Assembly (NCBI GenBank): GCA_014529615.1
Contig: JAABVD010000003.1
Location: 1 to 33,044 of the forward strand
Length of the DNA: 33,044 bases
Reading direction: 5' to 3'
Source: Opitutia bacterium
GTDB taxonomy: Bacteria; Verrucomicrobiota; Verrucomicrobiia; Opitutales; UBA2995
In this document: one piece after another, positions 1 through 33,044 of the stretch
How positions within the stretch are numbered: position 1 is the stretch's first letter
Layout of the letters: each line of letters opens with the position of its first letter
Translations under genes and position numbers: made by a program
The notes under the pieces: generated by a model
What the model was told of the DNA's origin: nothing
The model's input: the letters and a program-made list of their open reading frames with translations, nothing else
Database searches by the model: none

Positions 1-416
1 CTGCTCAACCGGACAAGCCGCGAACCGAGTGACATTTTCATGAAATCAATGACCGTGCTTTCATCATCCACTTTTGTAAACTATTTGTGGGGCTAGAGAT
101 GGCGGGAGTCCTTTAGAACATAGTGGGTAGTATCATTTAGTATTCGGATACGGTTGAAAAGCACACGATTTATTCCAGCCCTATTCATTTACGTGTATTC
201 ACGTAATTACTACTATAAAAATCCTTAATTAGGTTTTCTTAACACGATACACATAATAGCATTGTGCTGCACGATTATTGGTAGGAATGGGACTTTGCTG
301 CCCTTTCACTACCTAATCCAAACATTCCAGAATTTGGATTCTACGCCTTCAAGGAGTAGTTTATATCGAACTCGATAAAGTTCACGGAATCCGGCCGTTT
401 ACTCGCCGTCCATTTA
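1..416. other. Gene-free left edge of the window
   Basis: No convincing gene is visible. One plus-strand frame is open from base 1 to a TAG at 94-96, which could be the tail of an unseen gene, but its 31 codons match nothing I recognise. The rest is AT-rich and lies downstream of the minus-strand AraC gene. A 7-bp inverted repeat (TTACGTG, 4-nt loop, CACGTAA) sits at 189-206. Confidence 0.5.
189..206. repeat. Short perfect inverted repeat
   Basis: TTACGTG and CACGTAA form a perfect 7-bp stem around the loop TATT. There is no T-run on either side, so it is not an obvious intrinsic terminator. It may be a protein-binding palindrome, or chance in AT-rich sequence. Confidence 0.25.
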
Positions 417-1220
417 TCAATGCAAAATGGAATTGCGATAGGTCTTGGGAGACATTCCGGTCTTCTGTTTGAACAGGGCCGAGAAATGATACTCGCTTTT
501 GAAGCCGAGCCCGTAAGCAATTTCTTTGACGGACTTGACACTCCCGGTAAGGAGTATCCTTGCCTTCTGAAACTTTCGCTCGATGAGAAAATGGTAAGGC
601 GTCGTGCCCCATTCACGCTTGAATATGCGAATGGTCTGGGAAGGCGACCGTCCTAAGATCTTTGCCATTTCGGCCAGGCTGGGAGTCTCCTCGACACAAC
701 TATCAATATAATCATGAAGCCCCTGGCTTTGTCTGACAGGGGATTCATGCCTTGCTCGGAGTACTGTTGAGAGTTCCATGAAAATATTATGGAGCGTAAT
801 GGCGACGACCTGTTCGGCCTGGGAGGGATTCTCAACACAGGCTTCGTAGCCTTCACGAAAGAGGGGTTCAACGCTGACCGACGGAATGTGATTAACACCT
901 CGAAGTCCGTAGATGTCTAGTAAAGCCAATGGCAGTGGGCCGGAGGTATTGAACCAGATCTTCGTCCAGGGATCGCTCGGATCCGCTCTGTACTCATGAT
1001 TGCTGCCTTCGGTAACGAAATAAACGTCACCCTCCTTCGGGTAGTGTACCTGGTTGCCGACCTCCAGCGTTCCCGTCCCATGAATGATGTATTCTATCAC
1101 TGTAAACTTGGAGTTCCTGCGCCGCATGCGATAGCTTCCGTCGCAATAGGAAATTCCGCACAACTCAACCTTTAGGGGAGCTTCGGCACGCCAACGACAA
1201 TGGGTCATTTCCTCATGCAT
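417..1220 (-). CDS. AraC-family transcriptional regulator
   Basis: This 267-residue protein has the two-part layout of AraC/XylS regulators. Residues about 30-95 form a cupin-like ligand-binding region (for example YIIHGTGTLEVG, then GDVYFVTEG and HEY). Residues about 172-265 form the double helix-turn-helix, with SLAEMAKILGRSPS as the first HTH and VKEIAYGLGFKSEYHFSALFK plus the PKTYR ending as the second, both typical of the family. It presumably binds DNA in response to a sugar or oligosaccharide. The start is supported by an AGGGA ribosome-binding site about 9 nt upstream on the minus strand. It is divergent from the propeller pseudogene at 1332, and the block covering its start codon is repeated upstream of the TonB receptor at 3044. 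It is therefore the likely regulator of module 1. The ligand is unknown. Confidence 0.92.
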   Translation of the reverse strand: MHEEMTHCRWRAEAPLKVELCGISYCDGSYRMRRRNSKFTVIEYIIHGTGTLEVGNQVHYPKEGDVYFVTEGSNHEYRADPSDPWTKIWFNTSGPLPLALLDIYGLRGVNHIPSVSVEPLFREGYEACVENPSQAEQVVAITLHNIFMELSTVLRARHESPVRQSQGLHDYIDSCVEETPSLAEMAKILGRSPSQTIRIFKREWGTTPYHFLIERKFQKARILLTGSVKSVKEIAYGLGFKSEYHFSALFKQKTGMSPKTYRNSILH

Positions 1221-1290
1221 GCGTATTTTCCCTATTTTTTTGCACCTTAATCGTATTCACTGGAAATCAATGAGCACATATAATGCAAGA
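1205..1290. repeat. Regulatory block, copy 1 (pairs with 2759-2844)
   Basis: This 86-bp stretch aligns without gaps to 2759-2844, offset exactly 1554 bp. About 62 of 86 positions match, and 40 of 46 match in the first part (1205-1250). It spans the first codons of the AraC gene, its ribosome-binding site, a T-rich core ending in TTTTTTTGCAC, and the rightward promoter. Conservation of both promoter hexamers and the upstream core suggests a shared operator, probably for the adjacent AraC protein. Confidence 0.8.
1256..1284 (+). promoter_or_regulatory. Sigma-70-type promoter, copy 1
   Basis: The -35 is TTCACT (1256-1261), followed by a 17-nt spacer and a consensus -10 TATAAT (1279-1284). Transcription would start near 1291 and reach the start codon of the propeller pseudogene at 1332 after about 40 nt. 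The same hexamers at the same spacing recur at 2810-2838. Confidence 0.7.
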
Positions 1291-1331
1291 GTATTAGGCA
1301 AGCGGAGCAATTAAATAAGTGAATGAAGAGG

Positions 1332-2581
1332 ATGAGTATGCTTGATCGACGTTGTTCTGTATTAGTGGCCTTACTGGGTCTTTTCATGCTGGCAGGCTGC
1401 TCCCAAGACACTCCGACCAGCGTTATCTCCCTCAGCGAACCTGAATGTCGCTACACGATTACCCCAACGAAGGAATTCTTTTCGTAGATCACTCACTTGC
1501 GGAAAGAGGCGGACATCTGGGACACGCCCTCGTCGAGTATGAGGACGGCAAGATTCTCGCCTTTTACCCCAACCGCTCCGCGGAAAGCCACAACCCGGAG
1601 GTTTTTCCGATGGCGAGCAAGGGCAGAGGTCACTCAGCCCGGGGATAGATGGAATTCAAGCGGTCCCTGGACGGAGGCGAAACATGGACCGATCCGGGCG
1701 TGCTGCCCTACTCGAAGAACCTCTTCGATGCAGGTCAGAACGGAGAGACTCCCAAGAAACTCTCCGCCCTCCCCGAGAAGGCCGTTCTGACAGACCAGGG
1801 CGAAATCGTTCTCTTCTTTCTGGTGTGTGATATAACGAAAAATGTCATCTACAGACAATTCCAGGTTCCGACCTACATCCGCAGCACGGACGGAGGATAC
1901 ACGTGGAGTGATCCTGTTGAACTGGGTGGCGATCGGGGCAGGATCTACGACGCACGCTATTATTACGGAGAAATCCTGGTTCTCCACTTCAAGAACGATA
2001 ACGAGATCAACTTCCTGGGCAACAAGCCCGAACATGTATACGAGTTGTACGCCAGCCGCGATGGCAGGCGGACCTTTACCAAACGCAGCGAGCCTCCCTT
2101 CAACACTCTCTGGAAATCGTATGGAAGCATGACAATGCTCGAGTCCGGAAGCATCATCGTCTATATATATAACAGGGACGCAGAAGACACGATGGACTAC
2201 GTGATCAGCGACGACGGCGGCCGCACCTGGTCCGAACCAAAAATCGCCAACTTTCGAAAGAGGATTCGGAACCCTCAAATAAACTCACTGAACGGTTGTT
2301 ACTTCATGCATGGACGGAGTGGGAGTTTTGGAGAGGAAAAGGGAATGGGCCATTTTATCCTGTATTCCCCACAAGGTGGTATCAACTGGGATGATGGTGT
2401 CTAATTGAAGTTGCGCGAGGAAGGAAAAGGACTCGGAGCGTATTCGAACAGCCTCGTGGTCGGCTCCCTGAATCCGCGCAAACAGAAGCGGTTGCTGATC
2501 CAGACTTCAAACGCCTACAAAGAGCACATGACAAACGTATATCACTGGTGGATCGACACACCTTGGGAAACAGGGAACTGA
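1332..2581 (+). pseudogene. Broken Asp-box beta-propeller (sialidase-like), family A copy 1
   Basis: Read across its lesions, this is a close relative of the intact propeller at 6325-7500 over nearly its whole length. It begins with a lipoprotein-like signal (ending LAGC, cysteine at residue 23), unlike the ordinary signal of the paralogue. Three lesions are visible. One base is missing near 1461 (ATTACC where the paralogue frame needs a TAC codon), giving a stop at 1485-1487. A TGG tryptophan codon became TAG at 1646-1648 within the shared GHSA..GWMEY stretch. A TAA at 2402-2404 replaces a residue just before the LRE segment. The frame then continues to a normal end (HWWIDTP...) with TGA at 2579-2581. 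Asp-box motifs such as SLDGGETW, STDGGYTW and SDDGGRTW survive. No full protein can be made by standard decoding. Confidence 0.9.
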
Positions 2582-2758
2582 ATTGAATCTGCCCTCCGGG
2601 ATTGCGAGTGAGGCTGTTTTGGCGGCAAGCGACACCGGCTGAAGGTCGCTCCAAGGTGGTACCAATAGCAGACCGTATAAGGCAAGTCGCCGGCAAATAT
2701 CAACGATGAATGCCTTTTACCCAAATAGAGACGCTGATCTGTAGGCGTCATCATTGAA

Positions 2759-2844
2759 TCATTTCCTCAAGTATGCGGATTTTCCGAATTTTTTTGCACA
2801 TTAAATATATTCAATAACGGTTCAATAGAAGATATAATACATGC
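2759..2844. repeat. Regulatory block, copy 2 (pairs with 1205-1290)
   Basis: This is an ungapped match to 1205-1290. The best-conserved part is TCATTTCCTCA, the GCG.ATTTTC core and the TTTTTTTGCAC tract with TTAA after it. The AraC start codon in copy 1 corresponds to ATA here and the frame closes within a few codons, so only the control region was retained. It places TonB receptor 1 under the same candidate control as the AraC-flanking promoter. Confidence 0.8.
2810..2838 (+). promoter_or_regulatory. Sigma-70-type promoter, copy 2, for TonB receptor 1
   Basis: The -35 is TTCAAT (2810-2815), followed by a 17-nt spacer and a consensus TATAAT (2833-2838), the same geometry as at 1256-1284. Initiation near 2845 would give a leader of about 200 nt before the chosen start at 3044. 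Confidence 0.7.
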
Positions 2845-3043
2845 CTATTCTTGAAGCGAAACCCTTAATTCAAGCCCAAATTACGACTACTGACATCTGT
2901 CGTGAACACTTCAGCTGACTATTGTTTGGCTATGGATCACTACATAAATGAATGCTAAGCCTACATCGCTGTTTAGGGGATAATTGTTCTTCCCGGTTTC
3001 GCTTCTAGCTATCCAAACCAAACTCATTCAACCCCAGGCAATA

Positions 3044-6000
3044 ATGAAAAAAACTATAACTATGCTCCTTGCCATTACTTTGCTGCAGTGGCCTCTCGCG
3101 CACACGAGTGTGGCTCAAGATCAAGAAAATGAATCGGAAGACGTATATGAGTTGACCCCATTTAATGTGGATGGATCCCAAGACATGGGATATCGTGCTA
3201 CCAACACCCTTTCAGGAACCCGCTTGAATGCCAGCCTGAAGGACACAGCCGCTTCTGTCTCCGTTTGGACACAAGAGTTTTTAGACGATACAGGATTGGT
3301 AGAGATTGACGAGCTCATCAGATACTCCCTCAACTCCGTGCTGGATACCGACAATATGGATGGGCCTAATCCTAATTTCACTACCTGGTTCAATGCCGTA
3401 TACACAACCCAGCGCATCCGCACCCGAGGGGTCGATGCCACTCGAGGACTCGACTACTTCAAGACCATTGTGCCGGATGATGCTTACAAAATCGGGCGTT
3501 ACGACGATGCCCGCGGTCCCAACGGGGTTCTTTTCGGGGTTAGCAATGCAGGCGGCCTGATTAACCAGAGCTCTCTCTTTGCCAACACCTACGACGATTC
3601 CGGTCGGATCAGATACAGCTTTGGCGATTTTTCCCGAAGTCGGGCTGAATTTCGTTACAACAAGGTTCTTGCCGAGGACAAGTTTGCCATTCTTGTAGCC
3701 GGTCTCAAGCAGGACAACGGACACTGGCGCGACTGGGCGAGCCACGATAAAGAGCGCATATACCTAACCGCCACTTACAAACCGACTGAGCGTATCACCA
3801 TCCGTGCCAATTTCGAAGATGGCTTCGAACACAAAACGCTCGTACAACCGAGTCCTATGTCGGACTACGGCCTGCCCTATTACGACAACTTGCTCGCCCG
3901 CGGTCTGGAAAACGTTCTGTTTGAACCTACGGGCGGCAATCCTAGCAGTGCCATGAGGGAAGTAGGAGTCACCAACCGGAACGGCAACCCCCGGAATTTT
4001 GCTTCAAATGGTCAAAACCGCTTCACCTACATCGCGAATGACGGCACCTTTTACAACGCTACCGGAGAATTCCAAACACAGGGATATGATGATGAGCGGG
4101 TTCGTCATCCAGACGGCTCTCCGGGCTTGGGCGATCGTTCTATTCGCATCAACGATCCCGAATTCCTGCCTTACCACTTAAATCCAGCCGGCGATGATAT
4201 GTATCGTGAGGATGATTTTAATCTGTACTCGCTGTTTCTGGACGTCGAGTTGGCTGAAAACTGGTTCTTCAACGTTCAGGCAGGTCATCAGGAGACAGAC
4301 CTCGATGTCTTCATGATCACAGGCAACAGGCCCCGTTTCCAGGCAGATCCAAATACGATCCAAGGTCTGAACGGACCGGTAAATCCCTATGCGGGCCGTT
4401 TTTACCTCGACGCCGGTTATCGCAATGACCGGAAAGACGTCAGCTATGACGAACTGCGCGTATCAACTTCCTACGACTTGGAAACGGAGAAATTGGGCCG
4501 TCACCGGATCGCACTGTCCGCATCCAAAGTTGAAGAGGAGGAGTTTCGCGTATTCCCCCAGCTCGCTCTAGGCGGCAATCCAGCCGGTCGCGGAACCTAT
4601 ACGGACCCCAATGGATTTGTTCACCAGAATATAAGTCATGAGCACGGCGATAACCGCATCACTATCCGACATTACATTGACCTTAACGATACGTCTACTT
4701 GGAGGATCGGAAGGTGGAGGGACATTCCCAGTACGGTCCAGACAGACCGCTGGTCTCCAGGAAGTCCCCAGTCCTACCCGGTCACTTGGGTAGAAGGAAA
4801 TCCCGGACGCACAAATTATCTCATCGATACGGCTTTTGATTCCGCTATGGTGGTGACACAGAGTCATTTCTTTGACGACCGTTTCGTGGTAACCCTAGGC
4901 CTTCGTGAGGACGAGGTTTCGATCGAGCGGTTCGGCCATCGTCTGGACCCGCTTTTTAGTTTTGTACCGGACAGATCGATCACCTGGGAAACACCTTCTG
5001 AGCAGGGTATTTCACCGGGCACACCCCCGGCAGAGACTTCTCAGACCGTGAAAACCGCCGGAGCTGTCTTTCACATCAATGAGAACATTTCGCTCGTGGC
5101 GAATACCGCGACCAACATCGGCGTGCCGGATCTCCGCACCACTGTATTTCCGGATGCGACCAGTGCACCGCCACCAGAAGGAGACGGACTCGATATTGGA
5201 ATCGATTTCAGTGCTCTCGAGAACCGGTTGAGTGGCCGCCTCGTTTACTATGAGACAGACCGGCTTGGCGATGTTCCCGGTGGTGCCGGGAATCCGGTCG
5301 CCGGTGATATGGCAAATGTTTATGAAGCATACGAGGATGCGTTTACCCCGGCAGTGGATGATGATGGCAATGAGGTACCTGGGACCGGTAATCCCACAGC
5401 ATTGAATGACTTGTTGAACCGTCGCCAGGAGCTTAACCCAGCTGTGACCGGCTACATGCGTGACTTTACCGCAAAAGGATGGGAACTGCGAATAACAGCG
5501 AATATTACAGACAATTGGCGTTTCATTCTCAATGCGTCTCACACAGACCGAATCATTGCCAATACATACAATAGGACGATCGAATTCCTGGGCTTGCAGC
5601 AAGGAACCGACGGCCTGGTTGTCCAAGGCGCCACAGAAGTGGGGGAAGTACCGGATCCGAGTGATCCAGGCAGCACAATTGAGGGCTACGCGATCGATCC
5701 CTCCGCTTATTCGCCCGACGGCGTGATCGCCGAGTATCTAGCGTTGGAGAGTCAATTGCCCGCGACCCTGACACTCGATAACACTGGAATTTCGCGCTCC
5801 ATTTTTGACATGGCTGATGCAGTAAATGAACGAAAGCTACGGGACGAGAAGCGTTGGGGATTACGGCCTTACCGTGTGAATGTATACACGGCCTACGACT
5901 TTGATGAAGGCTTCCTGGATGGTTGGTCAGCCGGTTTTGGCTACCGTTGGGAATCAGCAAACATCATGGGTGAAAATAGTAATGGAGAGGAAATCGAGGG

Positions 6001-6250
6001 CGCAAGCCTGCGCTACGCGGACTTGATGCTTCGCTACCGGTTAAAGCAGAGCTTTTGGGGAAATGGCCGTTGGTCCTTCCAGATGAATATCAATAACCTG
6101 TTCGACAACCGCGACATTCTTCCCAGCCGCCTCTCTATCGACGACTACGATGGCTGGCAGATTCCCGGTGGACGCGGAGGGCCTCCCTACGCTCGATTTG
6201 ATTTGCCAACGCCAAGGGAAATCCGTTTTAGCGCTACGCTGGATTTCTAA
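3044..6250 (+). CDS. TonB-dependent outer-membrane receptor 1
   Basis: This 1068-residue protein starts with a signal peptide (MKKTITMLLAITLLQWPL...SVAQ). The Opitutae-type plug region follows: YELTPFNVDG, GYRATNTLSGTRLNASLKD, then VWTQEFLDDTG near residue 80. The remainder has alternating aromatic and charged segments typical of a 22-stranded barrel, ending in the aromatic ATLDF. It should move glycan fragments across the outer membrane using TonB energy. An ATG at 2984 gives 20 extra residues (MFFPVS...), but these precede a perfect signal peptide, so 3044 is preferred. No strong ribosome-binding site is seen. It is the first gene after promoter copy 2 and lies 74 nt ahead of the intact family A propeller. 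The cargo is unknown; neighbours suggest a sulfated or acidic glycan. Confidence 0.93.
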   Translation: MKKTITMLLAITLLQWPLAHTSVAQDQENESEDVYELTPFNVDGSQDMGYRATNTLSGTRLNASLKDTAASVSVWTQEFLDDTGLVEIDELIRYSLNSVLDTDNMDGPNPNFTTWFNAVYTTQRIRTRGVDATRGLDYFKTIVPDDAYKIGRYDDARGPNGVLFGVSNAGGLINQSSLFANTYDDSGRIRYSFGDFSRSRAEFRYNKVLAEDKFAILVAGLKQDNGHWRDWASHDKERIYLTATYKPTERITIRANFEDGFEHKTLVQPSPMSDYGLPYYDNLLARGLENVLFEPTGGNPSSAMREVGVTNRNGNPRNFASNGQNRFTYIANDGTFYNATGEFQTQGYDDERVRHPDGSPGLGDRSIRINDPEFLPYHLNPAGDDMYREDDFNLYSLFLDVELAENWFFNVQAGHQETDLDVFMITGNRPRFQADPNTIQGLNGPVNPYAGRFYLDAGYRNDRKDVSYDELRVSTSYDLETEKLGRHRIALSASKVEEEEFRVFPQLALGGNPAGRGTYTDPNGFVHQNISHEHGDNRITIRHYIDLNDTSTWRIGRWRDIPSTVQTDRWSPGSPQSYPVTWVEGNPGRTNYLIDTAFDSAMVVTQSHFFDDRFVVTLGLREDEVSIERFGHRLDPLFSFVPDRSITWETPSEQGISPGTPPAETSQTVKTAGAVFHINENISLVANTATNIGVPDLRTTVFPDATSAPPPEGDGLDIGIDFSALENRLSGRLVYYETDRLGDVPGGAGNPVAGDMANVYEAYEDAFTPAVDDDGNEVPGTGNPTALNDLLNRRQELNPAVTGYMRDFTAKGWELRITANITDNWRFILNASHTDRIIANTYNRTIEFLGLQQGTDGLVVQGATEVGEVPDPSDPGSTIEGYAIDPSAYSPDGVIAEYLALESQLPATLTLDNTGISRSIFDMADAVNERKLRDEKRWGLRPYRVNVYTAYDFDEGFLDGWSAGFGYRWESANIMGENSNGEEIEGASLRYADLMLRYRLKQSFWGNGRWSFQMNINNLFDNRDILPSRLSIDDYDGWQIPGGRGGPPYARFDLPTPREIRFSATLDF

Positions 6251-6269
6251 AATTCCTCACGCCCAATTG

Positions 6270-6301
6270 GCACCGGCAAATCCGTTTGCCAGTGCCGGTG
6301 C
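6270..6301. repeat. Intercistronic stem-loop
   Basis: GCACCGGCA (6270-6278) pairs perfectly with TGCCGGTGC (6293-6301) around a 14-nt loop. An alternative inner hairpin GGCAAA/TTTGCC shares some bases. There is no T-run after it, so it is unlikely to be an intrinsic terminator. It lies between receptor and propeller genes, where such structures can set mRNA end points and stoichiometry. Confidence 0.55.
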
Positions 6302-6324
6302 GTTGAAAAACCCCACTACACAAC

Positions 6325-7500
6325 ATGAATAAATATCTTCGCTTTTCCATTATTCTAATCATTTGCCACGTTCTCTGTTGCCTGTCCCTAGTCGCCGCAG
6401 ACAAGCCTGGACAAGCCTACACGATCTACCCTCCGAATCCACCGAATGATGGGATCCTCTTTGTGGACCACTCGCCGGCTGGTAGGAGTGGACATTTGGG
6501 TCACGCGCTCGTCGAGTATGCGGACGGCAAGATCCTGGCCTTCTATCCGAATTGTTCTAATGACAATAAGGGTCACTCAGCCGTGGGTTGGATGGAATAT
6601 AAACGCTCCAAAGACGGGGGCAAAACCTGGAGCGATCCGGAAGTCCTCACCTATTCGAAACAACTCTTCGAGTCGGGACAAAACGGTGGACCCGAAAGCG
6701 AAAAGTTTTCCGCGTTTGCTGAAAAAGCCATTCTGACGGATGACGGGGACATGGTTCTTTTCTTTCTCGTCTGTAATATCACCACGAATACGGTCTGGAG
6801 GCGTTTCCAAATCCCGACTTACATCATCAGCAAGGACCGAGGTCATACCTGGAGCGAACCGCTCACCGTGGTGAACGAACGGGGCAGAGTCTATGACGCA
6901 CGTTACGTCGATGGAGAAATCCTCGCACTGTTTTTTGCCAACGATAACGAGATCAACTTCCTGGGCAACAACCCGGATCATGTCTACGAGCTGTATGCCA
7001 GCAATGATGGCGGCCGGTCCTTCACGAAGCGCAGCCAACTTCCTTTCGATACGGAAGGCAAATCCTACGGAACCATGGAGCAACTGGAATCCGGAAGCCT
7101 GGTCGCCTACATCTACAACCGTAACGACGAGTTCAACATGGATTATGTGCTGAGCGACGATGGAGGCCGTACCTGGTCCGAGGTAGAGACCTCCCACTTT
7201 GCGAAAAAGATTCGGAATCCCCAGTTAACCAGGATGAACGGCTCCTATTTCCTCTATGGGCGGAGCGGAAGTCTGGGCAAAGAAAAGGGCCACATGGTTC
7301 TCTATTCATCGAGTGATGGCCTTAACTGGGACGAAGGTGTTTTTTTGCGGATGCGTGAGCACGGGCTCGGGGCCTATTCCAATGGACTCGTGGTCGGAGC
7401 TTTGAATCCCAACCGCAAGAACCGGCTCCTGATCCAGGCCTCGCACGCCTATGAGTTGAGCAATACCAACGTATTACACTGGTGGATCGACACCCCATAG
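6325..7500 (+). CDS. Secreted Asp-box beta-propeller (sialidase-superfamily), family A intact copy
   Basis: This 391-residue protein starts with an N-terminal signal (residues 1-25, ending VAA). Five Asp-box motifs are visible: SKDGGKTW (95-102), SKDRGHTW (169-176), SNDGGRSF (226-233), SDDGGRTW (277-284) and SSDGLNW (329-335). Together they indicate a sialidase-fold propeller. Conserved acidic and basic patches (GHLGHALVEY, ERGRVYDARYVDGE, NDNEINFLG, IRNPQ, YGRSGS) probably line the active site. They do not let me say it cleaves sialic acid, since this fold also hosts other glycosidases and lyases. The gene sits between TonB receptor 1 and an AGE epimerase (13 nt to the next start), so it probably processes the imported glycan in the periplasm. 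The dead copy is at 1332-2581. No clear ribosome-binding site precedes the start. Confidence 0.85.
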   Translation: MNKYLRFSIILIICHVLCCLSLVAADKPGQAYTIYPPNPPNDGILFVDHSPAGRSGHLGHALVEYADGKILAFYPNCSNDNKGHSAVGWMEYKRSKDGGKTWSDPEVLTYSKQLFESGQNGGPESEKFSAFAEKAILTDDGDMVLFFLVCNITTNTVWRRFQIPTYIISKDRGHTWSEPLTVVNERGRVYDARYVDGEILALFFANDNEINFLGNNPDHVYELYASNDGGRSFTKRSQLPFDTEGKSYGTMEQLESGSLVAYIYNRNDEFNMDYVLSDDGGRTWSEVETSHFAKKIRNPQLTRMNGSYFLYGRSGSLGKEKGHMVLYSSSDGLNWDEGVFLRMREHGLGAYSNGLVVGALNPNRKNRLLIQASHAYELSNTNVLHWWIDTP

Positions 7501-7513
7501 AAGGGAAGGTATC

Positions 7514-8770
7514 ATGAGTAAAGCAATGTCCCGGATGACTGAAACCCGTCTCCAGATGCAGGAACACCTGGAGACGGGCATCCTTCGTTTCTGGCTGGAA
7601 AACGGGATCGATCGCGAGCACGGAGGCTATCTGACCTCCTTCGATGCTGAAGGCAAGCCGACGGACGACACCGACAAGATGCTCGTCACGCAGACCCGCA
7701 TGGTCTGGGGCATGGCGGCGGCCTTCACGATGTATCCGGAAAGGGAGGATTTCAAAGACGCCGCCCGGCAGGGCTTCGAGTTCCTGCTGGATCATTTCTG
7801 GGATTCGGAACAGGGCGGATGGTTCTGGAAAGTCAGACGCGACGGTCAGCTGATCGACGGGGCCAAACTTGTCTATGGACAAAGCTTCGCCATTTATTCC
7901 CTGGCCCAGTACACCTTGTCCACGGGCGATCCACGGGGTCTGGACTTTGCCCAGAAGACCTTCGATCTCCTCCAGACCTTTGCCGCCGATACTTATCGGG
8001 GCGGCTATTACGAAAACCTGGAAGCTGACTGGAGCGTTTGCGCCCCGGGCTTTGCTGGCGGGGACCGAAAGTCTTTGGATATCCACATGCACCTGATGGA
8101 AGCGTTTACGACGCTCTCCAAGGCCAGCGGAAAGGAGATCCATCGCAGAAAGCTGGAAGAAGTGATCGAGGTCATCCTGTCCAGAATGGTCGATAAGAAG
8201 GCCGGATGCGGCCTGAACCACTTCAGTCTCGATTTCACACCGATCCCTCCGATCGACATCCAAAGGACCTGGAATGCAGAGCGGGCAACCGGGGAAGTTA
8301 TAGAAGGTCCGGTCGACAGTACCTCCTACGGTCACAACGTTGAACTCGCCTGGCTTCTCCATCGGGCCATCGAGACGCTGGGCATGCCGAAAGATCCTTA
8401 CGCGAAACTGACCCGAAGCCTGGTGGATCATTCCTTGAAATATGGCTTCGACCACACCCTGGGCGGAGTTTTTCGAGATGGACCTCACGAAGGCGAAGCT
8501 ATTGTGAAAGATAAGGAATGGTGGCAAAATAGCGAAGCGCTCGTGGGCTATCTCGATGCGTATGAGAATTTCAACGACGAACAGTATCTAACCGCTTTTC
8601 AAAAGACCTGGGACTTTGCCAATCGCCACATGATCAACCACCGGATTGGGGAATGGCGGCAACTGCTCAACAGGGAGGGCAAGGTCCGGGTCGGAGATAT
8701 CGGCAATCCCTGGAAAGCCTTCTATCACAGTGGGCGGTCGATCATGGAATGCCTGGTCAGGCTCGAGTAG
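7514..8770 (+). CDS. AGE-family epimerase/isomerase, closest in motifs to cellobiose 2-epimerase type
   Basis: This 418-residue cytoplasmic protein has the (alpha/alpha)6-barrel motifs of the N-acylglucosamine 2-epimerase superfamily. These are QTRMVWGM (R62), SLDIHMHLMEAF (H191/H193), YGHNVELAWLL (H274), WWQNSEALVGY and WKAFYHSGR (H405). The 131-residue gap between H274 and H405 matches the spacing of the two catalytic histidines I recall for Rhodothermus cellobiose 2-epimerase. The YGHN.E form also fits that branch better than true GlcNAc/ManNAc epimerases. It would invert C2 of a sugar or interconvert aldose and ketose. A GGAAGG ribosome-binding site lies just upstream and the gene is 13 nt after the propeller, so translation is probably coupled. 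The substrate is not determined; ManNAc, mannose or a released disaccharide are possible. Confidence 0.87.
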   Translation: MSKAMSRMTETRLQMQEHLETGILRFWLENGIDREHGGYLTSFDAEGKPTDDTDKMLVTQTRMVWGMAAAFTMYPEREDFKDAARQGFEFLLDHFWDSEQGGWFWKVRRDGQLIDGAKLVYGQSFAIYSLAQYTLSTGDPRGLDFAQKTFDLLQTFAADTYRGGYYENLEADWSVCAPGFAGGDRKSLDIHMHLMEAFTTLSKASGKEIHRRKLEEVIEVILSRMVDKKAGCGLNHFSLDFTPIPPIDIQRTWNAERATGEVIEGPVDSTSYGHNVELAWLLHRAIETLGMPKDPYAKLTRSLVDHSLKYGFDHTLGGVFRDGPHEGEAIVKDKEWWQNSEALVGYLDAYENFNDEQYLTAFQKTWDFANRHMINHRIGEWRQLLNREGKVRVGDIGNPWKAFYHSGRSIMECLVRLE

Positions 8771-8910
8771 CTCGCGGAGAGCAGTCCCTCTAATCAAAAT
8801 CCCGATTAATATGGCTGAAGGAATTTTTTTTTACACAAAGGCGTTAGATCCGACATCGAATACGATCAAGCCGCCGCAACTCGACACAATATCAAAAGAA
8901 ATAGCAACAT

Positions 8911-9891
8911 ATGCCAATGAATCCTCAAGAATTGAAAAAACGGATACGGGGTCCCGTGCACCTCTCCATGACGCCCTTCGATGAAAATGAAGCGCTTGAT
9001 GAAAAGGCGCTGCGACACAACGTTCGCCACGCCGTTGAGAATATGCAGGGTGAAGGTGTTTTTCTTGTAAACGGAAGCACTGGCGAATTCTACGCAATGA
9101 ATGATGACGAATGCAGAAGAACAACTGAAATTGTCATCGAAGAAGTGAATGGCCGCCTTCCCGTTATAGTCGGAACAGCCCGTGCCGGAACCAGATACAC
9201 GATCGAAATGAGCAAACACGCGGAGGCAGCCGGTGCAGACGGCATCATGGTGGTTTCTCCGTATTATCATATTTGCAGCGGCGAAGAATTGTGTCGGCAC
9301 TTCGAACAAATCGCCGCCAGTATCGATATCGGTATCATGGTCTACAACAACCCGACGACGAGCAAACTGTGGATACCTCCTGCTCTCATGGCGCGCCTCT
9401 CCAAGGTCGACAACATCATTGCCAACAAGGAAAACACCACCAACGCATTGGCGTTCTATGCCATGCAGAAGGCGCTCGATCCGGAAGACATGATCATGGT
9501 TTGCGGCCCAGGACAGATGCTCTTCCCGTTTGAGGTAATCTTCGATTGCCCGGCATTCGTGACTGAGCTTTGCAACTTTGCTCCAGAGATTCCATTGAAA
9601 TTCTCACGGGCAGCCGAGGCGAAAGACTTTGAAGAATTGAGAAGGCTCATGGACATGACAGCGCCTTATCATGAATTGATTTCAAAACTCGGTCAGGAAA
9701 AAGGACCATGCCCACATGTCCTCTCAGACTACATTGCTTCGAATGATACATTCACTTATCAGGCGGTATGCAAGGAAGCAATGAATGCCATTGGTCTTCC
9801 GGGCGGACGGATGAGATCTCCGATGTGCAACCTCAACGAGGCTGACAAAGAGCAGGTCAAGGATGTCCTTAAGAACTGGGGTGTTCTCTAG
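8911..9891 (+). CDS. DapA/NanA-family lyase (dihydrodipicolinate synthase superfamily)
   Basis: This 326-residue TIM-barrel class I aldolase has GSTGE at 55-59 for binding the alpha-keto acid carboxylate. Tyr145 in VYNNP is the proton shuttle, and Lys173 in ANKENTTN is the Schiff-base lysine. The family cleaves or forms pyruvate-derived aldols: N-acetylneuraminate lyase, 2-keto-3-deoxygluconate aldolase, or related dehydratases. Next to a sialidase-like propeller, an AGE epimerase and an SSS symporter, a role in nonulosonate (sialic-acid-like) breakdown is plausible. A 2-keto-3-deoxy sugar acid from an unsaturated uronate fits as well. The 140-nt gap before it is the largest inside module 1, and no strong ribosome-binding site is visible. 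I chose the first ATG (MPMNPQELKK); the second, two codons later, is also possible. Confidence 0.85.
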   Translation: MPMNPQELKKRIRGPVHLSMTPFDENEALDEKALRHNVRHAVENMQGEGVFLVNGSTGEFYAMNDDECRRTTEIVIEEVNGRLPVIVGTARAGTRYTIEMSKHAEAAGADGIMVVSPYYHICSGEELCRHFEQIAASIDIGIMVYNNPTTSKLWIPPALMARLSKVDNIIANKENTTNALAFYAMQKALDPEDMIMVCGPGQMLFPFEVIFDCPAFVTELCNFAPEIPLKFSRAAEAKDFEELRRLMDMTAPYHELISKLGQEKGPCPHVLSDYIASNDTFTYQAVCKEAMNAIGLPGGRMRSPMCNLNEADKEQVKDVLKNWGVL

Positions 9892-9948
9892 TTCGCAAGA
9901 TTACTTTTTGAATTTAAATAACCAAGTAAGTATCGGAAGATCAATGTT

Positions 9949-11430
9949 ATGGCCTTTATAGACTGGTGTGTTGTCCTTGCGTATGCGCTGGGAATGCTTG
10001 CCGTAGGCTGGTATTATGCAAGACGCACCAGTACCACCGATGACTACCTCCTGGGCGGCCGAAACATGTCGCCCTGGAAGGTAGGGCTCTCGCTCTTTGC
10101 CTCGCTTCTGAGCACGGTTACGTACCTGGGAATCCCGGGCGAGATGATCAAATACGGGCCCATGGCCCTGGCGCAGTTGGTCGCCCTTCCTTTTATCGCG
10201 TTGGTCGTCGGATGGTTCTTGATTCCCTACATCATGCGCCTGCGCGTCACCAGCGCCTACGAAATCCTGGAAACCAGACTCGGGCTGAGCGTTCGCATGA
10301 TGGGATCCTGCTTCTTCCTGATCCTGCGGCTATTCTGGATGTCGCTGGTGATATTCGCCACGGCGGACGTCGTGCTGGCGCCGGTTATGGGGCTGGATTC
10401 GTCCTCAGTGCCCTGGATTTGTGTTGTCCTAGGTGTGGTGACCGTGCTCTACACCTCGATGGGCGGCCTCCGGGCGGTCGTGCTGACCGATGTCATTCAA
10501 ACGGTCATTCTTCTGGGTGGCGCCATCCTGATAGTGATTCTCATATCGGTTGAGTTGGGAGGCGTGGATCCGTGGTGGCCAAACGAGTGGCCCGAGCACT
10601 GGCAGAAGCCAGTGTTCTGGTACGACCCTGCCGTGCGGTTCACTTTTGTTGGGGCGGCCCTTTCCTATTTTACCTGGTTTGTCTGCACCGCCGGATCCGA
10701 TCAAATGGCCATTCAAAGATACCTGGCTACACGGGACGCCAAGGCAGCGCGCCGAACCTTTATCACGGCTTTGTTGTGCAACCTGTTGCTCTGGCCCTTC
10801 CTGGCAGCTGTGGGCCTGACCATTCTGGCCTATTTCCAATTAAGGCCGGAAATGCTGGCTGCCGGACAGTCACCTCTGAATGACGCCGATAAGTTGCTCT
10901 CGATCTACATCGTAAAAGGATTGCCAAGGGGCATTAGCGGCATCGTCATCGCCGGCCTGCTGGCTGCCGCCATGTCCAGTCTCTCGTCGGGTTTGAATTC
11001 AGCCTGCTCAGTCATCACCTCCGACTTCTTTGACCGCTTGTCATCCAAGCAGAAAGGTTCCGAGGAAAGCCGCGTCCGGTTGGCCAAATACGTCTCCCTC
11101 GTTATTGGCGCAGTTGTGGTTTTGCTCGGCTCTTTGATCGGCCAGATCGAAGGTAACATCCTGGAACTCTGCTACAAGATCGGCACCCTTTTGGTCGCAC
11201 CGTTATTCCTTCTGTTTTTCCTGGCTATGTTTGTGCCCTGGTCCACCTCTTTCGGCACCCATGTTGCCGTCCTGTGCAGTGTCGCCATGGCGGTCGCCGT
11301 AGCCTATTTCAATATATTCGGGCTGACTTTTCAGTGGATGATGCCTGCCTCCTTCCTCACTGGAGCCACAGTCGGTGCTCTCGCCAGTCTGCTACCGGTA
11401 GGCGGCCAACAGAACAAGGACACCGTTTAA
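9949..11430 (+). CDS. SSS-family sodium/solute symporter 1
   Basis: This 493-residue, highly hydrophobic protein has about 13 membrane segments and the solute:sodium symporter layout. It starts IDWCVVLAYALGMLAVGWYYARR with YLLGGRNMSPW. An unwound first core helix follows (SLFASLLSTVTYLGIPGE), then VTSAYEILETRLG and MGGLRAVVLTDVIQ. The late AAAMSSLSSGLNSACSVITSDF segment supplies the serine-rich sodium site. It should carry a monomer (sugar, sialic acid or uronate) into the cytoplasm with sodium. It follows the lyase by 57 nt and precedes the sulfatase by 32 nt. It is a paralogue of the symporter at 24048-25556. The solute is unknown; sialic acid transporters are one branch of this family. Confidence 0.92.
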   Translation: MAFIDWCVVLAYALGMLAVGWYYARRTSTTDDYLLGGRNMSPWKVGLSLFASLLSTVTYLGIPGEMIKYGPMALAQLVALPFIALVVGWFLIPYIMRLRVTSAYEILETRLGLSVRMMGSCFFLILRLFWMSLVIFATADVVLAPVMGLDSSSVPWICVVLGVVTVLYTSMGGLRAVVLTDVIQTVILLGGAILIVILISVELGGVDPWWPNEWPEHWQKPVFWYDPAVRFTFVGAALSYFTWFVCTAGSDQMAIQRYLATRDAKAARRTFITALLCNLLLWPFLAAVGLTILAYFQLRPEMLAAGQSPLNDADKLLSIYIVKGLPRGISGIVIAGLLAAAMSSLSSGLNSACSVITSDFFDRLSSKQKGSEESRVRLAKYVSLVIGAVVVLLGSLIGQIEGNILELCYKIGTLLVAPLFLLFFLAMFVPWSTSFGTHVAVLCSVAMAVAVAYFNIFGLTFQWMMPASFLTGATVGALASLLPVGGQQNKDTV

Positions 11431-11462
11431 AACCTGCCTAACCTGTAGTTTAACTGGAAGCT

Positions 11463-13271
11463 ATGAGCATCAAACGGATACCAACACTCACAATGATTGC
11501 CGTCGCGGCGATTCTGTCGTTTGTCAAAGCGGCGACGGCTGATAATCGACCCAATGTGGTTTTAATCCTCACCGACGACCAGGGTTATGGCGACCTGAGC
11601 TGCCACGGCAATCCGGTATTGAAGACCCCGCACCTCGATGAGCTTTACCAGGAGTCGGTCCGCCTGACCGACTACCATGTGGCCCCAACCTGCACGCCCA
11701 CCCGCGCGGCGCTGATGACCGGTCATTGGCCCAACCGCACGGGAGCCTGGCACACCACCTTCGGCCGCTCACTGCTGCGGGAGGACGCGGTCACCTTGGG
11801 CCAGGTCTTTCAGGAGGCCGGCTACGCCACCGGCATGTTTGGCAAGTGGCACCTGGGCGACAACTATCCTTACCGCCCGGAAGATCGCGGCTTCGAGGAG
11901 GTGCTTCGCCATGGCGGTGGCACCATCGCCGAAACGTCCGACTACTGGAACAACGCTTACTTCGACGATACCTACTTTCACAATGGGAAGCCCGAACCGA
12001 CTGAGGGTTACTGCACCGACGTCTGGTTCGACTACGCCCAGCGCTTTATCAAGTCCCAGATAAAAGCCGGCAGGCGCTTCCTCGCATACATCTCCACCAA
12101 CGCTCCGCATTGGCCCATGCATGCCCCTCAGGAATTCGCGGATCCTTACGAAAAGGATTACGGTGTCTATGTCGGTCACTTCCTCGGCATGATCGCCAAC
12201 ATCGATTACAACGTCGGCCGATTCCGCAGCTTTCTCGAGGAAGAAGGACTGACGGACAATACGATCTTCATTTTTACCACCGACAACGGCACCAAGACAG
12301 GGGACAAAATCTTCAACGCCGGCATGCGTGGCCGAAAGACCAGCGAGTATGACGGAGGGCATCGAGTCCCATTCTTTATCCATTGGCCTGAAGGAGGACT
12401 CACCGGCGGCCGGGATGTTGAACCAATCACCGCCCACGTCGACCTGTTTCCCACCCTGATCGATTTATGCGAGATCGCTCCACCCAAAGGCGTTAACTTC
12501 GACGGCCGCAGCATTCGCCCCTTACTGGAGGGTAAGGCCCGTTTGGCCGACGGCACCTGGCCAGACCGGATCCTGATCACCGACTCTCAACGGGTAATCG
12601 ATCCGGTCAAATGGCAGAAGAGTTCCGTCATGACCAACCGATGGCGACTGGTAAACGGCAAGGAACTCTACGACATGAAGCAGGACCCGGGACAGACGAA
12701 CAACGTGGCGGATGCGCATCCCAAAGTAATGGCCCGGCTCAGAGCTTTCTACGATGACTGGTGGGCCGAACTGAAACCCACTTTCAAAAATATTCCTGCG
12801 ATCCATCTGGGCCACCCTGCCGAAAATCCAACCCTGCTGACCAGCCATGATTGGATGGTCGAGGACACCAGGGTCAAGATCCCCTGGAACCAAGCCTTCG
12901 TACGTGAGGCCATGGACAATCCGGCGGTGATCGGCGACTGGAATGTCAAAGTGGTCGAGGCCGGCGACTACGAAATCCGTTTGCGCCGTTGGCCCGTGGA
13001 AGCCGATACAGCGATCGACGCCCCGCTTCCTCCCGGAAATGATGTACCCGGCGAGATTCCCTTCCGTGCAAGTCCCGGGAACGCCGTTCCAGCCGTCAAG
13101 GCCACGGTTCGGATCGGCGACTTAAACCTTGATGCGCCAGTCAAGCCAGGGGGCAAGGAAGTCGTGTTTAATGTGAACCTTCCTGCTGGAAGAACAAAAA
13201 TGTCTACATTTTTCACTACAAACGAAGGTATGAAGGTCGGGGCATTTTACGCATACGTCAGAAGGAAGTGA
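11463..13271 (+). CDS. Secreted sulfatase (arylsulfatase-type, S1 family), with C-terminal extension
   Basis: This 602-residue protein has a signal peptide (cleavage near residue 26). D38 and D39 in TDDQGYGD bind calcium. The C77-T-P-T-R81 motif is one in which Cys is oxidised to formylglycine by the maturase, and GKWHLGD and FTTDNGT complete the active site. The family hydrolyses sulfate esters on glycans in the periplasm or outside the cell. Residues about 450-602 form an extra C-terminal domain ending in VGAFYAYVRRK, as in many planctomycete and verrucomicrobial arylsulfatases. Sampled lines are markedly GC-rich (one at 11701 is about 70%) against about 48% in the next sulfatase, suggesting separate histories. 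It is 32 nt after the symporter and 29 nt before the interrupted sulfatase. The sulfate position cannot be predicted by eye. Confidence 0.9.
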   Translation: MSIKRIPTLTMIAVAAILSFVKAATADNRPNVVLILTDDQGYGDLSCHGNPVLKTPHLDELYQESVRLTDYHVAPTCTPTRAALMTGHWPNRTGAWHTTFGRSLLREDAVTLGQVFQEAGYATGMFGKWHLGDNYPYRPEDRGFEEVLRHGGGTIAETSDYWNNAYFDDTYFHNGKPEPTEGYCTDVWFDYAQRFIKSQIKAGRRFLAYISTNAPHWPMHAPQEFADPYEKDYGVYVGHFLGMIANIDYNVGRFRSFLEEEGLTDNTIFIFTTDNGTKTGDKIFNAGMRGRKTSEYDGGHRVPFFIHWPEGGLTGGRDVEPITAHVDLFPTLIDLCEIAPPKGVNFDGRSIRPLLEGKARLADGTWPDRILITDSQRVIDPVKWQKSSVMTNRWRLVNGKELYDMKQDPGQTNNVADAHPKVMARLRAFYDDWWAELKPTFKNIPAIHLGHPAENPTLLTSHDWMVEDTRVKIPWNQAFVREAMDNPAVIGDWNVKVVEAGDYEIRLRRWPVEADTAIDAPLPPGNDVPGEIPFRASPGNAVPAVKATVRIGDLNLDAPVKPGGKEVVFNVNLPAGRTKMSTFFTTNEGMKVGAFYAYVRRK

Positions 13272-13300
13272 AACCTGAAAGTATTGGAGAGTAACTACAA

Positions 13301-14794
13301 ATGTTATCAGAGAAAAAATTAACGCTTGCTTTGCTGACTGTTCTTGCCGGTACAGGTATCCTTTCAGCCCGGTCAACTCCGAATATAGTCGTTATACTGG
13401 CAGATGATTTCGGTTATGGCAGTGTCAACTGCTACGGAGCGCCGGTGTCAATGATCCGTACGCCAAACATGAATTAATTGGCAAAAGAGGGGATGCGGTT
13501 TACCGATGCCAATACGCCTTGTTCTGTCTGTACGCCGACCCGGTACGCCTTGTTGACAGGGCGCTATGCCTGGCGGGGTAGGCTGAAATATGGAGTATTG
13601 AATCAGCGCGACGGGGGAATGCTGATTGAAAAGGGTATCTTCACGCTTCCCGCTTACCTCAAGCAAAAGGGATACACGACAGCGCACATTGGGAAATGGC
13701 ATTTAGGATATACTTATCAGGATGATTTCACTAACTATGCATCTGCCCCTCTTGAGCCAGGGCCGCGAGCCATTGGATTCGACTACCATTTCGGGATTCC
13801 AAATAATCTTGGCAGCGCAGCAAAAGTGTACATCGAAAATGAAACTATATGGGGTCTCCGTTCAACGATGGTTTCGCCTTACGGAAAAAGCTATTACAGC
13901 GGTGAACCCTACCATGGGTACAATGCTCCCCAACGCGTGACAAAAAACGTTGCCAGTGATCTGAACAAACGGGCACGGGAATGGATTTTCAAGACTGTCC
14001 GAGAGAAACCCGACAACCCCTTTTTTCTATATTTTGCCCCAGCGGCTATTCATAATCCGGTATCCCCATCAGAGGAGTTCCGGGGAACAAGTGGTTGTGG
14101 TGCCTATGGCGATTTCATTCAGGATCTTGATAATTCGGTTGGAGAAATTCTTGACGCCCTGGCATATTCCGGAGTGCTGGACGATACCATCGTGATTTTT
14201 TCGAGTGATAATGGTGGAAGTATTGGATACCGGGAGGAGAGGCAGGCCCGTGCGATGGGGTTCATCAACAATGGAATATTCCGCGAGGACAAGCGAACAA
14301 TCTGGGAGGGCGGATTACGGGTTCCGTTCATGGTGCGTTGGCCTGGACATATCAAGGCAGGCAGCGTGTCTGACCGGATGATCAATGTGGTTGATATTTT
14401 CGCCGCCCTTCAAGACCTGATTGGTGGGGAAGTGCTTCCTCCACAAGAAGCAGGCGCAGACAGTTTTTCTTTCTTCGATGAACTTGTCGGTAAACGGAAC
14501 GAAGACTTGGCTCGGCCGCATATGGTGGCGAATAATATGGAAGGGGTAATGGCCATAAGGATGGGCCCCTGGAAGTATATTGAGGGAGTTCCAGCCAAAC
14601 CCTTGGAAGGGAAATTTGGGAAGGCCGTTCAACGGCAGATGAATCCCCAGCTATACAACCTGGAAGAGGATATCCAGGAAAGTATCAACCGCATAAAGGA
14701 TTATCCGGAAATACATGAATCGCTGCAAGCTGCCTTGGATGAAATCCGGTCAGCCCGATCTGAGCGGGCAAGTGTGAGTCGTGAGCGTGAGTGA
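13301..14794 (+). pseudogene. Sulfatase interrupted by a single in-frame stop
   Basis: An ATG at 13301 opens a frame with a signal peptide (MLSEKKLTLALLTVLAG...), then NIVVILADDFGYG containing the metal-binding D35 and D36. Codon 59 is TAA (13475-13477), where a relative would have a residue such as Gln or Asp in the TPNM..LAKEGM stretch. The same frame then runs unbroken for 438 codons with CSVCTPTR (formylglycine Cys), GKWHLGY, SSDNGGS and GLRVPFMVRWPG, to a TGA at 14792-14794. Together it would be a normal secreted sulfatase of about 497 residues. Restart at the TTG just after the stop would lose the signal and two calcium ligands, so that product should be inactive. The lesion is one substitution, so the loss is recent, suppressible, or a sequence error. 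Confidence 0.85.
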
Positions 14795-14832
14795 TTCCCT
14801 ATACCCTGCACTTTTCAATAGCCCATCCTTAG

Positions 14833-15093
14833 GCACGATCGTTTAAGGCCTACGAGAAGATTTGGCACAGATCGGGATCAATCCCCATACTCCACCCTAA
14901 CACGACCGCATCAAACTCGCCGGTGTTCACAAAGTCTTTGAGAAAGTACAGCGACCTGGCGGTCCTGCCGGACGGATCTATTCTTTGCTTTTATGAAAGC
15001 GGAGTGGATCCTCCCAAAATAAATCGCAATCGCGACTGGGCCTACGCCAACCTCACACTGGCGCATTTCAACCTCGAGTGGCTGACCAAGTAG
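14833..15093 (+). pseudogene. 3' remnant of a different sialidase-like (BNR) gene
   Basis: From 14944 the frame reads KYSDLAVLPDGSILCFYESG and ends AYANLTLAHFNLEWLTK before TAG at 15091-15093. YSDLAVLPDG...YE and a FNLEWLT ending are characteristic of the last blade of GH33-like sialidases in planctomycetes and Verrucomicrobia. The frame is open upstream to a stop at 14830-14832, but that portion does not look like the family, and no start codon or earlier blades exist. It is therefore a deletion remnant. It differs from both propeller families in the window, so a third sialidase type once stood here. Confidence 0.75.
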
Positions 15094-15304
15094 TCCTAGC
15101 GAAGAGCAACAACCAGCAGAGTCATCCTTTTCATTGTAAAAACCAATAAAGAATTGAATTCCTTCCTAAACAGAAGCTCAGGCATTTTCATTTGCTTAAT
15201 CCTCAATTACTTTGTTCTCATGGGTACAACTGCAAAAACCAAAACGCAAATAGGATTAATTCTTTGGGATTAGCACAAAACATCCTTCCACAAAGTCGTT
15301 TCTC
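15094..15304. other. Intergenic region upstream of the GntR/LacI-type regulator
   Basis: No gene is seen. TGGGTA at 15221-15226 equals one arm of the palindrome upstream of TonB receptor 2, so it may be a half-site for autoregulation; a six-base match can also arise by chance. I could not define a convincing promoter. Confidence 0.35.
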
Positions 15305-16411
15305 ATGCCTTTGACGGTTGTTAGGATTTCCGTAATTGATCAGACAGCTGCTGTCATCAGAGATGCCATTCTTAATAATGAGTGGCGTCGTTGGCTCCCT
15401 GGCGAACGAAGACTGTCCAAAGACTTGGGGGTAGGTCGAAACAGCCTGAGAGCAGCTCTTAAGATCCTGGAAATGGAAGGGATGATTAAAATCATTCACA
15501 GACAAGGCGTTCAAATTATTGGGAATACCTCCAAGCGAACCACGAAGAAAAGTCATGTCGTTGGAGTCCTATCTCCCAGTCCCATCGAAACCGTGTATCC
15601 CAGAAAAATCCTCTATATTGACGCTTTGCGCGATCGATTGGCAAAAGACGGCTACATCCTGAAATACTATGATGGTAACCATTACTTTAAGACGGGATCC
15701 GAAAAGACTGTTCAACGATTAGTTGAACAGGAGCAGTGCGACTGTTGGATGCTGGTTGCATCTAACAAAGCCGTCCAAAATTGGTTCTCTTCAAACAACA
15801 TATCCTGCCTGATCGCTGGTTCCCGTCATCAGGGAATAGATTTGCCTTTTGTAGACGTTGATTATCAGGCGCTTTGTCGCCATGCCGTGGTAACTTTGCG
15901 ACGTTTGGGTCATAGGAACATTGTTTACTTAACACCTCCCCCGCTACTGGCTGGAGACGTTCGAAGTGAAACTGGCTTTCTCGAAGGCATTAATGAATGT
16001 TTTGGAGATAATCCAGAGGTGGGAAACATTGTGCATCTGGATCCCTCGGTTGATCACATAGAACACACGGTAAATCGACTCATGAAGCAGCGCTCCAGGC
16101 CCACTGCAATGCTCATTAACAATGCTTTCCAGTATTTGACGGTGTTCAGCGCACTCACCCAAAGGGGCTTGCGTGTCCCAAATGAAGTTTCCCTGATATG
16201 CCGGGGGTCAGAATATTTTCAACGCTACCTTAGGCCTACTCCTGCCCGATATGAGCAAAGTCCCTTCCTGTTTGCCGGAAAGTTGTACCGAAACATCAAG
16301 AAGCTAATCCACAATCCGTCGAAAAAGCCAAAACCCATTTTGTTGATCCCTGATTTCGTGGAAGGAGGCAGCATCTCACATCGCGAATTAGAACGATTGC
16401 AGACAAGATGA
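15305..16411 (+). CDS. GntR-type wHTH / LacI-type sensor transcriptional regulator
   Basis: This 368-residue protein carries a GntR winged helix-turn-helix at residues about 12-72 (IRDAILNNEWRRWLPGERRLSKDLGVGRNSLRAALKIL in segments, closing with IIHRQGVQI). A LacI/periplasmic-binding-protein-like sensor spans about 84-360 (HVVGVLSPSP, VDVDYQALCRHAVVTLRRLGHRNI, AMLINNAFQYLTVFSAL). This combination is common among carbohydrate regulators: a bound sugar would alter DNA binding. It is on the plus strand directly before module 2, 204 nt ahead of TonB receptor 2, whose promoter contains a clean palindrome. It is therefore the likely local regulator. The effector is unknown. Confidence 0.88.
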   Translation: MPLTVVRISVIDQTAAVIRDAILNNEWRRWLPGERRLSKDLGVGRNSLRAALKILEMEGMIKIIHRQGVQIIGNTSKRTTKKSHVVGVLSPSPIETVYPRKILYIDALRDRLAKDGYILKYYDGNHYFKTGSEKTVQRLVEQEQCDCWMLVASNKAVQNWFSSNNISCLIAGSRHQGIDLPFVDVDYQALCRHAVVTLRRLGHRNIVYLTPPPLLAGDVRSETGFLEGINECFGDNPEVGNIVHLDPSVDHIEHTVNRLMKQRSRPTAMLINNAFQYLTVFSALTQRGLRVPNEVSLICRGSEYFQRYLRPTPARYEQSPFLFAGKLYRNIKKLIHNPSKKPKPILLIPDFVEGGSISHRELERLQTR

Positions 16412-16554
16412 TGTAGACAATCCATCTTGGGAATTCCGATGGATAAAGGGAGCACGGTGAATAACTTCGCGCCGCTCGACTGGGAATCTGGTCCTATTTT
16501 AGGGGCAGGGTCCTGTTGTTGGAATGGTTGGTTCATAGTGAATAGGATCAGTAA

Positions 16555-16582
16555 TTGAAAATGGGTATTACCCAAATCGAAT
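16555..16582 (+). promoter_or_regulatory. Candidate promoter with palindromic operator for TonB receptor 2
   Basis: A perfect 13-bp palindrome TGGGTATTACCCA lies at 16562-16574. It sits between a -35-like TTGAAA (16555-16560, 5/6 to consensus) and a weak -10-like TCGAAT (16577-16582, 4/6) at 16-nt spacing. A dimeric repressor bound there would block RNA polymerase. The GntR/LacI-type regulator upstream is the obvious candidate. Confidence 0.45.
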
Positions 16583-16615
16583 CCTTAAAAAATCAACAAC
16601 CAACCGGAAAAAGAC

Positions 16616-19600
16616 ATGAGCAGTAATTATAAAAATCAAGGCCGTCTAATAGAAATACTGATTTTGTTCACACTGGTGGGCGCATTGGGACTGCTTGCCC
16701 AGGAAGGTGACGAGGAAACTTATGAGTTAAGTCCGTTTGTGGTGGAAAGTTCAGACCAAGAAGGATACACTGCGACGAGCACTTTGGCGGGAACGCGCAT
16801 CAAGACGGATTTGGCTGACCTTGGATCGGCCATCTCCGTGGTCACGCAGGAGTTCCTGGAAGACACCGGGGCAACCGGTCTTGGAACTCTGCTGTCTTAC
16901 ACGACAAACACGGAGGTAGGTGGCGACCAGGGTAATTTTTCAGACGCCCGGGACATTGCCAACAGCCGCTATTATCAAAAAGAAGAACGAACGGATCCTC
17001 AATTGAACACCCGCATACGTGGACTTGGCCGAGCTGATTTGACCCGCGGATTATTCCTGACGGATATCGGGTTTGATTCCTACAATACAGAACGTGTGAC
17101 TGTGAGTCGTGGCCCAAACTCACTCTTATTCGGCATCGGTAGTCCGGGAGGGGTGATCGATGCCAGCTTGAAACAAGCGGTGCACAATGCCAACTTTGGT
17201 GAAGTAAAAGTCAGGGTGGATAATTACGGCACATTCCGGTCGGAATTCGACGTGAATCGAACCCTAGTCGAGGATCGTCTGGCTATCCGGGTCGCTGCAT
17301 TGCGCAATGATGCACGTTACAAACAGGAAGAGGCCTGGACGCGGGACGAACGGATTTATGCCAACCTGGAACTGGTTCTTTTCAAAAATGAAAACAGCGA
17401 CTTCCTTGGCCCAACAAGGATTCGGGCAAATGGGGAAGTTGGAACCACTAGGGAATCTCCTATTGAAGTGATACCACCGACGGTGGCTTATAGCGGATGG
17501 TTTGAGCCAGTTCCATCATCCATCCAGCAATTTACCGGGATAGCCCCTCCAGCGAATGTCGTTCATCCCAATGAGGGAGGGACATGGGAATTCCAGGAAA
17601 CTTACAATCCCCTTCCTTTTTCCAGAAACGAAAGCCAAATCAACACCAACGTGCATCCGGCATATTTTCGCTTTATTGCTGCACATTTTAACGATCCCAA
17701 TGCGACAACTGCAGACGTTGGGACCGGAGACGGACTTCAGGGGTACCAGGGCGTTATTACATGGAGGACGAATCTGGATACACTGGACAGTACAGGTCTG
17801 GCCGGCACTCCCGGCGCAATCGCCGCCTTTGGACCCGATGCTCCGGGGGATACGCCGGTGAATCGGACTTCGGAGTTCCATGCCCAGAGTCCGTTCGGGG
17901 AACCGTTTGCCATCGGATTTGCTGCGCCGACCCTACGGAATAGGGACGTATTTGATTACCGTAATCATATCTACTCGGGCGGAATCGATAATCTCGAACG
18001 GAAATTCGACGCCTACAGTGTGACCTTGGAACAAGGTTTCTTCGACAACAAACTGGCCGTTGAGGCGACATTTGACAAACAGCATTATGAGACGACTCAG
18101 GACTTCTTCTTTCAGGGTGGACGCGACCAGAGTACATCCGGGACCTATGACATCAATGTCTCGATTGCCGAGTACTTGCAAAACGGTCAACCGAACCCAA
18201 ACCTGGGCCGGGCCTACTCGCGGGTGGCGATTCCCGAGATCGATTTCAAGGAGCTGGACCGGGAAACCGTCCGTTTAACCATGTTCGGCGAGCTTGATTT
18301 CTCGGAAAAGGAGAACTGGTTGCAACATCTGGGACGGCATCGTTTCACCGCCCTGTATAATGATCACACCTTTGACAGGCGTTCTTCCCAATGGGAACAC
18401 GCCTGGGTAAGCAATGATTTTAATGTTATTGATGCCGTCCAAGGCAATACGCTGACGGCTAATCGCCGGGGCTTTACTACCGTGGTATGGACCAGCGACT
18501 CCCTGTTGGGATTGTCCTCAATCAACGATGTTCGCCTGAACAAGGTTAACATACCCCATCCTCAACCGGGTGATTCTTATCAGGTACTTTACGCAGACAC
18601 CAGTTCCGCTAGCGCAGAGCGCACCTTGCGAACGGGAACGGTCACGAACGAGCGTTTTCTTGATGAAATGAATATTTCACAGACCCAAATCGAGGCCAAA
18701 GCATTTGCCTGGCAAAGTTACTTTTTGGATAATCACATTGTCGGGTTACTAGGTTATCGTGAGGACGATACCGTCAGCTTTAACCGCGCTATCGTTGGGG
18801 AAGTCGGATTTGAAGAACGGGATGAAGAGGGCCGTTGGAAGCCTGAATTTACAAGGCTATCGAATACCCCTGCCCTGGAAGAGTCCGGTGACACCCGGAC
18901 CTGGAGTGTTGTTGGACGTTATCCCGAAGCGTTATTGGGTGATCTCCCAGGAAACCTTGATTTGCAGGTACATTATGCCGAATCAGAAAACTTCAATCCA
19001 ATAGGATTCAGGAATGATGCATTGGGACGGCCCTTAGGGCAACCGACCGCAACCACCAAGGAATATGGTTTTTTGATCAAGACCATTGATAATAAACTCA
19101 ATTTTAAGGTAAATTGGTTCGAAACGAGCCTGAATGATCAAAATGCGCCCCCGAGGGTGAACACGCTTTCCTATGCCCTAAATCGAATCAATGATTACCG
19201 GGATGCCGAAATCAATCTTGAACTTCCCTTCTCCGATCAGTTTGAGACCATCAGTGGAGATCCGACCTCATTCCCGATTCAGGATTATGACACTTTCTAT
19301 TCTTCAATGCTTAATGCCATTCCGGCTGAACTGAGGGATATCTCCAACATCAGGCAAGTGGACGTAACTGGAGATGGTGTCTGGGATAGCATGGAAGCTG
19401 ACAGTGTTCAAAACCTGCGCTCAACCCAGGATCGGATCGCCAAGGGCGTCGAATTCGAAGTGGTCGCCAATCCAACCATCAACTGGCGCCTGATTCTGAA
19501 TGTCAGCCAACAGGAGACAATTAACAGCAATACGGCTTCCGTGATGGGACCCGTTGTGGAAGCATATACGGCCAATTTAAGAAGCAGCCGGTTGGGCGAG

Positions 19601-20098
19601 CTGAGAATGTCTGCCGGGGGTACGACCGTGTTGCGTCCGATCGAGGAACTCTGGTTATCCCAGAACGTTGCTGTACTTCGTGCCGCCACCGCATTGGATG
19701 ATACCGTCTCCAATGAACAACGCGAATGGCGTTTCAATGGCGTTACTTCCTATTCATTCACGGAAGGATGGCTGGATGGGTTGAACGTGGGCGGTTCTAT
19801 CCGCTGGGAGGACGAGGTGGCAACCGGTTATGTATTCGCACTTGATCCGGAAGCAGGAGTACCCATACCCCTGGTTGATCAGCCCCATATGAGTGATTCC
19901 CTCCTGCATGGTGACCTCTTTGCTTCCTACAGATGGAAGCTGACCGACAAAATCGACTGGAAAATCCAGTTAAACATCAGGAACGCCTTTGGGGATGACG
20001 ATGATATTCCGGTCAAGACAAATCCTGACGGGCAAGTAGCGGTGATCCGGATCCCGAATCCAAGAACGATTATGATCACCAACACCTTTTCCTTTTAA
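16616..20098 (+). CDS. TonB-dependent outer-membrane receptor 2
   Basis: This 1160-residue protein has a signal segment at residues about 10-29 (LIEILILFTLVGALGLLAQ). The Opitutae plug signature follows: YELSPFVVES, GYTATSTLAGTRIKTDLADLGS and VVTQEFLEDTGATG. A long barrel domain ends in the aromatic ITNTFSF. It shares the plug motif with the receptor at 3044 but differs in the barrel loops, which suggests a different ligand. GGAAA lies a short distance before the start. The sulfamidase-like sulfatase follows after 30 nt, so import and desulfation in module 2 are probably co-transcribed. The ligand is unknown. Confidence 0.93.
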   Translation: MSSNYKNQGRLIEILILFTLVGALGLLAQEGDEETYELSPFVVESSDQEGYTATSTLAGTRIKTDLADLGSAISVVTQEFLEDTGATGLGTLLSYTTNTEVGGDQGNFSDARDIANSRYYQKEERTDPQLNTRIRGLGRADLTRGLFLTDIGFDSYNTERVTVSRGPNSLLFGIGSPGGVIDASLKQAVHNANFGEVKVRVDNYGTFRSEFDVNRTLVEDRLAIRVAALRNDARYKQEEAWTRDERIYANLELVLFKNENSDFLGPTRIRANGEVGTTRESPIEVIPPTVAYSGWFEPVPSSIQQFTGIAPPANVVHPNEGGTWEFQETYNPLPFSRNESQINTNVHPAYFRFIAAHFNDPNATTADVGTGDGLQGYQGVITWRTNLDTLDSTGLAGTPGAIAAFGPDAPGDTPVNRTSEFHAQSPFGEPFAIGFAAPTLRNRDVFDYRNHIYSGGIDNLERKFDAYSVTLEQGFFDNKLAVEATFDKQHYETTQDFFFQGGRDQSTSGTYDINVSIAEYLQNGQPNPNLGRAYSRVAIPEIDFKELDRETVRLTMFGELDFSEKENWLQHLGRHRFTALYNDHTFDRRSSQWEHAWVSNDFNVIDAVQGNTLTANRRGFTTVVWTSDSLLGLSSINDVRLNKVNIPHPQPGDSYQVLYADTSSASAERTLRTGTVTNERFLDEMNISQTQIEAKAFAWQSYFLDNHIVGLLGYREDDTVSFNRAIVGEVGFEERDEEGRWKPEFTRLSNTPALEESGDTRTWSVVGRYPEALLGDLPGNLDLQVHYAESENFNPIGFRNDALGRPLGQPTATTKEYGFLIKTIDNKLNFKVNWFETSLNDQNAPPRVNTLSYALNRINDYRDAEINLELPFSDQFETISGDPTSFPIQDYDTFYSSMLNAIPAELRDISNIRQVDVTGDGVWDSMEADSVQNLRSTQDRIAKGVEFEVVANPTINWRLILNVSQQETINSNTASVMGPVVEAYTANLRSSRLGELRMSAGGTTVLRPIEELWLSQNVAVLRAATALDDTVSNEQREWRFNGVTSYSFTEGWLDGLNVGGSIRWEDEVATGYVFALDPEAGVPIPLVDQPHMSDSLLHGDLFASYRWKLTDKIDWKIQLNIRNAFGDDDDIPVKTNPDGQVAVIRIPNPRTIMITNTFSF

Positions 20099-20128
20099 AA
20101 GGGCAAATTCGTAACCGTAAGCAATCGA

Positions 20129-21595
20129 ATGAAGATTTTCCATTATGCACTTGTCGGAATCTTACTGGCTGCTGCCTCGGCAAACGGCGAAAACAATTCA
20201 ACCAACATTCTCCTGATCACCTCCGAGGATAACGGTCCGGAATTGAGTTGTTATGGTGAGCCCTACGTGAAGACCCCACACCTGGATAGATTGGCCCGGA
20301 ACGGAGTGCGATTCAATCGGGCCTTTGTAACCCAACCAGGATGCAGCCAGTCCCGATCCTCTATCCTCACGGGCTTGTATCCACATCAGAATGGCCAGAT
20401 CGGGCTGGCAACATGGGGGTTCCGGATGTATCGGGACGAGACCCCGAACATGATTCGCAGTTTAAAGGAGGTCGGCTATCGCACCGGGATTATCGGTAAG
20501 CTGCACATCAATCCGGCTTCCGCTTTCCCCTTTGATTTCAAGGAAATCCCGGCAGCCAATTTCGCTCGAAATAAACTCACCGGGTATGAGAAACGCGCTG
20601 GTGAATTTATCCGGGCATCAAAGGAACCGTTTTTTCTGATGGTAAACTATCCGGATGCGCACCGCCCATTCATTCCTCAGGTGGACAACATGCCAGAAAA
20701 TCCTTTGACCGTAGACGATGTCAAGCCCCTGGCCTATTTGGGAGGGGATCATCCAGAGCTGCGAAAGCAGACGGCCGATTACTATAGCTGTATGGAGCGT
20801 CTGGATACGCTGATCGGCAAGCTTCTTGATACCCTGAAAGAGAGCGGCAGGGCGGAAAATACGCTGGTTATCTATCTCGGTGACCACGGAGCGGACTTGC
20901 TCCGAGGCAAAAGGACACCCTACGAGGGGGGGCTTCGTGTGCCCTTGATTGTGTCATGGCCGGGCAAGGCAAAAGCGGGACAGGTCAGGCAGGAACTTGT
21001 TTCCATGGTAGATCTGTTTCCGACCGCTTTGGAGGTCTCGGGCGGCAAAGCCCCAAGTTCCCTGCCAGGCAGGTCGCTACTTCCGCTGCTAAAAGGGGAA
21101 ACACCCGACTGGCGTGAATACCTGTTTGCGGAATGGCACCTGCATTCCCCACTGAACTTTTACCCGCAACGCACGGTTCGCAACGACCGCTATAAGCTCA
21201 TCCATAACCTGATGCCTGGCACAGAGAATCCTGGTTATGATTGGACCATGGATGCATTTTTCCCGGAACTTGCCGACAGTATAATCGAAGGAGACGGGGC
21301 TGTTTCAGCCGCATACAAACGAATGAAACGCCCGCCGGAATTCGAGTTGTATGATTTGAGGCGCGATCCCTATGAGTTCAATGACCTCTCCGATGATAAG
21401 GACCATCGGCAAATTCTCAACAAGTTGAAGCGGGAACTCACCTTGTGGCAGAAGAGGACGAACGACCCGTTGCGTCATCCCGAACTCTTGGGGAAATTGA
21501 AAGCGGAGATCGAAGCCACTTTCGCGAACGGAGAACCCGAGAAGAGAGCGGACAGGACCTGGCATTATCCGGATTATCTTTCCACGGCTCCCTGA
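20129..21595 (+). CDS. Secreted sulfatase, sulfamidase (SGSH)-like, with atypical C-S-Q-S-R motif
   Basis: This 488-residue protein has a signal peptide (cleavage near residue 20). The opening NILLITSEDNGPELSCYG and the stretch ILTGLYPHQNGQIGL resemble N-sulfoglucosamine sulfohydrolases (human SGSH has LLTGLPQHQNGMYGL). YLGDHGADLLRGK and PYEGGLRVPLIVSWPG supply later active-site residues. The maturation motif is C72-S-Q-S-R76. Sulfatases usually have Pro or Ala at the middle position, so Gln is unusual and the efficiency of formylglycine formation is uncertain. The gene is 30 nt after TonB receptor 2 and 57 nt before a family B propeller. A 20-codon remnant of a second copy lies at 22986-23048. 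Sulfamidase activity would point to an N-sulfated amino sugar, but this is only a family-level guess. Confidence 0.85.
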   Translation: MKIFHYALVGILLAAASANGENNSTNILLITSEDNGPELSCYGEPYVKTPHLDRLARNGVRFNRAFVTQPGCSQSRSSILTGLYPHQNGQIGLATWGFRMYRDETPNMIRSLKEVGYRTGIIGKLHINPASAFPFDFKEIPAANFARNKLTGYEKRAGEFIRASKEPFFLMVNYPDAHRPFIPQVDNMPENPLTVDDVKPLAYLGGDHPELRKQTADYYSCMERLDTLIGKLLDTLKESGRAENTLVIYLGDHGADLLRGKRTPYEGGLRVPLIVSWPGKAKAGQVRQELVSMVDLFPTALEVSGGKAPSSLPGRSLLPLLKGETPDWREYLFAEWHLHSPLNFYPQRTVRNDRYKLIHNLMPGTENPGYDWTMDAFFPELADSIIEGDGAVSAAYKRMKRPPEFELYDLRRDPYEFNDLSDDKDHRQILNKLKRELTLWQKRTNDPLRHPELLGKLKAEIEATFANGEPEKRADRTWHYPDYLSTAP

Positions 21596-21652
21596 CAGAT
21601 TCGCCAACAGGGCGAAACGAAGCACCTTAAATTCAATACAAACAACCCAATA

Positions 21653-22960
21653 ATGAACCTCCTTACTAAATTAATTTCAGCCCTTCTGCCAATCTGCTCG
21701 TTGACCACAGGTATGACAGTTGCAGCGTCGCAACCAACCAAGATGCCGGTCGTCGAATGGACCGCTGGCGACACACCTGATTTTCGCTATCTGTTTCTGG
21801 ATAATGTAAAAATCACCCAATTGCTCTACGCCACTCCGGAGACCGGAACCTTCAATCTCCATGGTTTCCTTTATCACTACCAAGGCGTCCTATTCGCGTC
21901 CTGGGATAACCAGGCTCGGGATGAAAATACCTCCGGCCAGAATGGTGTCTTTCGTCTTTCGACCGACGAAGGAAAGACTTGGTCGGAGCAGAAGCTACTC
22001 TTCCCTTCGCTTGCCGACAAGGTCCCCGCCTCAGTAGCGAAAGTACCCAAACCGTTTCAAACCTCCCAAGGATTTGCCGAAATCGACGGTAGGCTTTACG
22101 CGGTAACCTGTGTCGACAGGGCTTTGAGAAAAAAGGTCTATCGTTTCAATGAAGTCTCACGGACCCGGATCGGATTCCTGGCCCGCGAGGTGCGTGCAGA
22201 CGGATCGCTTGGTGAAGTCTTCTGGTTGTCCGACACGGCCCCCGAACCGGAACTCGGTTACCCGACTCTTCCGGTCGGCGACCGCTCGCTTGTCGCCAAG
22301 TTCAAAGCCTATTACAGGGAGCCAGCCAACTTGCCCCAACTCCTCTTCCGACCGAGACAGTGGCCGGACTCGGATGATGAACACCGTATGACCGAGCCCA
22401 CCCAGCCTTGGCGCCTCGACAACGGGGCCTGGGTACGGCTCTACCGGAATCAGGGGACCATCCACGGGACCACCCGCGCCGAAATCGAAGCCTCCAGGCC
22501 CCGGCGGCACTACGCCTCGTTCTCCTTCGATGACGGGAAAACGTGGAGCGCGCCCACGCGTACCAATTTTCCCGATACCGGCGCACGGGCCAATTCAGGG
22601 CGATTGCCGGACGGCCAATACTACGTGATCAACAACCCCCTTCCCATGTCGGCCAGGCAGGGAGGCCGTACCATGCTTGCCATATCCTTATCTCGCGATG
22701 GTCTGAATTTCGATCGCATGGCAGTTATCAGATTCATCGCACCGCAACAGCGCTATGAAGGCATAGCAAAGGGAGCCAATGGATTCCAGTACCCACATTC
22801 GGTTGTTGTCGGGGAAAACCTTTGTGTGATTTATTCCGTGAACAAGGAAGACATGGAAGTGGCCCGAATTCCGCTGGCGGGACTCTCTTCGCTTGATCGA
22901 TCATCGCAAAGACCCGTCGCCCCTGAACACGACTACCATCGCCCGGGATCCCTCCCTTGA
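21653..22960 (+). CDS. Secreted beta-propeller (sialidase-superfamily), family B copy 1
   Basis: This 435-residue protein has an N-terminal signal (about residues 1-25). Asp-box-like motifs are STDEGKTW, SFDDGKTW and SRDGLNFDRM. Conserved blocks include HGFLYHYQGVLFASWDNQARDE in segments, YRFNEVSRTRIGFLARE, RPRRHYASF, PLPMSARQGGR and YPHSVVV...YSVNKEDMEVARIPL. The last block is typical of the end of sialidase-fold proteins. It is strongly similar to the proteins at 27914-29218 and 23071-23949, and different from family A. I cannot assign a substrate; the fold serves exo-sialidases, other glycosidases and some polysaccharide lyases. It lies 57 nt after the sulfamidase-like sulfatase. Secretion and context indicate action on the glycan or its oligosaccharides in the periplasm or outside. 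Confidence 0.82.
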   Translation: MNLLTKLISALLPICSLTTGMTVAASQPTKMPVVEWTAGDTPDFRYLFLDNVKITQLLYATPETGTFNLHGFLYHYQGVLFASWDNQARDENTSGQNGVFRLSTDEGKTWSEQKLLFPSLADKVPASVAKVPKPFQTSQGFAEIDGRLYAVTCVDRALRKKVYRFNEVSRTRIGFLAREVRADGSLGEVFWLSDTAPEPELGYPTLPVGDRSLVAKFKAYYREPANLPQLLFRPRQWPDSDDEHRMTEPTQPWRLDNGAWVRLYRNQGTIHGTTRAEIEASRPRRHYASFSFDDGKTWSAPTRTNFPDTGARANSGRLPDGQYYVINNPLPMSARQGGRTMLAISLSRDGLNFDRMAVIRFIAPQQRYEGIAKGANGFQYPHSVVVGENLCVIYSVNKEDMEVARIPLAGLSSLDRSSQRPVAPEHDYHRPGSLP

Positions 22961-22989
22961 GTTTTCGCAAATAGTGTAGGCGCGAAAAC
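22961..22989. repeat. Inverted repeat after family B copy 1
   Basis: GTTTTCGC (22961-22968) begins directly after the stop codon and pairs perfectly with GCGAAAAC (22982-22989) across a 13-nt loop. There is no T-run after it. It may form an mRNA-protecting stem-loop at the end of the gene; the right arm overlaps the sulfatase remnant. Confidence 0.4.
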
Positions 22990-23048
22990 CCGAGAAGAAG
23001 CCGAACAAAACGTGGAATTACCCGGAATATCTTTTCACAGCTCCTTGA
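22986..23048 (+). pseudogene. 3' remnant of a duplicated sulfamidase-like sulfatase
   Basis: The frame reads KPEKKPNKTWNYPEYLFTAP followed by TGA (23046-23048). The last 20 residues of the sulfatase at 20129-21595 are EPEKRADRTWHYPDYLSTAP followed by TGA. The match and its position before a family B propeller show that a sulfatase-propeller pair was duplicated and the second sulfatase then almost wholly deleted. Confidence 0.88.
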
Positions 23049-23070
23049 GAAACACCTGAGCAAAGCCGGA

Positions 23071-23949
23071 ATGAAAATACAACAAATTACCAAAAGGACC
23101 CAGACCAAGCACTTTATTGCTAAACTCATCCTTGCCGTCCTTCTTATATTCCCTTCGACATCACAGGCAAACACTTCGACTGCCCGATCGACCGAGATGC
23201 CGATCGTCGAATGGACGGTTCGAGACGTTCCAGACTTTCGCTGGCATTTCCTTGAAAATGTGAAGACAAGAAAACTATGGCATGCGACTCCGGAGAAGGG
23301 AACTTTCAGTCACCACGGTTTCCTTGCTTATCACCGGGGAGTCTTGTTCGCGTGCTGGGACAGCCAGGCACGCGATGAAAACGTCTCCGGTCAACATGGC
23401 GTATTCACCTATTCGAACAATAAGGGGGAAACATGGGCGGATCCAAGACCGTTGTTCCCACCACTTGCCGACAAGGTTCCCATGTCTGAGACCAAAGAAC
23501 CGAAACCATTTCAAACCTCGCAAGGCTTTACCAAGATCGATGGTCGACTTTACGCACTTGCCATCGTTGACGAGGAATTGAAAAATGCCGGGCGATTGCC
23601 GGACGGCCAGGTCTATGTGATCAACAACCCCCTTCCGATGTCGTCCAGGCAGGGAGGCCGTTCGATGCTTGCCATCTCGTTATCCCGGGATGGTCTTAAT
23701 TTCGATCGGATGGCCGTCATCAAATTCATTGCACCACCGCAACGACATATGGGGAAAGCTTAGGGAATTGGATACCAGTAGCCGCATTCAATCCTCATTG
23801 GGGATTACCTTTGGGTGATCTATTCGGTGAACAAGGAAGACATGGAAGTGGCCCGAATTCCCCTGTTGGAGCTCTATTCCCTTGATAGATCCTCCCTCAG
23901 GTCCGTTGACCCTGAACCCGGTTATTTTTACCCTGCATCCATATCTTGA
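23071..23949 (+). pseudogene. Decayed family B propeller, copy 2
   Basis: It starts with an intact signal-like region and matches copies 1 and 3 to DGRLYALAIVDEELK. It then jumps to NAGRLPDGQVYVINN, an in-frame loss of about 154 codons relative to copy 3 (its residues 160-313). Two later nonsense codons follow: TAG at 23761-23763 (an AAG Lys in copy 3) and TAG at 23779-23781 (a TAT Tyr). The frame nevertheless continues recognisably through LWVIYSVNKEDMEVARIPL to TGA at 23947-23949. A 230-residue product could still be translated from 23071 to the first TAG, but it lacks the central blades, so it is very unlikely to fold as an enzyme. Confidence 0.9.
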
Positions 23950-24047
23950 GCTGTAATTAGGCGATTAATCATGAAAACAGTTTTTGAGATTTCAAATGAC
24001 CAGAAAATCCCTTTGACGACATCAATGGGGAAAATGGGGGATTAAAT

Positions 24048-25556
24048 ATGACCCTTATTGACTGGATTCTTGTCTTTACGTACGCGACTTCGACGATCGC
24101 GGTTGGCTGGTATTTTGGCAGAAAACAGAAAGACACAAAAGAGTATTTCATTGGATCGGGTAGCATGAATCCGGTTCTGATTGGCGTCTCTTTGTTCGCC
24201 ACGCTTCTGAGTACGATCAGCTATTTGGCGATTCCAGGAGAAGTGCTGGGAAAGGGCCCCGCCTATATGGCCGTCTACCTTTCCTATCCGTTCATATTCC
24301 TCACCCTGGCATTTGTGATTCTTCCGGTCTACATGAAGAATCGTGTCACAAGCGCCTACGAGTTGCTGGAACAACGCCTTGGACTGAGTGTTCGCATGCT
24401 GGGCGCGGCGATGTTTCTCACATTGAGATTGGTCTGGATGTCCTTGTTGATTTACATGACCGCCAAGGCCATTGCCATCATGATCGGTGCAGGAGATGAA
24501 ACGATTCCCTGGATCGTTATAGTAACCGCGATCTTTGCCATAACCTATACCTCTGTCGGAGGGCTTCGAGCCGTCGTCATTACCGACCTGATGCAATCCC
24601 TTCTTTTGTACGGCGGGGCATTAATCGTCATCGGAACGGTTACCTGGAAGCTGGGCGGCTTCGCCTGGTTTCCAACTGAATGGCAATCGGATGTCTGGGA
24701 CAAGCAACCATTGTTCAGTATTGATCCTTCAACGAGAGTAACCGTCGCAGGCTCCATGCTGTGGATTTTTCTGTTTCTCGTATGCACTTCCATGGGTGAT
24801 CAGGTTTCCGTCCAGCGTTTCATGTCGACAAAGGATGTCAGAGCTGCCCGTAAAGCCATCGCCATGCAATTGACTACAGCCTTCATTGTTGGATCGACAC
24901 TGGGTGTGGTCGGCTTGGCGCTCCTTGGATTCTTCCAGGTAATTCCAGATTTGTTGCCGGCAGATGGATCCATAAAATCTCAAGCCGATCAGCTATTTCC
25001 GCATTTCATCGCGGCCCAACTGCCACCGGTGGTAACGGGACTGGTGGTCTCTGGCCTTTTTGCAGCGGCTATGTCCAGCATCGACTCGGGTGTAAATTCG
25101 ATCACGGCTGTCGTGATGACCGACTTCCTCGACCGGTTTGGGCGGAAACCTCAGTCGGGAAAACAGCATCTGCGTGTGGCGCGCAGCCTGGCAATTGGAA
25201 TCGGTGTCATCGTTGTCTTAGTCAGTACGCTGATGAAGTATGTGCCGGGCAATTTCCTGGCAGTCACGAACAAGACGACCAATCTGCTCACCGGCCCCAT
25301 CGCACTGCTGTTTATTTTTGCACTCTTCGTGCCCTTCGCCAACGCGCCGGGCGTTTGGATCGCAGTCCTAGCCAGCATCGCAACCGCCGCACTTGCTGCT
25401 TTCTCCGGAGTCATATTTGGACCGGATCCGGTTACAGGTCTGGATCCGATCAGCTTTCAGTTGATTCTGCCCTCCGGCCTGATTGTGGGCCTGCTGGTCG
25501 GCATTGTAGCCTGCAAACTGTTTTCCTGGACTAAAAAAAGCCAAAAGTTTCATTAA
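24048..25556 (+). CDS. SSS-family sodium/solute symporter 2
   Basis: This 502-residue membrane protein has about 13 helices. It starts LIDWILVFTYATSTIAVGWYFGRK with YFIGSGSMNP. SLFATLLSTISYLAIPGE is the first core helix, then NRVTSAYELLEQRLGLSVRM, SVGGLRAVVITDLMQS and AAAMSSIDSGVNSITAVVMTDF as the late sodium-site segment. It is a clear paralogue of the symporter at 9949-11430, with matching motifs throughout, and probably imports a related but distinct monomer. It lies 98 nt after the decayed propeller and 58 nt before the HpaI-type aldolase. This suggests that its solute is converted to the aldolase substrate. The solute is unknown. Confidence 0.92.
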   Translation: MTLIDWILVFTYATSTIAVGWYFGRKQKDTKEYFIGSGSMNPVLIGVSLFATLLSTISYLAIPGEVLGKGPAYMAVYLSYPFIFLTLAFVILPVYMKNRVTSAYELLEQRLGLSVRMLGAAMFLTLRLVWMSLLIYMTAKAIAIMIGAGDETIPWIVIVTAIFAITYTSVGGLRAVVITDLMQSLLLYGGALIVIGTVTWKLGGFAWFPTEWQSDVWDKQPLFSIDPSTRVTVAGSMLWIFLFLVCTSMGDQVSVQRFMSTKDVRAARKAIAMQLTTAFIVGSTLGVVGLALLGFFQVIPDLLPADGSIKSQADQLFPHFIAAQLPPVVTGLVVSGLFAAAMSSIDSGVNSITAVVMTDFLDRFGRKPQSGKQHLRVARSLAIGIGVIVVLVSTLMKYVPGNFLAVTNKTTNLLTGPIALLFIFALFVPFANAPGVWIAVLASIATAALAAFSGVIFGPDPVTGLDPISFQLILPSGLIVGLLVGIVACKLFSWTKKSQKFH

Positions 25557-25614
25557 GCGGTCCAGGTATGTCATCAACTTTCACTCATCAACAAATCACG
25601 CAGAAAAAACTAAT

Positions 25615-26376
25615 ATGAGAAAAAGCAAAGCTCTCGCCCGCATGCGCAAGGGTGAAATCATTCGCACGTGTGTGCTTGGACACTTCATACCCGCATTCGT
25701 CTGCCATGCAGCTCGAGCGGGTTACGATTGTATCTGGCTGGATCTGGAACATAGGCTTTTCTCACCTCGCGAGGTCCAGGCGCTCCTGGCGTTCTCGCAT
25801 CTTAATGATATCGACATCATGCTCCGACCCCCGACGCTAGAAAAGATTGGGTTGTATCGATACCTAGAGGACGGCGCCGCCGGATTGCTCGTTCCACAAG
25901 TGTCCACCGCCGAAATGGCGAAGAAGCTTGTCGACGCTATCAAGTTTCCCCCCTTAGGTGAGCGGGGAATTGACAACAGCGGATTGGACGCCGACTTCCA
26001 ATATCACGATCCGGATGAATTTGCGGCATGGGCGAATCGGGAAACATTCCTTTGCGTGCAGATCGAGACACCACTTGCCGTTCGCAATGTGGAGTCCATT
26101 GCCGCGGTCGAAGGAGTGGACATGATCTTCGTGGGACCCGCAGACTTGGGACTGCGTTTACGGCAGAGTGGCGAAATGACACTTGAGCAAGCCTGGGAAA
26201 CCGTGGCTGCCGCCTGCCAGAAGCACGGAGTCGCTTTCGGAGGCCCCACTCTATTGCCGGAGGATTTAAAACGCCGTGCACAACAGGGAGCGCAATTGCT
26301 GGTAGCCAGCGCAGAATTCAAAAGTTGGTCGAATGGATTGAAGGAGGATATCCGGAAGTTCGATGAAGCGACCTAA
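25615..26376 (+). CDS. HpcH/HpaI-family class II aldolase (2-keto-3-deoxy acid type)
   Basis: This 253-residue (beta/alpha)8 aldolase has its catalytic pair at H46 (WLDLEH) and R71 (IMLRPP). Its metal ligands are E151 (VQIET) and D177 (VGPADLG). These align to H45, R70, E149 and D175 of E. coli HpaI. FPPLGERG is the substrate loop. The family splits 2-keto-3-deoxy acids into pyruvate and an aldehyde, for example 2-keto-3-deoxy-L-rhamnonate to pyruvate and L-lactaldehyde, or ketodeoxyglucarate to pyruvate and tartronate semialdehyde. The aldehyde dehydrogenase starts 24 nt downstream, which fits disposal of the aldehyde. The exact substrate cannot be read by eye. Confidence 0.9.
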   Translation: MRKSKALARMRKGEIIRTCVLGHFIPAFVCHAARAGYDCIWLDLEHRLFSPREVQALLAFSHLNDIDIMLRPPTLEKIGLYRYLEDGAAGLLVPQVSTAEMAKKLVDAIKFPPLGERGIDNSGLDADFQYHDPDEFAAWANRETFLCVQIETPLAVRNVESIAAVEGVDMIFVGPADLGLRLRQSGEMTLEQAWETVAAACQKHGVAFGGPTLLPEDLKRRAQQGAQLLVASAEFKSWSNGLKEDIRKFDEAT

Positions 26377-26385
26377 AAACATAAA

Positions 26386-26391
26386 AGGAGG
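26386..26391 (+). promoter_or_regulatory. Strong ribosome-binding site of the aldehyde dehydrogenase gene
   Basis: AGGAGG is a full Shine-Dalgarno match 9 nt before the ATG at 26401. Most other genes here have weak sites, so this enzyme may be made at a relatively high level. Confidence 0.75.
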
Positions 26392-26400
26392 AACCCAACC

Positions 26401-27837
26401 ATGAAGATGATTATTGGTGGACAAAAGGTCGAAGCGAGCGATGGTGCGGTACAAGAAGTGGTTAATCCCGCCACCCATGCCGTGGTCGATACCGTTCCCA
26501 TGGCCACGAAAGAGGACATGGACCTGGCCCTATCCAACGCACGGAAGGGATTCAGCGCATGGTCTAAGATTCCTCTTCATAAAAGAATAGAGACCCTATA
26601 CGCCTTCGAACAGCTCTTTAAGGAAGCCAGGGAAGACTTCATCAGGCTGGGCATGCAGGAAATGGGAAAAACGAGGGCTCTGGCTGCAGGAGAAATCACT
26701 GTGGCCACGCTCCTGATCAGGAATTTCTGTGAAGCCGCGCGCTCACTGGGTGGTGAAACATTCGCACCGGGAAATCATCCTATTGTAGAAAAGGATCTGG
26801 TTCTAACCGTTAGAGAACCTTGGGGAGTTGTACTGTGTCTACTCCCGTTTAACAGCCCCATCTCGCTCTACGTTCAGAAAGCAATTCCTGCACTGCTGAT
26901 GGGCAATGCCGTGATAGTGAAACCCGCTTCCGATACCCCGCTCTGTAATATCATGATGACAGAGTTGTTGTTGAAAAGCGGTATTGAACCGGACGCTGTG
27001 CAAATTATCACCGGCAGCGGCTCCAAAGTCGGCAAATACATTGTGTCGAGCAAAGATATCGATGTGGTCAGTTTGACCGGCAGCACGGAAGTCGGCATTC
27101 AAATAGCCAAAGATTGTGCCGAGCATTTGCACCGGGTGTCATTGGAGTTGGGCGGAAATGACGCATTGATTATCCTGGAGGACGCGGACATGGATCTGGC
27201 AATCGATGAATCCTTTTGTGGACGTCACGTGCACGGAGGCCAGATATGCTGCGCCAGCAAACGCTTTATCGTGCAAAACTCAATCAGGGAGGAATTCACC
27301 AACCGGCTTCTGGAGAAAATTAAGGCCATCAAAGTCGGAGATCCGAATGACGAAAGCACGACCTTTGGACCGGTTAATTCCGAAAAAGCGGCAATTGATG
27401 TTGAGCGGCAAATTCAACATACCCTTTCACAGGGGGCACGCCTGCTGTTCGGCGGTAAACGTTTCAACCGTACCTATATTGAGCCGACGCTGCTGACAGA
27501 TGTTACACCCGATATGGATATCGCCCGGGATATGGAAATATTCGGTCCCGTATGGCCCATTATCGGCTTCGATACCATGGAAGAAGCCATTGATATAGCT
27601 AACAATTCCATCTATGGACTCTCCAGCGGCGTGATTACCCGCGATCAGGGGAAGGCAATGCAAATTGCACGAGCCCTGCAGGCAGGTTGCTGCGTATTCA
27701 ATGGAAGCGGCCTTTACCGCTCTGCTGACCAACCCTTCGGTGGTTACAAAATGAGCGGCATCGGACGCGAGGGCGGACGATTCACACTCGAGGAAATGAG
27801 CCAGCTGAAAACACTCGTATTCAAAAACCAATACTAA
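26401..27837 (+). CDS. NAD(P)-dependent aldehyde dehydrogenase
   Basis: This 478-residue ALDH-superfamily enzyme has N151 (LPFNSP), the KPAS cofactor segment near 174, and the GSTEVG nucleotide loop near 227. The general base is E249 (SLELGGND) and the catalytic Cys is C283 (GGQICCASKR). The C-terminal EIFGPV and KMSGIGREGG motifs are also present. It oxidises an aldehyde to the acid. The nearest functional types by length and motif are lactaldehyde, glycolaldehyde or succinate-semialdehyde dehydrogenases. It lies 24 nt after the HpaI-type aldolase, so the retro-aldol aldehyde is the likely substrate. The 76-nt gap to the next gene is modest. Lactaldehyde would be expected if the glycan holds a 6-deoxyhexose such as fucose or rhamnose; that is inference. 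Confidence 0.92.
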   Translation: MKMIIGGQKVEASDGAVQEVVNPATHAVVDTVPMATKEDMDLALSNARKGFSAWSKIPLHKRIETLYAFEQLFKEAREDFIRLGMQEMGKTRALAAGEITVATLLIRNFCEAARSLGGETFAPGNHPIVEKDLVLTVREPWGVVLCLLPFNSPISLYVQKAIPALLMGNAVIVKPASDTPLCNIMMTELLLKSGIEPDAVQIITGSGSKVGKYIVSSKDIDVVSLTGSTEVGIQIAKDCAEHLHRVSLELGGNDALIILEDADMDLAIDESFCGRHVHGGQICCASKRFIVQNSIREEFTNRLLEKIKAIKVGDPNDESTTFGPVNSEKAAIDVERQIQHTLSQGARLLFGGKRFNRTYIEPTLLTDVTPDMDIARDMEIFGPVWPIIGFDTMEEAIDIANNSIYGLSSGVITRDQGKAMQIARALQAGCCVFNGSGLYRSADQPFGGYKMSGIGREGGRFTLEEMSQLKTLVFKNQY

Positions 27838-27913
27838 TTCTTCCATTGGCGAAACTCGTCCAGGCAGGTGGCAACATTTTCCTGATATACCTTAACAACC
27901 AAAAGCACTCCCC

Positions 27914-29218
27914 ATGAACGTCATCGACAAACTCTCTCTTGCTTTCTCACTGATACTTCCGGTGACCGTGAGTATAACAGAGGCGGCTGCCCAACTGGCC
28001 AGAATGCCGGTGGTCGAATGGACGGTTAGGGATGCACCGGATTTTCGCTACCACTTTCTCGAAAACGTGAGGACAACAGAGCTTTGGTATGCAACCCCGG
28101 AGACCGGAACCTTTAGCCACCACGGTTTCCTCACTTATCACCAGGGAATCCTCTTCGCCTGCTGGGACAGCCAGGCCCGTGATGAAAACACCTCGGGCCA
28201 GCGCAGCATATTCCGGTATTCGAACGACGACGGAGAAACATGGTCCGATCCGAAGGTCTTGTTTCCGCCGCTTGCAGACAACGTGCCTGCTTCCGAGACG
28301 GAACAACCCAATCCTTTTCAGACCTCGCAGGGCTTTGCCAGGATTGAGGATCGACTCTACGCCGTCACCTGCGCCGACCGGGAGTTGGAAGAAAAGGTCT
28401 ATCGTTTTAATGAAGTATCGCGGGTCCGGATCGGATTCCTGGCCCGAGAGGTGCGAACGGATGGAACTCTCGGCGAAATATTCTGGTTGTCCGACACGGC
28501 CCCTGAACCGGAACCCGGTTATCCTGCGCGTCCTGCGGGAGATCCTTCGCTTGTTGACAAGATCAGCGCTTATTTTAAGGAGCCGGCCAACTTGCCTCAG
28601 CTCCTCTTCGGGCCAAGACAATACCCGGATTCAGATGATGAACACCGCATGAATGAACCGAGTCCACCATGGCAGCTCGCCGACGGCACCTGGGTGCGCT
28701 TCTATCGTGACGGCGGTAGCATCCACACCCAATCCCGCGCCGAGGTAGATGCCTCGCGGCCTCGACGAAATTACGTTTCCTTTTCCTTTGATGGGGGCAA
28801 CAAGTGGACGATCCCCACAAGAACCAATTTCCCGGATTCCGTCGCGCGGACCAATGCCGGAAAACTACCGGATGGCCAGGTTTACGTGATCAACAACATC
28901 CTGCCGATGACACCCCGTCAGGGCGGACGCTCTATGCTTGCCATCTCATTGTCCCGAGACGGTCTTAATTTCGATCGGATGGCCGTCATCAAATTCATAC
29001 CACCACCGCGACGATACGAAGGGAAATTCAAGGGTGCTGGCTACCAGTATCCACATTCGGTTGTGGTCAGAGATAACCTTTGGGTAATCTATTCAGTAAA
29101 CAAGGAGGACATGGAAGTAGTCCGAATTCCTCTGTCGGAGCTCTATTCCCTCGGCAGATCCTCCCTCAAATCCGTCGACCCTAAACCTGGTTATTTCAAT
29201 CCCGCGTCCATCCCTTGA
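27914..29218 (+). CDS. Secreted beta-propeller (sialidase-superfamily), family B copy 3
   Basis: This 434-residue paralogue of the protein at 21653-22960 has an N-terminal signal (about residues 1-26). Asp-box-like motifs are SNDDGETW (103-110), SFDGGNKW and SRDGLNFDRM. Conserved blocks are SHHGFL (68-73), CWDSQARDE, PFQTSQGFARI, VYRFNEVSRVRIGFLARE (162-179) and RPRRNYVSF. Conserved His, Tyr, Arg and Asp residues in these blocks are candidates for the active site. It sits between the aldehyde dehydrogenase and the enoyl-CoA hydratase, an odd place for a secreted glycan enzyme, and is separated from both by about 70-76 nt. The function is unassigned: a sialidase-like hydrolase or a propeller lyase are the leading options. 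Confidence 0.83.
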   Translation: MNVIDKLSLAFSLILPVTVSITEAAAQLARMPVVEWTVRDAPDFRYHFLENVRTTELWYATPETGTFSHHGFLTYHQGILFACWDSQARDENTSGQRSIFRYSNDDGETWSDPKVLFPPLADNVPASETEQPNPFQTSQGFARIEDRLYAVTCADRELEEKVYRFNEVSRVRIGFLAREVRTDGTLGEIFWLSDTAPEPEPGYPARPAGDPSLVDKISAYFKEPANLPQLLFGPRQYPDSDDEHRMNEPSPPWQLADGTWVRFYRDGGSIHTQSRAEVDASRPRRNYVSFSFDGGNKWTIPTRTNFPDSVARTNAGKLPDGQVYVINNILPMTPRQGGRSMLAISLSRDGLNFDRMAVIKFIPPPRRYEGKFKGAGYQYPHSVVVRDNLWVIYSVNKEDMEVVRIPLSELYSLGRSSLKSVDPKPGYFNPASIP

Positions 29219-29239
29219 ACGGACGCTGGAGGGGTAAAC

Positions 29240-29255
29240 ACGAAAGTAATTTCGT
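29240..29255. repeat. Small hairpin in the intergenic gap
   Basis: ACGAAA pairs with TTTCGT around a GTAA loop (6-bp stem, 4-nt loop). It lies 21 nt after the propeller stop codon, with no T-run. It may be an mRNA-processing or stability element. Confidence 0.3.
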
Positions 29256-29287
29256 ATCCACCTATTCACTACAACGACATTCTACCA

Positions 29288-30103
29288 ATGACAAAAGACT
29301 CTACTGAACAAGACACGGACCCATCCCAAATGGTAACACTCGAGAGGAGGCAAGACGGGGTGGCTATTCTTACCCTTAACCGTCCTCCCTTGAATCTTTT
29401 TTCTCTGGAGATGACGCGGGTGTTTGACCAACGGTTGCAGGAGATCGCGAACGACGATTCCATCCGGGCGGTCGTTCTAACCGGCTCGGGCGATCGAGCG
29501 TTCGGCGCCGGTTCTGACATCAAGGAGTTCCCGGGGTTAATCGAGACCGGAAAGGTGATCGAGTCCAAGCTCCGCTACGAAAACGAGGTCTTCAATCGCG
29601 TTGAGGATTTACCCCAGCCGATTATCGCCGCGATGAGGGGCGTCGCCCTGGGCGGTGGATTCGAGCTGGCGTTGTGCTGCGACTTTCGTATCGGCGCCGA
29701 CGACATGAAGATCGGGCTCCCGGAGATCAAACTGGGCGTCTACCCGGGCGCCGCCCTGATCCGTTTACCCCGTCTGATCGGCGAGTCGCGCGCCAAGGAG
29801 TTGATGTTCCTCGGCGAGTTCATCTCCGCCAAGGAGGCTGCCCAATGGGGCTTGATCAACCGGTTGGCGCCGACCGAAGAGGTCCTCAGCACGGCGATCG
29901 GCTTTGCGGTCGAACTGGTGAATCGCCCGGCCCGGGCGATCCAGATCATGAAGAAGGGCTTGCGCGACATCGAAAACCAATCGCGTGACGAAGCGGTGCG
30001 GATCACCCTCGACATGAGCGAAGCCGTCTTCGCCACTGAGGATGCCAAGGAAGGCGTCGACGCTTTTTTCAACAAAAGAGCTCCAGAGTACAAACACCGT
30101 TAA
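29288..30103 (+). CDS. Enoyl-CoA hydratase/isomerase (crotonase) family protein
   Basis: This 271-residue crotonase-fold protein has the oxyanion-hole segments FGAGSDIKEF (72-81) and GVALGGGFELALC. The two glutamates needed for hydratase action are present, E126 (GGFELAL) and E146 (GLPEIKLGVYPGAA). It should add or remove water on an acyl-CoA, although the family also performs isomerisation and C-C cleavage. It is followed after 19 nt by a CoA-transferase, giving a plausible activation-plus-hydration pair. Sampled lines within it are 62-68% GC, against about 53% in the propeller before it, which suggests a separate origin. The acyl substrate is unknown. Confidence 0.9.
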   Translation: MTKDSTEQDTDPSQMVTLERRQDGVAILTLNRPPLNLFSLEMTRVFDQRLQEIANDDSIRAVVLTGSGDRAFGAGSDIKEFPGLIETGKVIESKLRYENEVFNRVEDLPQPIIAAMRGVALGGGFELALCCDFRIGADDMKIGLPEIKLGVYPGAALIRLPRLIGESRAKELMFLGEFISAKEAAQWGLINRLAPTEEVLSTAIGFAVELVNRPARAIQIMKKGLRDIENQSRDEAVRITLDMSEAVFATEDAKEGVDAFFNKRAPEYKHR

Positions 30104-30110
30104 TTACAGA

Positions 30111-30115
30111 AAGGA
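30111..30115 (+). promoter_or_regulatory. Ribosome-binding site that sets the CoA-transferase start
   Basis: AAGGA at 30111-30115 lies 7 nt before the ATG at 30123. It supports that start over an in-frame ATG at 30042, which would overlap the hydratase gene by 62 nt and lacks family similarity in its first 27 residues. Confidence 0.7.
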
Positions 30116-30122
30116 CGCAAAG

Positions 30123-31322
30123 ATGCTACTCAAAGGGATGAAGGTTATTAGTTTCTGCCACTACCTGCATGGACCGGCGGCAACGCAGTATCTGGCAGAC
30201 ATGGGGGCCGACGTTATCAAGATCGAACCACCCGGTGGACCGCTCGAGCGCAAGTGGTCGGGTGGCGATTCCTTTGTCGATGGCGTAAGCAGCTTCTTCC
30301 TTTCCGCCAACAGAAACAAGCGCAGCCTTGCCATGAACCTGAAGCATCCGGATTCCAGGGAAGTCATTCACCGCATCATCAAGCAGTCGCATGTCCTGGT
30401 GGAAAACTTTCGCCCCGGCGTATTGGATCGGCTTGGCTATGGATTGGAGGAAGTGCGCAAGATCCGTCACGATATCATTTACGTTTCGGCCACTGGCTAT
30501 GGTTCATCAGGGCCAATGAAGGATGCACCCGGGCAGGACATGCTCGCTCAGGCGCGCAGTGGCATGATTGCAACCATGGGCGACTACGGGGCGCGACCGG
30601 TCCCGGCAGGCAACGCCCTTATCGATCAGCATGGTTCAACCCTCATAGCGATGGGAATTGCGGCGGCTTATGCAAAACAGCTTCAAACCGGTGAGGGCAC
30701 GCATATCGAGGCAAATCTTTTGAATGCAGCCCTGGATTTGCAGACCGAGCCGCTTACATCCTTCCTGAGCCGGCCGGATCTTACGAGCGAAGTGTTCAAG
30801 CGGGATCCCCACCTGGCGACCTGGTATCATCCGGCGCCCTACGGAATTTATCAGATGGCCGACTGCTTTGTGGCCATTTCGATGAACAACACCGCCGGAT
30901 CATTGGCAGAAATCCTCAATAACAAAGTGCTAAGGGAACTATCTGAAAAAGATCTGCTCGAGGAACGGGATGCGTTTGCCCATGAGCTGGCAAAATCGTT
31001 AAAGGAATTGCCCCTGTCGGACATGGCCGAAAAATTTGACCAAAAAGGCATCTGGTACGCACGGGTACAGGATTACAGTGACCTGCGCGTCGATCCTCAA
31101 GTCGAAGCAAACCAAATGCTGCGGGAAGTGCCCATTAAGCAATCAAAGGCCACCTTGATCAACCATCCTTTGCGATACGATGAAAAGGTCCCCGAACTTA
31201 GGTACATTGCCCTCCGCTGTGGCCAGGATGGCAGGGATATACTCAAGGAGCTGAACTTCACAGCAGATCAAATCGAGGAATACTTCTCCAAGGGAGTATT
31301 GTATGAGGAGCCTGAGGTATAA
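30123..31322 (+). CDS. CaiB/BaiF-family (class III) CoA-transferase
   Basis: This 399-residue protein opens with the family signature LLKGMKVISFCHYLHGPAATQYLADMGADVIKIEPPGG (in segments). ANRNKRSLAMNLK and VENFRPGVLDRLG follow. Asp139 lies in DAPGQDMLAQARSG, where class III enzymes carry the aspartate that forms the acyl anhydride. These enzymes move CoA between carboxylic acids (formyl, carnitine, benzylsuccinate types) or act as alpha-methylacyl-CoA racemases. The hydratase is 19 nt upstream and the GH88 gene 54 nt downstream, so it is part of the operon. A carboxylate made by the aldehyde dehydrogenase would be a logical acceptor. The donor and acceptor are not shown by the sequence. Confidence 0.9.
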   Translation: MLLKGMKVISFCHYLHGPAATQYLADMGADVIKIEPPGGPLERKWSGGDSFVDGVSSFFLSANRNKRSLAMNLKHPDSREVIHRIIKQSHVLVENFRPGVLDRLGYGLEEVRKIRHDIIYVSATGYGSSGPMKDAPGQDMLAQARSGMIATMGDYGARPVPAGNALIDQHGSTLIAMGIAAAYAKQLQTGEGTHIEANLLNAALDLQTEPLTSFLSRPDLTSEVFKRDPHLATWYHPAPYGIYQMADCFVAISMNNTAGSLAEILNNKVLRELSEKDLLEERDAFAHELAKSLKELPLSDMAEKFDQKGIWYARVQDYSDLRVDPQVEANQMLREVPIKQSKATLINHPLRYDEKVPELRYIALRCGQDGRDILKELNFTADQIEEYFSKGVLYEEPEV

Positions 31323-31362
31323 GGAATGTCCGATACCGATAAAAGAATGGATCATACAGGGG

Positions 31363-31368
31363 AAGGAG
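31363..31368 (+). promoter_or_regulatory. Ribosome-binding site that sets the GH88 start
   Basis: AAGGAG lies 8 nt before the ATG at 31377. The alternative in-frame ATG at 31326 adds 17 residues, but its only purine-rich stretch (AAGG) is immediately next to the ATG, too close to work well. Confidence 0.75.
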
Positions 31369-31376
31369 AACAACAG

Positions 31377-32507
31377 ATGAAGATGAATCCGGCGGAAGAT
31401 AACAGTAATATTCTCGACAGGGCTTTGGAGTTGGGTATCGCCAAATGCCTGCGCGATGCAGACCGCTTGCCCGCCTTTCCACATGTGACGAAAGACGGTG
31501 ATTGGTTGCTCAGTGAACACGCGCGCTGGACGGGTGGCTTCTTTGTAGGAATGCTGTGGCTTGCGGGAGCGCTGCGCGTGGATCCGGCCATCCTGAAAAC
31601 AGCGCGATCCTGGGCCATGCGCCTCGCTCCGCGGGCGATGGACTGCTCGACTCACGACATGGGTTTCCTTTTCGAGCCCAGTTGTGTGCGGGGTCATAAC
31701 ATCCAGGCCGACGAGCAACTCAGGTCCCTGGCGATCTCGGCGGGCCGGTCCCTCGCATCTCGCTTTGTTCCAAAAGGTAAATACATTCCAGCCTGGGATC
31801 CGTCCGAAGGACAGGAGTACCTGGCGCTGGCGATTGTCGATACGGTCATGAATCTGCCTATCGTCTGTTGGGCGGCAAACGAGACCGGAGATAACCGCAT
31901 GCATGAAAGCGCCGTACAGACGGCCGCGACAATCCGCGAACAGCACATCCGCCCGGATGGCGCGACTTACCATGTGGTCGATCATGATCCGGAAACGGGC
32001 GAGGTAACCCACAGAGGCACCCACCAGGGCGCGCACGATGATTCCTGCTGGACCCGGGGTCAGGCCTGGACCCTCTATGGATTTACCCGTATGGGAGTTA
32101 TTCTTGAGTCGGAGCAGATGATGGCTACGGGACGAAAGACAGCAGATTACTTCCTCGCCCAATTGGGAGAGAAGACCATCCCGCCCTGGGACTTCGACCG
32201 GAACGATGCCAATGAACCGGTGGATTCAGCTGCCGGTGCGATTGCGGCCACTGGACTGATTGAACTGGGCCGCAGGACCGGAGAGGAGGATTACACCCAG
32301 GCTGGTGAGCGAATGGTCCATGGTTTGATCGATACCTGTATCGATTTTGATCATCCGGATAAACCGGGTTTACTGATGCACGGAACCGTGGATTACCCAC
32401 GCCGTTCCGGGGTGGATGAATCGATTATGTACGGCGACCATTATTTCATGGAAGCCCTCGTAAAGCTGCGCCGACCCGAGCTTTGGGATATCCTTGGATG
32501 TTGCTGA
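31377..32507 (+). CDS. GH88 unsaturated glucuronyl hydrolase
   Basis: From ATG 31377 it has 376 residues, matching the roughly 377 of Bacillus sp. GL1 UGL. D94 in STHDMGFLFEPS and D155 in IVDTVMNLPIVCWAANETGD correspond by motif to the catalytic Asp88 and Asp149 of that enzyme. Other features are the DDSCWTRGQAW active-site strip and GVDESIMYGDHYFMEALVKL at the end. It hydrates the 4,5-double bond of unsaturated uronic acids left by polysaccharide lyases, freeing 4-deoxy-5-keto-uronate from glycosaminoglycan-like or other uronate-containing oligosaccharides. No signal peptide is visible, so it should act in the cytoplasm. It is 54 nt after the CoA-transferase. Its presence is the strongest indication that the target glycan contains uronic acid. 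No lyase gene is recognisable in the window. Confidence 0.93.
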   Translation: MKMNPAEDNSNILDRALELGIAKCLRDADRLPAFPHVTKDGDWLLSEHARWTGGFFVGMLWLAGALRVDPAILKTARSWAMRLAPRAMDCSTHDMGFLFEPSCVRGHNIQADEQLRSLAISAGRSLASRFVPKGKYIPAWDPSEGQEYLALAIVDTVMNLPIVCWAANETGDNRMHESAVQTAATIREQHIRPDGATYHVVDHDPETGEVTHRGTHQGAHDDSCWTRGQAWTLYGFTRMGVILESEQMMATGRKTADYFLAQLGEKTIPPWDFDRNDANEPVDSAAGAIAATGLIELGRRTGEEDYTQAGERMVHGLIDTCIDFDHPDKPGLLMHGTVDYPRRSGVDESIMYGDHYFMEALVKLRRPELWDILGCC

Positions 32508-32559
32508 TTCATACCCGTTCATTAAGAATTAACCGCAATGACTGAAAGCTAAACACAGA

Positions 32560-33044
32560 ATGTCCAAGCAACCCAGTATTCTTCTTATCATGGCAGACCA
32601 GGTGAATCCGGCTTTCCTGCCGGCCTATGGCCACCCGGTCGTAAAAATGCCCAACCTAGACACATTAGCCGATGAAGGGGTGGTTTTTGACACGGTTTAT
32701 TGCACCAATCCCATTTGTGCACCGTCACGCTTCTCAATGTTGACCGGAAGAATGGCTTCGGAAATGGGGATATTCGATCACCAATGCGAAATGCCAGCCT
32801 CTGCACCGACCCTAATGCACTATCTTCGCCACCTCGGCTACCATACCGCGTTGTCCGGTAAAATGCATTTTCTCGGGCCGGATCAGCTTCATGGATACGA
32901 AGAGCGGCTAACAACGGACATTTATCCCTCTGATTTCGGATGGGGTCCCGACTGGCGGGCTGGCACCCCGGAAATCCCCTGGGCGCCAACCGGGATCAGC
33001 CCGCGCACAGTTCTGGAGGCCGGTCCATGCTCAAGAAGTATGCA
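32560..33044 (+). CDS. Sulfatase, choline-sulfatase (BetC) type, cut by window end
   Basis: The first 161 codons are present and the frame runs off the right edge. It opens SILLIMADQVNPAFLPAYG with D13 of the metal site. C53-A-P-S-R57 is the formylglycine motif, followed by GKMHFLGPDQLHGYEERL and TTDIYPSDFGWGPDW. The GPDQLHG..ERLTTDIYP stretch is characteristic of the choline-sulfatase branch. There is no signal peptide, so it would be cytoplasmic. Within a glycan operon it may act on a sulfated sugar instead of choline-O-sulfate; both are possible. It follows the GH88 gene by 52 nt. Confidence 0.88.
   Translation, partial: MSKQPSILLIMADQVNPAFLPAYGHPVVKMPNLDTLADEGVVFDTVYCTNPICAPSRFSMLTGRMASEMGIFDHQCEMPASAPTLMHYLRHLGYHTALSGKMHFLGPDQLHGYEERLTTDIYPSDFGWGPDWRAGTPEIPWAPTGISPRTVLEAGPCSRSM

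Follow-up and report, generated by a model that had tools for sequence, protein, structure and literature searches.

The window analysed here is the whole of contig C11 of genome G000 (33,044 nt; the assembly has 3,414,231 bases in 387 contigs and is 91% complete). From left to right it carries the gene of an AraC-family regulator (AraC), a first copy of a short control block, a BNR-propeller gene (BNR-A), a second copy of the block, and genes for a TonB-dependent receptor (TonB receptor 1), a second BNR protein (BNR-B), a GlcNAc-2-epimerase-like protein, a DHDPS-family protein, an SSF symporter and sulfatases. Further right lie a GntR-type regulator, a second TonB receptor, another sulfatase and more BNR proteins. 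The features needed below are:

417–1220, minus strand: AraC-family regulator with a cupin-like sensor and a C-terminal HTH_18 domain (Pfam), divergent from copy 1
1205–1246, plus strand: operator candidate, copy 1, overlapping the first AraC codons and aligned with copy 2 and the G002 copy
1256–1284, plus strand: sigma-70-like promoter, copy 1, TTCACT-N17-TATAAT, 10 of 12 consensus matches, with the same layout in copy 2 and in G002
1323–2581, plus strand: BNR-A, a dead BNR-propeller gene, its frame broken and interrupted by in-frame stops, 64% identical in amino acids to the intact BNR-B (6325–7500)
2759–2800, plus strand: operator candidate, copy 2, from the alignment with copy 1 and the G002 copy
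2810–2838, plus strand: promoter, copy 2, TTCAAT-N17-TATAAT, from the alignment
3044–6250, plus strand: TonB-dependent receptor 1 (TonB-type receptor profile, 6.8e-15, below the curated cut-off)
6266–6307, plus strand: hairpin between TonB receptor 1 and BNR-B (z −3.66)
6325–13271, plus strand: operon of BNR-B, epimerase, DHDPS-like protein, SSF symporter and sulfatase (Pfam), which in G002 directly follows the single block

Genes of the cluster

The regulator has both parts of the sugar-sensing branch of the AraC/XylS family. The C-terminal double helix-turn-helix of about 100 residues is matched by HTH_18 at residues 185–263 (5.1e-21; 75.2 bits against a cut-off of 33.6), and the N-terminal cupin-like sensor by AraC_binding at residues 19–105 (4.5e-13). 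Its closest orthologue (84% amino acid identity) is found in G002, a genome of the same family assembled as a single 4.8-Mb contig; other matches among 53 genomes, own and relatives, reach at most 42%, and an orthologue at E ≤ 1e-40 is present in two of 372 genomes of the order, G000 and G002. Distant relatives, 29–39% identical, occur at nine loci in named genomes. In the DNA around them, matches to the other 20 proteins of the window (E ≤ 1e-8) were found at none of the nine, so these loci are no help in naming the inducer. The most similar of them (L071, Spirochaetales, 37%) seems, by eye, to start near the same place, which favours M1 as the AraC start. Solved structures gave distant AraC-family matches only, the best being a partial HTH match (1.2e-9).

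BNR-A and BNR-B were aligned over 368 positions. The BNR-A frame is broken after the signal-peptide part, has in-frame stops before 1649 and ends at 2404. For TonB receptor 1 the ATG at 3044, with its signal peptide, is more probably the start than the mechanically called TTG at 2984, and the leader from copy 2 is then about 205 nt long. Homologues of this receptor with 54–56% amino acid identity over most of the protein are present in G002, G004, G005 and G006, with a fragment in G007; the one in G002 is 2.7 Mb from AraC in contig coordinates. The hairpin that follows the receptor gene is also retained in G002, where one base pair of the stem differs by a double change (C-G to T-A) and where the hairpin forms part of the leader, immediately behind the promoter.

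The GntR/LacI-type protein (15305–16411) combines a GntR and a periplasmic-binding-like domain (Pfam) and has an orthologue in G002. TonB receptor 2 (16616–20098) separates its gene from a sulfatase gene; in G002 these two genes are adjacent, without a receptor. BNR-propeller genes at 21653–23763 and 27914–29218 have long near-identical stretches among themselves (at offsets of, for example, 989–992, 5269 and 6261), which suggests recent duplication or gene conversion; 23071–23763 is a short BNR copy. Sialic acid as the substrate is a guess from the epimerase, aldolase, symporter and BNR genes. A sialic acid (nan) operon is not supported by its lyase, as the DHDPS-family protein scores 77.6 and 101.8 bits against NCBIfam cut-offs of 382 and 281.

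The two blocks and their conserved element

The sequence-only reading had paired 1205–1290 with 2759–2844 in an ungapped alignment with 62 of 86 positions identical, 40 of 46 in its first part, and this is exact to the base; the remainder has 22 of 40. A repeat finder places the best bounds at 1198–1259 and 2752–2813 (81% over 62 nt), to which the −10 hexamer is to be added. Left of about 1198 the likeness is at background (2/20 identical at 1170–1189): the score of the left 100-nt flanks of copies 1 and 2 is reached by 0.92 of shuffles, and an extension of copy 2 leftward into AraC coding sequence was looked for and not found. The best 46-mer identity between the two regions is 40, compared with a maximum of 31 in 400 first-order shuffles, and chance is thus excluded as the source of the pair. 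BLAST of the block against the whole 3.41-Mb assembly returned two hits only at E ≤ 0.001, the block itself and its partner (E-value 3.8e-10). Over the 40 nt after the −10, copies 1 and 2 show a marginal likeness (score reached by 0.037 of shuffles), and the fractions are 0.251 for copy 1 and 0.964 for copy 2 against the G002 copy; therefore, we do not claim a leader common to the copies.

The promoter elements noticed earlier in the letters were found in both copies. TATAAT lies at 1279–1284 and 2833–2838, it is preceded by near-identical −35 hexamers (TTCACT and TTCAAT) with a 17-nt spacer in each case, and the T-tract ending in GCAC is present twice as well. All three homologous copies, the one in G002 included, have the sigma-70-type arrangement TTCAxx-N17-TATAAT, with the spacer inside the 16–18 nt range. 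A scan of the region for sigma-70-like sites is near chance (3 hits against 2.3 in shuffles), and Rfam gave no match at the gathering score.

Positions invariant in the three-way alignment are TCATTTCCTCA.G.ATGCG.ATTTTCC..ATTTTT.TGC, TATTCA and TATAAT.CA. Conservation is distributed unequally. The 42-nt element is identical at 36/42 positions between copies 1 and 2, 38/42 between copy 1 and G002, and 34/42 between copy 2 and G002, and TATAAT at 6/6 in every pair, while the 17-nt spacer retains 6/17, 5/17 and 6/17, respectively (Fisher's test of operator versus spacer, P-values 2.5e-4, 6.6e-6 and 1.5e-3). In this comparison of three copies, the retention of the element and TATAAT together with the loss of the spacer looks like an operator plus promoter. 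The footprint-like pattern agrees with the earlier proposal that the best-conserved part is a candidate AraC operator. It does not agree with the view that copy 2 keeps a dead vestige of the AraC start: TCATTTCCTCA, which overlaps that start, is identical in three of three copies, and an operator explains the left part of copy 2 better than a vestige does, since this part is well kept there although it encodes nothing.

BNR-A and BNR-B share 44% of four-fold degenerate sites, which is near saturation. Thus, if the blocks are as old as these two genes, their likeness must be selected. The block may also have been duplicated separately and more recently; were copy 2 younger in this way, the loss of the spacer and flanks would still argue for selection on the parts that were kept. 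The operators of copy 1 and G002, at 90% identity, barely exceed the DNA next to them (86%), so the argument for selection depends on copy 2 and the spacer contrast. For the pair of copy 1 and G002, whose histories differ to the right of the operator, recombination may be a partial source of that contrast.

A third copy in G002 and the mosaic cluster

In G002, one block lies between AraC and an intact BNR-B operon, and BNR-A, copy 2 and TonB receptor 1 (4.98 kb together) are absent from that place. As TonB receptor 2 is missing there too, both cluster receptors are absent from the G002 cluster. A model built from the three copies identified two sites in G000 (97.8 and 91.9 bits; rest at most 13.6 bits), one in G002 (92.9 bits; next 14.6 bits) and nothing above 14.5 bits in six other genomes of the family, all remaining scores in the eight genomes being below 15 bits. 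Across 372 genomes of the order, the same model gave just two extra hits of 20–21 bits (per-genome E-values 7e-4 and 1e-3), about what chance would give, and when the block was searched against 384 genomes of the class, the extra hits among the matches listed were weak and at chance level. The T-tract/GCAC core, suggested before as a probe for the genome, is not specific by itself, since with up to two mismatches it found 8 sites and the reversed control pattern 11. Block and AraC orthologue co-occur in only two of the 372 genomes, G000 and G002. As far as the assembly shows at its 91% completeness, the regulon would consist of two sites in one cluster. Among the papers listed on AraC operators, on AraC, sialic acid and Verrucomicrobia, and on promoter duplication and gene capture, we found no description of the block.

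Upstream of the TonB receptor 1 homologues the block was not found where upstream sequence was available, which gave chance matches of 10–15 nt only; the matches in G006 and G007 reach a contig end, and their upstream regions lie outside this check. The simplest reading of these comparisons is that the receptor gained the operator-promoter in the G000 lineage. Alternatively, TonB receptor 1 may have been lost from the G002 cluster, as TonB receptor 2 is also missing there, between GntR and Sulf3.

The two blocks had been ascribed to a simple local duplication; their unlike flanks and the comparison with G002 point instead to a rearranged, mosaic cluster. Coming through AraC, the orthologous match between G000 and G002 breaks off where the element ends on its right (1259) and starts again at 6243, shortly before the TonB receptor 1 gene ends. 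The share of four-fold sites common to both genomes is 69% in AraC and 68–75% in most of the right half of the cluster, 37–47% in Sulf3, BNR3 and ECH, and 87–95% from BNR-B to Sulf1. The tract 6243–13303 is 95–96% identical to G002 in nucleotides (94.8–95.9% for its operon), and recent horizontal exchange of this tract is probable. Its part 6243–9891 matches over the full length in two of 372 genomes (G000 and G002), and in G612 the match covers 303 nt at 69%. At 5/17, copy 1 and G002 agree less in the spacer than the divergence to its left would allow (binomial test, 1.8e-7 at 86% and 9e-4 at 69%), so the right part of the promoter is probably no simple orthologous pair in the two genomes, and a recombination joint may be located at, or adjoining, the operator. 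On these alignments the cluster is a mosaic with a seam at the right edge of the operator, since orthologous similarity ends there and the operon within 6243–13303 resembles its G002 counterpart much more closely than AraC resembles its own.

Gene order is also permuted relative to G002, where the right part, from GntR to a sulfatase, stands immediately before AraC. At its right end (32966–33044) the contig overlaps contig C110 of the same assembly by 79 identical bases, and window positions 1–65 are 95% identical to a stretch just past the sulfatase on C110 (9384–10550, L098).

A probable AraC regulon, its alternatives and related systems

We consider it probable that the blocks, as paralogous control regions, belong to a small, local regulon of AraC type, with the element of about 42 nt as the AraC site and copy 2 driving TonB receptor 1. 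The two-site regulon is read from the two copies in the window, the copy in G002, their unequal conservation, the lack of any further site and the co-occurrence with AraC. That there are two homologous control regions, copy 1 preceding the dead propeller gene and copy 2 preceding TonB receptor 1, is retained from the sequence-only reading. Between the end of the 42-nt element and a weak −35 (TTCAxx) lie about ten bases, and the spacing from this hexamer to a perfect TATAAT is 17 nt. Such a layout is usual for AraC-type activators, which recruit polymerase to a poor −35. Most likely, AraC would sense a sugar from the glycan, probably one released from a sulfated glycan, bind the element and activate transcription from the weak −35. 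Copy 1 covers the AraC start codon, and bound AraC could limit its own expression; in the other direction this copy would read into the dead propeller gene. Copy 2 would drive TonB receptor 1 and perhaps, by read-through, the BNR-epimerase-aldolase-symporter-sulfatase genes.

Copy 2 might instead be an inert remnant of a duplicated AraC-BNR intergenic region that now controls nothing. Copy 1 faces a dead gene today, a leader of about 205 nt separates copy 2 from TonB receptor 1, and homologues of this receptor in relatives lack the block where upstream sequence was seen. Yet a remnant should decay evenly, and here the operator has lasted but the spacer has not (36/42 against 6/17), the −35 core and TATAAT persist and the flanks are gone, so we find this unlikely. 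A recent recombination or gene conversion at a rearrangement seam or target, rather than regulatory selection, could also have kept the block alike: orthologous similarity to G002 stops at the element's right edge (1259), and the tract 6243–13303 beyond has another history. Recombination alone leaves unexplained why hexamers are kept around an unconserved spacer, and we regard this origin as highly improbable.

The block could also be the operator of another regulator, with AraC a mere neighbour; the same cluster encodes the GntR-type protein with its periplasmic-binding-like domain and G002 orthologue, and a global factor could be considered as well. However, a global factor should have many sites and two were found, no copy of the block lies near the GntR gene, and the block both abuts and overlaps the start of AraC, with which it also co-occurs. 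Another regulator is therefore quite unlikely.

A bolder idea, which we put forward tentatively and think rather unlikely, is that the operator-promoter serves as a homology seam or docking site, where front genes are exchanged by recombination between copies and newcomers at once come under AraC control. The cassettes would then be the dead BNR gene plus TonB receptor 1 in G000, and BNR-B directly in G002.

Returning to the AraC regulon, its core reading is probably right, and as biology the regulon would be local and of an ordinary kind, its evolutionary seam being the point of interest. For a sulfated-glycan cluster whose AraC-type regulator is uncharacterised, it provides a testable two-site regulon and a 42-nt candidate operator. 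It also suggests that acquiring a copied operator-promoter can place a TonB receptor under a local regulator; such clusters may change their uptake genes in this manner more generally.

Like the operators of AraC, XylS, RhaS and MelR type, the block has a regulator divergent from its target, an element near a poor −35 and a perfect −10. Operators of the AraC/XylS type consist of two half-sites, direct repeats about 21 bp apart. Unlike in that family, such half-sites are not demonstrable in this candidate site: no significant direct repeats about 21 bp apart were found within it, the best match (7/15, at offsets 9 and 19) being common in column shuffles of a test that would miss degenerate half-sites. 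No inverted repeat in the block was prominent either, the shuffles having covered the direct repeats. The absence of demonstrable direct repeats, to which AraC-family proteins are reported to bind (PMC9723621), is the main weakness of the candidate site itself.

The other close comparison is with the AraC-type or hybrid two-component regulators of Bacteroidetes-like polysaccharide utilisation loci. Unlike in those loci, the second site precedes a receptor whose homologues in relatives sit elsewhere, without the site where the upstream region was seen; like those regulators, AraC would act at few sites, within its own cluster of sulfatase, TonB receptor and symporter genes.

Follow-up and report, generated by a model that had tools for sequence, protein, structure and literature searches.

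A conserved glycan operon joins a pyruvate aldolase to a CoA-transferase and a crotonase and may serve a 3-deoxy-ulosonic acid

Gene content and conservation of the locus

The window, a 33,044-nucleotide stretch of an Opitutia bacterium contig (JAABVD010000003.1), carries complete open reading frames for an aldolase, an aldehyde dehydrogenase (ALDH), a crotonase and a CoA-transferase, all on the + strand, in a setting of propellers, sulfatases and a symporter (Table 1). The first-pass annotation had credited these four enzymes with their key residues, and the intact frames, Pfam matches and catalytic residues bear this out. It had also described a propeller, GH88 and a sulfatase as flanking genes: the GH88–sulfatase pair does flank the set, but the propeller sits inside it, between ALDH and crotonase, and it is the symporter that comes before the aldolase. 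The true start of the CoA-transferase lies near 30123 (MLLKGMKV).

Table 1 Features of the locus, with positions in the window
Feature	Coordinates	Strand	Remarks
GntR/LacI-type regulator of the locus	15305..16411	+	87% in G002
TonB-dependent-receptor-like outer membrane protein	16616..20098	+	putative, from motif
Sulfatase, S1-type, secreted	20129..21595	+	G579 homologue (57%) sits after the operon
BNR propeller B, secreted	21653..22960	+	weakly BT_1020/GH143-like
SSF sodium:solute symporter (SSF2)	24048..25556	+	profile match
HpaI-type class II pyruvate aldolase	25615..26376	+	Pfam HpcH_HpaI, 95 bits
Aldehyde dehydrogenase, NAD(P)-type	26401..27837	+	Pfam Aldedh, 489 bits
BNR propeller C, secreted	27914..29218	+	fold of BT_1020 Dha-hydrolase propeller and sialidases
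Crotonase, enoyl-CoA hydratase type	29288..30103	+	Pfam ECH_1, 203 bits (202.8)
Class III CoA-transferase	30123..31322	+	Pfam CoA_transf_3, 284 bits
GH88 unsaturated uronyl hydrolase	31326..32507	+	family match; no signal peptide seen, so predicted cytoplasmic
Choline-sulfatase-like sulfatase, cytoplasmic	32560..33042	+	truncated at the contig end; choline clamp replaced

The order symporter, aldolase, ALDH, crotonase, CoA-transferase, GH88, sulfatase recurs in G002 (same family, different genus) and in G579 (a different family, 65–75% protein identity), giving three genomes in two families. In G579, where the operon genes are tightly packed, the propeller between ALDH and crotonase is absent and those two genes are directly adjacent; a homologue of propeller B (76% identity) lies upstream of the symporter. 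Because the order is identical in two further genomes and dN/dS is 0.06–0.16 over these genes, the gene set forms a genuine and rare operon on which purifying selection acts, not a chance grouping, and the synteny that the first-pass annotation had asked of relatives exists. That a genome assembled as one contig and a member of a different family show the identical order also disposes of chance assembly or an assembly artefact. A sample of 358 genomes from the phylum yielded no further orthologue. A search of genome contigs with the CoA-transferase as the only query gave no match; the synteny was found by genome search instead.

Families of the operon enzymes

The aldolase belongs to PF03328 (cut-off 25 bits), and its catalytic residues H46, R71, Q149, E151 and D177 are invariant across 12 homologues. 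It falls below the NCBIfam equivalog cut-offs for HpaI (101.8 versus 368.8 bits), GarL (85.7 versus 406.75) and RhmA (80.5 versus 441), scoring 91 bits against 2-dehydro-3-deoxyglucarate aldolase and 102 against HpaI. Its NCBIfam and PDB matches are all free-acid aldolases (HpaI, GarL, RhmA and macrophomate synthase), outside the CoA-lyase branch of CitE and citramalyl-CoA lyase. As in the HpaI, GarL and RhmA pathways, in which a metal-dependent enzyme splits a 4-hydroxy-2-oxo acid into pyruvate plus an aldehyde, a dehydrogenase adjoins the aldolase; unlike in those pathways, the aldolase misses all equivalog cut-offs and CoA enzymes follow. The ALDH carries the motifs ELGG and GQICC and is nearest to lactaldehyde, betaine-aldehyde and succinate-semialdehyde dehydrogenases, under every equivalog cut-off shown.

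Pairing of SSF2 with HpaI is seen in many Planctomycetes and Verrucomicrobia. ALDH, crotonase or CoA-transferase neighbours were found at none of the HpaI homologues in the class sample (41–54% identity) or among 80 named loci (51–76%), and therefore the aldolase alone is no marker of the pathway. A plasmid search returned no HpaI match.

Both catalytic glutamates of the crotonase (GGGFELA, GLPEIKL) are kept in all three orthologues. The allele in the window has diverged relative to that of G002: in one lineage a diverged allele took the place of the crotonase, with both glutamates retained. The CoA-transferase has the catalytic Asp column common to YfdE, Frc and CaiB (PF02515). Judged by profile scores, it is nearer to oxalate and dicarboxylate enzymes (YfdE-type 163 bits, succinate–glutarate transferases 162) than to CaiB (78.9 bits against a cut-off of 413, NF002914; 22% identity), and its G579 orthologue scores 79.7 bits against CaiB. 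Homologous CoA-transferase and crotonase pairs accompany GH88 or pyruvate aldolases in further clusters of sugar type. On plasmids, CoA-transferases of 39–52% identity stand in mixed contexts, with acyl-CoA dehydrogenase or MaoC as well as GH88 or DHDPS, and crotonases of 37–45% in ordinary acyl-CoA contexts.

GH88 matches its family (31.3 versus 26.6 bits) and the unsaturated glucuronyl hydrolase 1vd5 (E 2e-52), and has the conserved Asp pair (the Asp of HDxGF and the second Asp of the xxDxxxNLP stretch). Orthologues of the terminal sulfatase pass TIGR03417 (cut-off 433), at 618 bits in G002, which has a full-length copy of 523 aa, and 598 in G579; the window copy is truncated. Choline sulfatases are recognized by a choline-binding GW-X13-WYHN hairpin with His145 and a Leu499/Asp500 gate (PMC9063841). 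In all three orthologues the choline clamp, WYHN, is replaced by APTG, with Trp129 kept, and in both full copies the gate reads T/T.

Propeller fold and a candidate pathway

In fold comparisons, the propeller C model (mean pLDDT 70.6) best matched residues 32–410 of BT_1020 in the PDB (Z 30.3 over 329 residues, rmsd 3.3), with sialidases next (Z about 25). BT_1020 cleaves Dha and keeps a Tyr–Glu pair (PMC6811678). Among 10 sequences including true GH143 proteins, Y379 is invariant and E248 nearly so, making them a candidate Tyr–Glu nucleophile pair. Against PF24067, propeller C scores 39.0 bits, above the gathering score of 27, and propeller B is borderline (26.6–27.1), versus 260–350 bits for true GH143 proteins. 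With matches to GH143 this weak in sequence, Dha as the substrate is not established; the locus also differs from that of the rhamnogalacturonan-II hydrolase BT_1020 in its missing GH142 domain and its sulfated-glycan operon.

Fe-ADH, a DHDPS aldolase, DUF1537 and PdxA occur together in eight of the ten 20-kb regions that surround true GH143 genes in the same taxonomic order, and seven of those eight cassettes include an SSF symporter. By analogy, these cassettes would follow the same logic as the operon, sharing a propeller, usually an SSF symporter, a pyruvate aldolase and aldehyde-acid processing, but with a reduction and kinase route where the operon has oxidation and CoA. Further Opitutales and Planctomycetes (L212, L213, L214) also have sialidase-like BNR_2 domains, placed directly between SSF2 and HpaI or immediately before HpaI. 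In the neighbouring DHDPS/AGE module, a sialic acid reading was not established, the DHDPS being far under NanA cut-offs.

Because of the propeller C fold and the GH143 cassettes with their pyruvate aldolase, we favour, tentatively, a pathway for a 3-deoxy-ulosonic acid, of which Dha is the best candidate; the substrate, the order of steps and the recycling of CoA are what we infer. Secreted propellers of sialidase fold would free the acid and the SSF symporter would take it in. Retro-aldol cleavage by the HpaI-type aldolase would give pyruvate and an aldehyde acid, which ALDH would oxidize to a 2,3-dihydroxy acid (tartrate, if from Dha). The CoA-transferase would form the thioester, and the crotonase would strip the beta-hydroxyl, leaving a 2-oxo acyl-CoA (oxaloacetyl-CoA, if from Dha); the free 2-oxo acid would be regained when the transferase hands CoA to the next substrate, as with CaiB and CaiD on carnitine. 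GH88 and the cytoplasmic sulfatase would handle a neighbouring unsaturated, sulfated uronic acid. The sequence of retro-aldol, oxidation, CoA transfer and (de)hydration had been suggested in the first-pass annotation, and the operon is conserved, with parts that fit it; the 3-deoxy-ulosonic acid as candidate substrate is new here.

Against this pathway, no crotonase is known to act on a 2,3-dihydroxyacyl-CoA, and 'tartryl-CoA' appeared in a single, unrelated paper of the literature searched. We found no described precedent for CoA attachment and water removal finishing sugar breakdown. The nearest systems match in part. E. coli CaiB and CaiD likewise combine a class III CoA-transferase with a crotonase, which removes water from a beta-hydroxy acid as CoA is recycled, outside a sugar-polymer context and with a transferase of another affinity. 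In deoxyribonate catabolism via glyceryl-CoA, a proposed sugar-acid thioester is likewise handled by a CoA-transferase, but arises from beta-keto cleavage or thiolysis without crotonase dehydration (PMC6365646). Anaerostipes turns inositol into propionate with a CoA-transferase and an enoyl-CoA hydratase after a sugar-type aldolase, but with a 3-oxoacid transferase acting on 3-oxopropionate and with acyl-CoA dehydrogenases, and without oxidation of an aldehyde to a dihydroxy acid (PMC8355322).

A more specific proposal is doubtful at present: that Dha or a related ulosonic acid passes through tartrate or its analogue to oxaloacetate or its analogue by a CoA-dependent route that replaces Fe-S or enolase-type sugar-acid dehydratases, and forms a second, oxidative Dha branch in addition to the reductive one, through threonate, that the GH143 loci predict. 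For the favoured 3-deoxy-ulosonic acid pathway as a whole, the known HpaI substrate is a C7 2-oxo-diacid, of which Dha is a trihydroxy analogue. The kinship of the CoA-transferase to dicarboxylate transferases also counts in favour of that pathway, and Tetraselmis walls contain Kdo, Dha and GalA together (PMC7693365). Against it, a CoA-free sugar-acid dehydratase could suffice, the genome having 27 MR_MLE enolase-superfamily matches; SSF2–HpaI pairs commonly lack propellers and lie beside SDR, M14 and threonine-synthase-like genes; and the plasmid contexts of CoA-transferase homologues are mixed. A Fumerase search returned a single hit in each genome, probably the fumarase of the TCA cycle, which does not decide on a tartrate dehydratase.

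Alternative readings and significance

The strongest competitor, itself rather unlikely, starts from GH88: its product, 4-deoxy-5-keto-uronate, would be oxidized by ALDH to a keto-deoxy-aldarate, which a GarL-like HpaI enzyme would split into pyruvate and tartronate semialdehyde, bypassing KduI and KduD, and the CoA pair would act last, on the semialdehyde or a different C3 product. All three operons include GH88, which is apparently cytoplasmic, the aldolase scores nearly as well against 2-dehydro-3-deoxyglucarate aldolase as against HpaI, KduI-family matches number none in G000 and G579 and one in G002, and a Bradyrhizobium plasmid carries CoA-transferase, GH88 and DHDPS in a row with a crotonase nearby. 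However, this scheme leaves the crotonase and CoA-transferase without an obvious substrate and the propellers without need, and the operon lacks a recognized polysaccharide lyase.

It is improbable that the CoA pair works apart from the aldolase branch, on an acyl substituent of the glycan (3-hydroxybutyrate or crotonate, for example) freed by de-esterification. The crotonase is closest to ordinary short-chain enoyl-CoA hydratases, and such a pair naturally suits 3-hydroxy acids; yet the operon has no esterase, amidase, thiolase or 3-hydroxyacyl-CoA dehydrogenase, and the ALDH–crotonase adjacency in G579 ties the pair to the aldolase.

Itaconate degradation uses a CoA-transferase, a hydratase and a PF03328 lyase, parts that the operon also holds, but CoA transfer and crotonase hydration followed by a beta-hydroxyacyl-CoA lyase of the HpaI family is very improbable, given free-acid aldolase matches only and the HpaI DxEH/R71 motif, kept in all 12 homologues. 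Least credible is the carnitine- or choline-type metabolism raised earlier as an alternative, with CaiB and CaiD beside a choline-sulfatase: the TIGR03417 score, the betaine-aldehyde dehydrogenase kinship of ALDH and 34% identity of the crotonase to CaiD speak for it, but it is weakened by the lost choline clamp, the low CaiB score and the propellers, GH88 and sulfatases that point to a glycan.

Returning to the favoured 3-deoxy-ulosonic acid pathway, the operon appears to dismantle a sulfated sugar polymer and then to process one acid fragment through CoA and dehydration. Free acids, phosphates or pyruvate are the usual end products when glycan sugars are broken down. Dha is a constituent acid of rhamnogalacturonan-II in plants and of the walls of marine algae; our literature search found no description of its catabolic route, and the GH143 cassettes offer a testable pathway for it. 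If the proposed pathway is true, CoA transfer with crotonase chemistry would be a new finish for acidic sugars, and crotonases and class III CoA-transferases would gain a new class of substrates.

Gene content, conservation and probable exchange

The window is one entire contig of a 3.4-Mb draft genome (91% complete), and from position 20129 to the contig end every gene of interest lies on one strand. Each of the four central enzymes, credited by the first-pass annotation with its key residues, is indeed intact, with the catalytic residues present. By eye, N-terminal signal peptides are present on the propellers and the upstream sulfatase and absent from GH88, the last sulfatase and the central enzymes.

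Features of the locus, in order along the contig
Coordinates	Strand	Feature	Remark
2984-6250		1088-aa protein	TonB-receptor-like features (YELTPF motif); no Pfam match
6325-13271		BNR-epimerase-DHDPS-SSF-sulfatase module
13478-14794		Sulfatase ORF	About 30 N-terminal profile positions absent; gene probably broken, or its start misassigned
from 20129	+	Sulfatase
21653-22960	+	BNR propeller B
23071-23763	+	Propeller remnant, 230 aa	Matches two separate parts of propellers B/C, middle missing
	+	SSF symporter
25615-26376	+	HpaI-type aldolase
26401-27837	+	Aldehyde dehydrogenase (ALDH)
27914-29218	+	BNR propeller C
29288-30103	+	Crotonase
30123-31322	+	Class III CoA-transferase
	+	GH88
	+	Choline-sulfatase-like sulfatase	Cut by contig end

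Synteny in relatives, whose absence would by the first-pass annotation have refuted its reading, is present in two genomes. In G002 (same family, other genus; a single-contig genome), the order from symporter to sulfatase is that of the window, at 86% DNA identity. G579, from another family, carries one tightly packed run of propeller B, symporter, HpaI, ALDH, crotonase, CoA-transferase, GH88, the choline-sulfatase-like sulfatase and the other sulfatase (57-76% protein identity), with propeller C absent between ALDH and crotonase. The gene set is a real unit. It is rare, since overlapping samples of genomes (53 relatives, 286 from the class, 373 from the order and 358 from the phylum) gave no further orthologue (at least 70%).

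The cluster was probably exchanged between genera: its genes mostly share 85-95% of their DNA sequence with G002, compared with 76% for rpoB, which reaches 94% against a same-genus genome. Most operon genes have dS of 0.36-0.52 and dN/dS of 0.06-0.16 against G002. The crotonase is the exception: identity is 61-77% exactly across the gene (29379-30079) and dS is saturated, despite which dN/dS is 0.06 and both glutamates are retained. One lineage replaced its crotonase by a diverged one of like kind, a single-gene exchange inside a collinear operon that speaks for the gene being required. The module at 6325-13271 (92-99% protein identity to G002, dS 0.05-0.20) was, judged by these distances, exchanged more recently than the remainder of the locus. 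In G002, the two halves of the locus stand in opposite order relative to the window.

Candidate substrates

Propeller C weakly matches BT_1020 (PF24067, 39 bits), the GH143 Dha-hydrolase, which keeps a Tyr-Glu nucleophile pair (PMC6811678). The best fold match of the AlphaFold model of propeller C (mean pLDDT 70.6) is the BT_1020 propeller (Z 30.3, 329 residues), followed mostly by sialidases and KDNases (Z 23-26). When aligned with true GH143 proteins, Y379 is the sole invariant Tyr and E248 is nearly invariant. The majority of the listed enzymes sharing this fold have 2-oxo-3-deoxy (ulosonic) acids as substrates. An ulosonic acid is moderately supported as the substrate class, with Dha the best candidate.

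True GH143 genes of the same order, Opitutales, were viewed in 13 stretches, 10 of them 20 kb. Eight of these ten hold a cassette of Fe-alcohol dehydrogenase, DHDPS-family aldolase, DUF1537 kinase, PdxA and GH143 (loci L130 and L132-L138), usually with an SSF symporter (seven of eight); aldolase, kinase or PdxA occurred in none of 80 control loci. The cassettes thus link propeller, symporter and aldolase independently of the window operon. Stereochemically, by our derivation, retro-aldol cleavage of Dha followed by reduction leads to D-threonate, a known DUF1537/PdxA-type substrate. The cassette is predicted to encode a reductive route from Dha via D-threonate, so Opitutales appear to break Dha with a pyruvate aldolase and then process the four-carbon aldehyde acid. 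The window operon follows the same logic (propeller, symporter, pyruvate aldolase) but has HpaI for DHDPS, oxidation for reduction and CoA enzymes for the kinase route.

BNR_2 domains lie immediately upstream of HpaI at three other loci (L212, L213, L214). The SSF-HpaI pair is also common in Planctomycetes and Verrucomicrobia (80 loci, for example, L154, L155, L162 and L214), in a putative catabolic cluster with SDR, M14 aspartoacylase-like, threonine-synthase-like, FAD oxidoreductase and MlrC-like genes, so the substrate of the window pair may be not an ulosonic acid but another compound. The pathway may also start from the unsaturated uronic acid, given GH88 in the operon and the fact that two of the three genomes gave no KduI match.

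The last sulfatase passes the NCBI choline-sulfatase cut-off in two full copies. We rejected that label: in each of the three genomes the choline-holding hairpin (GW-X13-WYHN; PMC9063841) has APTG instead of WYHN, and both full copies have Thr/Thr at the gate in place of Leu499/Asp500. With hairpin and gate replaced and a poor CaiB match, the carnitine-like chemistry that the first-pass annotation had offered as an alternative is unlikely.

The CoA-linked acid branch

If the aldehyde derives from Dha, Kdo or KDG, its oxidation produces a 2,3-dihydroxy acid, namely tartrate, arabinonate or glycerate, respectively. With rhamnose or fucose derivatives the product is lactate, a compound lacking a beta-hydroxyl. 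CoA transfer followed by a crotonase step is the arrangement by which CaiB/CaiD remove a beta-hydroxyl, and from a dihydroxy acid the pair would make a 2-oxo acid. The closest relatives of the CoA-transferase are the oxalate, succinate-glutarate and mesaconate enzymes, with CaiB distant, a kinship consistent with a small diacid. Our literature search turned up no description of breakdown via tartryl-CoA; for deoxyribonate, a route involving glyceryl-CoA has been proposed (PMC6365646). Final dehydration by the CoA pair is a testable proposal. The host genome is very rich in sugar-acid dehydratase-like genes (27 MR_MLE enolase-superfamily matches in 3.4 Mb), so its need for a CoA route is not obvious.

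A second, distant crotonase/CoA-transferase pair with an adjacent regulator occurs in the window genome (L031, contig C30) and its congener (L029). CoA-transferase clusters at L032, L089 and L240, some with crotonase, adjoin a solute-binding-protein-like protein seemingly lacking a signal peptide. Other crotonase/CoA-transferase pairs, in Opitutales and beyond, lie beside SDR, FAH hydrolase, GH88, DHDPS, sugar ABC transporters or glycerate kinase, and so the theme may be wider than this operon. The locus itself is a genuine but rare glycan operon, probably exchanged horizontally, that carries a CoA-linked acid branch; its enzyme set is well supported and its substrate class less firmly, to a moderate degree.
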